The translations under genes were made by a program, and so were the position numbers. Source: Chryseobacterium indoltheticum (GTDB lineage Bacteria; Bacteroidota; Bacteroidia; Flavobacteriales; Weeksellaceae). Taken from it: a DNA stretch of 64,000 nt. Below are positions 1 through 64,000 of the stretch, piece after piece (position 1 is the first letter of the stretch; the number at the start of each line of letters is the position of its first letter). The notes below the pieces were generated by a model that saw only the letters and a program-made list of their open reading frames with translations, had not been told where the DNA came from and ran no database searches. Where the stretch lies: positions 930,001 through 994,000 of the forward strand of contig NZ_CP033929.1 of assembly GCF_003815915.1 (NCBI RefSeq), written 5' to 3'.

Positions 1-1349
1 GTGGCTGCAGCCGGAATAGGATCTGCATAATTAGCCAACCCATAATTTTGTGTTAAACACAATTCAGGGTTTTTGATATGCCATTCGAATTCATCTCTGA
101 AATGACGAATAGCCGCAGCAACAGGCCAAGCTGCCGCATCTCCAAGCGGACAAATGGTATTTCCTTCAATTTTTCTCTGGATATCCCAAAGCAAATCGAT
201 GTCTTCCATTTTTCCTTCTCCTTTCTCAATTTTTTTCAAAATTTTGTACATCCATCCCGTTCCTTCACGACAAGGAGTACATTGTCCGCAACTTTCGTGA
301 TTATAAAATCTCGCCAAAGTCATGGTATGTTCTACGACGCACTGATCTTCATCCAAAACAATAAATCCTCCTGAACCCATCATTGTTCCGGTAGCAAAAC
401 CACCGTCAGCAAGAGATTCATAATTCATATATCTTGGTTCACCGTTTACCGTTTTCAATAATAAATTTGCCGGCACAATAGGAACCGAACTTCCTCCAGG
501 AATACAAGCTTTCAGCTTTTTACCATTTGGGATCCCACCACAATATTCATCAGAATAAATAAATTCTTCAACCGTGATGGTCATATCGATTTCATAAACT
601 CCTGGCTTATTGATGTTCCCACAAGCAGAAATTAATTTTGTACCAGTTGATCTTCCAACACCAATTTTAGCATATTCTGCACCGGTAATATCGATAATCG
701 GAACGATTGCTGCGATAGATTCAACGTTATTTACAACCGTTGGTCTTTCCCAAAGTCCTTTTACAGCAGGGAAAGGCGGTTTTAATCTTGGGTTTCCTCT
801 TTTTCCTTCAAGAGATTCAAGTAAAGCAGTTTCTTCGCCACAGATATAAGCTCCGCCACCTCTTTGAACATAAATTTCACAATCGAAACCTGATCCTAAG
901 ATGTTTTTACCTAAAAATCCTGCAGCTTTAGCTTCTTCAATCGCTTCTTCCAAAATATCCGGAATCCAAGAATATTCTCCACGGATGTAGATATAAGAAA
1001 CGTTTGAACCTAAAACGAAAGATGAAATCAACATTCCCTCAATCAAAAGATGAGGAAGAAATTCCATCAGATATCTGTCTTTGAAAGTTCCCGGTTCAGA
1101 TTCATCTGCATTCACTACCAAGTGTCTTGGTACACCTTCCGGTTTTGCCAGAAAGCTCCACTTCATTCCCGTCGGGAAACCTGCACCACCACGACCACGA
1201 AGACCTGAAACCTTTACTTCTTCAAGAATTTCTTCGGGAGTCATTTTAAAGGCTTTTTCTGCTGCTCCGTAACCTCCTTGTTTGCGATAAGTTTCGAAGT
1301 AACGTATTCCTTCTACGTGTGCGTCTTTAAGTAAAAGTTTTTTACTCAT
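1..1349 (-). CDS. nuoF: NADH-quinone oxidoreductase subunit F (partial, C-terminus off left edge)
   Basis: This is the NADH- and FMN-binding subunit of respiratory complex I, acting on the cytoplasmic arm and passing electrons from NADH to the iron-sulfur chain. The frame is open to base 1, so about 449 codons are visible and only the last residues are missing. Seen: the glycine-rich RGRGGAGFPTG loop at residues 51-61, NADESEPGTFKDR shortly after, the SCGQCTPCREG cysteine cluster near residue 355 and a further cysteine in NTICPLGD near residue 400. Together these are the four ligands of the N3 4Fe-4S cluster. The start is the ATG that begins MSKKLLLKDA. It is the sixth gene of a leftward nuoABCDEF run. 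The 101-base spacer before it contains exact 7-base repeats. Confidence 0.97.
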   Translation of the reverse strand, partial: MSKKLLLKDAHVEGIRYFETYRKQGGYGAAEKAFKMTPEEILEEVKVSGLRGRGGAGFPTGMKWSFLAKPEGVPRHLVVNADESEPGTFKDRYLMEFLPHLLIEGMLISSFVLGSNVSYIYIRGEYSWIPDILEEAIEEAKAAGFLGKNILGSGFDCEIYVQRGGGAYICGEETALLESLEGKRGNPRLKPPFPAVKGLWERPTVVNNVESIAAIVPIIDITGAEYAKIGVGRSTGTKLISACGNINKPGVYEIDMTITVEEFIYSDEYCGGIPNGKKLKACIPGGSSVPIVPANLLLKTVNGEPRYMNYESLADGGFATGTMMGSGGFIVLDEDQCVVEHTMTLARFYNHESCGQCTPCREGTGWMYKILKKIEKGEGKMEDIDLLWDIQRKIEGNTICPLGDAAAWPVAAAIRHFRDEFEWHIKNPELCLTQNYGLANYADPIPAAA

Positions 1350-1450
1350 TTTTATTTGCTTATTGCAATTAGCTTTTGGCTTTTTGCATTAATTATTATT
1401 AAACGTTAAGTGAATAATTTAAAATCTAAAATGTAGAATCTAAAATTATA
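1350..1450. repeat. Heptad-periodic spacer between nuoE and nuoF
   Basis: The dinucleotide GC occurs at 1358, 1365, 1372, 1379 and 1386, exactly every seven bases, directly upstream of the nuoF start. Near 1424-1451 the units ATCTAAA, ATGTAGA, ATCTAAA follow one another, again with period seven. No gene or clear terminator is seen. Confidence 0.75.
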
Positions 1451-1960
1451 TTAGTCTAAAGCAACTTGTCCTTCTCTGCAAAGCTCAAGGATTTCGTCTA
1501 CTTTTTCTATCGTTAAATTTTCGTGATAAAATTTTCCTAACTGCAGCATTGGTGCGTATCCGCAAGCTCCAAGACATTCAGCAGGTTTTAGAGTAAACAT
1601 ACCATCTTCGGTAGTCTGCCCGTCTTTTATATTTAATTTTGTTCTGATATGATCCAGAATTTTTTCGCTTCCACGAACCATACAAGGTCCGGTTCTACAA
1701 ACTTCCAAAACATATTTACCCACCGGTTTCATATTAAACATCGTATAAAAAGTAGCTACTTCGTATACTTCAATTGGTTTAATACTCAATAATTCAGCAA
1801 CATAATCCATCACAGGAACGTCTAACCATCCTCCAAATTCTTTCTGCGCTAAATGTAAAACAGGAAGAAGGGCAGACTTTTGTCTTCCTTCAGGATATCT
1901 TGCGATAATTTTATGTACCTGTTCTAAACTTTCCGGTTTAAAAGCTATTGTTTCGCTCAT
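1451..1960 (-). CDS. nuoE: NADH-quinone oxidoreductase subunit E
   Basis: This is the thioredoxin-fold 2Fe-2S subunit of the complex I NADH dehydrogenase module, and it partners with NuoF. The 169-residue protein has the helical N-terminus followed by the cysteine pairs CRTGPC and CLGACG that bind cluster N1a. I chose the start at MSETIAFKPE (base 1960) because the upstream in-frame ATG at 1984 lies inside an AGA-based heptad repeat and would add eight non-conserved residues. It sits between nuoD and nuoF in the usual order. Confidence 0.96.
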   Translation of the reverse strand: MSETIAFKPESLEQVHKIIARYPEGRQKSALLPVLHLAQKEFGGWLDVPVMDYVAELLSIKPIEVYEVATFYTMFNMKPVGKYVLEVCRTGPCMVRGSEKILDHIRTKLNIKDGQTTEDGMFTLKPAECLGACGYAPMLQLGKFYHENLTIEKVDEILELCREGQVALD

Positions 1961-2086
1961 TTTATTATGTAGATTAAAGAACAAAGAACCAAGAAAAAAG
2001 ACTTTTTGATTCGTATTCTAAATTCAATTTTATTTAATTTGAAGAAAGTCTTTCGTCTTTCTTCTTTTATCTTTTTGTCTAATATA
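1961..2086. repeat. Inverted heptad repeats between nuoD and nuoE
   Basis: AGA occurs at 1971, 1978, 1985, 1992 and 1999, and TCT occurs at 2049, 2056, 2063 and 2070. Both sets have an exact 7-base period. The two arrays are complementary in composition, so the transcript could fold into a long irregular hairpin between the nuoD stop and the nuoE start. Confidence 0.75.
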
Positions 2087-3310
2087 TTATGCGTCTAATT
2101 CTCCCGCAATTACATTCATACTACACATCGTAACGATGGCATCTGAAATTACAGAACCTGTGATCATCTCAGGATATGCTTGGTAGTAGATAAAACATGG
2201 TCTTCTGAAGTGAAGTCTGTAAGGGCTTCTTCCGCCATCACTTACCAAATAGAAACCTAATTCACCGTTTCCGCCTTCTACAGCGTGATAAACTTCTCCT
2301 TTAGGAACATCTGTTTCGCCCATTACAATTTTGAAATGGTAAATCAATGCTTCCATTTTTTTGTAAACATCAGCTTTTTCAGGAAGATAGAATTCTGGAA
2401 CATCTGCATGGAAAGGTCCTTCCGGCAAATTGTCATAAGCTTGGTTGATAATTTTAAGAGATTCCCAAACCTCCTGCTGACGAACCATGAAACGGTCATA
2501 CGTATCACCTGAAGTTCCCACAGGAATGATAAAATCGAAATCTTCATAAGAAGAATAAGGCTCTGCAACTCTTAAATCATAATCTACACCTGTTGCACGT
2601 AAATTCGGACCTGTAAAACCATAGCTTAAAGCTCTTTCTGCTGAAATTGCTCCTGCACCAATCGTTCTGTCCATAAATATTCTGTTTCTCTCCAACAGAT
2701 TACAGAATTCCTGGAATCTAGCAGGGAAAGTTTTTAAGAAATCTTTCAGCAACTCATGGAATTTTGGAGTGAAATCTCTTTCAAAACCTCCAATTCTTCC
2801 CATATTGGTTGTCATTCTTGCTCCACAAATCTGCTCGTACATATCGTAAATACGCTCTCTTTCGATGAACATATAGGTAAGACCTGTAATTGCACCTGCA
2901 TCCATACCGGTTACCCCGTTACAAATCAAGTGATCACCAATTCTTGCCAATTCCATTAAGATTACACGCATATAATCTACACGTTTAGGAACTTTTACAC
3001 CAATCAGTTTTTCTACTGTCATGTGCCATCCTATATTGTTGATAGGAGCAGAACAATAGTTCATACGGTCAGTAAGCGTAGTAATTTGAGCATAATTTCT
3101 TCTCTCAGAAATCTTTTCAAAAGCTCTGTGGATATAACCAACGGTTTGCTCTGCATGCAGAATTCTTTCACCGTCCATTGTAAGAACGTTTTGGAAGATT
3201 CCGTGCGTTGCAGGGTGAGTAGGTCCCAAATTCAGGGTGTATAATTGCCCGTCGATTTGTTCGTTACTGTTGTGCTGGTTAAGTATATTAGATAATGAGT
3301 TGTCTTTCAT
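2087..3310 (-). CDS. nuoD: NADH-quinone oxidoreductase subunit D
   Basis: This 49 kDa-type subunit of complex I forms the quinone-binding pocket together with NuoB. The 407-residue length fits the stand-alone NuoD family. Seen: the N-terminal GPTHPATHGIF loop that lines the quinone cavity (about residues 29-39), the nickel-hydrogenase-like core with GRIGGFERDF, and the C-terminal segment ending SVISDAIVTMCSMNVIAGELD. The nuoC stop lies 62 bases upstream, and that spacer is made almost entirely of 7-base units. Confidence 0.97.
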   Translation of the reverse strand: MKDNSLSNILNQHNSNEQIDGQLYTLNLGPTHPATHGIFQNVLTMDGERILHAEQTVGYIHRAFEKISERRNYAQITTLTDRMNYCSAPINNIGWHMTVEKLIGVKVPKRVDYMRVILMELARIGDHLICNGVTGMDAGAITGLTYMFIERERIYDMYEQICGARMTTNMGRIGGFERDFTPKFHELLKDFLKTFPARFQEFCNLLERNRIFMDRTIGAGAISAERALSYGFTGPNLRATGVDYDLRVAEPYSSYEDFDFIIPVGTSGDTYDRFMVRQQEVWESLKIINQAYDNLPEGPFHADVPEFYLPEKADVYKKMEALIYHFKIVMGETDVPKGEVYHAVEGGNGELGFYLVSDGGRSPYRLHFRRPCFIYYQAYPEMITGSVISDAIVTMCSMNVIAGELDA

Positions 3311-3372
3311 AATAATTGCTTTTAGCTATTTGCTTCTGGCTATTGGCTAAATGCCATTCGCCATAAGCTATA
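3311..3372. repeat. Eight-unit heptad repeat between nuoC and nuoD
   Basis: The dinucleotide GC falls at 3318, 3325, 3332, 3339, 3346, 3353, 3360 and 3367: eight in a row at exactly seven-base spacing, with AT-rich bases between. The array fills the whole spacer between the nuoC stop and the nuoD start. Confidence 0.85.
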
Positions 3373-3867
3373 CTATCTACCAAACATGCTGTCGTTCTTA
3401 TCTGTTCTGGTACCATCTTCCAAACGGTATTCTTTCAGCATTGGGTGATAACCAAGATCTTCCATGTTCAGGATTGGCCTTAAATCAGGATGTCCTTTAA
3501 ATTTAATACCGTAGAAATCAAAAGTTTCTCTTTCCATCCAGTTGGCTCCAGCATAAAGTTCTGTCAAAGAATCTACTTCAATATTTTCTCTCGACATGAA
3601 AGCTTTTATACGGATTCTGAAATTCGTCATCATATTTTGTAAATGATAGATAACGCCGATTTCCTTATCCGGGAATTCTGGGTAATGGATTCCACAAACA
3701 TCAGTAAGGAAATTAATTTCCAATGATGAATCTTTAAGATAATGAATTACTTTTTTGATGTCCTCTTTTTTAATCTCAATAGTCAGCATTCCATAAGGCT
3801 CTGAGCTTGAAATTACAGATTCCGGAAACTCTCTCGTTATCGCTTCTAATACAAATTCGTTCGTCAT
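3373..3867 (-). CDS. nuoC: NADH-quinone oxidoreductase subunit C
   Basis: This is the 30 kDa-type subunit linking the dehydrogenase and quinone modules of complex I. The 164-residue protein ends with the family signature: FDFYGIKFKGHPDLRPIL followed by GYHPMLKEYRLE. It is a separate gene, not the NuoCD fusion of enterobacteria. It starts 11 bases after the nuoB stop, which suggests coupled translation. Confidence 0.96.
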   Translation of the reverse strand: MTNEFVLEAITREFPESVISSSEPYGMLTIEIKKEDIKKVIHYLKDSSLEINFLTDVCGIHYPEFPDKEIGVIYHLQNMMTNFRIRIKAFMSRENIEVDSLTELYAGANWMERETFDFYGIKFKGHPDLRPILNMEDLGYHPMLKEYRLEDGTRTDKNDSMFGR

Positions 3868-3878
3868 TTCCGTATCAA

Positions 3879-4439
3879 TTAATTGCTAATATTATAAGAA
3901 TCAAGCAATGCTTGGTATTCCGGCATATCTCTTCTTCTGATGCTTTCGCTTTCTGCTAAAGCCTGAACCTGCATTACACCTTCAATAATCTGCTCTGGTC
4001 TTGGAGGGCAACCAGGAACGTAAACGTCTACCGGAATGATTTTATCGATTCCCTGCAAAACTGAGTACGTATCAAAAATACCTCCACTTGAAGCACAAGC
4101 TCCAACAGCAACCACCCATTTCGGTTCTGCCATTTGGGTGTATACTTCTTTTAGAACAGGACCTAATTTTTTTGAAATAGTTCCACAAACCATCAACATA
4201 TCTGCCTGTCTTGGTGAGAAAGAGTTTCTTTCCATACCAAATCTGGATGCATCATACGTTGGGTTAAGAGTAGCCATGAACTCGATACCGCAACAAGAAG
4301 TAGCAAAAGGTAAAGGCCAAAGTGAAAACTTTCTAGCCATACCGATGACACTACTCAGTTTCGTTGCAAAAAATCCTTCTCCTTCAAATCCTTCCGGAGC
4401 CGGTGCATCTGTTCTTATAATTGGTTTTTGATCTGACAT
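3879..4439 (-). CDS. nuoB: NADH-quinone oxidoreductase subunit B
   Basis: NuoB carries cluster N2, the last iron-sulfur centre before quinone. The 186-residue protein shows the tandem cysteines in FATSCCGIEFM (about residues 46-56), a cysteine in VGACASSGG and the last in VPGCPPRPE, giving the four N2 ligands. It lies between nuoA and nuoC. The 103-base gap to nuoA holds AT-rich sequence with repeated GATTTTAA but no obvious gene. Confidence 0.97.
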   Translation of the reverse strand: MSDQKPIIRTDAPAPEGFEGEGFFATKLSSVIGMARKFSLWPLPFATSCCGIEFMATLNPTYDASRFGMERNSFSPRQADMLMVCGTISKKLGPVLKEVYTQMAEPKWVVAVGACASSGGIFDTYSVLQGIDKIIPVDVYVPGCPPRPEQIIEGVMQVQALAESESIRRRDMPEYQALLDSYNISN

Positions 4440-4542
4440 TTTGTTGATTTTAAGATTTTAATTTAGATTCTAAATCGTTGCTAATGTTAACTTTGATTTA
4501 ATTGACGTGATCTAAACTTCTTATTTAAAATTATAATTGAAT

Positions 4543-4914
4543 TTATTTATCCCAGTCTAGCGCACCACGTTTCCAAACATAGAAAAATGCAAGGAAGAAG
4601 ATGGCAACGAATGTCAGCACTGCAAAGAACCCTTCAAGACCAAATTCTCTGAAGTTTACAGCGTACGGATAAAAAAATACGATTTCGATATCGAATAATA
4701 CAAACAATATTGCAGTTAAGAAATACTTGATCGAAAATGGTGTTCTTGCGTTTCCTTCAACAGGCACACCGCATTCCCAACTTTGATTTTTCACAGAATT
4801 TCCTTTTTTCTGCTTTGGTCCCAGGAAATGAGCTCCAAGCAAAGAAATGGCTACAAAACCTATTGCAACACCAGCTTGTATAAGGATCGGAATATAACTT
4901 TCAGGTAAATTCAT
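4543..4914 (-). CDS. nuoA: NADH-quinone oxidoreductase subunit A
   Basis: This small membrane subunit of complex I forms part of the junction between the peripheral and membrane arms. The 123 residues hold three predicted membrane helices (about 10-30, 63-83 and 92-113). The conserved loop QSWECGVPVEG contains the cysteine of the quinone-site loop. It is the first gene of the leftward nuo operon, and a TAAATTTG -7 element lies 24 bases upstream. Confidence 0.96.
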   Translation of the reverse strand: MNLPESYIPILIQAGVAIGFVAISLLGAHFLGPKQKKGNSVKNQSWECGVPVEGNARTPFSIKYFLTAILFVLFDIEIVFFYPYAVNFREFGLEGFFAVLTFVAIFFLAFFYVWKRGALDWDK

Positions 4915-4937
4915 TTTTACATTATTATCTCAAGTTG

Positions 4938-4945
4938 CAAATTTA
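4938..4945 (-). promoter_or_regulatory. Probable -7 element of the nuo operon
   Basis: On the minus strand this reads TAAATTTG, matching the Bacteroidota TAnnTTTG consensus. It would give a leader of roughly 15-20 bases before the nuoA ATG. A clear TTTG box at -33 is not seen. Confidence 0.5.
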
Positions 4946-5034
4946 GGCAATAAACAATAAAGCATGAAATTAATCAACTTAAAAGTCTGATGAAAATAGA
5001 GAAAACCGATAATTTAGAATCAATAAAAATAGTG

Positions 5035-5211
5035 TTATTTCTTTATTTTTTTAAGGACAGTAAGCGCCATAAATGAAATATAGCCAAAAAGTATACTTGC
5101 ATAAACAATATTTACAAGCGTATTCATTCTGTCGTCAGCTAAAGCAAAGAAGATATTATACACAGCGAAACCTGCAATAAGAATAGCGAAAATGATAAGG
5201 TGTGGCTTCAT
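5035..5211 (-). CDS. Small membrane protein, 58 residues
   Basis: This short reading frame starts with MKPHLIIFAILIAGFAVYN and ends with VLKKIKK. It has two hydrophobic segments (about residues 4-25 and 35-53) joined by a short loop with Asp-Asp-Arg, and a positively charged tail, so it should be a two-helix inner-membrane protein. It begins 9 bases after the stop of the GNAT-like gene on the same strand, so the two are probably co-transcribed. I do not recognise a family and infer no function. Confidence 0.7.
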   Translation of the reverse strand: MKPHLIIFAILIAGFAVYNIFFALADDRMNTLVNIVYASILFGYISFMALTVLKKIKK

Positions 5212-5220
5212 ATTATCATA

Positions 5221-6345
5221 TTAGAATTTTAAAGAATACGTTCTTCTTCTTTTATGATTTACAGGATTGTAATCCTGCCAAAGAACCTGCACACTTTTGT
5301 TTTCTTCCAATTCAGGATTGGTTTCCGCAAAATCGATCCCCATATTGTTGAATCGTACGAAGATTTCTTTGAAAATAATAGCCGTTACACCACGTCTTTG
5401 ATATTCGGGATGAATTCCGATCAGATAAAAATTGGCGCGGTCGTTTTTTTTCTGAGCCTGCAAAAAATGCCACCATCCGAAAGGAAAAAGTTTTCCTTTT
5501 GATTTTTGTAAAGCTTTGGAATAAGAAGGCATCGTAACTGCAAAAGAAACCAACTCATCATGCTCATCAACTACGCAGATTACGTAGTTTTTAGCAATCA
5601 TCGGGAAGAATTTTTCTTTGTATGTCTTGATTTGTTCTTCAGAAATAGGAGTATAGGTAGAAAGATGTTTGTAAGTCTCGTCAAGCAGCTTAAACATTGG
5701 TTTTACGTAAGGTAAAATCTCCTCTTTGCTTTTAAAATCTAAAACTCTTAAATTATATTTTTCAGCAATCAGTGAACTGAATTTTTCTACTTTTGGAGGA
5801 AGTATTTTAGGAAAGTTCATTTCAAACTCTACCCATTCTTTTTCTTTTACAAGCCCAAGGTTTTCAATGTGTTTTGAGTAATATTCGTGATTGTAAATTC
5901 CAATCATTGTAGCGATTTTCTCAAATCCGAACGTAAGCATTCCTGCTTTGTCGAGATTGGTAAAACCCATTGGTCCCTCGATATTGTCGATCTGATGTTC
6001 TTTAGCATAATTAATAGCTGTGTCAATTAATGCTTTAGAAACTTCTGTATCATCAATAAAATCAATCCAGCCGAAACGGACCTTTTTTATACTAAGTTCT
6101 TTTTCTTCTTTACGATTGATGATTACTGCAATTCTGCCGACTATTTTACTGTCTTTCCATGCCAAAAACTGCTTTGCTTCAGAATATTGCAACGCAGGAT
6201 TTTCCTGAGGATTCCATACATTAATTTCATCTTTTATAAATGAAGGCACGTAATATGGGTTGTTTTTGTATAAATTCATGGGGAATTTTACAAATTGCTT
6301 TAAATCTTCGGGAGTTTTTACTTCAATAATGGAAACTTTCGACAT
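5221..6345 (-). CDS. GNAT-like N-acetyltransferase family protein
   Basis: This 374-residue soluble protein looks like a Bacteroidota family annotated as GNAT-type. The N-terminal half has an acetyltransferase-like strand pattern (FLAWKDSKIVGRIAVIIN), a central IEGPMGFTNLDKAGML segment, and a C-terminal GNAT-like fold with FYLIGIHPEYQRRGVTAIIF, whose RRGV loop resembles the acetyl-CoA pyrophosphate-binding motif. The substrate is unknown. It has its own -7 element just upstream and is followed by the 58-residue membrane protein. The fold assignment is moderately sure; the activity is not shown by the sequence. Confidence 0.75.
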   Translation of the reverse strand: MSKVSIIEVKTPEDLKQFVKFPMNLYKNNPYYVPSFIKDEINVWNPQENPALQYSEAKQFLAWKDSKIVGRIAVIINRKEEKELSIKKVRFGWIDFIDDTEVSKALIDTAINYAKEHQIDNIEGPMGFTNLDKAGMLTFGFEKIATMIGIYNHEYYSKHIENLGLVKEKEWVEFEMNFPKILPPKVEKFSSLIAEKYNLRVLDFKSKEEILPYVKPMFKLLDETYKHLSTYTPISEEQIKTYKEKFFPMIAKNYVICVVDEHDELVSFAVTMPSYSKALQKSKGKLFPFGWWHFLQAQKKNDRANFYLIGIHPEYQRRGVTAIIFKEIFVRFNNMGIDFAETNPELEENKSVQVLWQDYNPVNHKRRRTYSLKF

Positions 6346-6367
6346 AGTTTTCAGGTAAATTCAACCA

Positions 6368-6375
6368 CAAATATA
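6368..6375 (-). promoter_or_regulatory. Probable -7 element of the GNAT-like gene
   Basis: The minus strand reads TATATTTG, a full match to TAnnTTTG, 23 bases upstream of the start codon. Short leaders of this kind are normal in flavobacteria. Confidence 0.5.
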
Positions 6376-6450
6376 ATTAATAAAACCTAAAACTTTGGCA
6401 CAATTTTTACATCAGTTACTAGAATTATTCTATATTAAATTTAAAATAAA

Positions 6451-7140
6451 ATGACAGGTTATTATCTTATCATAGGAATTTCGATGCTGGTAAGCTGGCT
6501 GGTTTCCTCAAGATTAAAATCTAAGTTCGAATATTATTCAAATGTACATCTCAGAAACGGAATGTCTGGTAAAGAGGTTGCCGAAAAAATGCTGAGAGAT
6601 AACAATATACATGATGTTCAGGTAATTTCGGTTCCAGGACAGTTAACCGACCATTATAATCCTGCAGATAAAACAGTGAATCTTTCTGAGGCAGTTTATA
6701 TGCAGAGAAACGCAGCTGCTGCAGCTGTTGCAGCTCACGAATGTGGCCATGCAGTACAACATGCTGTAGGATATTCTATGTTACAACTGAGATCAAAACT
6801 GGTTCCTGTGGTGAGCATAAGCTCAAACTTAATGCAGTTTGTATTGATGGGAGGTATTATTGTTATGGCAATGAGTGGTAGCAAATTGGTATTATTGATC
6901 GGAGTAATTATGTTTGCACTTACTACATTGTTTGCTTTTGTGACACTTCCGGTAGAATATGACGCAAGTAACAGAGCAATGAAGTGGTTAAAAGATACAG
7001 GAACGGTAACTTCTGAAGAATTTGTTGGCGTAAAAGACAGCCTTACGTGGGCTGCACGAACTTATTTGGTGGCAGCACTTGGTTCTTTAGCACAACTTAT
7101 ATACTTTGCTTCTCTCTTAATGGGAGGTCGACGAGATTAG
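6451..7140 (+). CDS. Membrane zinc metallopeptidase, YugP family
   Basis: This is a predicted neutral zinc protease of the inner membrane. The 229-residue protein starts with a membrane helix (residues 2-20). It carries the zinc motif HECGH (about residue 96) after an alanine-rich stretch that follows AVYMQRN, then GHAVQHAVGYSMLQLRS, two central membrane helices (about 120-170) and a C-terminal one. The third zinc ligand is probably the Glu in PVEYDASNRA, as usual for the family. Physiological substrates of YugP proteins are not known. It is a single-gene unit closed by a hairpin terminator. Confidence 0.9.
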   Translation: MTGYYLIIGISMLVSWLVSSRLKSKFEYYSNVHLRNGMSGKEVAEKMLRDNNIHDVQVISVPGQLTDHYNPADKTVNLSEAVYMQRNAAAAAVAAHECGHAVQHAVGYSMLQLRSKLVPVVSISSNLMQFVLMGGIIVMAMSGSKLVLLIGVIMFALTTLFAFVTLPVEYDASNRAMKWLKDTGTVTSEEFVGVKDSLTWAARTYLVAALGSLAQLIYFASLLMGGRRD

Positions 7141-7171
7141 ATTAGTCTTTAAATTCAAAACTTATACATAG

Positions 7172-7205
7172 CATCTCAGATAATTTCTGGGATGTTTTCT
7201 TTTTT
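7172..7205 (+). terminator. Rho-independent terminator after the zinc protease gene
   Basis: CATCTCAGA pairs with TCTGGGATG (one T-G pair) around a short loop, followed by a T-rich run. It overlaps the upstream ATG at 7192, which argues for the next gene starting at 7243. Confidence 0.75.
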
Positions 7206-7242
7206 AATACAAAGTCATTCAATTTTGATATTTTTGATTGTT

Positions 7243-8364
7243 ATGAAAAATACAAACTGGAAGATTGAATCGGCGGGTCAGCAAGCAAATGTTTTAATGA
7301 GAATTATTGCGTTATTTTGGTTTGTTACGAAGGTTTGGAGCTATAAAGCCTGGATTGCAGATCGTTTCTATCCGGTGATTCCTGCCTTCGATTTCTTTAA
7401 ATATATTCCAAGTTATTTTCATACTCTCCTGTTTGTCATCTCTTTACTTTTATTATTAATTATTTTATTTGCTAAAAAAAATCGAGGATTATTGATTTCT
7501 TTTTTCGTGATAGAATTATTCAGCTGTATGCTGGATACGGTAAGATGGCAACCTTGGGAATATATGTATTTATCTGTTTTTCTGGTTTTTATTATCAATT
7601 TTCACAGGCCAAAAAATACAATCGTATTAATGCACTTACTTTTAGTGTCAATGTATTTTTTTAGCGGACTTCATAAACTCAATCGAGGTTTTCTTTCTTC
7701 TGTCTGGATGAATACAATTCTTGAAGATTTTATTGGATTTTCTCGTGAAACAGTTTTAAAATATAAACTTTTTTTCGTCGGGCTTGTCATTCCTTTTTGC
7801 GAAATACTACTTGGAGGATTGCTTATTTTTTCTAAAAATAAAAAAAGAGTGAGCTATTTTTTAATTCTGATTCATCTAAGTATATTAATGATTTTAGGAC
7901 CTTTTGGTTTGGGATACAATTCTATAGTTTGGTTCTGGAATCTGGCGATAATCTTCATTTTACTTATTACTTATCATAAACCTTTTGAGATCAATAATAT
8001 CAAACCTTTTTTATTCAATCATTTCTATTGGTTGATTTTATGGTTTTTGATGCCGGTTTTAAGTTTTTTTGGAAGATGGTATCAATATTTTTCTTTCAAT
8101 TTATATTCCGGAAAAGGGAAGCAAATGTACATTTGTGTTTCTTCAAAAGAGAAAATGCAACCTCAGTTTGGAAACATCATCAATTATAATGGTTCACAAT
8201 CGATCAATCTTCAAAATTGGGCAATGAAAGAGATGAAATCAATGCCAATTCCTGAAATGGAAATTTATTTAAAAATAAGTGATGAAATAAAGAAAAGATA
8301 TGGAAAGAATAATGTTAAAATAATAATGTATGATTCTGAAAATCAAAAAATAATAGAGCTATAG
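7243..8364 (+). CDS. Multi-pass membrane protein, possibly HTTM-like
   Basis: This 373-residue protein starts at MKNTNWKIES; the ATG 51 bases upstream falls inside a terminator. At least eight hydrophobic segments are visible from about residue 22 to 300, followed by a polar C-terminal domain of about 80 residues. The stretch MYFFSGLHKLNRGF, with a Lys after a Ser-Gly-Leu-His, resembles the SG-K motif of HTTM/DoxX-type membrane proteins. No catalytic residues can be assigned. It is convergent with yigZ, with almost no gap. The family assignment is tentative and the function unknown. Confidence 0.75.
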   Translation: MKNTNWKIESAGQQANVLMRIIALFWFVTKVWSYKAWIADRFYPVIPAFDFFKYIPSYFHTLLFVISLLLLLIILFAKKNRGLLISFFVIELFSCMLDTVRWQPWEYMYLSVFLVFIINFHRPKNTIVLMHLLLVSMYFFSGLHKLNRGFLSSVWMNTILEDFIGFSRETVLKYKLFFVGLVIPFCEILLGGLLIFSKNKKRVSYFLILIHLSILMILGPFGLGYNSIVWFWNLAIIFILLITYHKPFEINNIKPFLFNHFYWLILWFLMPVLSFFGRWYQYFSFNLYSGKGKQMYICVSSKEKMQPQFGNIINYNGSQSINLQNWAMKEMKSMPIPEMEIYLKISDEIKKRYGKNNVKIIMYDSENQKIIEL

Positions 8365-8365
8365 A

Positions 8366-8974
8366 TTATTGTTCGATTATTTTACAGATCACATGTTGAA
8401 TGTTACTTAATGCATCAATAATGTCATCTTTATGTTTAGTCTTTATTCTTGCTGAAATAATTGCAGTTTGCTGCGAATCAAAATTCAAAATCTTGGCATC
8501 AAATTTTGAAAGTAGGGTGAAAATTATATTCTGCTGATTGAATTGAAACTGAATTTCAATTTCAATTTCCAATTCTTTCGTAATAATATTGGCTTCTTCT
8601 AAGGTGATTTTCGCTGATTCTTTATAGGCTTTTACCAAACCTGAAACGCCTAGTTTTGTCCCACCATAATACCGAACGCTTATTACTAAAACATTGGTGA
8701 TTTCGTGAGCTAAAAGTTGATTGTAAATTGGTAAACCTGCACTTCCGGACGGCTCTCCGTCATCATTTGCACGGTAATTTTCACCATTTAATCCCATTCT
8801 GAAAGCATAGCAATGATGAGTTGCCTTCGGATGTTCAGTCCTTATTTTATCTAAAGCGCTTTTGAGTTCAGTTTCATTATTAACCGGAAAAGCAAAACCT
8901 ATGAATTTGCTTCCTTTTTCTTTAAGTAAGGTATTTTCTACAGGTTTTTCTATGGTTTTGTATTCGTGCAGCAT
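8366..8974 (-). CDS. yigZ: IMPACT/YigZ family protein
   Basis: This 202-residue cytoplasmic protein belongs to the YigZ/IMPACT family. The N-terminal UPF0029 domain shows KGSKFIGFAFPV, KATHHCYAFRMG, the DDGEPSGSAGLPI motif and VRYYGGTKLGVSGLVKAY. The C-terminal ferredoxin-like DUF1949 domain covers about residues 135-200. Eukaryotic IMPACT regulates translation through Gcn1/Gcn2; the bacterial role is unclear. It starts 11 bases after ribD stops, so it is probably its operon partner. Confidence 0.93.
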   Translation of the reverse strand: MLHEYKTIEKPVENTLLKEKGSKFIGFAFPVNNETELKSALDKIRTEHPKATHHCYAFRMGLNGENYRANDDGEPSGSAGLPIYNQLLAHEITNVLVISVRYYGGTKLGVSGLVKAYKESAKITLEEANIITKELEIEIEIQFQFNQQNIIFTLLSKFDAKILNFDSQQTAIISARIKTKHKDDIIDALSNIQHVICKIIEQ

Positions 8975-8985
8975 TTGTCGGCTTC

Positions 8986-10011
8986 TTAATGAGAATTCTT
9001 ATAAAATTCAATAATGTTGTCTCGAAAATCCCGGGTGTCGATGGGCGTTTTGTTAAATCTTGGAGCTTTCGTTCCGTTTTCTAAGACTAAATTTTTATTT
9101 TTAATAATAATCGTTTCATCCCATAAACCTGCATCAATAAACTGTTGTAACACCAAACTTCCGCCTTCCACGATGATGGATTGTATCTGAAGTTCGTGTA
9201 ATGTTTTCAACATATTTGCAATGAAATTTTCTCTTGAGGTTTTGATGAATTTTATATTTCCCTCGTCGCCTTCTTTTACAGAATTGAAAACCAAAGTTTC
9301 AGCCTCATTGCTGTAAACATTAAAATCTTTCGGAACTTTTAGATCAATATCAATCAGAATTCTGATAGGGTTTCTGCCTACAATTTCTCTTGTGGTGAGA
9401 CTCGGGTTGTCTCTTAAAGCAGTCATCGTTCCAATCAAAATAGAATGCTCGTTGCTTCTTAATTGATGTACAAACTGTTTGGTCAGTGCATTGCTGATTT
9501 GGGTAGGTTTAAAATCTTTGTCCATAAAACGGTCGCCAGATTCTGCCCATTTTAAGATGATAAAAGGTCTTCTTCTTTCGTGATACGTGAAAAATCTTTT
9601 ATTCAGCTCAATGCATTCTTTTTCCAAAACCCCGGAAACAACCTCAATTCCTGCCTCCTGGATTATTTTCTTGCCTTTTCCGTTTACTTTATCGTGAGAG
9701 TCCATCGCGCCGATAACAACTTTTTTAAAACCCAGTTCAACAATTTTTAAAGCACAAGGCGGCGTTTTCCCGAAATGTGCACAAGGTTCCAAAGAAACAT
9801 AAATAGTAGATTCAGGAATCAGGCTTTTGTCTGCAACCGAATTTACAGCGTTGATCTCCGCATGATTTTCACCTGCTTTATGATGATAACCTTCACCGAT
9901 TATTTTATCGTTGTGAACAATCACACTTCCCACCAATGGATTTGGGTAAGTGTTTCCGATGGCTTTTTGAGCGAGCTCAATGCATCTTTTGATGTAAAAT
10001 TCTTCTTGCAT
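8986..10011 (-). CDS. ribD: Bifunctional riboflavin deaminase-reductase RibD
   Basis: This enzyme performs the second and third steps of riboflavin synthesis: deamination of the pyrimidine ring, then NADPH reduction of the ribosyl side chain. The N-terminal deaminase domain (about residues 1-145) has the zinc motif HAEINAV and PCAHFGKTPPC. The C-terminal reductase domain (about 150-340) has ILKWAESGDRF, SILIGTMTALRDNPSLTTR and IIVEGGSLVLQQFI. At 341 residues it is of usual length for the fused form. It lies just upstream of yigZ on the same strand; no other rib gene is near, so the pathway is scattered. Confidence 0.96.
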   Translation of the reverse strand: MQEEFYIKRCIELAQKAIGNTYPNPLVGSVIVHNDKIIGEGYHHKAGENHAEINAVNSVADKSLIPESTIYVSLEPCAHFGKTPPCALKIVELGFKKVVIGAMDSHDKVNGKGKKIIQEAGIEVVSGVLEKECIELNKRFFTYHERRRPFIILKWAESGDRFMDKDFKPTQISNALTKQFVHQLRSNEHSILIGTMTALRDNPSLTTREIVGRNPIRILIDIDLKVPKDFNVYSNEAETLVFNSVKEGDEGNIKFIKTSRENFIANMLKTLHELQIQSIIVEGGSLVLQQFIDAGLWDETIIIKNKNLVLENGTKAPRFNKTPIDTRDFRDNIIEFYKNSH

Positions 10012-10072
10012 TTAGATAAAAAAAGCGAATACAAATTTCTTTGTTTCGCTCTATATTTTACTTTAATTTTAA

Positions 10073-11872
10073 TTATTCTCCAGCGATAATACTGTGAAGA
10101 TTCTGCTTTAAAGTCTCAAGATGAGCTTTTTTGTCATCAATCGTATTGTAAGTATCTCGTAAAAGTGGATTGTCTTTCGAAGGATTTTTGAAGAAAGAAA
10201 GATTATTTTCAAGTTTTACTATTTCTGCTTCAAGATCTGAAATCTGGTTCTTTATTTTTCTTGCTTTGTCTGTTAATTGGTTTTCAGATAAACCTTCTTC
10301 TTTTAATTCAAGCTCGTTGATTTTGTTAAGCTTAAGTTTTTCTCTTAGAGTTTTATTAAACTCCGAGTTAATCGCCATTTTATCTCTCGGGACTTTTCCA
10401 ATATTATTCCAAGAAGTTTTAATTGCTTCTATTTTTTCGATGCTTCCTTCATCGTTTGAGATGGTTTTCAACTCTTCAAGAATATCTTTTTTAAGCTTAT
10501 AGTTTTCTTTCCAGTTATCGGTAGAAGCGCTGCTTTTTTCTCTGTAATTATTAAAGAATGTATTGCATGCATCACGAAATTCGTCCCAGATTTTATTGGT
10601 CATGCTTTTTGGTACGTGACCTATTTTCTTCCAGTCTTCCTGAAGTTTTTTGAATAATGCCACAGCAAGATCCCAATCTTCAGAAAGCATATTGTCTTTT
10701 GCAGTCTGAATCAGCTTCATTTTCTCATCAAGATTCTGCTGTTGAGAACCTTTCAAAGACTTATAATAATTATTTTTTGTCGTGTTAAATCCTCTTAAGG
10801 TAGATTTGAAATCATTCCAATTGTTGTTGGATAATTTTCTAGGAACGCTGCCTGTTTTCAAAAACTCTGAACGTAATTCTTCAACTCTTTTGATGGAGTT
10901 TTGCCAATATGTATGATTAGGATTGTCTTTTGGCTCAGAAAGTTTCTTGATTTCAGCAATGATCTCATTTTTCTTCTCAAGATTGGCATTCTGCTCTGTT
11001 TCAATAGATGCAGAGAGTTCAGTCTTTCTCTCGTGAATTTTATTTGAAATTTCTTTGAATTCTTCCCATGTCTTTTCACGGAATTCTTCAGAAACCGGTT
11101 CTGCTTCTTCTTTCCAAAGCTTGTGAAGATATTGAAGTTCGTTTAAAGCTTTTTGTACAACCGGCTCATTTTCCAGCTCTTTTGCTCTCGCAATAATGTG
11201 CTGTCTTTTTTCTAAGTTGTGGCTGTATTCCTGCTCAAGAAATTCTTTATTTAGATCCAACATCTGATAAAACTGATTCAAATGATGGAAATAGTTGTTG
11301 TTTAAAATTTTAAATTCAGATTTTGCAACCTGACCAGAATTTGACCATTCTTCCTTGATCTCTCTGATTGATTTGAAAAGATTTACTCCGGGCTCAGAAT
11401 TAGTATAAAGATTTTTAAGTCTTTCTATAATACTTTGGCGGTGATCTAGATTTTTTTTCTGTTCTTCTTCCTGATTTTTCTGGAAATTGTCATGTTTTTC
11501 TCTGAAAATATGAATCAACCCGGAAAGTTTAGATTGAGAAGGATGTTCGTAGCTGAAGTTTTCGATTGCATTTCCGGCATCGGTGTATTCATGCTTTTTA
11601 TCTTCAATCTCGTCGTGAATCGAATGATTTGCTTTTTCTTTTAATGCATTAAATTCTCGGTATCGTTCACCTGCATTATTAGAATTGATGATTTTTTCCA
11701 TTTCCTTCAGGGTATCCGCAAGAGACAGGTCAGCAAGAGAATCGTGTTGAGAAGCATCAGGATCTTCATCGTGATGGTTTTCTTCAGCATTCTGAGTGTT
11801 TTCAACTGTTTCCTGAAGTTCTGTAGAAGGTTTTTGTTCTTCGTTTTCAGAAAGATTATTTTCTGTTGTCAT
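10073..11872 (-). CDS. DUF349 domain-containing protein
   Basis: This 599-residue, highly charged, almost wholly helical cytoplasmic protein begins with an acidic low-complexity region (residues 1-60). It then repeats a unit of about 70-75 residues with a tryptophan-rich pattern (LKEEWSNSGQV, LHKLWKEEAEP, LQEDWKKIGHVPK, IKTSWNNIGKVPR), which is the DUF349 helical repeat. At least five units are visible from about residue 130 to 520, and a coiled coil follows at 530-595. The function is unknown. The gene follows aroE by 75 bases on the same strand and may be co-transcribed with it. Confidence 0.9.
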   Translation of the reverse strand: MTTENNLSENEEQKPSTELQETVENTQNAEENHHDEDPDASQHDSLADLSLADTLKEMEKIINSNNAGERYREFNALKEKANHSIHDEIEDKKHEYTDAGNAIENFSYEHPSQSKLSGLIHIFREKHDNFQKNQEEEQKKNLDHRQSIIERLKNLYTNSEPGVNLFKSIREIKEEWSNSGQVAKSEFKILNNNYFHHLNQFYQMLDLNKEFLEQEYSHNLEKRQHIIARAKELENEPVVQKALNELQYLHKLWKEEAEPVSEEFREKTWEEFKEISNKIHERKTELSASIETEQNANLEKKNEIIAEIKKLSEPKDNPNHTYWQNSIKRVEELRSEFLKTGSVPRKLSNNNWNDFKSTLRGFNTTKNNYYKSLKGSQQQNLDEKMKLIQTAKDNMLSEDWDLAVALFKKLQEDWKKIGHVPKSMTNKIWDEFRDACNTFFNNYREKSSASTDNWKENYKLKKDILEELKTISNDEGSIEKIEAIKTSWNNIGKVPRDKMAINSEFNKTLREKLKLNKINELELKEEGLSENQLTDKARKIKNQISDLEAEIVKLENNLSFFKNPSKDNPLLRDTYNTIDDKKAHLETLKQNLHSIIAGE

Positions 11873-11947
11873 AGCAAATCTTTTATGAATAATGGCGTTA
11901 ATTTCTTAAAGCGAGCTAATATAAGCCAATTAAGTTACTAATTTATG

Positions 11948-12685
11948 TTATTTTTTTTTAAACGACCAAATTTCCCAGGCTTTTTCTGCCTGTTGTTCCA
12001 GCATATAATATCCGTTAACTGTTTTGGCTCCGTTTTGTGATGCGTTTAAAATAAATTTGCTATACTCGGGATTGTAGATAAGATCAATCACCAGATGTTG
12101 ATTTGTAAGAGCTTCAAAAGGAAAATCAAGGCAATCTTCAGTATTTGGGAAAGTTCCCACCGGAGTGCATTGGATGATCAATTTATTTTTTGAAACTATT
12201 TCTGAATCTAGGTTTTCAAAATTAATTTCTGATTTTCTCGAAATCGTCTGATACGGAATCTGATGTTTGTCTAAAACGTATTGCACTGCTTTTGCAGCAC
12301 CACCATTTCCTAAAACCAATGCCGATTCATGATGTGCCTTTTTGTGTGCAACGAGCGTTTTCTCGAAACCGAAAGCGTCTGTATTGTAACCGGTTTTCTT
12401 TCCATTTTCAATTAAAACACAGTTTACAGCGCCCATTTTTTGAGCTTCATCGCTCAATGCATCCAGATAATCTATAACTTTTTCTTTATAAGGAATCGTT
12501 ACATTAAAGCCCAAAAGATTAGGTTTTAAAAGGAGTTCCTCAATTTCATTGATTTCCTGTAAGTCGAAAATTTCGTATGAAAAATCGGTGAGTTTTTTCT
12601 TTTTAAATTTATCTTCAAAATATTTTTTTGAAAAAGAGTAGGAGATGTTTTTTCCGATCAGTCCTAATTTGTTGCTGGAATCCAT
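11948..12685 (-). CDS. aroE: Shikimate dehydrogenase
   Basis: AroE reduces 3-dehydroshikimate to shikimate with NADPH in aromatic amino acid synthesis. Residue evidence in order: the substrate-binding serine segment ISYSFSKKYF, NVTIPYKEKVI with the catalytic Lys, GAVNCVL, YNTDAFGF with the catalytic Asp, the nucleotide loop VLGNGGAAKAV, LIYNPEYSKF and the C-terminal GYYMLEQQAEKAW. At 245 residues it is slightly short but complete. It is separated from the upstream endonuclease gene by a strong terminator, so it probably has its own promoter. Confidence 0.95.
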   Translation of the reverse strand: MDSSNKLGLIGKNISYSFSKKYFEDKFKKKKLTDFSYEIFDLQEINEIEELLLKPNLLGFNVTIPYKEKVIDYLDALSDEAQKMGAVNCVLIENGKKTGYNTDAFGFEKTLVAHKKAHHESALVLGNGGAAKAVQYVLDKHQIPYQTISRKSEINFENLDSEIVSKNKLIIQCTPVGTFPNTEDCLDFPFEALTNQHLVIDLIYNPEYSKFILNASQNGAKTVNGYYMLEQQAEKAWEIWSFKKK

Positions 12686-12696
12686 ACTTCAAAAAT

Positions 12697-12724
12697 AAAA
12701 AAAAGACCGATAAAAATCGGTCTT
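12697..12724 (-). terminator. Terminator of the endonuclease I gene
   Basis: On the minus strand AAGACCGAT pairs with ATCGGTCTT around a T-rich loop and is followed by a run of T residues. It lies between the endonuclease stop and the aroE start. Confidence 0.85.
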
Positions 12725-12747
12725 TCGTAGTGAAAATATTTGTTGTC

Positions 12748-14541
12748 TTACTCTACAATGAATTTTGTAGTGTTGTGGTCTGTTTTCAAGATATAAACTC
12801 CTTTAGTTAATCCGTGAAGATCGATTTTATTTGAGTTTTTGAAAGGATTTGCAATGTTTTTAATCAATTTTCCTGAAAGATCATAGATGTCAGCTTTCAA
12901 AACTTTGTTCAGGTTTTCACCTTTTACAAATAGTTCATGGTTTTTAACCGGATTTGGATAAATACCGAAGGCTTTTTCTTTTGAATTTTCAACAGTTGAT
13001 AAAGAAGCTGCGCAAGTCCAAGTAAGATCATCAATTGCTACTCTTGGTCCATTAGTGGCTGTAATCGGGTTTGTAATTTTAATAATAATATTCCCGCTCA
13101 CATTGATATTGCTAATTGTAGTTGTTGTAACTGCATTAGCTGTCGCAGTGTAAGGAATTGTGCCTACCTGAACTCCATTGATTTCTAGATTTAAATTACC
13201 AGGCCCTGTTCCGTATTTCAGAGAAGTTTTAATTGTTAAGTCTTGCATTCCTCCCGATATAGTAGAGCTGGTTAAGTTACCGATTCTTAGCGTTATTGCT
13301 TTTCCATTAATGGTTTCATCTACTCTTGCATCTGTTGCTGTCCAGGTAATATTGTTATTTGTCCAGGTTCTTGTAGCATATCCGTTTCCTGTTCCCGTAA
13401 TATTTTCGAAATCTTCAGTTCCACAAGTTCCTGTTCCGCCACCTGATCCCGCAAGTGTGGTTTCAGTAGCTGTATTGCTTTGTGTAGATGAATTTCCTGC
13501 CCCATCTTTAGCTATAACATGGAAGTTGTACGTTGTTGAAGAGGTTAAGCCCTGAACCGTTGTAGATGTTCCTGAAACTGTTGCTTTTAAAACATTATTA
13601 GCATAAACGTCGTATCCTATAACTCCTACATTGTCTGTAGATGCACTCCAGCTCAATGCGACAGTGCTTGAAGTAGGGTTGTTTGCTATTAAGTTTGTCG
13701 GAGTTGTCGGAGCTTGTGTATCTGTATTCGGTGTTCCCCAAACCAAATTCACATAATTAGGATTGTCAATGTAAGGATTTCTGTTTCCCTGATAAGTGTA
13801 TGAAGCATTGTTTCTTCCTATTTCTGCCGGCGAAACAGGATCTAAATTGTGCCACGCCAAAAGCTGATTAAGTTCCCAGGTTTGTAATCCCGGATAAGTA
13901 GAATTACCAAGCATATTTCCTGAGCTGAACGTAGAAAGCTGGTTTTCATATCTTGTCACGAAATAAAATATCATTCTTGCTACATCACCTTTGAATTCAT
14001 CGATTGGCTCGAAAACCGTTCCTCCATATCCTGCTGAAACAGAGTTGCCTAATTTTGATTGGTTTAAAGATGTGAATGTTGCTGTTCCTACTTTTCCAAA
14101 AGGATAATTTGAGCGCATTCCATTCACTTTTCCATCTGTTGCTCTGATAAAATGAATGTCATTTTTCATTGGAGAAGCCTCATTAAAAAGACTTTGTGGA
14201 ACAATATGCTCTCTGTTGTAGCAGTCTCCTTCATTACCATAGCTTCCACATTGATTGGTACTATAAGTAAAATTATAAGGATCTGCAGCAGCTGGTCTTT
14301 CAGAATAAATATCTAAAATAGTACCATCATTTTCATAATAATAATCTCTGTCAGTAGTTTGATAACCAGTCCAAAGTCCACCATAACCGTGATCTTGATG
14401 TCCGTTTGTGATAATGTCTTTTAACTGTGTTTTGAGTGTGGCACCCGTTCCGGTGGCTGTACTGTAATAATTAGCAGGAGCCTGAGCTAGAGCACTGATC
14501 GCAATCAGACTCAGCAAGTAAGAGTATAAAATTCGTCTCAT
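12748..14541 (-). CDS. Secreted endonuclease I (EndA/NucM) with FN3 and T9SS sorting domain
   Basis: This is a predicted extracellular nuclease. The 597-residue precursor starts at MRRILYSYLL; an upstream in-frame ATG at 14562 overlaps the likely promoter. Order: signal peptide ending ALAQA, endonuclease I domain (about 20-265) with the metal-site motif CYNREHIVPQSLF and DIHFIRATDGKVNGMRSNYP, a fibronectin type III domain (about 280-365), a beta-sandwich region (about 375-515), and a C-terminal type IX sorting domain beginning GIYPNPVKN and ending GVYILKTDHNTTKFIVE. The sorting domain implies export through the Por/T9SS machinery. It is probably a nutritional or biofilm DNA/RNA scavenger. Confidence 0.92.
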   Translation of the reverse strand: MRRILYSYLLSLIAISALAQAPANYYSTATGTGATLKTQLKDIITNGHQDHGYGGLWTGYQTTDRDYYYENDGTILDIYSERPAAADPYNFTYSTNQCGSYGNEGDCYNREHIVPQSLFNEASPMKNDIHFIRATDGKVNGMRSNYPFGKVGTATFTSLNQSKLGNSVSAGYGGTVFEPIDEFKGDVARMIFYFVTRYENQLSTFSSGNMLGNSTYPGLQTWELNQLLAWHNLDPVSPAEIGRNNASYTYQGNRNPYIDNPNYVNLVWGTPNTDTQAPTTPTNLIANNPTSSTVALSWSASTDNVGVIGYDVYANNVLKATVSGTSTTVQGLTSSTTYNFHVIAKDGAGNSSTQSNTATETTLAGSGGGTGTCGTEDFENITGTGNGYATRTWTNNNITWTATDARVDETINGKAITLRIGNLTSSTISGGMQDLTIKTSLKYGTGPGNLNLEINGVQVGTIPYTATANAVTTTTISNINVSGNIIIKITNPITATNGPRVAIDDLTWTCAASLSTVENSKEKAFGIYPNPVKNHELFVKGENLNKVLKADIYDLSGKLIKNIANPFKNSNKIDLHGLTKGVYILKTDHNTTKFIVE

Positions 14542-14559
14542 TTTTTCTAAATTGGGAGG

Positions 14560-14567
14560 CAAATTTA
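14560..14567 (-). promoter_or_regulatory. Probable -7 element of the endonuclease gene
   Basis: The minus strand reads TAAATTTG, matching TAnnTTTG, 19 bases before the chosen ATG. This supports the start at 14541 over 14562. Confidence 0.5.
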
Positions 14568-14590
14568 CGAATAACTAGAAATTTAAAATA

Positions 14591-15796
14591 TTAATTTTTA
14601 GTAATATAGTCTTTGCTGATTTTAGAAAAGAACCAAGAAATAGTGATGCCAAAGATTGAGGCAATAGCTGCAACGATTAAATAATTTTCACCTACAATTT
14701 TTACAGGAAAAGGTAAATCTTCTACTGCTTTAAATAATTCGGTGTAGATCTGGAAATAGCATAAAGCTGTGCCTAAAATAAGACCTGATATTACGCCTAA
14801 AATAACAATTAAAATCCCGGTGTAGAAATAGGTCATCCTAAGATGAGATAAAGGAAAACCTAAAGAAATAAGAGATTTTGCCTGTTGCTTTTTATCAAGT
14901 TGTAAAATAATAATTGCGCCTGCTAAATTAAATGTTGTAATGAAGATAACCAAAGCGAAAATTAGGTAAATAAACAGTTTTTCGGTATTAATCATTTTCC
15001 AGAAAGCTGCATTTTCTTCCTGTTTGGTTTTAATTTCGACGTCTTTTCCTAAAGCTTTAAGCAGGTTTTGTTTTACAGAATCTATATTTTCAGGATTTTT
15101 AAGCTTAATAACAATTTGATATGCTGAATTTTTTGGAAGATTTAATAATTCTTCAGCCAGTTCTACCGGCGCAATAATGTAATTGTTGAGCTGCTCGTTC
15201 CCGGGGAAAACACCACTAATGATAATTTCTTTTTTATTATAAATGTCTTCTTCCTTATTGATAATTCCTGTTCCGGGTTTAGGCATGAAAAGCGTTGAGA
15301 AATCGGTGTTTGAGTCTACAGGAATTCCTAATCTGTTCTGAAGCGAACGCTCCATGATTACTTCATTGCTGTATTCAAATGAAGGATAGCTTCCGTAAAA
15401 AATATTTTTATCAATCGGGTTTACCTTTGTATAAGCTGAATCTACCCCGCGAAGATAGGCAACATCGCCTTTTCCGTTGTAATTGATGTATGTTTTTTCT
15501 TCTATTACCCTCGAAAAGCTCGAAATATCTTTGTTGTTCTTTAAAACGGAATTTATTTTCTGTAGATTTTTAATGGTTTTTCCGGATGTGCTTTTTATCG
15601 TTAAGTCAGCATGAAGATTGGAAATTAAAGTTTTGTTGAAATCTTCAAGGCCCGAAAAAACAGAAATAATGACAAACATTGCAGCTACAGCAACACTCAT
15701 CGCCACAGCGGCAAGCCAGGTAATAAACGTTACGGCAGTGCTTCCTTTTTTAGATAAAAGGTAGCGTGATGCAATGTAAAATGCAATGTTTTTCAA
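14591..15796 (-). CDS. ABC transporter permease, LolE/FtsX family
   Basis: This inner-membrane permease of the MacB/LolCE class has 401 residues, one N-terminal membrane helix (about 22-48), a large periplasmic domain (about 50-265) and three C-terminal helices (about 270-295, 320-345 and 370-395). The N-terminus FYIASRYLLSKKGSTAVTFI is typical of LolC/LolE proteins that lift lipoproteins from the inner membrane. The partner ATPase is not adjacent. It starts 6 bases after rbfA stops, so the two are co-transcribed. The lipoprotein-release role is inferred from the family only. Confidence 0.88.
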   Translation of the reverse strand: MKNIAFYIASRYLLSKKGSTAVTFITWLAAVAMSVAVAAMFVIISVFSGLEDFNKTLISNLHADLTIKSTSGKTIKNLQKINSVLKNNKDISSFSRVIEEKTYINYNGKGDVAYLRGVDSAYTKVNPIDKNIFYGSYPSFEYSNEVIMERSLQNRLGIPVDSNTDFSTLFMPKPGTGIINKEEDIYNKKEIIISGVFPGNEQLNNYIIAPVELAEELLNLPKNSAYQIVIKLKNPENIDSVKQNLLKALGKDVEIKTKQEENAAFWKMINTEKLFIYLIFALVIFITTFNLAGAIIILQLDKKQQAKSLISLGFPLSHLRMTYFYTGILIVILGVISGLILGTALCYFQIYTELFKAVEDLPFPVKIVGENYLIVAAIASIFGITISWFFSKISKDYITKN

Positions 15797-15802
15797 TGTT
15801 TT

Positions 15803-16162
15803 TTATAAAACAGGGTTATCGCCTTCGCCTCGAAGCTCTCTTTCGATTTTCTCTACATCATCAAGTGTCGTATCAAGATAGAAGCTCAACTGTGGAATAA
15901 TACGAACCTGTTTTGCCATTTTCTGACCGATAAAGTTTCTGTATTGTGCCTTGTTTTCTTCTATTTCTTTCATAATTGTAGAACGAAATTCCTGCGGGAA
16001 AATACTTAAATAGATTTTTGCAATTCCCAAGTCGGGTGTTACTTTAACGTCGGAAACGGAAACCAGAAAATTCTGTTTGCTTTCTGATGCCTGTTTACGG
16101 AAAAGTTCTGCGAAATCTTCCTGTATAATCTGTGCTACTTTTCTTTGTCTGTTGCTTTCCAT
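15803..16162 (-). CDS. rbfA: Ribosome-binding factor A
   Basis: RbfA is a small KH-like protein that binds the 30S subunit and helps mature the 5' end of 16S rRNA. The 119-residue protein shows ESNRQRKVAQIIQEDFAELF at the start, VKVTPDLGIAKIYLSIFP in the middle and RIIPQLSFYLDTTLDDVEKI near the end, all characteristic. It leads a two-gene unit with the LolE-type permease and has a -7 element right upstream. It is divergent from the epimerase gene. Confidence 0.95.
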   Translation of the reverse strand: MESNRQRKVAQIIQEDFAELFRKQASESKQNFLVSVSDVKVTPDLGIAKIYLSIFPQEFRSTIMKEIEENKAQYRNFIGQKMAKQVRIIPQLSFYLDTTLDDVEKIERELRGEGDNPVL

Positions 16163-16170
16163 AATTTATG

Positions 16171-16178
16171 CAAATTTA
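16171..16178 (-). promoter_or_regulatory. Probable -7 element of rbfA
   Basis: The minus strand reads TAAATTTG, nine bases upstream of the ATG. A transcript from here would have almost no leader, so this is either a near-leaderless start or a chance match. Confidence 0.35.
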
Positions 16179-16241
16179 GTACTTTTGTTTGAATTGCTAT
16201 TTGAAAATTGAATAGCAGTCAAAAAAATATAGTTTAGATTT

Positions 16242-16640
16242 ATGAAATTAGAGCATATCGGTATTGCAGTGAAATCTTTAGGGATCTCTGATGATCTTTT
16301 TAAAAAACTTTTAGGAAAAGAATCTTACAAGAAAGAGACCGTAGAAAGAGAAGGCGTAGTGACTTCATTTTACGAAACAGGTGAAAGTAAAATTGAACTT
16401 TTGGAAGCCAGTAATCCTGAAAGTCCGATCTCTAAATTCATTGATAAAAAAGGAGAAGGTATTCATCATTTGGCATTTGGCGTAGAAAATATACAGAATG
16501 AAGTAGAAAGATTAAAAAAAGAAGGATTTCAGTTTATCTCTGAAGAGCCTAAAGAAGGTGCTGATAATAAATTAGTTGTGTTCCTGCACCCGAAATCAAC
16601 CAATGGAGTCTTGGTAGAACTTTGTCAAGAAAAGCCATAA
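16242..16640 (+). CDS. mce: Methylmalonyl-CoA epimerase
   Basis: This enzyme interconverts the R and S epimers of methylmalonyl-CoA in propionate/succinate metabolism. The 132-residue glyoxalase-fold protein has the expected metal ligands: His in KLEHIGIAV, His in GIHHLAFGV and Glu in GVLVELCQEKP. Length and ligand spacing fit the family. It is a single gene between a divergent promoter region and the tRNA. Confidence 0.94.
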   Translation: MKLEHIGIAVKSLGISDDLFKKLLGKESYKKETVEREGVVTSFYETGESKIELLEASNPESPISKFIDKKGEGIHHLAFGVENIQNEVERLKKEGFQFISEEPKEGADNKLVVFLHPKSTNGVLVELCQEKP

Positions 16641-16645
16641 AAAAT

Positions 16646-16675
16646 TTTGTAGTGAAAGAAATTTTACTATTTTTG
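16646..16675 (+). promoter_or_regulatory. Promoter of the CAU tRNA gene
   Basis: TTTG at 16646-16649, an 18-base spacer, then TATTTTTG at 16668-16675 form a near-perfect Bacteroidota promoter. Transcription would begin about 20 bases before the mature tRNA end. Confidence 0.8.
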
Positions 16676-16702
16676 CAAACACAAAATTTAACCAAATTTT
16701 GA

Positions 16703-16776
16703 GGTCCTATAGCTCAGTTGGTTAGAGCACCTGACTCATAATCAGGTGGTCCCTGGTTCGAGCCCAGGTGGGACCA
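16703..16776 (+). tRNA. tRNA with CAU anticodon (elongator Met or Ile2)
   Basis: This is a 74-base cloverleaf. The acceptor GGTCCTA pairs with TGGGACC. The anticodon stem CCTGA/TCAGG encloses the loop CTCATAA with anticodon CAT, and the T arm contains GGTTCGAGCC. The discriminator base is A and CCA is not encoded. A CAU anticodon can be elongator methionine or isoleucine-2 (modified to lysidine). The sequence alone does not settle which, so I leave both open. It has its own promoter and is closed by a hairpin terminator. Confidence 0.95.
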
Positions 16777-16780
16777 CAGA

Positions 16781-16808
16781 ACACTTACTGTTACAGTAAG
16801 TGTTTTTT
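16781..16808 (+). terminator. Terminator after the tRNA
   Basis: ACACTTACTG pairs perfectly with CAGTAAGTGT around a TTA loop and is followed by a T run. Confidence 0.9.
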
Positions 16809-16860
16809 ATTTCTAATCAATATTTTTTATTCCCTAACTTTACTCTTTCAAAAAATCATT

Positions 16861-17625
16861 ATGTCTATAACAAACGAACAGGAATTAATCGGAATGCAGA
16901 AAGTAAGCGAAGCAGTCGCTTTTACTTTGAAAGAAATGATCAATTACGCGCAAGTTGGAATGACGACAAAAGATCTTGACGAATACGGAGCAAAAATTCT
17001 TTCAGACTTTGGTGCAAAGTCGGCGCCTGATCTTACGTATGGATTTCCGGGTTGGACTTGCATAAGTGTAGACAACGAATTCTGTCATGGAATTCCTAGC
17101 TCAGAGAGAGTTCTGAAAGAAGGTGATTTAATTAATATTGATGTTTCGGCAGAGCTTAATGGATATTGGGCAGATAACGGCGGCTCATTTATCATTGGAA
17201 ATGACATCAACCAACATAAGAGATTAGTCGATGCATCAAAGGAAATTCTGGAAAAAACCATTAATAATATAAAAGGCGGCGTGAAAATCGCTGATATTGG
17301 ATTTTTAATGGAAACTGAAGCCCAAAAAAGAGGATTTAAAGTCATTAAAAATCTTGGCGGTCACGGTGTTGGAAGAAGTCTACATGAGGAACCTGATGAA
17401 TTGATGAATTACAAAAATCGTTACGATAACCGAAGGTTTAAGAAAAATTCTGTTGTCGCGATTGAGACATTTATTTCGACAGATTCAACGATCGCAGTGG
17501 AATTGAATGATGGCTGGACGATGGTAGGAAATAAAGGCGGTTATATGGCGCAACATGAGCATACTATTGTAGTTACCGATGGAAAACCAATTATTTTGAC
17601 GAAAATGAATGAGATTTTAAATTAA
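16861..17625 (+). CDS. map: Type I methionine aminopeptidase
   Basis: This metalloprotease removes the initiator methionine from new proteins. The 254-residue protein starts at MSITNEQELIGM; longer in-frame starts run into the tRNA and its terminator. Metal and active-site residues visible: His in FCHGIP, Asp in NIDVSAELNG and in YWADNGGSF, His in GGHGVGRSLHEEP, Glu in AIETFIS and Glu in QHEHTIVVTD. It ends at a clear terminator, so it is a single-gene unit. Confidence 0.94.
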   Translation: MSITNEQELIGMQKVSEAVAFTLKEMINYAQVGMTTKDLDEYGAKILSDFGAKSAPDLTYGFPGWTCISVDNEFCHGIPSSERVLKEGDLINIDVSAELNGYWADNGGSFIIGNDINQHKRLVDASKEILEKTINNIKGGVKIADIGFLMETEAQKRGFKVIKNLGGHGVGRSLHEEPDELMNYKNRYDNRRFKKNSVVAIETFISTDSTIAVELNDGWTMVGNKGGYMAQHEHTIVVTDGKPIILTKMNEILN

Positions 17626-17651
17626 TAACAATCCATTTCTCATAAATTGAC

Positions 17652-17681
17652 AAACCTTTCATATTATTGAAAGGTTTTTTT
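17652..17681 (+). terminator. Terminator of map
   Basis: AAACCTTTCA pairs with TGAAAGGTTT over a six-base loop and is followed by T residues. Confidence 0.88.
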
Positions 17682-17765
17682 GTGAAAAATTTAAAAATCT
17701 TTCCAACCTTTCTTTTAATTTATGCATCTTTATGAATGAAAGGTTTTTCCACTTTCAATGAATAT

Positions 17766-20700
17766 ATGAAAAGTTTATATCTGAAATTATTGTTGTTTTT
17801 TCCTGCTCTGTTTTTTGCGCAGATTCCCGTTGTGGAGACTTCGGATGATAAAGGAAATTATGTTAAAAATAAAGAGGTTATCTTAAAGAAGTTGGTCATA
17901 GAAACCAAAATTACGGGCAAGATTTCTACGAATATTGTTACAATGGTTTTCAGAAATAATTCAGCTCGTATAAAAGAGGCAAAACTTACATTTCCGCTTC
18001 CAGAAGGAGTAAATGCAAGTGGTTATGCTTTAGATATTAACGGAAAACTGAGGAATGCAGTTCCTGTAGAAAAAGAAAAAGCCAGAGAAGTGTATGAAAC
18101 GATAAAAAAACAAAATGTAGATCCCGGAATTTTAGAAAAAGTTGAAGGGAATAATTTCCGTACGACAATTTATCCCCTTAATGCAAATGGTGGTGAAAGA
18201 ACGGTTCAGATCACTTATAATTATGAGCTTAAAAAATCAGGAGAAAGCTATGAATATTTTTTACCGCTAAATTATACCTCAGAAATCCCCGAATTTTCAA
18301 TTAGAACTTCTGTCTTCCAAAATATAGAAGTTCCTCAACTTGAAGAAAAACCAGATGGCAATTTTAATTTTGTTAAAAAAGGAAATGTTTGGATTGCAGA
18401 AGTGAACAAGACAAAATATAGGCCGGGAAACAATTTAAAAATAAATTTCCCTCAAAATAATCTTCCAAATGTTTTAATGCAGAAAGCTTCGGATAATTCA
18501 TCTTATTTTTTAGTTGATATAAATATTAAACAGAATGAAAGAGAAAAAAAACTGCCTGAAAATGTAGCAATAGTCTGGGATAATTCTTTAAGCGGAAAAA
18601 AACGCGATCATGAAAAAGAATTTGCTTTGCTGAAAGAATATTTCAACACGAATAAAAATCTGAAAGTCAAAGTTTACTTTATCAACAATACATTTGATGA
18701 AGGTAAAACTTTTAAAATAAATAATGGAAATTGGGAAGAACTGAAAAAATATTTATCTCAGACAATATACGACGGAGGAACCGACTTTGGACAATTGAAA
18801 AAAATAAAAGAAGACGAGCTTTTTTTCTTTACCGACGGATTATCGTCTTTCGGAGAATTAAAATTGATTTGGAATAAGCCAACTTACACAATTTCATCTT
18901 CTAATAATGTGAATTTTGGTCAGTTGAAATTTATAAGCAATAAAACAGGAGGCGAATTTTTAAATTTAAATGAAAGTAATCCACAAAAAGAAGTCAGAAA
19001 ACTGCTTTTTCAGCCTCTAAAGTTTTTAGGAGTTGAAAAGAATGATTTTGTTTCTGAAGTATATCCTTCTTTTACCCAAACTGTTTCTGAAGATTTCGTT
19101 TTGTCGGGAATTTTACAAGGGAATCAAACATCCGTCAAAGTTAATTTCGGTTACGGAGATGAAATTACCGAAACAAAAACTATTCGTTTAAATTCGAATG
19201 AGCAAACTATTAAAGATTGGGATATTTCAAAATTCTGGGCTCAGAAAAAACTAAACGAACTGGAGATTTTTGAAATAAAAAATAAAGATGAAATAAAAAA
19301 TATAAGCAAGCAGTTCGGATTGGTAAGCAATAATATGAGCTTAATGGTTTTAGAAAATGTTGAGGATTATGTGAAGTATGAGATTGCTCCGCCTCAAGAA
19401 TTAAGAAATGAATATGATGAAATTGTAAAAAACAAAAGAAATGAAAAAGAGGAATGGACAAAAGATTTGATGAGTGATGCAGAACATATGACTGAAGAGC
19501 TTAAAGAATGGTGGAAAAAAGATTTTCAGGCAAAAAAAAGAAAAACTTATCCGAAACCCACTTCTAATGAGCCAATGCAAGTTGAAAGACTGGTAGAAAC
19601 TGCAGTATATAATCCGGAAAGTATAAAAGTTGAAAATTTATCTTTGCCGGTTGCAGCTCCAGCTACAAAAACTGTAGAATCTTCCCCTAGCTTAGCAAAA
19701 TCGGACTCGATAACTTCCGACCGCTCAAACGAAATTGAGGAAGTTGTAGTGATGGGTTACAATAGAGTCACTCGTAAAGAATCTGTTACTTCTTCATCTG
19801 TTTCAGTAACTTCTGATCGGGTTACCGTTAGAGGTGTGCCTTCTGTCAGTTCAAATACACAATTGCTTTCAGTACAGGGAAGAGTAGAAGGTATCGTTGT
19901 TACTCCGAGATATGAAAATGAAAATGCATCAGACATTATCAACTCTGGCAGAATTGAGATAAAAGATGTAGAATCAAATGCCGAATATATGAAGCTTTTT
20001 AAAACTGCTGAAAATTCAGAAAAAATTTATCAGGTTTATCTTCAAAACAGAAAAGACTACGAAAATCTTCCACAGTATTATTTTGATGTTTCTGAGTTAC
20101 TGTTTAAAAATAACGATAAGAAAACTGGCTTAAAAGTTCTAAGTTCAATTGCGGATTTAGATATAGAAAATGAAGAACTGTATAAATTATTGGCTTATAA
20201 ATTAAAAAAGACAGGAACGTATGATAAAGAATTATTTATCACCAAAAAAGTTTTAGAATGGCGTCCATTTGATCCTCAAAGTTACCGTGATTATGCATTG
20301 GCTTTAGAAGATAATAAGCTTTATCAGGAAGCTTTAGATAATCTTTACAAAGTTCTTACACAATCTTATACTGATGAATTAGCCGATCGTGATGACGGAA
20401 TCGAGGAGGTTGTTGTAATGGAAATCAATCAACTGATAACCAACTACAGAAGTCAATTAGATTTAAAAAATATTAATCCTAAAATTATTACAGATCTTCC
20501 TGTAAATATCCGTGTTGTTATCAACTGGAATAAAGACGATACAGATATTGATCTTTGGGTAACAGACCCTAATAAAGAAGTATGTATGTACTCTCATTCT
20601 TCGACAGAAGTTGGGGGAAGATTGAGCAATGATTTTACACAGGGTTTCGGACCTGAGCAATTTTTATTGAAAAAAGCAGTTAAAGGAAAGTATAAGATTC

Positions 20701-20876
20701 AGACCAATTTCTATAGCGAAAATCAAACGGGAATTGCAGGTCCTACTGCAATCATGGCTGAAATTTACATCAATTATGCAACGGGAAAACAAGAAAGAAA
20801 AATAGTTGTTTTTCAGAATCAGAAGGAAGATAATGGTAGTGATAAAGAAATTCTTATCGGTGAATTTGAATTTTAA
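17766..20876 (+). CDS. VIT/vWA protein with TonB-plug-like linker and C-terminal DUF2135
   Basis: This large exported protein has 1,036 residues, starting at MKSLYLKLLLFFPALFFAQ (signal peptide). The VIT domain lies at about 20-150. It is followed by a reduced von Willebrand A region at about 265-430 whose WDNSLSG keeps the DxSxS metal pattern. A linker near residues 640-745 contains IEEVVVMGYN and VQGRVEGIVVT, two sequences diagnostic of SusC-type TonB plug domains; a second EEVVVM copy lies near 878. A helical, TPR-like part spans about 750-880, and the C-terminal DUF2135 domain (about 905-1030) has WNKDDTDIDLWVTDP. It is probably periplasmic or on the cell surface. The function is unknown. 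Confidence 0.85.
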   Translation: MKSLYLKLLLFFPALFFAQIPVVETSDDKGNYVKNKEVILKKLVIETKITGKISTNIVTMVFRNNSARIKEAKLTFPLPEGVNASGYALDINGKLRNAVPVEKEKAREVYETIKKQNVDPGILEKVEGNNFRTTIYPLNANGGERTVQITYNYELKKSGESYEYFLPLNYTSEIPEFSIRTSVFQNIEVPQLEEKPDGNFNFVKKGNVWIAEVNKTKYRPGNNLKINFPQNNLPNVLMQKASDNSSYFLVDINIKQNEREKKLPENVAIVWDNSLSGKKRDHEKEFALLKEYFNTNKNLKVKVYFINNTFDEGKTFKINNGNWEELKKYLSQTIYDGGTDFGQLKKIKEDELFFFTDGLSSFGELKLIWNKPTYTISSSNNVNFGQLKFISNKTGGEFLNLNESNPQKEVRKLLFQPLKFLGVEKNDFVSEVYPSFTQTVSEDFVLSGILQGNQTSVKVNFGYGDEITETKTIRLNSNEQTIKDWDISKFWAQKKLNELEIFEIKNKDEIKNISKQFGLVSNNMSLMVLENVEDYVKYEIAPPQELRNEYDEIVKNKRNEKEEWTKDLMSDAEHMTEELKEWWKKDFQAKKRKTYPKPTSNEPMQVERLVETAVYNPESIKVENLSLPVAAPATKTVESSPSLAKSDSITSDRSNEIEEVVVMGYNRVTRKESVTSSSVSVTSDRVTVRGVPSVSSNTQLLSVQGRVEGIVVTPRYENENASDIINSGRIEIKDVESNAEYMKLFKTAENSEKIYQVYLQNRKDYENLPQYYFDVSELLFKNNDKKTGLKVLSSIADLDIENEELYKLLAYKLKKTGTYDKELFITKKVLEWRPFDPQSYRDYALALEDNKLYQEALDNLYKVLTQSYTDELADRDDGIEEVVVMEINQLITNYRSQLDLKNINPKIITDLPVNIRVVINWNKDDTDIDLWVTDPNKEVCMYSHSSTEVGGRLSNDFTQGFGPEQFLLKKAVKGKYKIQTNFYSENQTGIAGPTAIMAEIYINYATGKQERKIVVFQNQKEDNGSDKEILIGEFEF

Positions 20877-20890
20877 AAGCATCAAAGAAT

Positions 20891-20924
20891 AAAAAAGATT
20901 TAAGTTTAACATGAATCTTTTTTT
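20891..20924 (+). terminator. Terminator of the VIT/DUF2135 gene
   Basis: AAAAGATT pairs with AATCTTTT over a 13-base loop and is followed by T residues. Confidence 0.65.
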
Positions 20925-21036
20925 ATATGTTCAAAATGAATTATTTTAAATAATACTAAATTATTGGCGCAAACTTTGATGATTTCCAAACTTTAAATTG
21001 TCATTTTTTAAATCAAATCACCAAATCTTAGTCAAT

Positions 21037-22275
21037 ATGAAATTTAAAGTACATTACATGCTGATTGCATCTGCGATGTTTTTGGCAAACTGTTCTGATG
21101 ACATCGAGCAACAACCTGTTGAAGAGCCTGGAAATGAGGCAATTTATCCGCCTGTCGAAACCAATCCTGCAAATACAACGTATTCTCCTGCTTTTGCCGG
21201 GCAGACAAGGGTAAATGGTGTGAAAACACAGACACCTTACAGCAATACCGTTTTAAGTTCATCATTAACGTCGCCTTGGGGAATCACCGCTTTACCGGAC
21301 GGAAGATTGCTGATCACTCAAAAAACCGGAACAATGAGAATTGCAACCAGCACAGGAACTTTAAGCAATCCGATAACGGGAATTCCTGCAGTTAATTCTA
21401 ACGGACAAGGAGGTTTATTAGGACTTTGTATAGACCCGCAATTTTCTACAAACAGAATGATCTACTGGGTTTTCTCTGAAAATGTTGCCGGAGGAACTCA
21501 GACTTCAGTAGCAAAGGGAAAACTTTCAACCTCTGAAACATCTATAGAAAATGCGGTCGTTATTTACAGAGCAAATCCGTCTTCTTCTGCAGGAAATTTA
21601 CATTATGGAGGAAGAATTTTATTTGACTCTACCGGAAATCTTATGGTAAGTGTAGGGGAACGTTCTGATCTTTCTACAAGACCTTTGGCGCAATCGGTTA
21701 CTGCAGCAATCGGTAAAATTTTAAGGATAACAAAAGATGGAGCTCCGGCTCCGGGAAACCCTACTTTTACTCAGTCAGGAGCTTTGCCTGAATTGTACAG
21801 TATCGGTCATAGAAATCCGCAGGGAATTGCCATTCATCCCACAACAGGAGAATTGTGGCAAAGTGAACACGGACCTCGTGGCGGAGACGAAATTAATCGT
21901 GTATTGCCTGCAAAGAATTACGGTTGGCCAACGATTACTTACGGAATAGAATATAGCGGTGGAGTTATTGGAAGCGGAATTCAGCAGCAAAGCGGAATGG
22001 AGCAGCCTGTATACTATTGGGATCCTGTGATTTCACCAAGCGGAATGACGTTTTACAAAGGAAATAATGTTCCGGAGTGGCAAAATAACCTGTTTATAGG
22101 CTCATTAAGCGGAACTCACATCGTAAGATTAGTTATAAAAGATAACAAAGTGATGGGAGAAGAACGTTTGTTGGTAAATGAAGGGCAGCGTTTCAGAGAT
22201 ATCACGCAGGGAACCGATAATGCATTGTATGCGGTAACCGATGCGGGAAGATTATATAAAATTCAAAAACAATAG
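21037..22275 (+). CDS. PQQ-dependent sugar dehydrogenase family lipoprotein
   Basis: This is a soluble-type aldose dehydrogenase (YliI/GDH-B-like six-bladed propeller). The 412-residue precursor starts at MKFKVHYMLIASAMFLANC, a lipoprotein signal with the lipobox cysteine at residue 19. Propeller motifs include SPWGITALPDGRLLITQ, HYGGRILFDSTGNLMVSVGE, IGHRNPQGIAIHP and the EHGPRGGDEINRV/NYGWP block that forms the PQQ and calcium site. It would oxidise sugars at the periplasmic face or the surface. The in-frame ATG at 20998 is rejected because it gives no signal peptide. Confidence 0.9.
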   Translation: MKFKVHYMLIASAMFLANCSDDIEQQPVEEPGNEAIYPPVETNPANTTYSPAFAGQTRVNGVKTQTPYSNTVLSSSLTSPWGITALPDGRLLITQKTGTMRIATSTGTLSNPITGIPAVNSNGQGGLLGLCIDPQFSTNRMIYWVFSENVAGGTQTSVAKGKLSTSETSIENAVVIYRANPSSSAGNLHYGGRILFDSTGNLMVSVGERSDLSTRPLAQSVTAAIGKILRITKDGAPAPGNPTFTQSGALPELYSIGHRNPQGIAIHPTTGELWQSEHGPRGGDEINRVLPAKNYGWPTITYGIEYSGGVIGSGIQQQSGMEQPVYYWDPVISPSGMTFYKGNNVPEWQNNLFIGSLSGTHIVRLVIKDNKVMGEERLLVNEGQRFRDITQGTDNALYAVTDAGRLYKIQKQ

Positions 22276-22294
22276 ATTTTTTTTTCGTACTCTT

Positions 22295-22332
22295 GAAACA
22301 CCTCCAGAAAATGTTGGTGTTTCTTTTTTTTT
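22295..22332 (+). terminator. Terminator of the sugar dehydrogenase gene
   Basis: GAAACACC pairs with GGTGTTTC over a 13-base loop and is followed by nine T residues. Confidence 0.88.
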
Positions 22333-22638
22333 AATTTTCATTTAACTGAGTTGGTTCTAGGCAACATCAATTAAAGTTAGACGTCTTAATTTAGAAGTTT
22401 ATACGTTCAACTTAAACAAATTAGACGTGTGAGTTTATTGCTTTACGCATCTAAATAATTTGGTTTTATAACATGATGAATTAATAATGCTTTAAAACAG
22501 AAAAATATACAAAAGAGGTCTGTGATTTTTTACAAAACGAAAATATAGTTTGTATTAAATAACATCTTTCAAATATTTTTAAAGGACGATGTCAAAAGGT
22601 TTGCAGAGTTTTTGCGTAACTTTAGTAAAAATATATTT
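22333..22638. other. Gene-free stretch upstream of the GNAT-nitrilase gene
   Basis: About 300 bases with no convincing reading frame. TTAGACGT occurs twice (near 22376 and 22421). A weak promoter-like TAACTTTAG lies at 22617-22625, but the only TTTG upstream is too close to be its -33 box. Nothing else is seen. Confidence 0.5.
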
Positions 22639-24141
22639 ATGCAGATAGAAACACGTACCCTGAAAGTAGATGATTATGACGAGCTGGTAGAAACCATGCG
22701 CAGAGCCTATCCTCAAATGTCAGAATACGTCTGGTCAAAAAAAAGCATTGCAAAGCTTAATAAAATTTTTGAAGCCGGACAGATCTGCATCACGGTAGAC
22801 GGAAAAATTGCAGCTGTTGCGCTGTCTATTATCGTTAATTATGATGAGTTTGGTGATGATCATACGTATAGTGATATCACAGGCAATTACTCTTTCAATA
22901 CCCATATTTCAACCGGAAATGTTTTATACGGAATCGAAATTTTTGTTGATCCCGAATATCGTGAGTTGAGATTGGGAAGAAGATTATACGATGCCCGAAA
23001 AGAACTTTGTGAATTATTAAATCTGAAATCTATTATTTTGGGTGGAAGAATTCCGCATTATCATAAGCACAGTCATGAATTGTCAGCGAGAGAGTACATC
23101 AGAAGAGTAAGAGACAAGGAAATATATGATCCGGTACTTTCTTTCCAGCTTTCCAATAATTTTCTGCCGATAAAGGTGCTGAAAAAATATCTTCCCGAAG
23201 ATGAAGCTTCACGCGAAAATGCTGTATTAATGCAGTGGAATAATATCTATTACAGCAAAAAGCCAAATACAATGCAGGATAGCGTTATTCGTCTGGGATT
23301 GGTGCAATGGCAGATGAGGCAATTTAAAGATATTCATGCTTTTTATGAGCAGGTAGAGTTCTTTGTAAATGTAATGGGAGATTATAAATCAGATTTTGTG
23401 CTGTTCCCGGAATTATTCAATACCCCTTTGCTCGCTCCGTTCAACAACCTTTCAGAGCGGGACAGTATGATTGAGTTGGCTAAAATCACCGAGGAAATTA
23501 AAATGAAAATTTCAGATCTGGCAATCAGTTACAATGTGAATATTATTTCCGGAAGTATGCCGATTTTTGAAAATAACGACTTGTACAACGTAAGTTATCT
23601 GCTTCACCGTGACGGTAGAATCGATGAATACAGGAAAATTCATATCACGCCGAATGAAAGAAAATATTACGGAATGAAAGGCGGAAACGAAATTAAAGTT
23701 TTTGATACCGACTGCGGAAAAATAGGTTTGGTCATTTGCTATGATGTAGAATTTCCTGAATTACCAAGAATCTTAGCTGATCAGGGAATGAAAATCTTGT
23801 TTGTGCCTTATCTTACCGATACTCAGAATGCTTACATGAGAGTTCGTCACTGCGCTGCGGCAAGAGCCATAGAAAACGAATGTTATGTAGCGATTGCGGG
23901 CTGTGTAGGAAATTTACCAGGTGTAAATAATATGGATATTCAGTTTGGTCAGGCGGCGGTTTTCACACCTTCAGATTTTGCATTCCCGTCTAATGCGGTG
24001 AAAGGTGAGGCGACTCCCAATACTGAAATGACGCTGATTGTAGATGTGGATGTTAATTTACTGAAAGACTTGCACTATAACGGTTCCGTTCAGATTCTGA
24101 AAGACAGAAGAACAGATTTATATGAAACGTATTTGAAATAA
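22639..24141 (+). CDS. GNAT acetyltransferase fused to carbon-nitrogen hydrolase
   Basis: This two-domain enzyme has 500 residues from MQIETRTLKV. The N-terminal GNAT domain (about 1-200) has EIFVDPEYRELRLGRRLYDA as its acetyl-CoA loop. The C-terminal nitrilase-superfamily domain (about 220-495) has the catalytic triad: Glu in LFPELFNTPL, Lys in EYRKIHITPNE and Cys in LVICYDVEFPEL. The same fusion is known in many bacteria, but its substrate is undetermined. It could couple acylation with amide hydrolysis; that is inference. A terminator follows directly. Confidence 0.92.
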   Translation: MQIETRTLKVDDYDELVETMRRAYPQMSEYVWSKKSIAKLNKIFEAGQICITVDGKIAAVALSIIVNYDEFGDDHTYSDITGNYSFNTHISTGNVLYGIEIFVDPEYRELRLGRRLYDARKELCELLNLKSIILGGRIPHYHKHSHELSAREYIRRVRDKEIYDPVLSFQLSNNFLPIKVLKKYLPEDEASRENAVLMQWNNIYYSKKPNTMQDSVIRLGLVQWQMRQFKDIHAFYEQVEFFVNVMGDYKSDFVLFPELFNTPLLAPFNNLSERDSMIELAKITEEIKMKISDLAISYNVNIISGSMPIFENNDLYNVSYLLHRDGRIDEYRKIHITPNERKYYGMKGGNEIKVFDTDCGKIGLVICYDVEFPELPRILADQGMKILFVPYLTDTQNAYMRVRHCAAARAIENECYVAIAGCVGNLPGVNNMDIQFGQAAVFTPSDFAFPSNAVKGEATPNTEMTLIVDVDVNLLKDLHYNGSVQILKDRRTDLYETYLK

Positions 24142-24158
24142 ATTTGATTAAAATATTG

Positions 24159-24190
24159 AAGCACTTCCATCTTGGAAGTGCTTTTCTTTT
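24159..24190 (+). terminator. Terminator of the GNAT-nitrilase gene
   Basis: AAGCACTTCC pairs with GGAAGTGCTT over a five-base loop and is followed by a T-rich tail. Confidence 0.88.
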
Positions 24191-24206
24191 AAATATTATT
24201 TGACAT

Positions 24207-24557
24207 TTAAGCAGCCAGTCGGGGACTATAATTTTTTTGACAAACCAGACAGTACAGATCTTCTCGCCAAATCCGGTTAATTTTATAATTTAATACCGTA
24301 TTAATTTCCTGAACGATATTTATATTTTGAGCTACTTCGGATTTTTCTTTACTTGACTTTCTATCTAATGAAGTTTTTTGGTTATTCAAATTTGAATTGT
24401 TTTTTTCTTCATCAATATTCACCATCATAATTTCATCAACTTTATTCTGAAGATTCACTGAATCTTGTTTGAGTTTGTTTTCAGGTGTCTGCTCGATGTT
24501 TTGAGCAAAAATAAAATGAAAGCTAAACAGCAAAATAAGTGTTAGAAATAATTTCAT
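24207..24557 (-). CDS. Hypothetical secreted protein
   Basis: This 116-residue precursor has a clear signal peptide (MKLFLTLILLFSFHFIFAQ). The mature part is polar and rich in Asn, Lys, Ser and Gln (about 20-85), and ends in a short segment with Trp-Arg-Glu-Asp and a Cys-x-x-Cys pair (CLVCQ). I do not recognise a family. It stands alone between a convergent gene and the methyltransferase gene. Confidence 0.55.
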   Translation of the reverse strand: MKLFLTLILLFSFHFIFAQNIEQTPENKLKQDSVNLQNKVDEIMMVNIDEEKNNSNLNNQKTSLDRKSSKEKSEVAQNINIVQEINTVLNYKINRIWREDLYCLVCQKNYSPRLAA

Positions 24558-24630
24558 CGATGATTGTTTGTGAAAACTAATATAAGAAAATTACTTCTAC
24601 TTATCTCCTGTTTGTGATTTTTAATTTTAA

Positions 24631-25347
24631 TTATGATTTTGTACCATAAACTCCCGTTGCGCACCCATGAAAATAGTTTTCTGATTTTACTTTCAGATTA
24701 TGTCTGTTAAATATTTCTTTAACGTGATCACAGTTTCCAAAATTCTCAGTGTAGATCCAAAGCATTTTATAATCACTCGGATTTCCTAAAAATAATTTAC
24801 CCAGAACGGGAATCATTTTGCTTAAATAAAATTGGTAAGGATAATACAAAAATTTGTTTTTCGGTTTTGACACTTCAACAAAACTAAATTTGCCATTGGG
24901 TTTAAGAATTCTTGAAATTTCTTTTGCCAAGATTTCCAATTGCTGCTCATTAAATGTTTTTAAACCGTACGCACAGGAAATAATATCAAATGAATTTGTT
25001 TCTAAATTATTCTGAAGAATATCTTCGCAAAGCAAGTTCAATTGATTATTAAAAACTTTATTTCCTTTATTTTTTGATTGAGCAATCATTTTCTCAGAAA
25101 AATCTAAAGCAGAAAAAGTAGAGTTGGGGAAGTTTTGTTTAAGATAAGCCCAGTTTTCACCTAACCCGGAAAGCAAATCAATAACATTTAAATTTTGCTC
25201 AGATTTTCCCAATTTGTTTAAAAATTGTCTTCGCCAGCGAATCGAAAAGCCAAACGAAGTAATGTAGTTCATTCTTTCGTACGAACCAGACATTTGATTG
25301 AAGAGTTGTTTTACAAATTTTGGTTCGTAGATGTTATTCATGTTCAA
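24631..25347 (-). CDS. UbiE/COQ5-like class I methyltransferase
   Basis: This is an S-adenosylmethionine-dependent methyltransferase of 238 residues. Seen: an N-terminal helix typical of UbiE/MenG proteins (FNQMSGSYERMNYITSFGFS, then WRR), SAM motif I in VIDLLSGLGENW, a motif II-like SALDFSEKMI, and FDIISCAYGLKTF. The substrate is unknown; menaquinone methylation is possible, but the divergent C-terminus makes this unsure. An alternative start lies two codons in (MNNIYE). It follows the GDYXXLXY gene by only 5 bases, so it is probably the last gene of the DUF2157/DUF4401 operon. Confidence 0.85.
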   Translation of the reverse strand: MNMNNIYEPKFVKQLFNQMSGSYERMNYITSFGFSIRWRRQFLNKLGKSEQNLNVIDLLSGLGENWAYLKQNFPNSTFSALDFSEKMIAQSKNKGNKVFNNQLNLLCEDILQNNLETNSFDIISCAYGLKTFNEQQLEILAKEISRILKPNGKFSFVEVSKPKNKFLYYPYQFYLSKMIPVLGKLFLGNPSDYKMLWIYTENFGNCDHVKEIFNRHNLKVKSENYFHGCATGVYGTKS

Positions 25348-25352
25348 AAAAA

Positions 25353-25841
25353 TTATTTAATATTCTTTAAATTTTCGTCATAAAGCCCCACGAGCAAACT
25401 ATTTCCTTTGGTATCAACTTTTATGGCGCCGTATTTTGCTTTCTCATATTTTTCAGCTTGTCCCTCCTGAAAAAAGAAAGATTCTGCTCCGATATTGACG
25501 TTCCATTGGTCGGGCGAATTATATTCTATTAAGTATTCTCCTTTGTTTAATGGAGTTGTATTTTTCTGAAATCTTACTTTTTCAGCAATACCTTGAGGAT
25601 TTAATTTTACCACACAATAACCTCTTTTGGGTAATGAATTTACATTGAGGTTTTCTGAAATGCTGTACCGCAAAGTCATGTAATCTCCCTGCATTAAAGA
25701 ACGGGGGTCTACAGGAGCTAATGACAGCAAAATTAATTTTCCGTCTTTTAAAAGGTTCTCTTTTTTAACAACAGAAAAATTAAAATAAACCAAAAGTATC
25801 ATGAGATTTAAGACGATAATCAGCCATTTATATTTTTTCAT
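25353..25841 (-). CDS. GDYXXLXY domain protein
   Basis: This 162-residue protein has one N-terminal membrane anchor (about residues 5-24) and a beta-rich exported domain. The name-giving motif is seen as MQGDYMTLRYSI near residue 53. The start overlaps the end of the DUF4401 gene by 14 bases, implying translational coupling. The family nearly always accompanies DUF2157 and DUF4401 membrane proteins; the role of the trio is unknown. Confidence 0.88.
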   Translation of the reverse strand: MKKYKWLIIVLNLMILLVYFNFSVVKKENLLKDGKLILLSLAPVDPRSLMQGDYMTLRYSISENLNVNSLPKRGYCVVKLNPQGIAEKVRFQKNTTPLNKGEYLIEYNSPDQWNVNIGAESFFFQEGQAEKYEKAKYGAIKVDTKGNSLLVGLYDENLKNIK

Positions 25842-26913
25842 CTGACGATAATTTTTTATGGGTTAAAAAGTACAGACTAAGAAACAAAACACCCGAACAA
25901 AACAGGACAATAGATTTGGTAAGAAGTGTGTAATGAAGGTCGTAATAATATTGTGAAACAAAGTAAATAAATGCTACAATGCCGATTACTAAAGAGGTTT
26001 TGTAGTTTACCAAAAAGCTCAACAGAATAATTAAAATCGCTCCGGAAATAGCTGGTGCAAAAACCGTAGGCAATAAAATCAAAACCGACAGCGCATAAAT
26101 TCCATATTTTTGTTCACTCTTTTTAATATTCAGCATTTCAAAGAGATGAGAGATCACGTATAAAATTGCAAGAATAATAACCACAGAGGAAATCCAGAAA
26201 TATTCATTTGAATATTTGCCAATATCAGCAAATCTGTAATTTCTTCCTAAAAGATATAAACCTGCTAAAAAACAAAAAATCAATGAAATACGCACCGAAT
26301 CATAAATCTGTGAGAATGCCTTGTTGAAAGTCATTAATTTAGCCTCTTTTAAGTATATGAAAGTGAGAATTGAAGCCAAAAGAGAAATATAAATATGGAT
26401 TAAATTAAAGCTGTTATTTGACATCATTAAAAATAGAGATCCACCACAGATTATAACAATCGAAATAAATGAAATGAGATAAGACCGGACAATAAATAAT
26501 GCTGAAACTGCGATTAAAATAAAAATAATACTGACAAGATTTTCGTTCATTTCCATTTGTAATAAACCTCCTCCAACGAGAACAAAACCAATGATGTAAG
26601 CCGAAATACTGAGAGTGTCTAGAAGTATATTGTAAGTTACTTTAGTAACGAGTGCTCCAAAAATTATTAAAGGAATTCCGATGACCAATAGTCCGAATTC
26701 AGAATCATATAAACCGGCAATAAAAAGAAATCCTATAAAAAGAAAACTCGCCATAATTCCGCCAAAAATAGAAAGAACTTTTATAGTTAGAGATTGATGA
26801 TTATTGCCTTTTTCATATGCTCTATAAATTGCTTCTTCGTTAAATTTTAAATCTTTGTTTACCAATTCCTGAGCATTTTCCAGGAGTTGTTTTATTTCTT
26901 CTTTAGTTCTCAT
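25828..26913 (-). CDS. DUF4401 multi-pass membrane protein
   Basis: This 361-residue protein has a short soluble N-terminus (about 1-40) and roughly ten hydrophobic segments filling the rest. Family assignment rests on this pattern plus its position between DUF2157 and GDYXXLXY genes. It overlaps both neighbours (11 bases upstream, 14 downstream). The function is unknown; the tight overlaps suggest the three proteins form one membrane assembly. Confidence 0.82.
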   Translation of the reverse strand: MRTKEEIKQLLENAQELVNKDLKFNEEAIYRAYEKGNNHQSLTIKVLSIFGGIMASFLFIGFLFIAGLYDSEFGLLVIGIPLIIFGALVTKVTYNILLDTLSISAYIIGFVLVGGGLLQMEMNENLVSIIFILIAVSALFIVRSYLISFISIVIICGGSLFLMMSNNSFNLIHIYISLLASILTFIYLKEAKLMTFNKAFSQIYDSVRISLIFCFLAGLYLLGRNYRFADIGKYSNEYFWISSVVIILAILYVISHLFEMLNIKKSEQKYGIYALSVLILLPTVFAPAISGAILIILLSFLVNYKTSLVIGIVAFIYFVSQYYYDLHYTLLTKSIVLFCSGVLFLSLYFLTHKKLSSDEKI

Positions 26914-27859
26914 TTTTCCATTTTTTTTGAAGATTAATAATGTTCATTATAACCATTGTAACGCTTCCAATCACGAAAAGACTCACAAAGAGAAACATTC
27001 CGCCATCGGTTGAGAAATTTATAAGCAAAGCTGATATAATAGAAATAATACTGAATGGAATTACCGAAAGATAAAATATGTTTTTTGAGTTTAAACCATG
27101 CCAAATTCCGATCGCATATGTCGTTAAAATAAGAATCGTAAAAATAATCGAAAGTGATTTATATTCATCAAAAATTACAATCATCATTCCCAAAGTTGCA
27201 ATAACAGCACATCCTAAAGTTAAAATATGAGTAAACCACATAGGAATTACTGGTACTTTCTTTAGATTTTGCAATAAAAATGTAGAAATAAGGATAATTA
27301 CATTGATGCAGAAAATGATGGTTACAATTAATAACTCGTCCCAATCTTTGGCAACCTGCTGCGTGTAAAGAATAAAAGTGGTGTTGATTAGAACAATAAA
27401 AAGCAGCCACAAAGGAGCAAAATTTGAAATAGCAACCCACAATGCGATGAAAAGTGTCCATGCCAAAAAGAAATCATACGCATTGGCTCCGGTTTGATAA
27501 ATTTGTCCGAAAACTGCAAATAATACTCCGACTAAGAAGGCTGATCCGGTGAGAATAATATTTCGGGTATTTTGATTGATTTTAGGAAGTAAAGCAATGA
27601 TTGTTGTTGCAGTAATTAGCACTTCGGTAAGTCCAATCTTTGCAAATTTGTGCAGATCTGCCCAGTTATACGCAAAAAAGAAAATAATTCCTGTGGTAGC
27701 AAAACCTACTCCGAGTATAATAAAAAACTGGCGCAAAAATTTCTGCCACATTTCTTTATCATTATACACAGTTTCTTTCAAAAGGCGTCCAACTTCCGGT
27801 TCTGTCATGTTGCTGTGACGGCTTATCAATTTGATATCTTCACGTTGTATGTTTTTCAT
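26903..27859 (-). CDS. DUF2157 multi-pass membrane protein
   Basis: This is the first gene of the trio, 318 residues. A soluble N-terminal part (about 1-50, with ISRHSNMTEPEVGRLLKE) is followed by eight or nine membrane helices. The helix containing FFAYNWADLHKFAKIGL is characteristic of DUF2157. The function is unknown. No clear TAnnTTTG element is found in the short upstream gap. Confidence 0.85.
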   Translation of the reverse strand: MKNIQREDIKLISRHSNMTEPEVGRLLKETVYNDKEMWQKFLRQFFIILGVGFATTGIIFFFAYNWADLHKFAKIGLTEVLITATTIIALLPKINQNTRNIILTGSAFLVGVLFAVFGQIYQTGANAYDFFLAWTLFIALWVAISNFAPLWLLFIVLINTTFILYTQQVAKDWDELLIVTIIFCINVIILISTFLLQNLKKVPVIPMWFTHILTLGCAVIATLGMMIVIFDEYKSLSIIFTILILTTYAIGIWHGLNSKNIFYLSVIPFSIISIISALLINFSTDGGMFLFVSLFVIGSVTMVIMNIINLQKKWKNEN

Positions 27860-27953
27860 TCAATTGTGTATTTACAAGAATTAATTATGTTTAAGAAATA
27901 AAAAACGATTAATTCATTTCAATTGAACTAAACTACGAAAAAAGAACTGTAGT

Positions 27954-28280
27954 CTAAAGAGTTTTTAAACGAGTTTGATTTTCTTCTTCAAAACGTTCTT
28001 CTACATTATTAAGCACTTCACAATCACAAAAACCACCATTTTCCTTTAACCAGTTTTTAACTTCTTCCATATTTTGAATATGTTGGGATTCTAAAAATTG
28101 TTTTGTCATTTTTAGACTATCATCACAATCATTTTTCTCAAATTCTTCATCTAAAAAATCAAATAATTTTTGAAAAAGCCCACGGGAAACCGGAAGACTT
28201 TTTTCAAATTCAGCTTGCGCTTTTTGTTATAATTCTCTTTGGATTTGTTTGCGTCTTACTTTGTCGGCTTTGTCGGGCAT
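27954..28280 (-). pseudogene. DUF2695 protein interrupted by an in-frame stop
   Basis: Read from the ATG at 28280, the frame gives MPDKADKVRRKQIQREL, then TAA (28229-28227), then continues without another break for 90 codons to the TAG at 27954. The continuation includes LFQKLFDFLDEEFEKNDCDD and ENGGFCDCEVLNNVEERF, which look like the DUF2695 family. A single base change (for example AAA to TAA) explains the break. A shorter product from the ATG at 28109 (51 codons) could still be made. It lies beside another broken gene. A sequencing error cannot be excluded. Confidence 0.75.
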
Positions 28281-28311
28281 TTTATTGATGTTTTTTATAA
28301 GAGTTTTTAAC

Positions 28312-28731
28312 TCAATACTCTAAATTTTCAAAATACATTTGCAGTTCCAAAGCTCTGTTTTTCACGATTTCCTTCTTTTTATTTTCAGCAATATTATACC
28401 ACATTGTCCCCTCTTTTACTTCAAAATAAAATTTAGTAATGAATTTAGATTCTTTATCACGATAGATAATCCATTCTTTTTGAGAAGCTTTCAGTATTTC
28501 GAAAGCGTCTTTTGGAAGTTTAGTTGAAAGAAGATTATAATATTTATTCAGCTCTTTATCCCAAGATTCTCTCGCTATTATAGTGCATTCTCGCATTTCA
28601 GCATTTGAAATATCTTGCTTGCCAAAACATTTTGATTCTTCAATATCTATAAAGTTTTCTTGCAGGCTTTTATTCTGAGAAAATAAAGAGTTTGAAAGAA
28701 AAACAATAAGTATGATAAGTGTATTTTTCAT
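28312..28731 (-). CDS. LprI-like (DUF1311) secreted protein
   Basis: This 139-residue precursor has a signal peptide (MKNTLIILIVFLSNSLFSQ) and a helical domain. The domain has two cysteines in ESKCFGKQDISNAEMREC, and LNKYYNLLSTKLP and KASQKEWIIYRDKE follow in the order typical of the DUF1311/LprI lysozyme-inhibitor family. It should be periplasmic. Lysozyme inhibition is known for mycobacterial LprI only and is not implied strongly here. It sits between two broken genes. Confidence 0.85.
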   Translation of the reverse strand: MKNTLIILIVFLSNSLFSQNKSLQENFIDIEESKCFGKQDISNAEMRECTIIARESWDKELNKYYNLLSTKLPKDAFEILKASQKEWIIYRDKESKFITKFYFEVKEGTMWYNIAENKKKEIVKNRALELQMYFENLEY

Positions 28732-28742
28732 AATTTTTGAAA

Positions 28743-29168
28743 CTATAGATTCTTAAAAAGATACGGTATTTTCACAATATCAATTACTTTTTCTCCATTG
28801 TTATTTTTTCCAACGGTCCATTTTATATTTTGGGTAGATTTTTGCAGCGGCAACTTTCACTTCTTTATTAAAATTTTCATTTTTTCCGAAGGTTGAGATA
28901 TTGAGCACATTTCCCTGTTGGTCTATTTTTAAAATAATTTCAGTATTTAAATTTGCTCCTTGATTTTTCAAATTTTCCTTATTGATATTTTGATCTATTT
29001 TTTTTCAGAAATGCCTTATTTCCATCTGGGAAATGTGCAGGAAAAGTGTGGAATAGATTAATCCTGCGGTTGTTTTGATTGGTATCGGTCTGCGATTTTT
29101 GTTTCGTGTTTTTGAGAAAAAACCATAGTAATAGAAAGAATACTGAGTATGCAAAATATTTTTTTCAT
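28743..29168 (-). pseudogene. Frameshifted secreted protein (TonB C-terminus-like)
   Basis: From the ATG at 29168 a signal peptide is read (MKKIFCILSILSITMVFSQ), but the frame stops after 36 codons. The rest is recovered by moving one base forward three times: NNRRINLFHTFPAHFPDGN, then KKIDQNINKENLKNQ to YPKYKMD, then WTVGKNNNGEKVIDIVKIP to a stop at 28743. One break falls in an eight-A run at about 29001-29008, where seven would keep the frame. The layout (PDGN start, a strand with KIDQQGNV, WTVGKN near the end) resembles the C-terminal domain of TonB-like proteins. Three shifts make this a decayed gene or a poorly read region. Confidence 0.7.
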
Positions 29169-29183
29169 ACTCTGATTTAATCA

Positions 29184-29735
29184 TTAATTGTTTTCTACTT
29201 TATTTTTAATTTCTGCAATTTCAGGATATTTTACAGAATAAATTATATCGTATTTGTCTCCTTTCTTGAAATTGTCATTATAATTATAAATTCCTTTTTT
29301 ATAAATACCGTTTCTGGTTTTATATTGAAATATTGCCCAAACTTTCCATCCTCCTCTTGTGTACCTGCTTTCCAGATTTATCACTTCTGCAATTGATTTT
29401 TCAATTGGTTCATTATTTAAAATATTTTGAATTCTTCTATCAGTTAAATTTCCTGTAATAATCATTGAACAAAACATCCCAATAACTGCAAAACCTATTA
29501 TTGCAGTGTTCTTAATCGTTTTTTTTATCCACAACATTTTATTCGAACTGAAATTTGGTTTTTTAAAACTGTAATATTTCCCCAATAATGAGAACGTAAT
29601 AATTAGCCAACTACAGAAAAAAAATAAATAACTTATTATTTCCAAAAAACCGTTGTCTTTATAACCAAAAAAGAAAATTACTGAAAATCCTACTAAGATT
29701 AAGAGTATTCCATAAAGTAAAGCTTTATTTTTCAA
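29184..29735 (-). CDS. DUF3592-like membrane protein
   Basis: This 183-residue protein has three hydrophobic segments (about 6-25, 31-50 and 75-95) followed by a soluble domain with EVINLESRYTRGGWKVWAIF and KGDKYDIIYSVKYPEIA, a pattern like DUF3592. The function is unknown. It is downstream of the giant helicase gene on the same strand with a gap of 58 bases, so co-transcription is possible. Confidence 0.65.
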   Translation of the reverse strand: MKNKALLYGILLILVGFSVIFFFGYKDNGFLEIISYLFFFCSWLIITFSLLGKYYSFKKPNFSSNKMLWIKKTIKNTAIIGFAVIGMFCSMIITGNLTDRRIQNILNNEPIEKSIAEVINLESRYTRGGWKVWAIFQYKTRNGIYKKGIYNYNDNFKKGDKYDIIYSVKYPEIAEIKNKVENN

Positions 29736-29793
29736 ATTAAATATTTTTCGTTTACTTTTAATAAAGGATGAAAATCAAAAAAAGTTTTAAAAT

Positions 29794-32700
29794 TTACCCC
29801 AAAACAATTCTCCCCTCGACTTCCTTCAGCAATCCTTTTCCGATCAATTCCTCTACAGAAAAATTCACTACAGAATCAATCTGAGAACCCACTTTCGCAA
29901 ACCCAAAAATTTTACAAACCGCACGAACCAATTCGTCCTTATTTAAACTCAAACTCGAATGCATCAATTCCATAATAGCAACCGAAATTTCTTCAGGTGC
30001 AATCTCGTCAATCAGTCTTTTTTCTATTGAATTGTCTCGATAAACAGCAAGATTTTGAGGCTGTAGATTTTCGCTCCAGTAAAATTTCTGATAATTTTCT
30101 GTGGATTGTAAATTCGGGATAGAATTTAAAGTTTCCAAAAGATAATTATTCATTTTTCCACCTGCTCTTGAAGTGTTCCAAAGCTTGAGAATCTTCCTGA
30201 ATAAAGCATTCTGGCTAATCGGTGATTCTGTATCAATAATTGTTTTGATTTGACTGAGAAGAACCTGTTTGTTTTCAAAAAGATAAATAGATTCTGAGTT
30301 TGCATTAATTTCTGGAATCAATTCTGCTGCAACATAAGAAATCATTTTTGAAGGTTTTTCAGTTTCCGAAACTTCACTCAGATAGACTTTCTCAGAAGTT
30401 TTTAGTTCAATTATTTCTTCTTGTTTCTCTTTTACCTCAGTCTTTATTTTTTCAATTTCAGCCTGAATTTTCTCAACGATTTTTTCTTTGTTTTTAATCC
30501 AGTCCAAAGTCCAGATTCTGAAAACATTCCAACCTAAACCTTTCAAAACATTAGGAACGAGCAATTCTCGGTCATTGGTTGTATTGATGTTAAAATAATT
30601 TTCACTGTCCAGCAAAATTGCCATTAAATATTCACTTTCATTTTCAGGATTGATCACCCCGATGTCAACTTTATATTCCGAAGTTCCGATGTTGGTTTTG
30701 ATTTTCAGGCCGCTTTCCTCCAAATGTTTCGCAATCGAATTCACCATCAGTTTCTGCTGATTTATATTGGAATTTGAATTGTGATAAACCAAGCCTTTTT
30801 CAGAAAAATTCAGGAAGTTTTTCAATCCTAAAACACCTTCCGAACTCGTTCTGTTCATATCGATCTGGTCGCCTTTTAATGAAGAAAACACTTTCATTTC
30901 GTAGCGTGCTCTTGTTACGGCAACATTCAGTCGTCTCCAACCTCCGTCGCGGTTGAGCGGACCGAAATTCATCGAAACTTTTCCGTCTTCATCAGGTCCG
31001 TAACCAATCGAGAACAGAATAATATCACGTTCATCACCTTGTACATTTTCAAGATTTTTAATGAAAATTGGTTCTTCAGAATTAATGGTAAACTCTTCCA
31101 AATTCGGATTTTCCTGAAATAATTTCTGCAGTAAATCTTCAATCAGACTTTGCTGAGTCTGGCTGAAAGTCACCACACCAATCGATTTTTTGTTTTTCCT
31201 TTCAAGATGATCTTTAATGTATTGAATTATTGCTTCCGCTTCATTTTTATTGGTTCTCGTTTTTCCTTTATCGTAAAATCCGTCAACAAATTCAAACGTT
31301 ACTTTCCGGTTCAGATCATCCGGAGATGGGAACGTGAGCAGTTTATTATCGTAAAAATGAGCGTTGGAGAAAGAAATCAAACTTTCATGCTTGCTTCGGT
31401 AATGTCTCAATAAATAATTTGAAGGAATCGAAAGCGCCAGACAATCATCCAAAATACTTTCCAGATCTTCGAGCTCAAAATTTTCTTCATCCACTTTTTG
31501 AGACGCAAAAAAACTGGTCGGTGGCATCTGTTTCGGGTCGCCTACAATGATTGCCTGTTTTGCCCTCGCCAAAGCACTTACCGCTTCAGAAGTCGGCAAC
31601 TGCGAAGCTTCATCGAAAATAACCAAGTCAAAATGCTCTTCATTTACATCAAAGTATTGCGCCACCGAAATCGGACTCATCAACATACACGGTTTCAGCC
31701 TCGGAATTAAAGTAGGAATTTGGTCAAATAGTTTTCTGATGGATAAACCTCGACCTTTGTTTCTGATGGCTTTCTGCAAAATTCCAATTTCTGAGCTTTG
31801 AACGGCTTCATGAGAAAAATTAGGAATTCTATCGCTCAGTTTCATCGTTAACTGATTTTTGGTCAGTTCTGTAAATTCTTTGTGAAGATTTTTATACTGC
31901 TGAATCTGAGATTCATAAATATTGGCATCAAAACCGTTCAAAGTTCCCGAACTGTAAATGGTTTTAATGAATAAATTCAGATGAATGATTTTTTCAAATT
32001 CGAGCTCAAGAGATTCTGTATCGAGCCAGCCTTTTTCAAGGAAATCGATGAACCAGTTTAGATTTAAATCTTGTGCTTTTTCTTTTAAACTGTTGAAATT
32101 AATCCAGTCTTCCAACTGATGAATATTCTGAACAATTGTCTGTAAATCAGCATCATTAGGAACTTCATGCACAAATTCTAAAAGCTGAGTTTCTGCATTG
32201 TCAAAATCTTTCAACGTTTCAACGACTTCAGAAATATTCTGATTGTTATTTTGTTTTGATGAAAAATATTTTAGCCATTCCGGAAAATTCGGAATGGAAA
32301 TTTTTTGAGCTAAATCCTTCGTACTTTCAATGGTTTTTAAATCTTTTTCAATCGCAGAAATATCAAACGAACTTCCGTTAAAATAAAGATTCGTCACCGA
32401 TGAAAGTGCATTGTAATGAAGATTGTTTAATTGATTTTTAAGCTGCTGATAATTTTCAAGCTTGTCAAAAAGTCCATCGATTTGCACATCAGATTCTATT
32501 CCTGATTTTGCGTAACCGTTTAGTTGCTGTTTTACTTTCCTTTGTTTAAACCATTTCGGAATAAACCACGTATGTTTTGCCTGATTCCACAACAGTTTTA
32601 ATGAAGCAAAATCGATATTTAAGATGGAAGAATTAAAATTGGAAGTGATTTGATTTTCAGTTTGTTGAAACTGCGTTTGCTGAGTCATCCAGTTTTTGAA

Positions 32701-35487
32701 TAAATTCAGCTGACCTTCATTGAAAACAATGTCAACCAAACCGGATTTCACCGGATTGTTTTTTAAATATTCAAGAATTTCTATGCTGTCAGAATTGGAA
32801 ACTTCATCCAATTGAAACTGGCTTTTTACCTGTTCAGCCGAATTTTTCTTTTCATTATATTGAGAAATTGCGGAAAGAATAAGATTTTTATTTTCAAACT
32901 GATGACTTGAAGTTTTTATCGGACGTAAAGCATGAAGTGATGGTTGCCCGACTTTCCGCACAATCGACGCAAACGGAATCAACCAGTCTTTCCACTGATT
33001 CCAGTTAAAAACATCAGCGCTTTCCAAAGGGAAATTGATGTGAAAACGCTCATCTGCATTTACATAATTGGTTTCCAAGAAGGCAATCGTATCAAATAAA
33101 CTCCAGCCAATCGGGAATTTTTTGTGCAGTTCATTTACATATTTCCCAAGTTCTTTTCTGCGTTCGTCGAGGCGTTTTGCTTCTTCGTGATAATCGGCAT
33201 TGATTTTATATTTTGGAACTTCAAGCGTTCTTTCAAACTGTTTCAGAACATCCGATTTTTTAGATTTATTGGAATGCAATTCGAGGCAGAATGCACCCAA
33301 GCCAATATTTTCCAATCGGTGATGAACCACATCTAAAGCGGCTTTTTTCGCAGCTACAAAGAGTACTTTTTTATCATTCGATAAAGCGTCGGCAATTATG
33401 TTAGTAATCGTCTGTGATTTTCCGGTTCCGGGAGGTCCGTGAAGAATAAAACTTTTATTGAGATTGGCATTCTTTACCGCATTCAACTGAGAATTGTCGG
33501 TCGAAATAGGCAAAACCAATTCAGAAGCGGAGATATTTTCTAAACTTTGAGCATCATTTTCCACGCTTTCCAAAGTTTCTGTCAATCGTCCGTCGATCAA
33601 ACTTTTTACAATCGAACTTTTCTGAATTTCTTCCGAATATTTTGAAATATCTTGCCAGAGAATCAATTTATTAAAGGAAAAAATTCCCAAAACCAATTGT
33701 TCCAAAACATCCCAACCTTCAAGATTGAGAACCGCATTTCTGATAATCGCCAAAACTTTCGGCACATCAACTCCCGATTCATCCATCGGAAGATTTTCGA
33801 GGCTGTTGATGTTGAGCTTGAATTCCTGTTTTAAATATTCAAGCAACGTAATGTTGATCATCGTTTCTTCTTCACGGCTTCGAAGTGTGAATTTAGAATT
33901 CACAGATTTTCTCGAAAGTTCAACAGGAACTAATAAAATCGGAGCCAGTCTTGGAACGTCTTTATTTTTTGGTTCAAACCATTTTAATAATCCAATTCCC
34001 AAATACAATGTACTTTTCCCGTTTTCTTCTTCTGCGAGTTTTGCACTTCTGTAAAGGTTGGTGAGGATATTATCGAGATCATCCTGATGATAATATGTTA
34101 AAAGTCGGTTGTATTTAAACTCATCATCCGCAAATTTAAAAAGCGGTTGCGACTGATGTAAAGGCTCGCCGTACAGATTATATTTTCTAAGAACCGCCTG
34201 ATTGTTGTCTGGATGAATCGTGAATGATTTTCCGTCGGCTAAACTATCTTCAAGTACATTTATTTTGGTGTCAATCAGCTGTAGCATACTTTTGGTAAAT
34301 CGCAGATTTAGAAGATTATTTCTGAGCGAAAGATCGAGCAGTTTTCTTTCCCAAACTTTTTGCTTGGTCAAATTTGAAAAGTCTGTCAGTTCAAGATCAT
34401 CATATTGAGTTCCCAAATCAAAATCCTGATCGAGTTCTGTTGAATTTTTATTGGAATCGAAATCGAGACTTTTAATCGTTTCATTTTTTAAAAGTGGGAG
34501 TGGAGAAATTCCCGCTGACCTTGCATTTTTGATGTCTAATGAAAGCAAAAATCTTGATGAATCCATCAACTGAGTTTCCGCAGAATTCATCGCATCTTTG
34601 AATGAAACTTGGGTTCCTCTGCACAAACTGGTCGATTCGATTAAAGCAATTTCTTTAATTCCTGAAGCAATTCTTTTAGAAATTGCAGCTTGATCAAAAG
34701 TAATTATTCCATCGAAACGCTGATCATCCAACCAAACTCCAACAAAAGCGTGACCGTCTGTTACAACGATAATCGGATTCAAATCAATTGCTTCAAGACA
34801 CGCTGCGAAAAGCAAAGAAATATCGATGCAGTTCCCGAATTTTGTTTCCAAAACCGTGTCCACAAGCCTGATTCTTTGTCCGTTCTTCTCAAAACTTGGA
34901 GGCATTGCGCTGTAAATCAATTCCAGATTCTGAATAGATTTATAAATTGCCGAAACCATCTGTAAAACCCTTTCTTTGCTTTTCTGTTGATAACCTTCAA
35001 AAGATGGAGTAAGTTTATTTCTCGCTAAAATATCAATCGCATCAGCTTTCAGTTTATATAAAAGATTATTATTTGAAAGAACATACGAAGCCAAAAGTTG
35101 CGGATACGATTGCAATCCACCAAAATAATCCATCGGCAGAACTTCAATATTGAAACCCTTCTCATAAATAGATTCTCCGTCTTTAAAAACCTGAATTTTG
35201 ATTTGATCTAAATCTTTTTCAGTCAGTCTTTTCAATAAATCATTATTAAAAATAAAGTTGAAAAGAGATATTTTATACAGTGAATTCTGCCTGATTTTAT
35301 CAATATATACATCATATTTTTCAAATAAACCCAAAGATGAGGTGATCTGAAGGTTTAAGTTTTCAAAATCTTCACTCACTTCTCTGAAGGAAATGCTTTG
35401 AAGAAAAGAATATTGGTTTAAACAAAAAGTATAATTGAAATAAGGGCTGTGCTGTATCTGTAAATCAAACGGAATAATCTGCTCCAT
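29794..35487 (-). CDS. Giant transglutaminase-like/DUF4011/SF1 helicase/nuclease-like protein
   Basis: This is a 1,897-residue cytoplasmic protein. Order: an N-terminal beta-rich region (1-130); a transglutaminase-like core with KFGNCIDISLLFAACLEA near 218 and DGHAFVGVWLDD near 245 (Cys, His, Asp in order); the DUF4011 signature RKLLDLSLRNNLLNL near 380; helicase motif I HGPPGTGKSQT near 683; long coiled helical insert; motif II FDEASQLP near 1288; motif III GDPKQMPPT; NVQGDERDIILFS and NVAVTRAR near 1525 (motifs V and VI). A C-terminal part near 1590-1665, with a restriction-endonuclease-like strand and FRIWTLDW, is like DUF3320/DUF559 neighbours. ATP-driven remodelling of DNA or RNA is expected. 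A defence role is possible but not shown. Confidence 0.88.
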   Translation of the reverse strand: MEQIIPFDLQIQHSPYFNYTFCLNQYSFLQSISFREVSEDFENLNLQITSSLGLFEKYDVYIDKIRQNSLYKISLFNFIFNNDLLKRLTEKDLDQIKIQVFKDGESIYEKGFNIEVLPMDYFGGLQSYPQLLASYVLSNNNLLYKLKADAIDILARNKLTPSFEGYQQKSKERVLQMVSAIYKSIQNLELIYSAMPPSFEKNGQRIRLVDTVLETKFGNCIDISLLFAACLEAIDLNPIIVVTDGHAFVGVWLDDQRFDGIITFDQAAISKRIASGIKEIALIESTSLCRGTQVSFKDAMNSAETQLMDSSRFLLSLDIKNARSAGISPLPLLKNETIKSLDFDSNKNSTELDQDFDLGTQYDDLELTDFSNLTKQKVWERKLLDLSLRNNLLNLRFTKSMLQLIDTKINVLEDSLADGKSFTIHPDNNQAVLRKYNLYGEPLHQSQPLFKFADDEFKYNRLLTYYHQDDLDNILTNLYRSAKLAEEENGKSTLYLGIGLLKWFEPKNKDVPRLAPILLVPVELSRKSVNSKFTLRSREEETMINITLLEYLKQEFKLNINSLENLPMDESGVDVPKVLAIIRNAVLNLEGWDVLEQLVLGIFSFNKLILWQDISKYSEEIQKSSIVKSLIDGRLTETLESVENDAQSLENISASELVLPISTDNSQLNAVKNANLNKSFILHGPPGTGKSQTITNIIADALSNDKKVLFVAAKKAALDVVHHRLENIGLGAFCLELHSNKSKKSDVLKQFERTLEVPKYKINADYHEEAKRLDERRKELGKYVNELHKKFPIGWSLFDTIAFLETNYVNADERFHINFPLESADVFNWNQWKDWLIPFASIVRKVGQPSLHALRPIKTSSHQFENKNLILSAISQYNEKKNSAEQVKSQFQLDEVSNSDSIEILEYLKNNPVKSGLVDIVFNEGQLNLFKNWMTQQTQFQQTENQITSNFNSSILNIDFASLKLLWNQAKHTWFIPKWFKQRKVKQQLNGYAKSGIESDVQIDGLFDKLENYQQLKNQLNNLHYNALSSVTNLYFNGSSFDISAIEKDLKTIESTKDLAQKISIPNFPEWLKYFSSKQNNNQNISEVVETLKDFDNAETQLLEFVHEVPNDADLQTIVQNIHQLEDWINFNSLKEKAQDLNLNWFIDFLEKGWLDTESLELEFEKIIHLNLFIKTIYSSGTLNGFDANIYESQIQQYKNLHKEFTELTKNQLTMKLSDRIPNFSHEAVQSSEIGILQKAIRNKGRGLSIRKLFDQIPTLIPRLKPCMLMSPISVAQYFDVNEEHFDLVIFDEASQLPTSEAVSALARAKQAIIVGDPKQMPPTSFFASQKVDEENFELEDLESILDDCLALSIPSNYLLRHYRSKHESLISFSNAHFYDNKLLTFPSPDDLNRKVTFEFVDGFYDKGKTRTNKNEAEAIIQYIKDHLERKNKKSIGVVTFSQTQQSLIEDLLQKLFQENPNLEEFTINSEEPIFIKNLENVQGDERDIILFSIGYGPDEDGKVSMNFGPLNRDGGWRRLNVAVTRARYEMKVFSSLKGDQIDMNRTSSEGVLGLKNFLNFSEKGLVYHNSNSNINQQKLMVNSIAKHLEESGLKIKTNIGTSEYKVDIGVINPENESEYLMAILLDSENYFNINTTNDRELLVPNVLKGLGWNVFRIWTLDWIKNKEKIVEKIQAEIEKIKTEVKEKQEEIIELKTSEKVYLSEVSETEKPSKMISYVAAELIPEINANSESIYLFENKQVLLSQIKTIIDTESPISQNALFRKILKLWNTSRAGGKMNNYLLETLNSIPNLQSTENYQKFYWSENLQPQNLAVYRDNSIEKRLIDEIAPEEISVAIMELMHSSLSLNKDELVRAVCKIFGFAKVGSQIDSVVNFSVEELIGKGLLKEVEGRIVLG

Positions 35488-35615
35488 AAATGTTTTTTGT
35501 GATTGTCATTCTCTTTTTCGAGAGACAATGCAATTTAGAAATAAAACAGATATGTACAAAACAGTTGTGCTTATGGAAATAGATTTTTAAGATGAAATTA
35601 AAGAGAAGATTAATT

Positions 35616-36062
35616 TTAATCTTCTCTTTTCTGTAAAATTCTTCCCTGTGCATCAAAAACTACTTTCCATTCTTGAGAAAGATTTTTCAGTTCGACATTG
35701 TAAATCACTTTTCTACCTTCGGTAATTTTCTTTGCATCATCGATTCTGTAACCAGAAAAAGATTTGTTGATGGAAGTTACAACCGATTTTGGAAGATTAT
35801 TTTTTGAAATTTCTTCTTCATGTCTTACAAATTTTCCGTCTCTGGAATACAGAACTTTATGATCATCACCTAATAATCCTGTTTCAAATTCTACTTCATA
35901 AAGATTTCCTTTAATTTCCCAGTCGATATCGGCTGCTTTTGGAAAACTTTTTTGGAAATTGTTTAGAATAACCGAAGGAACTTCATTTTGATGAATATCC
36001 TGTGCTGAAATGTTGGTTAAACTTAAACCTAAAATGCTGATTGCTACTATTAAATTTTTCAT
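35616..36062 (-). CDS. PepSY-like periplasmic protein
   Basis: This 148-residue precursor has a signal peptide (to about residue 20) and two repeats of the PepSY-like (BLIP-like, DUF2874) fold: FQKSFPKAADIDWEIKGNLY with a beta-hairpin, and INKSFSGYRIDDAKKITEG with VELKNLSQEWKVVFDAQG. It is probably a small periplasmic binding protein. Its promoter carries the 19-base direct-repeat site shared with the HAEPLYID gene and the response regulator, so the two-component pair downstream in the window is its likely regulator. Confidence 0.85.
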   Translation of the reverse strand: MKNLIVAISILGLSLTNISAQDIHQNEVPSVILNNFQKSFPKAADIDWEIKGNLYEVEFETGLLGDDHKVLYSRDGKFVRHEEEISKNNLPKSVVTSINKSFSGYRIDDAKKITEGRKVIYNVELKNLSQEWKVVFDAQGRILQKRED

Positions 36063-36097
36063 AACGTAAATTTTATAATGCTAATTTCCGACATGAT

Positions 36098-36116
36098 TCT
36101 GGAAACAATTGGGAAT
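36098..36116 (-). promoter_or_regulatory. Predicted response-regulator site 1 (PepSY-like gene)
   Basis: The minus strand reads ATTCCCAATTGTTTCCAGA, two TTCC half-sites 11 bases apart. Sites 2 and 3 have the same sequence except for a few bases between the half-sites. The position matching the -7 element (nine bases downstream) reads GAAATTAG, a poor match, as would fit an activator-dependent promoter. Confidence 0.6.
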
Positions 36117-36125
36117 GATGTTTTT

Positions 36126-36222
36126 TTAACCATTAAATCAATTTAAGTTTTAAGATCGTTTAAGTGAAATAAATTTCTTAAGCTTCAACAGTAAAATATG
36201 TGAAGGTTTAAAAAATTTAAAG
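36126..36222. repeat. Dispersed intergenic repeat, family B copy 1
   Basis: This AT-rich stretch starts TTAACCATTAA and includes a GAAATAAATTTCTTAAG hairpin. It matches a second copy at 36783-36871, so the two copies flank the cupin gene. Confidence 0.5.
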
Positions 36223-36324
36223 GATATAATTATTTTTAAACTGATATCTAAATAATTTGCCACAAAATTAAATTCAGAGAAGAAATGAATATCTTTGAAC
36301 AGATTGTTTTAAATAATTAAAAAA

Positions 36325-36762
36325 ATGAAAAGATTATCCCAATTCACGATTATCATAATGATCATGTTATTCCAGCAAAAGATATACGCTCAGAAAACAG
36401 CTGCAGCAAATGAATCTTCTCAATATACGATTGAAAACTGCGTGAACGAATTTGATTTAACTAAAGCGACGAAAACAAAATCCGGTTATCAGTATTGGTT
36501 TGCCGATAAGAAATTCACTGAAGAAAACACGTTGAAGATGAGCATTGTAGAGCCTGGAAAATCTACGCATGCGCCACATCATCATCCTGAAGAAGAATTT
36601 TTTTATATTTTGGAAGGAAAAGCTTCTTTTTATCTTGATGGTAAAACTGTGGAAGTCGGAGCAAATACCAGTTTGTACTGTCCTCCAAATTCAGAGCATG
36701 GAATTAGCAATGCGGGAGATAAAGATTTGAAATATCTTGTGATTAAAAAGGATTTGCGGTAG
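36325..36762 (+). CDS. Secreted cupin-domain protein
   Basis: This 145-residue precursor has a signal peptide (to about residue 23, ending KIYAQ) and a single cupin domain. The metal-binding first motif is seen as HAPHHHPEEEFFYILEGKASFYL (with His-His and Glu), and the second as CPPNSEHGISNAGD. It should be periplasmic or surface-exposed. The ligand is unknown. It is the only rightward gene between the PepSY-like and HAEPLYID genes and lies between two copies of the same intergenic repeat. Confidence 0.85.
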   Translation: MKRLSQFTIIIMIMLFQQKIYAQKTAAANESSQYTIENCVNEFDLTKATKTKSGYQYWFADKKFTEENTLKMSIVEPGKSTHAPHHHPEEEFFYILEGKASFYLDGKTVEVGANTSLYCPPNSEHGISNAGDKDLKYLVIKKDLR

Positions 36763-37070
36763 GTTTTTTCTAAAGTCATTTTTTAAACCATTAAGATTAT
36801 TAAGTTGTTAAGTTGAGTTAAGAGAAATGAATTTCTTAAGGTAGATCTAAAATTTGCTTAAAAACTTTAATAATTCTTTATAGTTACATCTAATTTAATA
36901 TCTAAATTTTCTCTCGGAGATTAACAGACTTAAAATAAAAAATCTGTTTAATGTGCACAATTTGCGAGACCTGAAAATTTTATCTGAGATAAAATCCTTG
37001 CGCCGTATAGTTTGAGAGGCTTAAAACAAATTGCGTCTTTGCGAATAACAAACAAAAAATCCAATCAAAA
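36763..37070. other. Gene-free stretch with two repeat families
   Basis: About 300 bases without a gene. It holds family B copy 2 (36783-36871, four TTAAG units at the start) and family C copy 1 (36911-36969, a palindrome with AACAGA...TCTGTT and GGAGATT/TTTGCGAGA ends). A CGC-rich segment follows that contains 'TTGCGTCTTTGCG'. These look like inactive palindromic repeats at a gene boundary. Confidence 0.55.
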
Positions 37071-37880
37071 TCAAGGTTCATATACTAATCTAAAAAACGA
37101 AGACACATTTTCTTTGTCGTGCGAAACAGGAATTCCCGTTACGATTCCCACAGCAAAATGTGAATCGAGTTTTATTTTTACTTGCGGACGAAGCGTGACC
37201 GACATTTTTCCATGACTTATTTCTTTGTTGACTTCCACGCCTATAAAATGACCGGAATTGGGTAAAGAATACATCACGGAAGTATTGATTTGCCAATCAA
37301 CTGGAGTCGTGTTTTCTCCCAATTCATGCTGAATCATCGGATACGTGTAAACTAAAGTATGAATATTCGAACCCCATTTTTTCGCAGCCACAAAAAACGG
37401 ACTGTACACCAAACCTGTAATAAATTTTCCTTTGCCGTAATTTTTAAAATCTGTAAATTCTATAACTTGAGTATAGCCTAAAGCCATCGAAGTCTGAGAT
37501 TTTTCTGAAACAAAAAAAGTGTACTGCGCAGAAAGCCTGATTCCATCTAATCGGTTTCCGGGAATTTGTTCTTTGGTAGAATTATTTTTCTGACTGAAAA
37601 AAGAAAAATCGGTTTCCACTTCGAGACCTAATCGGTTAATCGGTGCAAATTCATACTCGGCTAAATATCCGCTTTCTCTATAATTTTTTCCACTTGAAAA
37701 ATCGGCACCCAAATTAAATTCCTTTTCACCTTTTCTTGCTCCGAGATCTCTTACCAAATCCTGAAAAATAGGCTCTGCGTGAGAAACTTTTACGGGTTTA
37801 GACTTGGTTTGTGCAAATGCTAAGAAGCCTCCTAAAATGCTTAAAATTCCTGCTAGTAAAATTTGTTTGGTTGTTTTCAT
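37071..37880 (-). CDS. HAEPLYID family protein
   Basis: This 269-residue exported protein starts at MKTTKQILLAGILSILGGF. The family motif appears as SHAEPIFQDLVRDLGARKGE near residue 35, followed by an alternating beta pattern to the end, consistent with an outer-membrane beta-barrel. The function is unknown. The ATG at 37898 is rejected because it adds six residues before a good signal peptide. The promoter carries regulator site 2, and a TAAATTTT -7 element follows that site by eight bases, placing it under the adjacent two-component system. Confidence 0.88.
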   Translation of the reverse strand: MKTTKQILLAGILSILGGFLAFAQTKSKPVKVSHAEPIFQDLVRDLGARKGEKEFNLGADFSSGKNYRESGYLAEYEFAPINRLGLEVETDFSFFSQKNNSTKEQIPGNRLDGIRLSAQYTFFVSEKSQTSMALGYTQVIEFTDFKNYGKGKFITGLVYSPFFVAAKKWGSNIHTLVYTYPMIQHELGENTTPVDWQINTSVMYSLPNSGHFIGVEVNKEISHGKMSVTLRPQVKIKLDSHFAVGIVTGIPVSHDKENVSSFFRLVYEP

Positions 37881-37907
37881 AGTACAAATCAACAGCACGA
37901 ATCGGGA

Positions 37908-37942
37908 AAAATTTAGGAAGAAATCTGGAAAGAAATGGGAAT
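37908..37942 (-). promoter_or_regulatory. Predicted response-regulator site 2 and -7 element (HAEPLYID gene)
   Basis: Site 2 at 37924-37942 reads ATTCCCATTTCTTTCCAGA on the minus strand. It is followed after eight bases by TAAATTTT at 37915-37908, close to TAnnTTTG. The operator thus sits where a -33 box would be. Confidence 0.65.
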
Positions 37943-37974
37943 TTTTTAAAAGTAAAAATATTGCAGATTATTTA

Positions 37975-38117
37975 AACGTAAAGATTTATAAAATAACTAA
38001 AATTTAAGAAAAGGTTGCGATGATTATGAAGCTTGAAAATAACACACGCTTAAATCAATTTTATTGATTATTCTTTGCTTCTTAAATTTTAAGAAAGAAA
38101 ATAAAATCTTTGCGTTA
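37975..38117. repeat. Dispersed intergenic palindromic repeat, family A copy 1
   Basis: Its ends are AACGTAAAGATTTA and TAAAATCTTTGCGTT, in inverted orientation, and its interior contains GAAGCTTGAAAA and TTATTGATTATTCTTTGCT. It aligns along its length with 51279-51426. It lies between the histidine kinase stop and the HAEPLYID start. Confidence 0.7.
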
Positions 38118-38131
38118 AAAAAATTAAAGCA

Positions 38132-39409
38132 TTAAAAATTCACTGTAAACTCGTGCATTCCGTTTTTGAAATCATAAGAAACCGAAAAATCATACAATTC
38201 AGCAATCGCTTGTACAATCGCTAATCCCAAACCGCTTCCTGACTGATGATGTTCAGATTTTTGGAATCTTGTAAATATTTTTTCGGGGTGTAAAGAATTT
38301 TCAATTCCTGTGTTTTTAACGATTAATTTTTTAGCATTAATCTGCACTTCCACCTTTCCGGATTTTATATTATGGAAAATTGCATTTCGCAGTAGATTGG
38401 AAACGATAATATTAATCAAAACAGCATCGGCTTTTACCAAAAGTTCGCTGTTTTCAGAAAAACTGATCTCAACTTCTTTAAATTCAGCAATATCCTGCAG
38501 ATCTTCTATGTTTTTTTCAACAATATCATTAACTTTAATTTCCTGATTATCAAAAAACTGTTTGTTTTCAATTTTTGTAAGCAAAAGAAGTGATTTGTTG
38601 AGACGAACTAATCTTTCGATAATTTCCATGATCTCAGCAATCTTTGCAGCCTGATTTTCTGTGAAATTTTCTTTTTCAATTAGCAGTTCAAGCTTACCAA
38701 TGGCAATCGCCAAGGGAGTTTGAAGTTCGTGTGAAGCGTTCCCAATAAATTCTTTCTGCTGCTCGTAGCTTTTTTCGCTGTATTGCAAAAGGGTAGTGAC
38801 GGCATCCTGTAAATCACTGAATTCTTTGGTTTTTGTCTCAACCTGCGGAAAGCTTTTGCTAATTCCTAAACGGTAATTTTTCAGCTCATTCAGAAGTTCA
38901 TAAAATGGCTTCCAAAGTCTTTGTAATACCCAATTATTAATGACCAAAATGCTGAAAATTAAAAGCACATACAACCCGGCGGCATCCCAAAGCAATTCTT
39001 TTACGAGATCATCTTCTTCAACCATATTATTGAAAATTTTCAGTTGATAAAAGCTTCCATTTTGTTCAAAAACTGTTGTCAAAATTCTTACAGGTTCTAG
39101 TTCCGGAGCTTCATCATCGGCATCCTGTGCATAGATTTCTGTGTCTTCATAAGTGTCTTTAAAACTGAGAGCTTTTTCTTTGCTTATTTTATTAACGGAA
39201 AAAAAACCTTCATCAAAAGTTTTCTGCTGTAAAATAGTGGGATCTTTTTCTGCCTTAAAAACGATTTGTCTTTTATAATTTTCGAGCTCTTCATCTACAC
39301 TTCCTTTGATTTCATCGAGCATATTAAAATAAAAAATCACTGACCATAAACTTACGATCAGCAAAAGATAGGTCATCAGATGAAGAATAGATTTGTTGAG
39401 GAGTTTCAT
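38132..39409 (-). CDS. Sensor histidine kinase
   Basis: This is the membrane kinase of a two-component pair, 425 residues. It has two membrane helices (about 10-30 and 145-165) around a periplasmic sensor of about 115 residues rich in acidic residues (DADDEAPELEPV). The dimerisation region has NASHELQTPLAIAIGKLE (phospho-His near 228) and the ATPase region has NLLRNAIFHN and GSGLGLAIVQAI. The G1 box is NTG rather than DxG, which is frequent in this subfamily. Its start overlaps the stop of the response-regulator gene by four bases. The acidic sensor loop could bind a cation; that is a guess. Confidence 0.93.
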   Translation of the reverse strand: MKLLNKSILHLMTYLLLIVSLWSVIFYFNMLDEIKGSVDEELENYKRQIVFKAEKDPTILQQKTFDEGFFSVNKISKEKALSFKDTYEDTEIYAQDADDEAPELEPVRILTTVFEQNGSFYQLKIFNNMVEEDDLVKELLWDAAGLYVLLIFSILVINNWVLQRLWKPFYELLNELKNYRLGISKSFPQVETKTKEFSDLQDAVTTLLQYSEKSYEQQKEFIGNASHELQTPLAIAIGKLELLIEKENFTENQAAKIAEIMEIIERLVRLNKSLLLLTKIENKQFFDNQEIKVNDIVEKNIEDLQDIAEFKEVEISFSENSELLVKADAVLINIIVSNLLRNAIFHNIKSGKVEVQINAKKLIVKNTGIENSLHPEKIFTRFQKSEHHQSGSGLGLAIVQAIAELYDFSVSYDFKNGMHEFTVNF

Positions 39410-40083
39410 TTTTCTATCAATTTGTAGCCGATTCCGTAGACAGCCTCGATTTCAATTTCGGCGTTCGATTGCTGTAGTTTTTTCCTTAAATTTTTTATCT
39501 GATAATAAATAAAATCAAAATTATCGGCCTGATCAATGTGATCTCCCCAAACATGCTCTGCTAAAGCTGTTTTGGTTACCAACCGTTTTTTATTAAGCAG
39601 AAAAAAATGAAGAATATCAAATTCTTTTCGGTTAAGGGTAATATTTTCCCCATCAACAATAAAAACTCTTTCGGTAAGATCTAGTTCGATATTGGCAACC
39701 TCAATACTGTTTTTGCCATCCTGATTTTTTCTGCGAAGAACTGCTTTTATTCTGGCGTTGAGCTCGGCATTATGAAAAGGTTTGGTTAAATAATCATCGG
39801 CTCCGAGTTCCAATCCTGTAAGTTTATCTTCAAGAGAATCTTTTGCAGAAATAATGATAACATTTTCAGATTTATCCATGTCTTTAAGCTGTTGAAGAAG
39901 TTGCAAACCGTTTCCACCAGGAAGCATAATATCCAGCAAAATACAGTCGTACGTGTACAAAGCAATCTTTTCACTTGCAGATTGATAATTTTCTGCAGTC
40001 TCAATAAGAAACTGCTCCTGAATCAAAGAATCATGAATAGATTTTAAAAGTTCTTTTTCGTCTTCTATAACAAGGATTTTCAT
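39406..40083 (-). CDS. OmpR-family response regulator
   Basis: This 225-residue transcription factor has a receiver domain (1-118) with acidic pair EDE, phospho-acceptor Asp in LLDIMLPGGNG near residue 51, Ser in IIISAKD and Lys in YLTKPFH. A winged-helix DNA-binding domain (about 128-225) follows, with NRKEFDILHFFLLNKK and VYGIGYKLIEK. OmpR-type regulators bind direct repeats about 10-11 bases apart. Such a repeat occurs in its own promoter and in those of the HAEPLYID and PepSY-like genes, so autoregulation is likely. Confidence 0.94.
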   Translation of the reverse strand: MKILVIEDEKELLKSIHDSLIQEQFLIETAENYQSASEKIALYTYDCILLDIMLPGGNGLQLLQQLKDMDKSENVIIISAKDSLEDKLTGLELGADDYLTKPFHNAELNARIKAVLRRKNQDGKNSIEVANIELDLTERVFIVDGENITLNRKEFDILHFFLLNKKRLVTKTALAEHVWGDHIDQADNFDFIYYQIKNLRKKLQQSNAEIEIEAVYGIGYKLIEK

Positions 40084-40087
40084 GTAG

Positions 40088-40123
40088 CAAATGTAGAGAA
40101 TGATTCTGGAAAGAGTTGGGAAT
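40088..40123 (-). promoter_or_regulatory. Predicted response-regulator site 3 and -7 element (regulator-kinase operon)
   Basis: Site 3 at 40105-40123 reads ATTCCCAACTCTTTCCAGA on the minus strand. After nine bases comes TACATTTG (40095-40088), a full match to TAnnTTTG. The site overlaps the -33 position. Confidence 0.7.
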
Positions 40124-40340
40124 TATACTTTTTTTAGATTTTCAATACAACTTCAGCTCATTTTGTTTCTGCGTCCCAATCAAAATTTTTTTCTCATTAT
40201 TAAAATAATTGTAAGTCTTGATTTACTTTATTCCAGCAACTAGCAACCAAAGCCACGATTCCATTTTTTTGAAGAAATCTAATTTACAAAATTTGAAGAG
40301 ATTAAAAATCATTTTAAGAAACTTTTAAGGAGAAACATGA
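40124..40340. other. Gene-free region between the two-component operon and the pectin locus
   Basis: The region is AT-rich, with no reading frame of interest and no clear hairpin. It separates two divergent transcription units, and the promoter of the PL10 unit begins at its right end. Confidence 0.5.
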
Positions 40341-40370
40341 TTTGTGTTCAGCTATTTATTTTTACTTTTG
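40341..40370 (+). promoter_or_regulatory. Promoter of the DUF4861-PL10 unit
   Basis: TTTG at 40341-40344, an 18-base spacer and TACTTTTG at 40363-40370 fit the Bacteroidota consensus exactly. The predicted leader before the ATG at 40392 is about 15 bases. Confidence 0.8.
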
Positions 40371-40391
40371 AGAAAATAACATTTCATGTTT

Positions 40392-41570
40392 ATGAATAAA
40401 ATATCAATAACCCGAATGAGTTGTGCAATCGTTTGCATAGCTGCGAATTTTGTGAATGCACAGACATCAATTCAGGTTAAAAATACTCAGAATTTCGCTC
40501 GAAATGAAATAGTTTCTCTTCCAATTAACCAGTTGAAGGGGTTTTTAGGGAAAAATAAAGCAGAAGATTTTAGAATTAAAGATGCTCAAAATAATTATGT
40601 TACCATTCAGTGGATTGATAACGATAGAGACGGAAAAAATGATGAGGTTCTTTTTCAGGCAAAAGTAGATGCGAAAAAGACCAATTCTTATAAAATTATT
40701 GCTGATTCAAAAGTAGCAGTTCCTGAAAGTAAACTGACAACCTATTCAAGATTAGTTCCTGAAAGAGTTGACGACTACACTTGGGAAAATGATAAAATTG
40801 CGTTCAGAGTTTACGGTCCAAAAGGTCAGGCTGAAGCTTTAGCAGGTGTAAAAGGAAGTACACTTTCAAGCGGGGTTGATATTTGGTTTAAAAGAACCGA
40901 AAAATCTATAATTAACGAATGGTACAAAGGTTATTTGACTGATCCGATGTATTATCACAAAGATACGAGAGGAGAAGGCTACGATCCTTATCATGTTGGA
41001 GACAGCCGTGGTACGGGAGGAATTGGAATTTGGAAAGATGAAAAACTTCAGGTTTCTCAAAATTTTATAAGTTCTAAAACGATTGCCGAAGGTCCTTTGA
41101 GAACTGTTTTTGAATTAACTTACGCTCCGTGGAGTGAATTTGGAGTGAAAGAGACGAAAAGAATTTCTCTTGATCTGGGTTCCAATTTTTCTAAATTTGA
41201 ATCAAGTTTTGACACCGAAAAACCTGCTCCCAATTATACAATCGGAATTAGTCTTCATAAAAATGAAGGTGAATCAAAATTGAATGATAAAGACGGATAT
41301 TATCTTCACTGGGAAAAAATAGATGACGCATTTGTTGGTGAAGGAATTGTTGTGAATCCTAAAATTGTAGAAAAGTCGGTTGCTTTTAAATCTGAAACTC
41401 CAGATCAGAGTAATTTGCTGGTTATTACAAAGCCTCAGAAAAAATTGACTTATTATGCCGGGTTTGCATGGCAGAAAAGTGGACAGATTCAAACTCAAAA
41501 AGATTGGGAAAACATTTTGCAGAAGCAATCTAAAATTGTAGCCAATCCATTAATTATTACCGTTAAATAA
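40392..41570 (+). CDS. DUF4861 family protein (pectin locus copy 1)
   Basis: This secreted protein has 392 residues, starting at MNKISITRMSCAIVC with a signal peptide ending NAQT (the ATG two codons earlier is less likely). Its beta-rich body has WIDNDRDGKNDEVLFQ, DVWFK-like and WYKGYLTDPMYYHKDTRG segments typical of DUF4861. The function is unknown. A second copy (57432-58442) lies next to GH105, and this copy is 9 bases upstream of the PL10 lyase gene, so both copies are tied to pectin degradation. An oligouronide-acting role is an inference. Confidence 0.85.
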   Translation: MNKISITRMSCAIVCIAANFVNAQTSIQVKNTQNFARNEIVSLPINQLKGFLGKNKAEDFRIKDAQNNYVTIQWIDNDRDGKNDEVLFQAKVDAKKTNSYKIIADSKVAVPESKLTTYSRLVPERVDDYTWENDKIAFRVYGPKGQAEALAGVKGSTLSSGVDIWFKRTEKSIINEWYKGYLTDPMYYHKDTRGEGYDPYHVGDSRGTGGIGIWKDEKLQVSQNFISSKTIAEGPLRTVFELTYAPWSEFGVKETKRISLDLGSNFSKFESSFDTEKPAPNYTIGISLHKNEGESKLNDKDGYYLHWEKIDDAFVGEGIVVNPKIVEKSVAFKSETPDQSNLLVITKPQKKLTYYAGFAWQKSGQIQTQKDWENILQKQSKIVANPLIITVK

Positions 41571-41579
41571 AGTTGAATA

Positions 41580-42602
41580 ATGATTAAATTAAAACTTTCA
41601 GTTGCCGTATTTTGTCTGGCATTTTCAGGAGTTTCAGCACAGGTAAAAGATACTTTGGCGGAAAAAATGATGGTTTATCAGCTTCCAAACGGAGGTTGGG
41701 GAAAACATAATAGCGATAAAAAAAATGTAGATTATACTGCAAAAATAGATTCAAAATTATTGAAAATTATCAAAGCGAATGACAATGATCTCGCAACCAT
41801 AGATAACAATGCTACATCAAAGGAAATCAACAGTTTAATAAAAGCATTTCAATCTACAAAAAACCAGGCTTATCTGAAATCTGCCGAAAAAGGAATTCAA
41901 TATTTACTTTCGATGCAGTATGAAAATGGTGGGTTTCCACAGTATTTTCCCAATTCATCAATTTACAGAAAGCAGGTTACTTACAACGATAACGCAATGA
42001 TTAATGCTTTGACGGTTTTGTATAATGTGGCAGAAGAAAAAGAGGGCTTTGAAATGGTTGATTTTAAATTGAAAGAGAAATCTAAAGAGGCATTAAAAAA
42101 AGGGATTAAATGTATTTTAAAAACTCAGGTTATACAAAACGGTAAACTTTCGATTTGGGCAGATCAGTATGATGAAATTACATTAAAACCTGAAAAGGCA
42201 AGAGCTTTTGAGCCTATCTCTTTGGCAACCGGAGAATCGGTAACGATTGTAAAATTTCTTATGATGCAGCCAATCAATCCTGAAATTGAAAAATCAATAA
42301 AGTCTGCTGTAAAATGGTTTGATGAAAGTAAAATTGTTGGGTATACATATCAGGTTTCACGAGAAAACGGAAAAGCAATCCGTGCTTTAAGCAAAAAAGA
42401 AGGTTCGAATGTTTGGGCTAGATTTTATGATATCCCGACTAACAAGCCTATTTTTGGTGACCGTGACGGAAGCGTAAAATATAATTACGATGAGGTTTCT
42501 GAAGAACGCAGAATGGGCTATAGTTGGTATAACGAATCCGGAACTAAGTTGATTGAAAGTGATTTTCCGAAATGGTTAAAGAAAAATAAAATTTCCGAAT
42601 AA
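41580..42602 (+). CDS. Pectate lyase, PL10 family
   Basis: This lyase cleaves de-esterified homogalacturonan by beta-elimination. The 340-residue precursor has a signal peptide (to about residue 21, ending SAQ) and the alpha/alpha-toroid PL10 motifs: MMVYQLPNGGWGKH, DNNATSKEINSLIKAF, LSMQYENGGFPQYFPN, VTYNDNAMINAL and the C-terminal WARFYDIPTNKPIFGDRDG. No sorting domain is seen, so it is probably periplasmic. It is in one unit with the DUF4861 gene and is closed by a hairpin terminator. Confidence 0.93.
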   Translation: MIKLKLSVAVFCLAFSGVSAQVKDTLAEKMMVYQLPNGGWGKHNSDKKNVDYTAKIDSKLLKIIKANDNDLATIDNNATSKEINSLIKAFQSTKNQAYLKSAEKGIQYLLSMQYENGGFPQYFPNSSIYRKQVTYNDNAMINALTVLYNVAEEKEGFEMVDFKLKEKSKEALKKGIKCILKTQVIQNGKLSIWADQYDEITLKPEKARAFEPISLATGESVTIVKFLMMQPINPEIEKSIKSAVKWFDESKIVGYTYQVSRENGKAIRALSKKEGSNVWARFYDIPTNKPIFGDRDGSVKYNYDEVSEERRMGYSWYNESGTKLIESDFPKWLKKNKISE

Positions 42603-42610
42603 AAAGAATA

Positions 42611-42643
42611 AGCCTGATGTATGAAGACACATCAGGCTTTTTT
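42611..42643 (+). terminator. Terminator between the convergent PL10 and PL1 genes
   Basis: AGCCTGATGT pairs perfectly with ACATCAGGCT over an eight-base loop and is followed by T residues on the plus strand. It may also serve the minus strand. Confidence 0.88.
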
Positions 42644-42659
42644 AATTTAAAAATATCGT

Positions 42660-43775
42660 TTAGAAGCTTTCGCAGATATTTCCTGATAAAGTTGCTCCGG
42701 CATTGGCCGTTACATCAGCTTTCACATTATTTACATCAAGTTTTACAATAGAATATGGAGGCGTAAAGGCTGTTCCGCTTCCAGCAGTGTTACCGGTTAC
42801 ATTCGTAAAAGTACTTCCTGTCTGAGTAACCGCAGTAAATCCGCTCATCAAATTGATAGGTTCTTTTACATTTTCAAATACATTTCTTTCCACAAGAATA
42901 TTTGCCTGTACTCCGGCTGCGATACATTTGTTGCTTACCGAGCTGTTGAAATAGCTGTTCAGAATATGAATTTTACCAAATCTTACTCTTGGCATACGCT
43001 CTCTGCATCCCGGAGCCCACCAGCAACGTACAAATGTTACATTTAATTTTCCTGCATCAGCCGTTGCGCCGTCGCTTGAACCAATCAGATTAGAAAATCT
43101 GTGATCATCAGTTCCGCCTGAACCACCTGGTTTCGGAGCTTTTAAATAATGGAATTTTGTATAAGAAACAGTAATATAATCCGATTTGTTTTTAATGTCG
43201 AAATTACCGTCTACACCGTCTCTGAATTCACAATGGTCAATCCACACGTTTCGGCAGTCATCCAGAATTGCGTTATCCCAACCGTCTGTATCATAAGCTC
43301 CGGGACCTTCAAAAATCAGGTTTCTTACAACAATATTGTTACATCTTTTGATATTGATAATTCCTGATCCGTCTTTAGTCTGATTGGTTGATACAAGCTT
43401 TGCGCCGCTTGTTCCGTAGATGGTTTTTCCGGTCTGATCCTGAAGAGATAAACGAGTTGTGATGGTAATCGTTCCGGTAACCTTGATTACTTTAACGGCG
43501 GTGTTTTCAATAGCTGATTTTAACTGTGCATAAGTGGTTACGGTAGTTTCAGCAGCGGTTCCGCCTCCGGTAGTTCCTCCATTTTGAGAAGCCCATCCAG
43601 GAGCGACACAACTCGCTAAAGGAACGACGGTTTTTGCCGCAAATGCGTTTTCGATACTGTTTCCGTTGGGGTTTTCAGAGAATTCGGTTTTGATGTCGTC
43701 ATTTCCGCATCCGATAAATGCAAAAGCTGTACTGAGAGCAACTATAGCAATAGTTGCTTTGATGTTGATTTTCAT
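42660..43775 (-). CDS. Pectate lyase, PL1 family lipoprotein
   Basis: This is a surface or periplasmic lyase for homogalacturonan. The 371-residue precursor has a lipoprotein signal (cysteine in AFIGCGNDD at residue 23). Its right-handed beta-helix has VWIDHCEFRDGVDGNFDIKN, YITVSYTKFHY and the substrate-binding RERMPRVRFGKIHILNSYF (with Arg) in the usual PL1 order. It is separated from the GH95 gene by 139 bases containing a probable -7 element, so it may have its own promoter. Confidence 0.93.
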   Translation of the reverse strand: MKINIKATIAIVALSTAFAFIGCGNDDIKTEFSENPNGNSIENAFAAKTVVPLASCVAPGWASQNGGTTGGGTAAETTVTTYAQLKSAIENTAVKVIKVTGTITITTRLSLQDQTGKTIYGTSGAKLVSTNQTKDGSGIINIKRCNNIVVRNLIFEGPGAYDTDGWDNAILDDCRNVWIDHCEFRDGVDGNFDIKNKSDYITVSYTKFHYLKAPKPGGSGGTDDHRFSNLIGSSDGATADAGKLNVTFVRCWWAPGCRERMPRVRFGKIHILNSYFNSSVSNKCIAAGVQANILVERNVFENVKEPINLMSGFTAVTQTGSTFTNVTGNTAGSGTAFTPPYSIVKLDVNNVKADVTANAGATLSGNICESF

Positions 43776-43832
43776 GGTTAATAGTTTTGTTTTTATTTAG
43801 TTTAATAAAATTATGAATATTTATTAAATAAG

Positions 43833-43840
43833 CAAATTTA
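43833..43840 (-). promoter_or_regulatory. Possible -7 element of the PL1 gene
   Basis: The minus strand reads TAAATTTG, a TAnnTTTG match, 58 bases upstream of the ATG. No good -33 box is visible. Confidence 0.35.
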
Positions 43841-43914
43841 TTGAGTATAAATTATTAATTAAAACTATTTATTGAATATTAATTTATTTCAACCGATTGC
43901 GCTTTAGTGATTAA

Positions 43915-46389
43915 TTAATATGAGGTGAATTGATAAGTACCGTTTTTTTCTGTTTTAAAATCAAAAACCTGAGTTTCGGGAACTGCAATCGTTTTGAGAT
44001 GAGCTTTTTCAGAAACTAATGGCTTTTTAATAGGATTAATCTGATAATATTCATTGGTGTTTTCTCCTTTTGCTGAGGCGAAATTTGTTTTAGATTTTAA
44101 ATGTATATCCTTCGCCACTCTAATTCTCGCGTTTCCGCCTAAAGTAGATTTTACGATTAATTTTGTCAGCTTAGAATTTTTCCAATCCATATCTATTTCA
44201 AAACCGCCTCTTGCTTTTAACCCTTTTACAGAACCATTCGGTAAAGCATCTGGAAGTGCCGGTAAAATGTAAATATAGCCGTCATAACTTTGCAACAGCA
44301 TCTCGGCAATCCCTGAAGTACAGCCAAAATTTCCATCAATTTGAAATGGCGGATGCGCATCCAGTAAATTAGGATATGTTCCTCCCGACTGACCTTTATT
44401 TTCCATCGGAGCCGGAGTTAATTGATCTGAAATAAGTTTAAAAGCTCTGTTTCCATCGAGCAATCTTGCCCACCAATTTACTTTCCAGCCCATCGACCAG
44501 CCTGTAGATTTGTCACCACGATAAATCATAGAATTTTTTGCAGCTTCCGTCAAATCTGGATTTCTGAACGGTGAAATTTGTCCTGAAGGAAACAATCCAT
44601 ACAAATGCGAAATATGTCGGTGCTTATCATCAGTTTTATCCATATCTGTAAGCCATTCTTGTAGCTGAGCGTGCTGCCCGATCTGCATCGGCGGAAGTTT
44701 GCTTAAAGCATTTTTTACTTCATTGGAAAGATTCTGATCTTGATTTAAAATTTTTGAAGCATTGATAAAATTATTAAAAACATCAAAAACCAACTGGTTA
44801 TCCATCGTTGTTCCCGCTGTGATACTTACATTTTTGAAGTATTTATTTTCTGGAGACATAGAAGGCGAAACCACCAGATATTTTTTGGAAGGATCTTGTT
44901 GAAGAACATCTAAGTAAAACAAAGCACAACCTTTCAAAGCTTCGTAGTTTTTCTTTAAAAATTCTTTATCTCCGGTGTATAAGTAATGATTCCAGACATG
45001 CTGAGTTAGCCATGCGCCACCCATTGGCCACATTCCGTAGAAACCGCCGTCAACAATTCCTGTAATTCGCCATAGATCTGTGTTGTGATGCATGTTCCAG
45101 CCTCTTGCATGATACATCTCTTTAGCAGATTCCTGTCCGGTAATCGATAAATCCTGAATCATATCAAACAAAGGCTCGTGCATTTCGCTGAGGTTGGTAT
45201 TTTCTGCTGGCCAATAATTCATTTCGGTATTAATATTGACCGTGTATTTACTGTCCCAGGAAGGATTTAGCTGATAATTCCAGATTCCCTGAAGATTTGC
45301 AGGTTGAGTTCCTTGCTGCGAAGATGAAATCAGAAGATAACGCCCGAATTGAAAATATAACGCCACCAAATCGGGGTCTTGTGAATTTCCAAATTCCTTA
45401 ATTCTGACATCGGTTGTTTTCTGTGCCTGTTTGCTTGTTCCGAAATCTAAATTGACACGCTTAAAATATTTCTGGTATTTTTCAATGTGTGCCTTTAATT
45501 CAGCATCATATTTTTTGTTTAAAGCCGATTTTAAATATTCTGAAACTCTTGCATCAGGATTTCCCGAAAGGTCATTGTATTTTTTAAAATTGGTTGCAAT
45601 AGAAACATAAATCACCACTTCATCTGCTCCTGAAATATTCAGTTGATCTTTTGTTGAGGTTAATTTTCCACCTTTTAAAACGGGAATCGTAACCGTTTTG
45701 AAATTAATCTTTCCTATTTTATTATCAACAGAACCGCTAGTTCCGCTAATGACCAGTTGATTTTTCTCTGTGAAAATAGAATTGATTTTGTGTGGAGTAG
45801 AAGCATTTAAAGTAAAATTCAGACTTCCTTTATTACTGGAAGATAATTTGATCATAATTACATTATCGGCAAAAGATGAGAAGATTTCTCGCTTGAAAGT
45901 CACGCCATTTACCTGATAAGAAACCGTGCTGATTGCTTTTTCAATATCTAAAGTCCTAATGTAATTTTTAAAATTTTCATGGCCTTTAAAATCAAGAAAC
46001 AAATCGCCCATCGTCTGATACGGCATTCCGTAATTTAAGTCTTTGGGAGCCGTTCTCGGATAAGTTGTATTGGTTAAATCCTGTGCTTTTTCAAACTGAC
46101 CTTCATTGATCAATCTTCTTACTTTCTGAATACTGTCAAACGTGTTTTTAGGAACATTATTCCCCGGTTCACCAGCCCAAATTGTCTCCTCATTCAACTG
46201 AAGATGTTCCTGAGCTGCACCACCAAAAACCATTGCTCCAAGCTTTCCGTTTCCGATAGGTAAAGCTTCGTTCCAGTTTTCTGCAGGTCTATTGTAGGTT
46301 AACTTTAAATTTTGCTGTGCAAAAGTTGAGAAGGAAATCAATGTTCCGCAAGCCAGTAAAAAGATTTTATGTTGAATGATTTTTAGCAT
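43915..46389 (-). CDS. Glycoside hydrolase family 95
   Basis: GH95 enzymes remove alpha-1,2-linked L-fucose or alpha-L-galactose from polysaccharide side chains. The 824-residue precursor has a signal peptide (ending STFAQQ) and an N-terminal beta domain with RPAENWNEALPIGNGKLGAM and LNEETIWAGEPGN. The alpha/alpha catalytic part has NLQGIWN, NTEMNYWPAENTNLSEMHEP, HRHISHLYGLFPSGQ and DAHPPFQIDGNFG; acidic residues of the family active site fall in these. In a pectin locus L-galactose or fucose of rhamnogalacturonan side chains is the likely target, but that is inference. Confidence 0.92.
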   Translation of the reverse strand: MLKIIQHKIFLLACGTLISFSTFAQQNLKLTYNRPAENWNEALPIGNGKLGAMVFGGAAQEHLQLNEETIWAGEPGNNVPKNTFDSIQKVRRLINEGQFEKAQDLTNTTYPRTAPKDLNYGMPYQTMGDLFLDFKGHENFKNYIRTLDIEKAISTVSYQVNGVTFKREIFSSFADNVIMIKLSSSNKGSLNFTLNASTPHKINSIFTEKNQLVISGTSGSVDNKIGKINFKTVTIPVLKGGKLTSTKDQLNISGADEVVIYVSIATNFKKYNDLSGNPDARVSEYLKSALNKKYDAELKAHIEKYQKYFKRVNLDFGTSKQAQKTTDVRIKEFGNSQDPDLVALYFQFGRYLLISSSQQGTQPANLQGIWNYQLNPSWDSKYTVNINTEMNYWPAENTNLSEMHEPLFDMIQDLSITGQESAKEMYHARGWNMHHNTDLWRITGIVDGGFYGMWPMGGAWLTQHVWNHYLYTGDKEFLKKNYEALKGCALFYLDVLQQDPSKKYLVVSPSMSPENKYFKNVSITAGTTMDNQLVFDVFNNFINASKILNQDQNLSNEVKNALSKLPPMQIGQHAQLQEWLTDMDKTDDKHRHISHLYGLFPSGQISPFRNPDLTEAAKNSMIYRGDKSTGWSMGWKVNWWARLLDGNRAFKLISDQLTPAPMENKGQSGGTYPNLLDAHPPFQIDGNFGCTSGIAEMLLQSYDGYIYILPALPDALPNGSVKGLKARGGFEIDMDWKNSKLTKLIVKSTLGGNARIRVAKDIHLKSKTNFASAKGENTNEYYQINPIKKPLVSEKAHLKTIAVPETQVFDFKTEKNGTYQFTSY

Positions 46390-46442
46390 TATATAAATTT
46401 TGTTAGATGTGTAAATTAATCATGACTTAAAATATTGGAACT

Positions 46443-46553
46443 GTCGTCTATTCGAGTTTTTTCTTTAAGAAATTAAAGAAAATGTATCGAGAATTTTTTT
46501 AAAACTCAACTTCTCGATATGATTTTTTTTCAAAAATCTACTCGAAGTGACGC
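46443..46553. repeat. Palindromic intergenic repeat with TATCGAGAA core
   Basis: Inner arms TATCGAGAA (46485-46493) and TTCTCGATA (46511-46519) are complementary. Outer arms GTCGTCTATTCGAG (from 46443) and CTACTCGAAGTGACGC (to 46553) are partly complementary. It lies between the GH95 start and the stop of the next hydrolase gene. Confidence 0.6.
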
Positions 46554-46585
46554 TGTATCAATAAATTTACTCCAAAATCAGATTT

Positions 46586-47488
46586 TTATTTAGTTATAGT
46601 TTTCAACCAGTCTTCGCACAATTCTTTCCAGTTATCCGTCAGTTCAGTTTTATTTGAGATTCCGATGTTATGTTCACCTTCAGGAAAAATAAACATTGCA
46701 CCTTTCACTTTATTTTTAATCATCGCTTCGTAATACAAAATACTGTTGATTACGGGAACGGCATTGTCATTCTGAGCATGAAATAAAATTGTAGGCGGTG
46801 TTTTCTCTGTCACTCGATTTTGCATAGAATATTCTTTAATTTTTTCTGATGAAGCATTTTCTCCTAAAAGATTGTCACGACTTCCTTTATGAGCAAATTC
46901 GCCTAAATCAATAACCGGAGAAACTAAAATTGCAAAATTCGGAACGGTGGAAAGATTCTGCCAATCTCCTTTTAATTCTGTGTAATCTGTCGAGATATTA
47001 CTTACCATTGCAGCCAAATGTCCACCAGCGGAAGTTCCTAAAACACCAATCTGATCCGGTGAAATTCCATATTGAGCAGCATTTTTTCTGATTAATTTAA
47101 TAGCAGCTTGAATATCTTGTAGCGGGCCGATTTCTCTTTGCTTCAAATCGGGAGAAGTGGGTAAACGGTAATTTAAGACAAAGGCTGAAATTCCTAAAGT
47201 ATTAAGCCATTTTGCATAAGAATATCCACCCAGATCATACGTCAAATGTCTGTAACCACCTCCGGGAATAATGATGATTGCCATCGGTTTTCTTTCTTCT
47301 TTTGCAGGAAGAAAAGCAAAGAGTTCAGCTTCCTGAATTTGCGTAATTCGACCTTCTTTTTCTTCAATAATTTTTAATTGTAAGCCTTTAGAATTGGGCA
47401 TTTCTCCTTTCGGCCAGACGGTTATTTTTTGCTGAGCCGAAATTTGAATTCCAATACATATGCTGAATATAAGGATGAGGTTTTTCAT
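46586..47488 (-). CDS. Alpha/beta hydrolase (acetylesterase-like), copy 1
   Basis: This is a predicted carbohydrate esterase of 300 residues, with a signal peptide ending ISAQQ. The oxyanion-hole sequence is PGGGYRHLTYD, the nucleophile is in GTSAGGHLAAM, Asp is in NDNAVPVINS and His is in EGEHNIGIS. It would remove acetyl or acyl groups from pectin oligosaccharides. It is closely similar to the next gene (47764-48663) along its whole length, so the pair arose by tandem duplication. Confidence 0.88.
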   Translation of the reverse strand: MKNLILIFSICIGIQISAQQKITVWPKGEMPNSKGLQLKIIEEKEGRITQIQEAELFAFLPAKEERKPMAIIIIPGGGYRHLTYDLGGYSYAKWLNTLGISAFVLNYRLPTSPDLKQREIGPLQDIQAAIKLIRKNAAQYGISPDQIGVLGTSAGGHLAAMVSNISTDYTELKGDWQNLSTVPNFAILVSPVIDLGEFAHKGSRDNLLGENASSEKIKEYSMQNRVTEKTPPTILFHAQNDNAVPVINSILYYEAMIKNKVKGAMFIFPEGEHNIGISNKTELTDNWKELCEDWLKTITK

Positions 47489-47763
47489 TGATTATCAATT
47501 TTGTTTGTGTTGGTTAATCGCAAAGGCGCAAAGTTTATACTGACACATTGTTTGAACACTTTTTTTACAGTTTGATTCATCTCTTAAATGTGGGTTGTGT
47601 ATTATAATGTTTTAATTTATCGCAAAGTCAAACAAAGAATTTTAAATCTTAAATGTTTTTAAGATATACAAAGGCGTAAACTTAATAAAGTAATACAAAG
47701 TATTTTCAATTATGAAATATTATGGATGATCGTTAAAATATGAGAATATTTTTAAATTATTCA
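47489..47763. other. Spacer between the duplicated hydrolase genes
   Basis: There is no gene. It contains several CGCAAAG-type words (CGCAAAGGCGCAAAG near 47518, CGCAAAG near 47620 and CAAAGGCG near 47670) that also occur in other spacers of this locus. Confidence 0.5.
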
Positions 47764-48663
47764 TTATTCATTACCAATACCCGCAAGCCAGTCTGAACAT
47801 AGCTTTTTCCAGTTTTCACTCATCGCATCTTTGTCTGTAACAAAAAAACGGTGACCACCTTTAGGAAAAATGAACATCGAGCCTTTCACCTTGTGCTTTG
47901 TCATAGCTTTAAAATATAAAATACTGTTCATCGGCGGAACTGCAGTATCATCCTGGTTATGAAACAAAATCGTTGGTGGCGTCTTGTCTGTCACTCGATT
48001 CTGCATAGAATATTCCTGGATTTTTTCTGGAGAAGCATTTTCTCCCAGTAAACTGTTTCGACTTCCCACATGAGCAAATTCGCCCAGATCAATGACCGGA
48101 CAAAATAGGATTGCAAAATTCGGAATAGTGGAAATTGTAGCCCAGTCATCTTTTAATTCTGTATAATCAGTAGAAGTATTACTTACCATTGCCGCCAAAT
48201 GTCCACCAGCCGAAGTTCCCACAACTCCCACCTGATCGGGCGAAATACCCCATTGTGCGGCATTTTTTCTGATATATTTAATGGAAGCCTGGATATCCTG
48301 TAAAGGCGCAATTTCTTTTTGAATTAAATCAGGCGAAGTAGGCAATCTGTAATTTAAAACAAAAGCAGAAATTCCCTTCGTATTCATCCATTTTGCGATC
48401 TGAAAAGCGCCTTCATCGTATGTCAGTTTAGAATATCCGCCACCCGGAATGACAATCATAGACTTTTTCCCTCTTTCTTTAATGGGAGGTAAAAAAGCAA
48501 AAAGTTCAGCTTCTTTTAATTTCGCAAGATCTTTTTTCTTTTTGGTTTTTGACGCCAGGATTTTGGAGTTTGGCTTTTCACCTTTTGGCCAGAACATGAG
48601 TTTTTCCTGCGCGGTAATTTGTGTAAAAAGAAAAATAATGAAGAGAAAAAAGGTTTTTTTCAT
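47764..48663 (-). CDS. Alpha/beta hydrolase (acetylesterase-like), copy 2
   Basis: This is a paralogue of the downstream hydrolase, 299 residues, with signal peptide ending ITAQ. Seen: oxyanion hole PGGGYSKLTYDEG, nucleophile in GTSAGGHLAAM, Asp in QDDTAVPPMNS and His in KGGHRFFVTD. It keeps the WPKGEKPNSK start of the mature protein seen in its copy, and shares NYRLPTSPDL and NTSTDYTELK-like segments with it. The differences concentrate near residues 40-60 and at the C-terminus, which suggests different substrates for the two copies. Confidence 0.88.
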   Translation of the reverse strand: MKKTFFLFIIFLFTQITAQEKLMFWPKGEKPNSKILASKTKKKKDLAKLKEAELFAFLPPIKERGKKSMIVIPGGGYSKLTYDEGAFQIAKWMNTKGISAFVLNYRLPTSPDLIQKEIAPLQDIQASIKYIRKNAAQWGISPDQVGVVGTSAGGHLAAMVSNTSTDYTELKDDWATISTIPNFAILFCPVIDLGEFAHVGSRNSLLGENASPEKIQEYSMQNRVTDKTPPTILFHNQDDTAVPPMNSILYFKAMTKHKVKGSMFIFPKGGHRFFVTDKDAMSENWKKLCSDWLAGIGNE

Positions 48664-48692
48664 GACTTTAATTTTTTACTTTAAAGTATATT

Positions 48693-48731
48693 TAGAAAAA
48701 ACCTCATAGGTTTTTAAAACCTATGAGGTTT
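48693..48731 (-). terminator. Terminator of kdgF
   Basis: On the minus strand AAACCTCATAGGTTTT pairs with AAAACCTATGAGGTTT and is followed by T residues. It lies between the kdgF stop and the next hydrolase start. Confidence 0.88.
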
Positions 48732-48744
48732 GATTATTTGTAAT

Positions 48745-49086
48745 TTAATCTTTCAGAAAATCCTCTCTGAATGGAGTGAAAGAATCAATCAATTGTCCGG
48801 CTTCCAGACATTTTACACCATGAAAAATATTAGGCTGTGCAAAGAAGCCGTCACCTTTTTGTAAGATTTTTGTTTCGCCATCAACAGTCACTTCAAATTT
48901 TCCTGATGCAAAATACGTGATTTGTGAATGAAAATGCTGATGTAAAGTTCCGATTGCATCTTTTTCAAATTTAACGATGACCATCATAACCTGAGAATTG
49001 TAACCTACAAACTGTCTGGAAACGCCGTTTCCCAGATCTTCCCATTCGGAATTGCCATCGAAAAATGGCTCTTTTTTGAAATTCAT
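48745..49086 (-). CDS. kdgF: KdgF-like cupin, unsaturated uronate ring-opening protein
   Basis: KdgF proteins speed the conversion of 4,5-unsaturated galacturonate, released by lyases and GH105, to linear 5-keto-4-deoxyuronate. The 113-residue cupin has no signal peptide and so acts in the cytoplasm. Seen: GVSRQFVGYN near residue 22, the metal motif HQHFHSQITYFASGKFEV and the second motif FAQPNIFHGVKCL, and the C-terminal IDSFTPFREDFL that is typical of KdgF. It fits the locus exactly as the step after oligomer breakdown. Confidence 0.88.
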   Translation of the reverse strand: MNFKKEPFFDGNSEWEDLGNGVSRQFVGYNSQVMMVIVKFEKDAIGTLHQHFHSQITYFASGKFEVTVDGETKILQKGDGFFAQPNIFHGVKCLEAGQLIDSFTPFREDFLKD

Positions 49087-49105
49087 AATTTTATTTTTTA
49101 ATATA

Positions 49106-49297
49106 TTCTTTTGTCTTGAAACAAAAGAATCAAAAATTCAAGACTTGGAAACTTCCGCTAAAAATTTAAATTAAATCCTAAAATTTACAAACTCGCGCGA
49201 ATTGAACATTTGTTTTGTTTTCATAATTTTTTGTCGCACTCAAACAGTGGAAATTTTTTAACGGATTAAATTTAAATTTTCTTAACGCTCCATTTTC
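49106..49297. repeat. Long palindromic intergenic element upstream of kdgF
   Basis: It begins with the perfect hairpin TTCTTTTGT/ACAAAAGAA (49106-49129). It continues with inverted arms CGCTAAAAATTTAAATTAAATCC (49156-49178) and GGATTAAATTTAAATTTTCTTAACG (49263-49287), and has CTCGCGCG in the centre. It looks like a dispersed flavobacterial intergenic repeat. Confidence 0.6.
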
Positions 49298-49311
49298 CTA
49301 TGTCGTTTTGA

Positions 49312-50049
49312 TTATTTAATATACTTTTCTAAACCGATTTTCAGATCTTTTAAGGCTTTTAAAGCCAGTTTTGCAACCGTTTCTGCACCGAGCTTTGATA
49401 AATGCGTATCGTCTGCTTTATCTTTGGAATAGTAAGGATTTTCACCTGCTTTGAAATGAAGATGCAGCAGTTTTGATTTTTCCGGGCCGTAAGAAATTTC
49501 CATTTGTTCGGTCAGTAACTGCATATCTACAAAAGGTACTTTCATGTTGTCTGCAACCATTCTTACCACCAAAGGATAATTGGTGTGAGTGTCGACTAAA
49601 ACCCCATTTTCATTGAAGTTTCTCCTTGTAATTGAAGTCATCAAAATTGGTGTTGCACCTTTTGCTCGGGTTTCGATCACATATCTTTCAAGGTTGGCTC
49701 TGTACTGAGTGTAAGGATTTGTAAATTTTGTAGAATCCTTTAATTTCTGATCATTATGGCCAAACTGAATCACTACAAAATCACCTTTTTTAAGCTGTTT
49801 TTCTACTTTATCCCATCTTCCTTCGGTTCTGAAACTTTTTGAACTTCTTCCATTCATTGCATGATTCTGAATTTCAATTCCGTTGGTCATGAATTGGCCT
49901 AAAACCTGTCCCCAACCGTGTTCCGGGTTTTTATCGGGATTATCTTTATTGGCCATTGTAGAGTCGCCGATCAGAAATAGGGTTGGTTTTTTCTGAGCTA
50001 AAACGATTGTTGAAATTACAACGCTCAGAACTAAAAGTATTTTTTTCAT
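49312..50049 (-). CDS. Rhamnogalacturonan acetylesterase, CE12 family
   Basis: This SGNH hydrolase removes acetyl groups from rhamnogalacturonan I. The 245-residue precursor has a signal peptide ending VLAQ. The catalytic Ser is in block I FLIGDSTMA, Gly is in the GWGQVL region, Asn is in block III VIQFGHNDQK, and Asp and His are in DDTHLSKLGAE near the C-terminus. It is separated from its neighbours by palindromic repeats on both sides. Confidence 0.93.
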   Translation of the reverse strand: MKKILLVLSVVISTIVLAQKKPTLFLIGDSTMANKDNPDKNPEHGWGQVLGQFMTNGIEIQNHAMNGRSSKSFRTEGRWDKVEKQLKKGDFVVIQFGHNDQKLKDSTKFTNPYTQYRANLERYVIETRAKGATPILMTSITRRNFNENGVLVDTHTNYPLVVRMVADNMKVPFVDMQLLTEQMEISYGPEKSKLLHLHFKAGENPYYSKDKADDTHLSKLGAETVAKLALKALKDLKIGLEKYIK

Positions 50050-50069
50050 TTTTAAAATTGATTTTTGTG

Positions 50070-50167
50070 AGATGCTTCGACAAGCTCAGCATGACATTTC
50101 TAATACTAACAGCCTTAAATCAGCTGCATTTTGTCACGATGTCATGCTGAGCGAAGTCGAAGCATCT
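50070..50167. repeat. REP-like inverted repeat with GATGCTTCGAC arms
   Basis: The left arm AGATGCTTCGACAAGCTCAG (continuing CATGACA, 50070-50096) and the right arm TGTCATGCTGAGCGAAGTCG (continuing AAGCATCT, 50140-50167) are complementary with a few mismatches, around a 43-base centre. It is richer in GC than the DNA around it. Similar sequence is widespread between genes of Bacteroidota. Confidence 0.75.
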
Positions 50168-50203
50168 TATATTATGTTAGTCGATATAATTACTCATTAC
50201 CAA

Positions 50204-51181
50204 TTACTTATTACTCATATTTGGGTTCCAGTCTCCGAAAATATTTTTGATTGTATATTTTTTCATTTCTTTTTTTGTCAACTGATGAGACCATGCAACA
50301 CGACTTTCAGTTTTTCCGCCTCCACCTTTGCTTCCAAATTCTGCGTAATAAGCAGTTTTGTCTTTATCAGGAAACATTTTGTCACCTTTCCAGGGATTCC
50401 AGCCTTCGGGAAGGATGTGATTTCCCATTTCGGTATTGATGAAAACTGTTTTTGCATAAGGTCTCCAAGGTCTTCCCAAGAATACTTTTGTAATGCCATC
50501 TTTCGCAATTAATTTACAGTCGAAAAATACATACCCAAACTCTTTACTTTGGTCTGTTGAAGCCGCAGTGATGTAAGAATTGGCCAAACTTTTAATCGTA
50601 CAGTTTTTGAAAATAACGGTTGCCGAGCCAAATAGGAAATCGGTTGTTCCTTCGATATAACAGTTTTCATAAAATTGTCTGCTGTGATTTCCGCCTGTAT
50701 AAACGGTATCCTGGCAACCCAAAATCTTAGAGTTTTTAATAATAAAACGATCACCTTCCACATGAAGAGCAACGGCCTGTCCCTGATTACAAGACGAATT
50801 TTGAATCGTAAGGTCTGAGATTTTGATATCATCCGACATCACTAAAAGCGTATATGAATTGAAGGTTGTCATCTTTTCATTCAAAGCATCAAGTTTTCCA
50901 GAATAATCATCGTTGGTGATGATTGTATTTTCCTTGTTTTCGCCTTGTAAAGTGATTTTATGTTTTGAAGAGGGAATGACTATTTTTTCGTGATACGTTC
51001 CTGCCTTTATTTTAACCAAAGCTTCACCCGGACCTAAATCTCTGATAGAAGTTATCGCTTTCTGAATAGAAGTGAATTGCCCGCTTCCGTCTTGCGCAAC
51101 GGTGACTGTGATGTAAGGTTCATTTCCTGCCAATAAAAAATTGGTGATGGAAATGAAGAGAATTAAAAGTAGTTTTTTCAT
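50204..51181 (-). CDS. Pectinesterase, CE8 family (copy 1)
   Basis: This enzyme removes methyl esters from homogalacturonan so lyases and GH28 can act. The 325-residue precursor has a signal peptide (ending LLAGN) and the beta-helix motifs of CE8: KAGTYHEKI, GQAVALHVEGD with Gln, GCQDTVYTGG with the first catalytic Asp, GTTDFLFGSATVIF with the second, and LGRPWRPYAKTVFIN with the substrate-binding Arg and Trp. It is a paralogue of the CE8 at 59959-60981. Confidence 0.94.
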   Translation of the reverse strand: MKKLLLILFISITNFLLAGNEPYITVTVAQDGSGQFTSIQKAITSIRDLGPGEALVKIKAGTYHEKIVIPSSKHKITLQGENKENTIITNDDYSGKLDALNEKMTTFNSYTLLVMSDDIKISDLTIQNSSCNQGQAVALHVEGDRFIIKNSKILGCQDTVYTGGNHSRQFYENCYIEGTTDFLFGSATVIFKNCTIKSLANSYITAASTDQSKEFGYVFFDCKLIAKDGITKVFLGRPWRPYAKTVFINTEMGNHILPEGWNPWKGDKMFPDKDKTAYYAEFGSKGGGGKTESRVAWSHQLTKKEMKKYTIKNIFGDWNPNMSNK

Positions 51182-51278
51182 AAAATATTTTTATGATTGA
51201 TTCTGAATTTTTTTATGCAGATGTTTTTATTTAAAAAATAGCAACATTTGTTTTTTTTAATGATTCGTCTTTTTTTTT

Positions 51279-51426
51279 AACGCAAAGATTTAATTTAAAT
51301 CGTGCACATTTAAGGAGCAAAGATTGCGACAAGTCGCTGAAGCTTGAAAAAATATTCGCTTAAAATCAATTTATTGATTATTCTTTGCTCCTAAAATATT
51401 TTCAAAAAATAATAAATCTTTGCGTT
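51279..51426. repeat. Dispersed intergenic palindromic repeat, family A copy 2
   Basis: Ends AACGCAAAGATTTA and AAATCTTTGCGTT are inverted. Inner arms TTAAGGAGCAAAGA and TCTTTGCTCCTAAA are also complementary. It aligns with 37975-38117, including GAAGCTTGAAAA and TTATTGATTATTCTTTGCT. It lies between the esterase stop and the pectinesterase start. Confidence 0.75.
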
Positions 51427-51435
51427 TTAATTTTG

Positions 51436-51486
51436 CCTAAACCTAAACCTAAACCTAAACCTAAACCCAAACCTTAACCTTAACCT
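51436..51486. repeat. CCTAAA hexamer tandem repeat
   Basis: Five perfect CCTAAA units (51436-51465), then CCCAAA, CCTTAA, CCTTAA and a final CCT. It lies directly after the family A repeat and just downstream of the esterase gene. Confidence 0.95.
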
Positions 51487-51491
51487 CAGTC

Positions 51492-52394
51492 TTACTTCAA
51501 CGTTTTATCTAAAAAATCTACCGTCAAATTCAAAGTTTCTGTAAACCAGGGTTCTGCAGACCAAAAGGAATGCGGAGTGTCTTTTATTTCGTGGTATTCG
51601 GTATAGATATTATGACTTTTTAAAATCTTCATCATATCGTCTCTTCCAGCATGAAATCGAGGCTGCGAAGAATTGATGAATAGAGTAGGAGGTGTATTTT
51701 TACCAACAAATTCTAGAGGTGAAGCTTCTGTCCAGTTCTTTAAATTCACATTTCTATCACCATCTAACCAAAAGGCTGCATAAGTGCTTTCTTCAGCTTC
51801 AGGATGAATAAACGATACAATTCCGTCTACATTAACGATTGCCTGAATTTTATTTTTAGTTTTTACGCCTACTAAAGTTGCGATTTGCGCACCTGCAGAC
51901 TCTCCTAAAACTGCGATTTTTTTTGGGTCTAAAGAATACTTCTTTTTATTTTTCTTTACATATTTAATGGCATTTTCTACATCATCAATTGCTGCAGGAT
52001 ATTTTGCCACTTCACTTAAACGATAGCCTACCGCAATGGCAACATAACCTTTCGATGCCAATTCCTGAGCCATATATTTTTCATTTTCCTTACTTCCCGA
52101 AATCCAGCCTCCGCCGTGAACCAATGCGATGCCCGGATATTTTTTAGATTTATCGAGAGGGTAATAAATATCTGCTTTTAATGATAGTCCGTTGATGTTG
52201 GCGTATTCTACATCCTTATCAATCCCGATGTTTGCCGGTACTGGTCTGTTCAACGGAGTGATAAACGGATGTTTCTTTTTCAGCTTTTCATACGTTGCCT
52301 CGTTTGTGTAAGGAGTAGCATTCGGCTTTGTCTGACCGAATGCTTTTGCTCCTACAAAAAAAACAAAAAGAAAATATAGTTTGTGAAAACTCAT
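51492..52394 (-). CDS. Alpha/beta hydrolase, esterase of the pectin locus
   Basis: This 300-residue precursor starts at MSFHKLYFLFVFFVGAKAFG; the in-frame ATG at 52430 would overlap the GH28 gene and spoil the signal peptide. The hydrolase core has the oxyanion hole HGGGWISGSKEN, nucleophile Ser in LGESAGAQIATL, Asp in AGRDDMMKILK and His in IKDTPHSFW. It is similar to carbohydrate acetylesterases of the BD-FAE type. It begins 13 bases after GH28 stops, so they share a transcript. Acyl-ester removal from pectin is inferred from context. Confidence 0.87.
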   Translation of the reverse strand: MSFHKLYFLFVFFVGAKAFGQTKPNATPYTNEATYEKLKKKHPFITPLNRPVPANIGIDKDVEYANINGLSLKADIYYPLDKSKKYPGIALVHGGGWISGSKENEKYMAQELASKGYVAIAVGYRLSEVAKYPAAIDDVENAIKYVKKNKKKYSLDPKKIAVLGESAGAQIATLVGVKTKNKIQAIVNVDGIVSFIHPEAEESTYAAFWLDGDRNVNLKNWTEASPLEFVGKNTPPTLFINSSQPRFHAGRDDMMKILKSHNIYTEYHEIKDTPHSFWSAEPWFTETLNLTVDFLDKTLK

Positions 52395-52407
52395 ATTAAA
52401 ATGAAAA

Positions 52408-54069
52408 TTATTTAACTGCGTTTTTTGCAACCTCTTTCGAAATCTGCAATTGCTCGCCTTTTACATCTTTCGGAAGTTTTACCGCTGATGTTTTGCTTCC
52501 TAAAACCTTAATCGTTGGTTTTTGAGAAGATTCTAACTGAAGGGTAGACAGATCTACATTTTTACTGTTGTAAACTACGGCTCCGGTTCCTTCACTGTAT
52601 TTAAGCTTTACATTTTTCAATGTAATTCCGTCTGCATCTACTATGGTTAATGCTTTTTTAGTATCAAACTGAGAATCTTCAATGACGATATTTTTGATAT
52701 TCATTTCAGCCAAACCATTGATGGTAATCGCTTCGTAAGAATTAACCGCATTGATGTTTTTAAAATAAATATTTCTGAAAATTGGTGTTTCTTCAGTTAC
52801 CGGGAATGTTTTTTCAGGAGCTTTATTTCCTTCCTCTTTTTGCCCCTCTTCCAAAACCGGAGAAGCTCCTTCGTAGAACATATTAAACCCAATCGTCTGA
52901 GTTGGAATATTGATCATATCGATGTTTTTCACATAAATATTTTCAACCACGCCACCTCTTCCACGAGTAGTTTTGAAACGAAGACCGATATCAGTTCCAA
53001 TAAATGTACAATCTGAAACATGAATATTTCTCGCCCCACCAGACATTTCGCTTCCAATAACAAAACCTCCGTGACCATGATAAACCACATTATTTTTGAT
53101 GATTACGTTTTCAGTTGGCATTCCTCTTTTTCTTCCGTCTTCATTTTTCCCAGATTTGATGCATATTGCATCGTCACCTACATCAAAAGTATTGTCGTAG
53201 ATCAAAACATTTTTACAAGATTCTAAATCTACACCGTCACCATTTTGAGAATACCAAGGATTTCTTACGGTAAGATTTCTTAAGATTAGATTCGAAGTCA
53301 TCAATGGATGAAGATTCCAGGCTGGAGAATTTTGAAAAGTAGGTCCGTCAAGAAGAACTTTATCGCAACCCACGATACTTACCATTACAGGACGAAGGAA
53401 GTCTTTTACAGATTCCAGTTCAGATTTTGAAATTATATCGGGAACATTAAAGCTTGAGCTGCTTTCAAATCCTTTTTTATAGCTTTCTGAAGGATACCAG
53501 GTCTTACCGTCTTTAGAAAGAATTCCGCCTGAAGCAACGATTTCTTTCCATTGAGATTCTGCCATTTTACTTTTTTTGACGGCTCTCCATGCATCACCGC
53601 TTCCGTCAATTACTCCTTTCCCTGTGATGGCAATGTTTTTAGCATTTTTAGCTGAAATCGGAGACTGGCAACGAATGGTATTTAAACCTTCAAAACTTAC
53701 GTCTACCAAAGGATAATCGCTTTTATCTTTACTGAAAACCACAAATGCACCTTCCTCGATATGAAGATTAATGTTACTCTGCAAAACAATTGGCCCCGTC
53801 AACCACATTCCTCTTGGAACAACCAGTTTACCGCCGCCTTTTTTTACTAAAGCGTCGATTGCTTTTTTGAAAGCTTCTGTATTTTTTACATTCCCGCCTG
53901 CAATGCCTCCAAAATCTTTGATGGAAACTGTATTGGCTGGAAAAGAAGTTTCCGCCACCTGCGGCATTTTAAACTCTATTCCTGTGTAAATATCTTTATT
54001 TTGAGCATACACCTGTCCTGAAAACAGCATAACTGCCGCAAGACTGATGATATTAAACGACTTCTTCAT
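52408..54069 (-). CDS. Glycoside hydrolase family 28 (polygalacturonase-like)
   Basis: GH28 hydrolyses galacturonic acid links in homogalacturonan or rhamnogalacturonan. The 553-residue precursor has a signal peptide (ending VYAQ) and a beta-helix. Catalytic blocks in order: NGDGVDLESC (Asp), VGDDAICIKSG (Asp pair), YHGHGGFVIGSE (His) and LRFKTTRGRGG (Arg-Lys). The C-terminal third adds further beta-helix turns. It is in one transcript with the esterase that follows. Confidence 0.93.
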   Translation of the reverse strand: MKKSFNIISLAAVMLFSGQVYAQNKDIYTGIEFKMPQVAETSFPANTVSIKDFGGIAGGNVKNTEAFKKAIDALVKKGGGKLVVPRGMWLTGPIVLQSNINLHIEEGAFVVFSKDKSDYPLVDVSFEGLNTIRCQSPISAKNAKNIAITGKGVIDGSGDAWRAVKKSKMAESQWKEIVASGGILSKDGKTWYPSESYKKGFESSSSFNVPDIISKSELESVKDFLRPVMVSIVGCDKVLLDGPTFQNSPAWNLHPLMTSNLILRNLTVRNPWYSQNGDGVDLESCKNVLIYDNTFDVGDDAICIKSGKNEDGRKRGMPTENVIIKNNVVYHGHGGFVIGSEMSGGARNIHVSDCTFIGTDIGLRFKTTRGRGGVVENIYVKNIDMINIPTQTIGFNMFYEGASPVLEEGQKEEGNKAPEKTFPVTEETPIFRNIYFKNINAVNSYEAITINGLAEMNIKNIVIEDSQFDTKKALTIVDADGITLKNVKLKYSEGTGAVVYNSKNVDLSTLQLESSQKPTIKVLGSKTSAVKLPKDVKGEQLQISKEVAKNAVK

Positions 54070-54151
54070 TATATTTATTCTTTAATTTTCTGTTGATGTT
54101 TGTATCAAACCTAACGGATTTCAAAAAACGTTAAGTTTTTTATTTTAAGTT

Positions 54152-54226
54152 CCCGCAGATTAAACAGATTTTAACTATTTTAACTATTTTAAAATTATCT
54201 GCGAAATCAGCAAAATTTGCGAGAGG
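54152..54226. repeat. Family C palindromic repeat, copy 2
   Basis: CCCGCAGATTAAACAGATTTTAA is matched by AATTATCTGCGAAATCAG and AATTTGCGAGAGG. A 10-base unit TTTTAACTAT is repeated in the middle. It is similar to 36911-36969. Confidence 0.55.
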
Positions 54227-54231
54227 CTAAA

Positions 54232-55875
54232 TTAATTTTTTGTTACTCTGAAATATTCAAAATCTGCATAGCCCCCGCGGTTTGCTTTCTGTGTACTTAC
54301 AGAATATAATCCCACTTTAGCACCAATCCATTTTCCTGGTTTTGCTTGAAATGGCTCACCAACTTTGATGAAATTTTTTCCGTTTTCGCTGTAACTGAAT
54401 GTGCAAATTCCGTTGGGTTCGCTGACGTTAACTTTGAAATAAGCTTCGTTTGATTTTAATTTAGTTTCAAATAAAACTTTTTCAACACCGCCTTTGTCTG
54501 CTTTTTCAGCTTTTCTCAACTGAACATAATATCCGTCTGTTTTATTCGTAATAACAATCGATGCGTGATCCATTCCCATTACCAGAAGCCCGGCAGTTTT
54601 TCCTTCTTTGGCGTCTTCGGGAGTCAATTTAACTTTAGTGGAAGCCACAAAATTCGGAGCCGGGAATTTCTGAGTCAATAAATTCGGAACGTTCCAAAGG
54701 TTTACTTCTCCTTCAGGAACTTTCATTGAAAATAATCTCAAAAATTTCTGTCCGGGAAGTTTAGATGACCAAACGATATTTTCGTTGGCGCTCCATTGCC
54801 ATTGTAAGCCTAATTTTTCACCATCAAATTCATCAGTTTCAGGAGGAGTTACGATCGGATATGTTTTACCAACGTTTGGTTTTTTATAAGTAAGAACCGG
54901 TTCACCAATTCCGTTTTTATCGTTGTCTGTTCCCATTACAGGCCAGTCTTTTTCCCACTTCATCGGCTGAAGATGCACGATCCTCCCCCCTGCATCCACA
55001 TCCTGAAAATGATAGAACCAATCTTCACCTGAAGGCGTATCAACCCAAGCTCCCTGGTGTGGACCGTTGATCTTTGTTTTTCCCTGTTCGAGAACAATTT
55101 TCTCCTCGTAAGGACCGTAAATATTTTTTGATCTCAAAACCAATTGCCAACCTGTCGCAACACCTCCCGCCGGAGCGAAAACGTAGTAATAGCCGTTTCT
55201 TTTGTACATTTTTGGACCTTCAACTGTTGGATGAGCATCGTGACCATCGAAAATATGAACACCTTTATCCAAAACTTTTGTTCCTTCAGGATTCATTTTA
55301 TTGATGGAAAGTAAGCTTTTAACTCCGGCACGGCTTCCTGCCCAACCGTGAACTAAATACGCTTGCCCATCTTCGTCCCAGAAAGGACAAGAATCAATCA
55401 AACCTTTTCCTTCCATGACTAAAACAGGTTCTTCCCATTTTCCTAAAGGATCTTGGGTTTTAACCATGTAAATTCCGAAATCAGGATCGCCCCAATAAAT
55501 GTAAAATTCACCTTTATTAAAACGAATACTTGGTGCCCAAACTCCATCGCCTCTTTTTGGAATACTGAAATGTTCTGCAGGTAAAACGTCTGGCAAAGCA
55601 TAGTTTACCAATTTCCAGTTGACCATATCTTTCGAATGTAAGATGGGCAATCCCGGAGCTTCGTTGAAACTTGAAGCGGTCATATAATAATCATCACCAA
55701 CTCTTGTAACATCCGGATCTGAATAATCTGCGTATAAAATAGGGTTTCTGTAATTTTTTCCCTGATCGGCAGTCCAGACTTCAGAAACGTAAGGTTTTTC
55801 CTGTGCGTTCAAATACGTTGATGCAATGGAAAATGCGGTGATTGAAAGTATATTTAAAAATTTGTTTGTTGTCAT
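54232..55875 (-). CDS. Glycoside hydrolase family 43 with C-terminal beta-sandwich
   Basis: GH43 acts on arabinose- or xylose-containing side chains. The 547-residue precursor has a signal peptide (ending LNAQ). The five-bladed propeller shows the catalytic base in YADYSDPDVTR, an Asp in LIDSCPFWDEDG, and the acid Glu in VEGPKMYKRNGYYYVFAPAGG. A C-terminal concanavalin-like domain (about residues 345-545) follows, as in xylosidase/arabinosidase types. In this locus it probably trims arabinan or galactan side chains of rhamnogalacturonan; the exact substrate is uncertain. Confidence 0.92.
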   Translation of the reverse strand: MTTNKFLNILSITAFSIASTYLNAQEKPYVSEVWTADQGKNYRNPILYADYSDPDVTRVGDDYYMTASSFNEAPGLPILHSKDMVNWKLVNYALPDVLPAEHFSIPKRGDGVWAPSIRFNKGEFYIYWGDPDFGIYMVKTQDPLGKWEEPVLVMEGKGLIDSCPFWDEDGQAYLVHGWAGSRAGVKSLLSINKMNPEGTKVLDKGVHIFDGHDAHPTVEGPKMYKRNGYYYVFAPAGGVATGWQLVLRSKNIYGPYEEKIVLEQGKTKINGPHQGAWVDTPSGEDWFYHFQDVDAGGRIVHLQPMKWEKDWPVMGTDNDKNGIGEPVLTYKKPNVGKTYPIVTPPETDEFDGEKLGLQWQWSANENIVWSSKLPGQKFLRLFSMKVPEGEVNLWNVPNLLTQKFPAPNFVASTKVKLTPEDAKEGKTAGLLVMGMDHASIVITNKTDGYYVQLRKAEKADKGGVEKVLFETKLKSNEAYFKVNVSEPNGICTFSYSENGKNFIKVGEPFQAKPGKWIGAKVGLYSVSTQKANRGGYADFEYFRVTKN

Positions 55876-56159
55876 AAAATCAGATTCTGTTTTAACGCAA
55901 TGAGCGCAAAGATTCTTTTAATATTCTCTGCAGATTTTTCGTTCGCAAAGGCGCTCTGCTCAGCAAAGGTTTTTAATTTTGAAATTATATGAATATGTGT
56001 AGAATGAAATCATTAATGAAATTTTAAAAGAATTTCTTTTCTCCCCAGCCCTAAAGGGTGAAAAAATTCTTTTAAAATTGAACTAAATTACTCCCTTTAG
56101 GGTCGGGGAAAATAATTTTGTTCAATTTTACGCATTAGATTTATACTTTTTTTCAAAAG
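55876..56159. repeat. Spacer with nested inverted repeats (CCCTAAAGGG family)
   Basis: CCCCAGCCCTAAAGGG (56043-56058) and CCCTTTAGGGTCGGGG (56093-56108) are inverted copies. An inner pair, AATTTTAAAAGAATT near 56020 and AATTCTTTTAAAATT near 56064, also pairs. CGCAAAG words occur near 55910 and 55945. No gene is seen. Confidence 0.6.
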
Positions 56160-57419
56160 CTACTTCTCAAATTCTAAACTTGCCAAAATAAATGGTCCTG
56201 TTCCTTTTCCGTCATTCGAACGGATTTCTTCATTTACATAATATTCATAAGAACCATCTCTGTACGGTTTTCCTCCCAAACCGGCAACAGCGCAACATTT
56301 ATTTAAATTGACAACACCGTTTTCGTCAACAGTGATCAAATTTTTGATGATTCCGTCGTAGCCTTTTTTAGCTGCTGATTTGTATGATTTTGGAAGATAT
56401 CCTTTGTTCACCGATTTAATCATCGTGTAAACAAACATTGCGGAAGCGGTTGCTTCTTCGTAATTACCGTTTGCCAGTGGCTTATCTAAAACCTGATACC
56501 AAAGACCGGATTTTTTATCCTGAACTTTGATTACAGCATCAGCATAAGATTTTAAATAAGAAATAATTCTTGCTCTTCCAGGATGATTTTCTGGTAAATA
56601 ATCGAGAACGTCTACCATCGCCATTCCGTACCAACCCATGGCTCTTCCCCAGAAATTTGGAGAAAGTCCGGTTTCTTTATCTGCCCAAGCTTCTTTTTTG
56701 CTCTCGTCCCAAGCGTGATAAAGCAATCCTGTTTTTTTGTCTAAAAGATTTTTCTGAACCGAATCAAACTGAAAAACAATATCATCATACGCTTTCGTTG
56801 CATCTGCACCTTTAGAGAAATCTTTTGTATAATGCGTATAGAAAGGCATTCCCATATACAGACCATCTAGCCAAACCTGGTTTGGATATATTTTTTTGTG
56901 CCAGAAAGATCCTTCGGTGGTTCTTGGCTGTCCGTCAATTTGCTTTCGAAGGGTCTGCAGAGCTTTCAGATATTTATCTTTTTTCTCTTTTTCGTAAAGA
57001 TAAAGCAATACATTTCCGCTATTCAGAAGGTCGATGTTGTACTTTTCGATGTCGTAGGTAAGAATTGTGCCGTCTTCTTTGATCAGAGTTTCTCCGAAGC
57101 CGCTGATGTAATCGTAGTATTCTTTCTTACCTGTTTTAATATAAAGTTGCTCGGCGCCGTCTAAAACAATCGCTGATGGATACGTCCATTTCGGGCTTTT
57201 GCTGAAATCGAGCATCCAGGCTTCAGGGAATCTCTGCATTTCTGAAAGCATCATTCTTTCAGACCATTTCAGGTTAGTAGGAACTACTTTTCCGGATTTT
57301 GAAGTTTGTGTTGTAGCTTTTGCAGCGGTTGCCGTTTTTGTCTGTGCACAAGCCAGAAACATTCCTGAACCTAAAACTGCAACAGCATATATTTTTAATT
57401 TTTGATTAATAAAACTCAT
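56160..57419 (-). CDS. Glycoside hydrolase family 105, unsaturated rhamnogalacturonyl hydrolase
   Basis: This enzyme removes the 4,5-unsaturated uronic acid from the non-reducing end of lyase products. The 419-residue precursor starts at MSFINQKLK and has a lipoprotein signal (cysteine in MFLACAQT). The alpha/alpha barrel has NQVWLDGLYMGMPFYTHY (catalytic Asp in WLDG), LSPNFWGRAMGWYGMAMVDVL and a C-terminal GPFILASLEFE. It is followed by no close gene but preceded by DUF4861 12 bases upstream, so the two act together. Confidence 0.93.
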   Translation of the reverse strand: MSFINQKLKIYAVAVLGSGMFLACAQTKTATAAKATTQTSKSGKVVPTNLKWSERMMLSEMQRFPEAWMLDFSKSPKWTYPSAIVLDGAEQLYIKTGKKEYYDYISGFGETLIKEDGTILTYDIEKYNIDLLNSGNVLLYLYEKEKKDKYLKALQTLRKQIDGQPRTTEGSFWHKKIYPNQVWLDGLYMGMPFYTHYTKDFSKGADATKAYDDIVFQFDSVQKNLLDKKTGLLYHAWDESKKEAWADKETGLSPNFWGRAMGWYGMAMVDVLDYLPENHPGRARIISYLKSYADAVIKVQDKKSGLWYQVLDKPLANGNYEEATASAMFVYTMIKSVNKGYLPKSYKSAAKKGYDGIIKNLITVDENGVVNLNKCCAVAGLGGKPYRDGSYEYYVNEEIRSNDGKGTGPFILASLEFEK

Positions 57420-57431
57420 TGTCATTCAATT

Positions 57432-58442
57432 TTAAAGTTGATTGTTATTATCTAAAATTTCTAATTTTTTATCTAAATTTTTATAGAATTCTTCTTCGGT
57501 TTTAATTCCGTTTGGTTCCTGAGACCAAGCTCCCATAAAGTAATACGAAACATTTTTAGTTTTTTTGAAAACTACTGTATGTGTAGATTTTGTTTTCACA
57601 TATTTATCAAAACTTTCGATAGGATAGAAAATTACCATCCCAAGATTGTCTTCTTTTTTTGCCAAAGTCTGCGTTCCGTATGTGGCAATATAACCCCATT
57701 TTTTGTTTTTACTGACCGCCTCTTTCATGGGAATATCTTTGAAAGCAACAATGCCCGTACATAAACCTGAAAGCGTTTGATCTAAACCTAAATCAACTTT
57801 TACAAAGCGGTCTCTATTGAAAATGGTCAATTTCGATTGAAGATCAACTGCTTTTCCCCATGTTTTCCAGCCTTTGTAATCGATGGTTGCGAAAGACTTA
57901 TCGTTTTCATTAAAAACTTTTGCAGTTGTACTTTTTACCGTTTTAAAAGTTTCAACGAAATCGTTCTGTTCATCATATCTTCCGTAAGAACCGACTCCGA
58001 TGGTACGGCCGGATTTTAAAATATCCTGGCCCCAAGTGGCGTCGTGATGGTAAGATTCAAAGCCGTCTTGTCCGACTTCCGGTAACACCAAAGTATTCAC
58101 TTTCTTGCCGAAAATATCTGTGGCATTTCTCCAGTCCAGATATAATCGATAGGCGATTTGATTGTTTTCCAGGCCAATTCCTTCGTATCTGATGTAGTAA
58201 GAATGGTCGGTATGTTCCGATGGAAGTTGTAATTGATTGACGTTTTTGAAAGTTCCACCGATGTATTCATTTCCCTGCCATTTTCCGCCATCTTTTATGG
58301 ATAATTCGGCGTAGGAAAAAGGAGTTTTAGGATTTTTGCGAATATTTTCGATGACGTTCTTCTGTGCGAATGACGAACCGGCAGCTAAAATTGCTCCTGC
58401 TAATAATATTTTGAATACGTTTGATTTTAATTTTTCTGACAT
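57432..58442 (-). CDS. DUF4861 family protein (pectin locus copy 2)
   Basis: This secreted protein has 336 residues with signal peptide ending SFAQK. The beta-rich body has ELSIKDGGKWQGNEYIGG, YRLYLDWRNATDIFGKKVN, GIVAFKDIPM and the C-terminal HTVVFKKTKNVSYYFMGAWSQEPNG. It resembles the family of copy 1 (40392-41570) at lower similarity. The function is unknown. Its position between PL1 and GH105, in apparent one-transcript arrangement, again ties the family to pectin breakdown. Confidence 0.82.
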   Translation of the reverse strand: MSEKLKSNVFKILLAGAILAAGSSFAQKNVIENIRKNPKTPFSYAELSIKDGGKWQGNEYIGGTFKNVNQLQLPSEHTDHSYYIRYEGIGLENNQIAYRLYLDWRNATDIFGKKVNTLVLPEVGQDGFESYHHDATWGQDILKSGRTIGVGSYGRYDEQNDFVETFKTVKSTTAKVFNENDKSFATIDYKGWKTWGKAVDLQSKLTIFNRDRFVKVDLGLDQTLSGLCTGIVAFKDIPMKEAVSKNKKWGYIATYGTQTLAKKEDNLGMVIFYPIESFDKYVKTKSTHTVVFKKTKNVSYYFMGAWSQEPNGIKTEEEFYKNLDKKLEILDNNNQL

Positions 58443-58490
58443 AATACTTTCGTTTTAGATAACCATTTAAACAAAAAGTTCAGTGACTTT

Positions 58491-59936
58491 TTACTGTTTT
58501 TCAGTTATTTTTTTCACAAGGTCATTCATGTAAACCTCGATATTGTCATAGTTTTTATCTAAATCTCTTCCGTTGGCATTGGCTGTTTTCGGGTCTAGAT
58601 TATTTTTGATTTCCCATTCATCTGGCATTCCGTCATTATCTGAATCTAAAGGACTTTCCCCTTTTTTCAAATCAGGGAATCCTTCGACATCATTTTGTGA
58701 ATCGATGATTCCGTTGTCGCTGCCAAGCGAACCTTTATGAGAAAATGTTCCGTTTTTCACATGTTCCAAAACTCGTAAATCTACCGCATCTCTCACCAAA
58801 CTTGCCCCTCCGATTTTTAATATTTTTTCATACGCCTCTTTTGGAGAATCAGTTTTCACATTATTCTGAATATCGTGAGGTTGACTGATTTTAATTGAAT
58901 TTTTATCAGCATCATTCAAATTGTAAGCGGGTTTCATTTGATTAAAAACACCTAAATTCCAGTTGTCTGCCGTAACATCGGGATTACCTTCTGAAAAATT
59001 TCCGTTGATATAATATCTCCCCCAAATGTTGTATACTTCGGTTTCCGGTCTTTCATTTTTGTCGATGGCGGCAATTCTTTTCTTGTTCATCGATGCAGGT
59101 CCGGGTTTGTAGTAATTGTTGACGAGATTAACATTCATCCCTTCGCCACCGTAGATATTATTGTGCCCCCAATTGTAAATGACATTATTTCTAAAATCAG
59201 TCAAATCAGTCAAAGCAAATTTACTTCCCGCATATTCACCCAATCTTGGATTTCTGCTGTCGTGGTTGGCATAAATATTATGATGAAAAGAAGCGAATTT
59301 TCCACCGGCGATGCCGCCATATCCGTGTGCGCCTTTTTGGTGGGCAGAATTTCTTAAGCTTTCTGAAATTACACACCATTGAAGGGTGGTATTCTCATTG
59401 ACATAAATTGAAACTGTTTCATCAGTCGACCAGCTCATCGAACAATGATCTACAATTAAATTTTTTATAAATCTCGCACCCAAAGCGTCACCTTCATATT
59501 TTTTCTGATCTCCCATTCTGAATCTCATGTAACGGATGATGACATTGTCTGCGGCAACAAAAGTTTCGTAATTGGCAACAGTAATGCCGTCTCCGGGAGC
59601 GGTTTGTCCCGCAATGGTAACATCGCCTTCTTTTATTCTTAAAGGCGATTCCAGATAAATCGTTCCGGAAGTTTTAAAAACAATATATCTCGGACCTTTT
59701 TGTTCTAAAGCGTGTCTTAAAGTTCCTTCTGAGCCATCATCTGAAGTTTTAGTTACAAATAAAACTTTTCCACCTCTTCCTCCGGTTGTAAACCTTCCAA
59801 AACCTTCTGCTCCGGGAAAACTGATTGTTTTTCCTGAAATTACAGTTGGATTTTCATTTAAAACTTTAGACTGAGTCGTGCAGTTTTGTAAGGTGAAAAT
59901 TCCCAGTATCGAAGCTGCAAAAAAAGTGTTTTTCAT
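58491..59936 (-). CDS. Pectate lyase, PL1-type lipoprotein with C-terminal calcium-type repeat
   Basis: This homogalacturonan lyase has 481 residues, starting at MKNTFFAASILGIFTL with lipobox cysteine in LQNCTTQ. The beta-helix begins ISFPGAEGFGRFTTGGRGGK and carries IVDHCSMSWSTDETVSIYV, NSAHQKGAHGYGGIAGG and NHDSRNPRLGEY. The C-terminal segment DSDNDGMPDEWEIKNN resembles thrombospondin type-3 calcium-binding loops. It is a different subfamily from the PL1 at 42660-43775. It follows CE8 by 22 bases, so demethylation and cutting are coupled. Confidence 0.92.
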   Translation of the reverse strand: MKNTFFAASILGIFTLQNCTTQSKVLNENPTVISGKTISFPGAEGFGRFTTGGRGGKVLFVTKTSDDGSEGTLRHALEQKGPRYIVFKTSGTIYLESPLRIKEGDVTIAGQTAPGDGITVANYETFVAADNVIIRYMRFRMGDQKKYEGDALGARFIKNLIVDHCSMSWSTDETVSIYVNENTTLQWCVISESLRNSAHQKGAHGYGGIAGGKFASFHHNIYANHDSRNPRLGEYAGSKFALTDLTDFRNNVIYNWGHNNIYGGEGMNVNLVNNYYKPGPASMNKKRIAAIDKNERPETEVYNIWGRYYINGNFSEGNPDVTADNWNLGVFNQMKPAYNLNDADKNSIKISQPHDIQNNVKTDSPKEAYEKILKIGGASLVRDAVDLRVLEHVKNGTFSHKGSLGSDNGIIDSQNDVEGFPDLKKGESPLDSDNDGMPDEWEIKNNLDPKTANANGRDLDKNYDNIEVYMNDLVKKITEKQ

Positions 59937-59958
59937 AATCGATTGTTTTGATGTCAAC

Positions 59959-60981
59959 TTATTTTAAAGCTTTTGTATAGTTCCAATTGTCTTTTTCCGA
60001 AAGAATATTTTTTGCCGTATATTTTTTTGCCTGATCTTTCGTAAGCTGATGTGACCAGGAAACTCTTTTTGAAATATCTGCTCCGGCTCCTTTGGAATTG
60101 TATTCTCCGTAGAAAGTTGTTTTTTCGGCATCAGGTTTAGACCAATTATGCCAACCTTCTTTTTTTATTGTGGAATCGATTGCACAATTGATATAAGCAG
60201 TTTTTGCAAATGGCCTCCAAGGTCGTCCCAAATATACAGAATTTGTTGCAGCATTTCCTGTTAAGTTACAGTTAATAAACACAAAACCAAACTGATTTTC
60301 CTGTGGAGTAGAAGCTGCAGTCACATATGAAGCATTGTTTTTAGAATAGATGGTACAGTTTTCAAAAACGGCTGTTCCGGCTCCGAAGATATAATCGGTA
60401 GTTCCTTCAATGTAGCAGTTTTTAAAATAATTTCTTGAAGGTTTTGTTTTGTCTTCCAAATCCTGAGCTCCTTTTAGATATAAAGTATCTTGAAATCCTA
60501 AAAATCTGCAATTTTCAAAAGCAATTTTATCACCGGTTGTTAAAATAGCAACAGCTTGACCGACTGGTCCTGCATCATTCTGAAAAGTGATATTTTTAGC
60601 TGAAAAATTATCAGAAAATATAAAAATAGTTGATGAACCTGTTGTTCCAATATTTTTGCCTTCCGTATTTGGTTTTGAAGCAAAATCCCCATAAACCAAA
60701 ATGGTGTTTTCTGCATTTTCTCCAATTAAAGTTATCGCGCTTTTTGTAGCAGGAATTGTTATTTTTTCTCTGTAAGTTCCGGGTTTTATAATGATTTTTG
60801 TTCTTACTGATGTTCCTTCTTCAACAGCGTCAATTGCTTGTTGAATGGTCGTGTAATTTCCTTTTCTGTCTTTCGAAACTATGATGGTTTTATCATCATT
60901 AGCCTTGAAAGAAAGAAGACTGATCAAAACGAGTGAAAAAATAAAGAAGAACTTAGTATTTTTTAAATCTGAAACCTGCAT
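59959..60981 (-). CDS. Pectinesterase, CE8 family (copy 2)
   Basis: This methyl-esterase of pectin has 340 residues and a signal peptide (residues 1-27, MQVSDLKNTKFFFIFSLVLI and onward). CE8 motifs: KPGTYREKITIP, GPVGQAVAILTTGD, GFQDTLYLKGAQDL with first Asp, GTTDYIFGAGTAVF with second, LGRPWRPFAKTAYIN, and RVSWSHQLTKDQ. It is closely related to copy 1 (50204-51181). It is the first enzyme gene after susD, separated by a hairpin. Confidence 0.94.
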   Translation of the reverse strand: MQVSDLKNTKFFFIFSLVLISLLSFKANDDKTIIVSKDRKGNYTTIQQAIDAVEEGTSVRTKIIIKPGTYREKITIPATKSAITLIGENAENTILVYGDFASKPNTEGKNIGTTGSSTIFIFSDNFSAKNITFQNDAGPVGQAVAILTTGDKIAFENCRFLGFQDTLYLKGAQDLEDKTKPSRNYFKNCYIEGTTDYIFGAGTAVFENCTIYSKNNASYVTAASTPQENQFGFVFINCNLTGNAATNSVYLGRPWRPFAKTAYINCAIDSTIKKEGWHNWSKPDAEKTTFYGEYNSKGAGADISKRVSWSHQLTKDQAKKYTAKNILSEKDNWNYTKALK

Positions 60982-61007
60982 ATTCCTGAACTTTTTTCTT
61001 GAAGAAA

Positions 61008-61045
61008 AGTACAGACCTTCTCCCCGAAAGGAGGAAGTCTGTACT
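61008..61045 (-). terminator. Hairpin between susD and the downstream enzyme genes
   Basis: AGTACAGAC pairs with GTCTGTACT, and the inner CTTCTCC/GGAGGAAG also pair. It is followed by TTTTC on the minus strand. It would partly end the susCD transcript before the enzyme genes. Confidence 0.65.
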
Positions 61046-61076
61046 GAAAATTAATTAATATGAATGTATATTTTTA

Positions 61077-62903
61077 CTAATAACCATAGTCTTGGGTAAG
61101 AGCAGGGTTATTTTGAATGTACTCAAAATAGATTGGTAAAAGCTCTCGCTTATTGACCTGGAAATATTGTGCATATCCCGCCGAAGGATCATTTACATAA
61201 GTTGGTAAAACACCAGATCTCCATGCGATTTTTTTGTAACCTGCCGGAAGTGTAGTCGATTGGCTAGGAACATAAAAAACGTCTGCTTTATTTACTCCAG
61301 TCGTTGTAAATACATCAATGGCAGTAATGTTTTGCTGAGCTGTTTTTGTAGGATCAAATGCGGACGCTTTATAGTAAATATCTAACGGAACATTAGCATA
61401 AGCACCTACACCATTGATGAAATCTGAAAGTTTCTGCTTTGTTTCTGCAATTTTGGTAGCAAGTAAATTCCATCTGATTAAGTCGTATTTTCTAATTCCT
61501 TCCGAACCTAATTCTAGCATTCTTTCTTTAACAATGTAATTAAAGAAACCTGTTTTATCAGTAGGAATTGTTCCTATTTGTGCTAAATTACCTGTGTACG
61601 CCCTGCTTCTTACTGCTCTCACTGCATTGATAGCTTCTGGAGAAGGTGCACCATGCAGTTCGTTATCTGCTTCGGCAAACATCAACATTACATCAGATAT
61701 TCTCAATAATGGCCAGTCCACAGCTAATGTTTGAGAAGGACCTGTAATGCTCGTCCAAGATTTTCTGTATTTTGAATCGGTAAATGAGTTTGCAGCTACA
61801 AGCTCAGCCAGATTTGATGCGTTTACTGTAAAGATCCCAACATTCATATCTCTTCTAAGGTCATATTTCGTAAACTCATAGAAGTATGTAGGCAACGCAT
61901 TGATGCCTCCACCACCTTTCCAGTTAGAATTATCATGATGTTTTAGACCATTGTAATATCCTATTTTAGAGTCTGTTCTTGTACCTCCTCCAAAAGCTCC
62001 AACGGCAAAAATAATCTCGTTAGTTGCATCTTGCGTATTCGTATGAAGAGCTCTGAAAACACTTTCGTAGCTAGGGTTAAGTGAATGCTCACCGCTATGA
62101 TTCATAATATCTTTGGTCTCATCATAAGCAATCTGATAATACTTCTGAGGATTTGATCCCTGTGCCATTACCTGCGGGCTTCTTCTTAAAGACCAACCTG
62201 CTCTTGCCAATGCAATTCTTGCTCTCAAACCTTTCACAAAACCTTTAGAGATTCTGTTGCTGGTAGTTCCTCCTTCAGATCTCCACGGCACTACAGCAGA
62301 TGCTTTTGCAAGATCATCAATAATTTGCTCATAGATAACGTCACGATCTGTTTTTGGCTGGTTTTGGTCTGCAATATCAGAAGCCGGAACAAGATAGAAA
62401 GGCACATCTCCCCAGTTTTTGATAAGCTCATAATAATATTGCGCTCTTAATGTTAATGCTTCACCAAGATATCTGTTCATTAATTTTTTATCATCCTCTG
62501 AACCGTTTTTCATTACCGGAGATAAAGGAATGTTTTTAATGACAAGATTAGCACGCTCAATTCCGGTGTACAGCTTTCCGAAAGGATTATTCAGCTCAGT
62601 ATTTGTAGGGCAAGCGCCAAACGTAGCTACACCTCTTCTATCATTACAATTGTAGCTTCCTGAAGTTCTGAAATCGTCTCCGGACTGAGGGATGATTAAA
62701 GATAATCTTTGCCCGTAACCATCGTCACCACCAAGTTGAGAATAAACTCCTACCAAAGCTGAAAATGTATCTGCTGTACTGTCAAACTGTTGTTCTTCAG
62801 AAACGCTTGAAAGGTTTTCGGGATTAAGAAAGTCACTACAAGAGTTTAAAAATAGTGCTCCTGCAAGACAAGTTAAAATTAATATTGATTTGCTCTTTTT
62901 CAT
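61077..62903 (-). CDS. SusD/RagB family nutrient-binding outer-membrane lipoprotein
   Basis: This surface lipoprotein caps a SusC transporter and binds oligosaccharide, here probably pectic. The 608-residue precursor has a lipoprotein signal (cysteine in FLNSCSDFLNPE). TPR-like helices follow, with the SusD signature WGDVPFYLVPA, ARIALARAGWS, YDLIRWNLLATKI and ADNELHGAPSPEAINAVR. It starts 12 bases after susC stops, the standard pair layout. Confidence 0.96.
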   Translation of the reverse strand: MKKSKSILILTCLAGALFLNSCSDFLNPENLSSVSEEQQFDSTADTFSALVGVYSQLGGDDGYGQRLSLIIPQSGDDFRTSGSYNCNDRRGVATFGACPTNTELNNPFGKLYTGIERANLVIKNIPLSPVMKNGSEDDKKLMNRYLGEALTLRAQYYYELIKNWGDVPFYLVPASDIADQNQPKTDRDVIYEQIIDDLAKASAVVPWRSEGGTTSNRISKGFVKGLRARIALARAGWSLRRSPQVMAQGSNPQKYYQIAYDETKDIMNHSGEHSLNPSYESVFRALHTNTQDATNEIIFAVGAFGGGTRTDSKIGYYNGLKHHDNSNWKGGGGINALPTYFYEFTKYDLRRDMNVGIFTVNASNLAELVAANSFTDSKYRKSWTSITGPSQTLAVDWPLLRISDVMLMFAEADNELHGAPSPEAINAVRAVRSRAYTGNLAQIGTIPTDKTGFFNYIVKERMLELGSEGIRKYDLIRWNLLATKIAETKQKLSDFINGVGAYANVPLDIYYKASAFDPTKTAQQNITAIDVFTTTGVNKADVFYVPSQSTTLPAGYKKIAWRSGVLPTYVNDPSAGYAQYFQVNKRELLPIYFEYIQNNPALTQDYGY

Positions 62904-62915
62904 TTTTTTTAATTT

Positions 62916-64000
62916 TTAGAAAGTGATGTCTACTCCGGTTACATAAAAGCGGCTTCTTGGGTATGCTGCATAGTCTACTCCGGGAGTTAAAGGATTTCTT
63001 CGTGTACTAGCTTCAGGATCGTATCCAGAATATCCGGTAATTACAAACAGGTTGTTCACCGTTGCATATAATCTGAAATTTTTCACACCGATCATTTCCA
63101 ACGAACCTTTTGGTAAAGTATAACCTAGCGTTACGTTGTTTAATCTTAAGAAAGATCCGTCTTCAATACCGTAAGAGTGCAGAATGTACTGTCCTGTCGG
63201 AGGAGTCCACATGGTTGTATTTGCATTTAAAGCAGCTAATTGTGTAGGATCGTTTACCTTTACACCATTATCATCAAACCATCTCCAACGGTTGGCAACG
63301 TCTGCAGCCATATTGTTGTCTCTATATAGATACTGCGTTGTATTTTCTATCTTGTTTGCATTATATACTTTATTTCCGACAGAGAAATTAAATAATAAGC
63401 TCATATCAAAATTCTTATATCTGAATGTCTGATTAAAGCCACCATAGAATTTTGGCTGCGCACTTCCTAGCTCTTGTCTGTCTGCATCGGTAATCTGACC
63501 GTCACCGTTTATGTCTTTCAGTTTTAAATCTCCCGGTTGTACCGCTTTTGCTCCTAAAGCAATCTGGCTGCTGTTTGGAAGTCCTGCTTTTAAAGTGTAA
63601 ACTTGTGTAGCTGCATTATAATCAAAATCTGATACTTCATATCTTCCTTCAGTTACATATCCGTAATAAGTTCCTACAGCGCTACCTACCTTAGCGATAA
63701 AATCAAAACCTCCGATTCCTCCAGACTGTACCAGATAAGAATCTTGTCCTGGTGCAACACCGCTTCCAAGGCTTAAAATAGTGTTTCTATTTGCAGAAAG
63801 GTTGGCATCTATTTTCCAGTTGAAGTTTTCATTATTTACAATTACCCCTCCCATCGTAAATTCAAGACCTTTATTTCTTGTTTTACCTGAGTTTTGAAAC
63901 TGATTGGAATAACCCGGAAATGGTACTTTAGCTAAAACCAACAAATCTTTAGTATCTGTAATGTATCCGTCCACACTTCCATATAATCTACCATTGAAAA
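62916..64000 (-). CDS. SusC/RagA TonB-dependent transporter (partial, N-terminus off right edge)
   Basis: This outer-membrane importer for pectic oligosaccharides works with the SusD after it. Only the C-terminal 361 codons are inside the window; the frame is open to base 64000. The visible part is the second half of the beta-barrel with GKTRNKGLEFTMGG, KDINGDGQITDADRQ, GGFNQTFRYKNFDMSLLFNF, and a last strand ending RSRFYVTGVDITF, with the final aromatic residue needed for outer-membrane insertion. The plug domain and any anti-sigma or carboxypeptidase-like N-terminus are outside. Confidence 0.96.
   Translation of the reverse strand, partial: FNGRLYGSVDGYITDTKDLLVLAKVPFPGYSNQFQNSGKTRNKGLEFTMGGVIVNNENFNWKIDANLSANRNTILSLGSGVAPGQDSYLVQSGGIGGFDFIAKVGSAVGTYYGYVTEGRYEVSDFDYNAATQVYTLKAGLPNSSQIALGAKAVQPGDLKLKDINGDGQITDADRQELGSAQPKFYGGFNQTFRYKNFDMSLLFNFSVGNKVYNANKIENTTQYLYRDNNMAADVANRWRWFDDNGVKVNDPTQLAALNANTTMWTPPTGQYILHSYGIEDGSFLRLNNVTLGYTLPKGSLEMIGVKNFRLYATVNNLFVITGYSGYDPEASTRRNPLTPGVDYAAYPRSRFYVTGVDITF

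Follow-up and report, generated by a model that had tools for sequence, protein, structure and literature searches.

A candidate TTCC direct-repeat operator shared by a two-component operon, a HAEPLYID gene and a PepSY-like gene in Chryseobacterium indoltheticum

Genes and proteins of the locus

The window, a 64,000-nucleotide stretch of the Chryseobacterium indoltheticum genome, contains genes for an OmpR-family response regulator, a sensor histidine kinase, a HAEPLYID family protein, a cupin and a PepSY-like protein in this order, the cupin gene being on the opposite strand (Table 1). The regulator and kinase genes share 4 bases. The recognition helix of the regulator, YYQIKNLRKK, carries Gln. 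In the periplasmic part of the kinase, EPVR is invariant and an acidic stretch of the EEDD type is conserved.

Table 1. Positions of the module's genes and promoter elements in the window
Feature	Position	Strand	Details
Operator of regulator/kinase operon	40105..40123	minus	TTCC at 40122-40119 and 40111-40108
-7 box of regulator, TACATTTG	40095-40088	minus	16 bases past TTCC; 4 bases before ATG
OmpR-family response regulator, 225 aa	39406..40083	minus	Response_reg and Trans_reg_C (Pfam)
Sensor histidine kinase, 425 aa	38132..39409	minus	HELQT box, His227
Distal operator pair of HAEPLYID	37924..37942	minus	TTCC at 37941-37938 and 37930-37927
Proximal operator pair of HAEPLYID, CTTCCTAAATTTTTCCCGA	37902..37920	minus	TTCC at 37919-37916 and 37908-37905
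-7 box of HAEPLYID, TTGATTTG	37892-37885	minus	16 bases past TTCC of second pair; 4 bases before ATG
HAEPLYID family protein, 269 aa	37071..37880	minus	NF041634, 371.8 bits
Operator of PepSY-like gene	36098..36116	minus	TTCC at 36115-36112 and 36104-36101
-7-like box of PepSY-like gene, GAAATTAG, imperfect	36088-36081	minus	16-base spacing; predicted 14-nt 5' UTR
PepSY-like protein (PF11396, formerly DUF2874), 148 aa	35616..36062	minus	Pfam; signal-like N terminus

The kinase fits the PorY family model NF052314 (502.8 bits, cut-off 350), but its partner is an OmpR-type regulator. A response regulator of the PorX kind has the PglZ domain, whereas Pfam finds only Response_reg and Trans_reg_C in the window regulator, so identity with PorX/PorY of Porphyromonas gingivalis was rejected. 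Since a second kinase of the same genome, located beside another OmpR-type regulator, also passes the cut-off, the PorY label of NF052314 is a broad one.

The HAEPLYID protein is predicted to be a 12-stranded outer-membrane beta barrel. Its N terminus appears signal-like by eye, its AlphaFold2 model is a 12-stranded barrel (pLDDT 73.1), and the best structural matches of the model are the outer-membrane channels FapF, KdgM, NanC and COG4313. No paper on the HAEPLYID family was found in a literature search. The PepSY-like protein, which has a solved relative (3u1w, E 1.4e-9), is probably exported, as judged by eye from its N terminus.

Operator sites and promoter geometry

The first-pass annotation had described nearly identical 19-base words at three minus-strand promoters, with TTCC half-sites 11 bases apart, and all three were found where it had placed them. 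In a pattern search of the whole genome, the only exact matches to ATTCCCANNNNTTTCCAGA were these three sites, and the reversed-pattern control gave none. The word is thus not scattered through the 4.25-Mb genome but confined to a 4-kb stretch, which also rules out a chance repeat. Three one-mismatch matches were found genome-wide, every one inside an ORF (one of 107 aa), and a large regulon of close matches was rejected. At up to three mismatches there were 361 matches against 109 in the control; searches this permissive are therefore uninformative, and reversal of the pattern is an imperfect control.

OmpR/PhoB-type regulators use tandem direct-repeat operators with half-sites 11 bases apart near -35/-33. 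The present sites likewise are direct repeats at a 10-11 base pitch near -35, one of them predicted in the regulator's own promoter from sequence only. They differ from OmpR/PhoB-type operators in the TTCC sequence of the half-site and in the coupling to a Bacteroidota -7 box. The HAEPLYID promoter has a second TTCC pair that the first-pass annotation missed, which makes an array of four half-sites at an 11-base pitch. The same array is present in the relatives L037-L041 and L043-L046.

The -7 element TAnnTTTG has been placed at -12 to -5 (PMC9723704). The first-pass annotation had recognised such an element in two cases; the boxes are indeed present, but all three promoters have one, with the same 16-base spacing after a TTCC. 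The HAEPLYID box lies 38 bases past the last TTCC of the distal, previously noted pair. For the PepSY-like gene, a box one turn further downstream was considered and dropped, the conserved spacing placing it at GAAATTAG. Because its -7 box stands 4 bases before the ATG, the regulator mRNA is predicted to begin at the A of the start codon.

Conservation in relatives and restriction to one regulator clade

The complete unit of operator and -7 box was found in 77 of 81 regulator-family loci (the first set, which includes the window and the training loci); the other 4 had no complete unit. A matrix was trained on operators of regulator promoters, 37 distinct ones from 46 of the 81 loci. It gave 198 matches against 9 in reversed sequence, and 165 of the 198 lie close to starts labelled as regulator, PepSY-like or HAEPLYID. 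Most genes downstream of the units encode the regulator, a PepSY-like protein or an outer-membrane barrel. This multi-locus comparison upholds the view that relatives carry the word at the same promoters. Two loci held out from the first set (L280 and L265) show the same arrangement as the window, and each of their three units has an operator; the HAEPLYID gene of L265 was recognised by eye from its motif. At one locus (L155) the four genes are absent, yet the operator, the -7 box and the first codons remain, a single instance of joint loss. In genome G391 a DUF2490 gene located on another contig also has the operator and the -7 spacing. In the subgroup L091-L116 the regulator-promoter sites are degenerate or relocated. 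An order-level kinase search around genome G098 found nothing in 98 genomes and was uninformative.

The spacing between operator and -7 box is conserved as well. A site was present at 68 genes labelled PepSY-like, all outside the training set of the matrix, and at 66 of them a TTTG-like box lies exactly 16 bases past TTCC. Of 150 cases (65 regulator, 68 PepSY-like and 17 HAEPLYID), 124 had a box at a distance of 15-17 bases, against a mean of 27.7 and a maximum of 41 in shuffled sequence. In 10 of the 17 HAEPLYID cases the best-scoring pair lacked a -7 box at the proper distance from it, because HAEPLYID promoters built like the window's have the box at the second pair, as checked in the window itself and, by visual inspection, in relatives. 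Of the regulator promoters of the first set, 61 have a site; the gap between box and start is 4 bases (leaderless) in 29 of these, 5 bases in 9 and another length in 9, and the rule used found no box in 14.

The operator is restricted to one clade of regulators. Across 74 held-out loci (L203, on the same contig as L079, and L215, which has no regulator of this kind, were omitted), the complete unit was found in 24 of 28 loci whose regulator has Gln at one position of the recognition helix and in none of 46 with His; since the loci are related by descent, a Fisher value for this contrast is unusable. The held-out loci gave 41 units, and their reversed sequence gave 1. The Gln-type loci without a unit are L222, a paralogue, and L213, L272 and L282. 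Gln is present in all 77 and 24 loci with a complete unit. Because the Gln/His difference splits almost exactly with the clade, Gln marks the regulators that appear to use the operator and is a candidate specificity residue only. In a kinase tree made by a quick method, 95 orthologues fall on one side of a branch with an SH-aLRT of 98.6, and the operator is present in 85 of the 95 and in none of 30 paralogues (L092 and L096, which have no labelled kinase, are outside the tree set). The word is thus tied to this system and absent from its paralogues. A PepSY-like ORF is present in 25 of the 28 Gln-type held-out stretches. A general signature of PepSY and two-component genes was rejected, since 19 of the 46 His-type stretches have a PepSY-like gene and none has the operator.

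The search for further targets covered the genome, the genus and the phylum. In the window's genome, the set L001-L036 consists of the 3 exact sites, the 3 one-mismatch sites and 30 sites with 2-3 mismatches, among the matches listed. Outside the window promoters only two places of this set reach 16 bits (again among the matches listed). Both fall within open frames, one of 138 and one of 296 codons, and neither has a -7 box. Sixty genomes of the genus gave 51 matches, 18 exact and 33 with one mismatch. Among the latter, 4 are in the gene set, 21 are scattered sites with a locus, all inside ORFs, and 8 more have no locus. In the phylum, 12 exact sites were found in 10 of 395 genomes (control, 0): the 3 described here, 2 regulator promoters (G061 and G166), the DUF2490 gene of G391 and 6 inside ORFs.

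A proposed self-regulated circuit and its relatives

The sites, with their fixed spacing, conservation and clade restriction, suggest an activated circuit. Very probably the word is the operator of the response regulator described above, which would activate its own operon, the HAEPLYID gene and the PepSY-like gene through the -7 box, with feedback of the PepSY-like protein on the kinase. The regulator is probably the protein that binds the word. We infer that a dimer would occupy both TTCC half-sites, which are separated by one helical turn and lie at about -40 to -22, so that the operator replaces the -33 box and the bound regulator activates the housekeeping promoter through the TAnnTTTG-like box 16 bases past the nearest TTCC. 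The regulator/kinase pair would be under positive autoregulation with a predicted leaderless mRNA, the HAEPLYID barrel transcript would be controlled through a stack of two dimer sites, and the third controlled transcript would be that of the periplasmic PepSY-like protein. The latter protein most likely feeds back as a ligand on the periplasmic domain of the kinase, and therefore the module would comprise sensor, regulator, periplasmic modulator and barrel. Our best guess for the signal is an envelope or haem/iron-related cue. The original observation is confirmed and is stronger than first stated, and its interpretation as a self-regulated OmpR-type system over two envelope proteins is supported by the comparative evidence of clade-bound, conserved sites.

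The closest known systems are HaeSR of P. gingivalis and DbfQRS of Vibrio cholerae. HaeSR (PG0719-PG0720, with the lipoprotein PG0717) is reported to be self-regulated (PMC3764172, PMC5706477). Its kinase, which is 427 aa long and has a periplasmic region of 104 residues and His226 (PMC5706477), is near-identical in length and His position to the window kinase (425 aa, His227), which likewise adjoins an OmpR-type regulator and has an HExxT box, HELQT, at this place, and a PF11396 (DUF2874) protein is encoded close by in both systems. A straight HaeSR orthologue controlling haem uptake would be compatible with the activated circuit, but we consider this rather unlikely. HaeR sites are reported before 57 genes, 17 of them for transport and many related to haem/iron (PMC3764172), whereas the three exact operators of the window's genome stand at the system itself, the barrel and the PepSY-like gene, and at none of them was a TonB receptor or haem transporter found. 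The accessible text of PMC3764172 gives no HaeR binding motif, its sole 'motif' being the haem-binding motif of RagA, and that of PMC8757827 gives a PG0720 footprint by position (-365 to -314 of PG0106) and no binding motif. Nor did a literature search, in the texts accessible to it, find a paper on such an operator.

DbfQRS resembles the window module in that a small periplasmic PepSY protein is encoded beside the kinase and regulator (PMC12714742), in the window within 4 genes of either and of the family PF11396 instead of Pfam PepSY. DbfQ is reported to bind the sensor domain of the kinase with a Kd of 30 nM in a cascade with positive feedback (PMC12714742). The dbfQ gene lies upstream of its pair, whereas the window PepSY-like gene lies downstream. 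The accessible part of PMC12714742 names no outer-membrane barrel in the module, and its survey names Proteobacteria, Terrabacteria and Fusobacteria.

The regulator might instead repress by blocking polymerase at -33, as the overlap of the site with the place of the -33 box would allow and as the report of HaeR as both activator and repressor (PMC3764172) illustrates. Repression would not need the fixed spacing between site and -7 box, and positive feedback has been described for the DbfRS cascade (PMC12714742), so we regard repression as improbable. It is less probable still that the word is bound by some other cellular regulator, which would have this two-component system under its control as well. 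The regulator encoded here is only a candidate binder, and a relic operator was seen in one genome without this regulator (G011), but operator presence tracks this regulator's phylogeny and recognition helix, and the window's genome has no exact copy at other genes. An extended core-promoter or sigma-factor element, the three genes merely sharing a promoter class, would fit the position at about -40 to -22, in the place of the -33 box, and the fixed distance to the -7 box, but it is hardly credible, since such an element would recur at many unrelated promoters whereas the exact word occurs three times in the genome, the unit is missing from the 46 His-type loci and HAEPLYID has two stacked in-phase pairs.

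Distant relatives carry this switch at the same place in the promoter, which points to a circuit that would be old, self-controlled and envelope-sensing. A broader proposal, which we offer tentatively as possible but less likely than not, is that TTCC-N7-TTCC followed after 16 bases by TTTG was the founding operator of a Bacteroidota regulator clade. It would define a four-part envelope circuit of a leaderless, self-activated regulator, a kinase, a PepSY-like protein that sets the kinase by contact and an interchangeable barrel output (HAEPLYID, DUF2490 or Porin_O_P). Within this clade HaeSR would be derived, with a regulon that has expanded to haem uptake.

In conclusion, the word is a concrete candidate binding site for a regulator clade resembling HaeSR, the targets of which were, in the accessible reports, mapped without a motif. 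One sensor would link two families of unknown role, the PF11396 PepSY-like proteins and HAEPLYID. The signature of operator, 16 bases and -7 box may be used to annotate the system and to find its targets. A clade-restricted operator beside related regulators that have none would be a clean case for studying specificity change in OmpR-type regulators.

Promoter anatomy at the window locus

The first-pass annotation claimed that three promoters share a 19-base word with TTCC half-sites 11 bases apart. All three 19-mers were found in place, upstream of the regulator-kinase pair, the HAEPLYID gene and the PepSY-like gene, and their TTCC pairs have this spacing. On the minus strand the order is regulator, kinase, HAEPLYID and PepSY-like, with an opposite-strand cupin gene between the last two. 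The 15 fixed positions of the word have three exact matches in the 4,253,895-base genome, all at this locus, and the reversed pattern has none in the whole genome. Three one-mismatch sites elsewhere in the genome are all inside ORFs. Allowing up to three mismatches yields 361 matches versus 109 in the control; therefore, only close matches are informative.

The HAEPLYID promoter contains two pairs, that is, four TTCC at 11-base pitch, and nine relatives (L037-L041 and L043-L046) share this array. In each of the three promoters the TTTG part of a -7-like box lies 16 bases after a TTCC. The TAnnTTTG box of Flavobacterium psychrophilum is reported at -12 to -5 (PMC9723704). By this placement, the nearest-pair operator is predicted at about -40 to -22, the regulator and HAEPLYID mRNAs are predicted to start at the A of the ATG, and a leader of 14 bases is expected on the PepSY-like mRNA. 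Since leaderless mRNAs are reported as 5.5% in F. psychrophilum (PMC9723704), such regulator and HAEPLYID mRNAs would be unusual.

Features of the operator-linked locus (window positions)
Feature	Position	Strand	Remark
OmpR-type response regulator gene	39406-40083	minus	
Histidine kinase gene	38132-39409	minus	4-base overlap with regulator gene
HAEPLYID family gene	37071-37880	minus	
PepSY-like gene	35616-36062	minus	
Second HAEPLYID operator pair	37902-37920		directly downstream of first pair
-7-like box, regulator promoter			TACATTTG
-7-like box, HAEPLYID promoter			TTGATTTG
-7-like box, PepSY-like promoter			GAAATTAG

Two neighbours of the locus were also identified. Directly downstream of the PepSY-like gene, a 1897-aa protein (29794-35487, minus strand) scores 2084 bits against NCBIfam NF058533, the anti-phage protein ProA, and has DUF4011, helicase and MTES_1575 nuclease domains. 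Beside the regulator (40386-46389), a DUF4861/BT3233-family polysaccharide protein (NF058564) comes first in a small sugar-use cluster, whose following genes we take to resemble pectate lyases and a glycoside hydrolase.

Distribution of the operator among related loci

Exact operator matches numbered 18 in 60 genus genomes, spread over eight of them, and the control pattern had none in the same 60. Seven of the eight have a window-type kinase (494-505 bits). All 17 sites of these seven genomes lie at regulator, HAEPLYID or PepSY-like promoters; some were read directly, and the others were assigned because their contig equals that of a named locus in length or by their place beside the kinase (genome G018). 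In the eighth genome, G011, no window-type kinase was found by kinase score. Its locus (L155, contig C9, site near 5205) retains the operator, the -7 box and the first codons ATGAAAATC, without regulator, kinase, HAEPLYID or PepSY-like gene, and its neighbours are those flanking the gene set elsewhere; L155 is a deletion relic. A related kinase type (456-485 bits) occurs in 29 of the 60 genomes, none of which has the window's type. One such locus, L152, has the order PepSY-like, regulator and kinase and the variant operator TTTTCCTAATTCTTTCCTAAATT. A second kinase of the window's own genome (L151, contig C1, 1652563-1653837) lies beside an OmpR-type regulator and scores 413 bits, above the NF052314 'PorY' cut-off; neither operator nor PepSY-like gene was found in its stretch. 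The PorY label of NF052314 looks over-broad.

A genome search with the regulator gave 129 loci, the best 80 of which, together with the window, made a first set of 81. Strict TTCC-N7-TTCC is present in 46 of the 81 regulator promoters, and a weight matrix was built from their 37 distinct operators, leaving PepSY-like and HAEPLYID promoters out of training. The matrix had 198 hits versus 9 in reversed sequences, overlapping pairs within one array being scored separately: 69 at PepSY-like starts, 66 at regulator, 30 at HAEPLYID and 33 elsewhere. Of these 33, 17 were inspected: two had no downstream gene found and two preceded PepSY-like genes missed in assignment; the remainder precede other genes, ten of which look by sequence like one propeller family beside the regulator or kinase gene. 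Operators before other genes lie at L074 (7993), L076 (129 and 5386), L091-L108 (within 6760-8254) and L112 (4623); by sequence these genes look DedA-like, phosphate cotransporter-like, PAP2-like, SdiA-regulated propellers and a porin, and the domain scans covered three cluster representatives from outside this list, namely a porin, a VTT protein and a propeller.

The promoter geometry is also conserved. A TTTG-like box lies at exactly 16 bases in 66 of the 68 labelled PepSY-like genes having a site, and at 15-17 in 124 of 150 cases (65 regulator, 68 PepSY-like and 17 HAEPLYID), while shuffling gave 27.7 on average and never more than 41. The best-scoring HAEPLYID pair has no box at its own spacing in 10 of 17, because promoters of the window's type have their box at the set distance from the second pair instead. 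The gap from TTTG to the start codon in 61 regulator promoters with a site is N4 in 29, five bases in 9 and other in 9, and 14 have no box by the rule applied. Complete units, for which an operator had to score at least 14 bits and have its box at 15-17 but could lie at any place in the stretch, are present in 77 of 81 loci (162 units versus 1 reversed).

The held-out set was drawn as 40 and then 36 stretches; removal of the duplicate L203 and the regulator-less L215 left 74 loci. One recognition-helix residue is Gln in 28 and His in 46, and complete units were found in 24 of 28 Gln-type versus 0 of 46 His-type loci (41 units versus 1 in reversed sequence). The Gln-type loci without one are L213, L222, L272 and L282. 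L280 and L265 repeat the whole window arrangement with operators at all three units, the HAEPLYID gene of L265 being recognised by eye from its motif. In a 125-row kinase tree that predates the last 36 stretches, a branch (SH-aLRT 98.6, by a quick method) sets 95 orthologues apart from 30 others; 85 of the 95, versus 0 of the 30, have a regulator, PepSY-like or HAEPLYID start with a nearby site that scores 16 bits or more. The kinase profile gave 16 hits of at least 381 bits in 395 phylum genomes, the next best being 325, and intermediate scores also occurred in 395 class genomes. The comparison of predicted sites shows that the operator belongs to one regulator clade. Because operator presence and the Gln/His state each track that clade, these counts tie the operator to the clade, not Gln to operator reading, and the Fisher value computed for them is unusable.

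Putative envelope targets and signaling mechanism

The HAEPLYID model is a 12-stranded barrel (mean pLDDT 73.1, pTM 0.70; residues 14-47 unreliable), and its best structural matches are the outer-membrane channels FapF, KdgM, NanC and COG4313, at about 10% identity. In other loci a different gene occupies the slot after the PepSY-like gene: DUF2490 in 9 and Porin_O_P in 6, assigned by cluster with one representative each scanned. Genome G391 has a DUF2490 gene with its own operator on a contig different from that of the regulator, and in L264 an operator of 15.2 bits lies at a gene named by eye as DUF2490-like. For the PepSY-like protein, a match was found in 3u1w, a periplasmic protein of solved structure. 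In the periplasmic part of 16 aligned kinases, EPVR is invariant and an EEDD stretch near the membrane is conserved.

The simplest reading of the three promoters is that the regulator is an activator, which would stand in for the -33 contact at each of them, its own included, with two dimer sites at the HAEPLYID promoter. The PepSY-like protein may feed back on the kinase. We infer this role from its frequent place, the shared control and the precedent of Vibrio cholerae DbfQ, reported to bind the sensor domain of DbfS with a Kd of 30 nM (PMC12714742). The nearest described kinase by layout is HaeS of Porphyromonas gingivalis, which is reported to bind haemin (PMC5706477), and the PepSY-like BT_0922-0923 of Bacteroides thetaiotaomicron are reported to go up in low iron (PMC10434189); the signal may therefore be related to iron or haem. 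HaeSR resembles the window system in kinase length, His position and a PF11396 (PepSY-like) gene close by, and its reported autoregulation would match that predicted here (PMC3764172, PMC5706477); however, its reported regulon is wide, comprising haem and iron (PMC3764172). A HaeR binding motif was not found in the available text of PMC3764172, which has one unrelated 'motif', or of PMC8757827, which describes a footprint by its position. The searched literature, mostly from outside subscription journals, yielded no description of an operator of this kind; this is not proof that none has been published.

In conclusion, the shared 19-base word was confirmed, and the earlier interpretation of a self-regulated system with two envelope targets is supported. 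To this the comparative data add structure: a predicted clade-specific operator that lies at a set distance from the -7 box, and a small predicted regulon of envelope genes.
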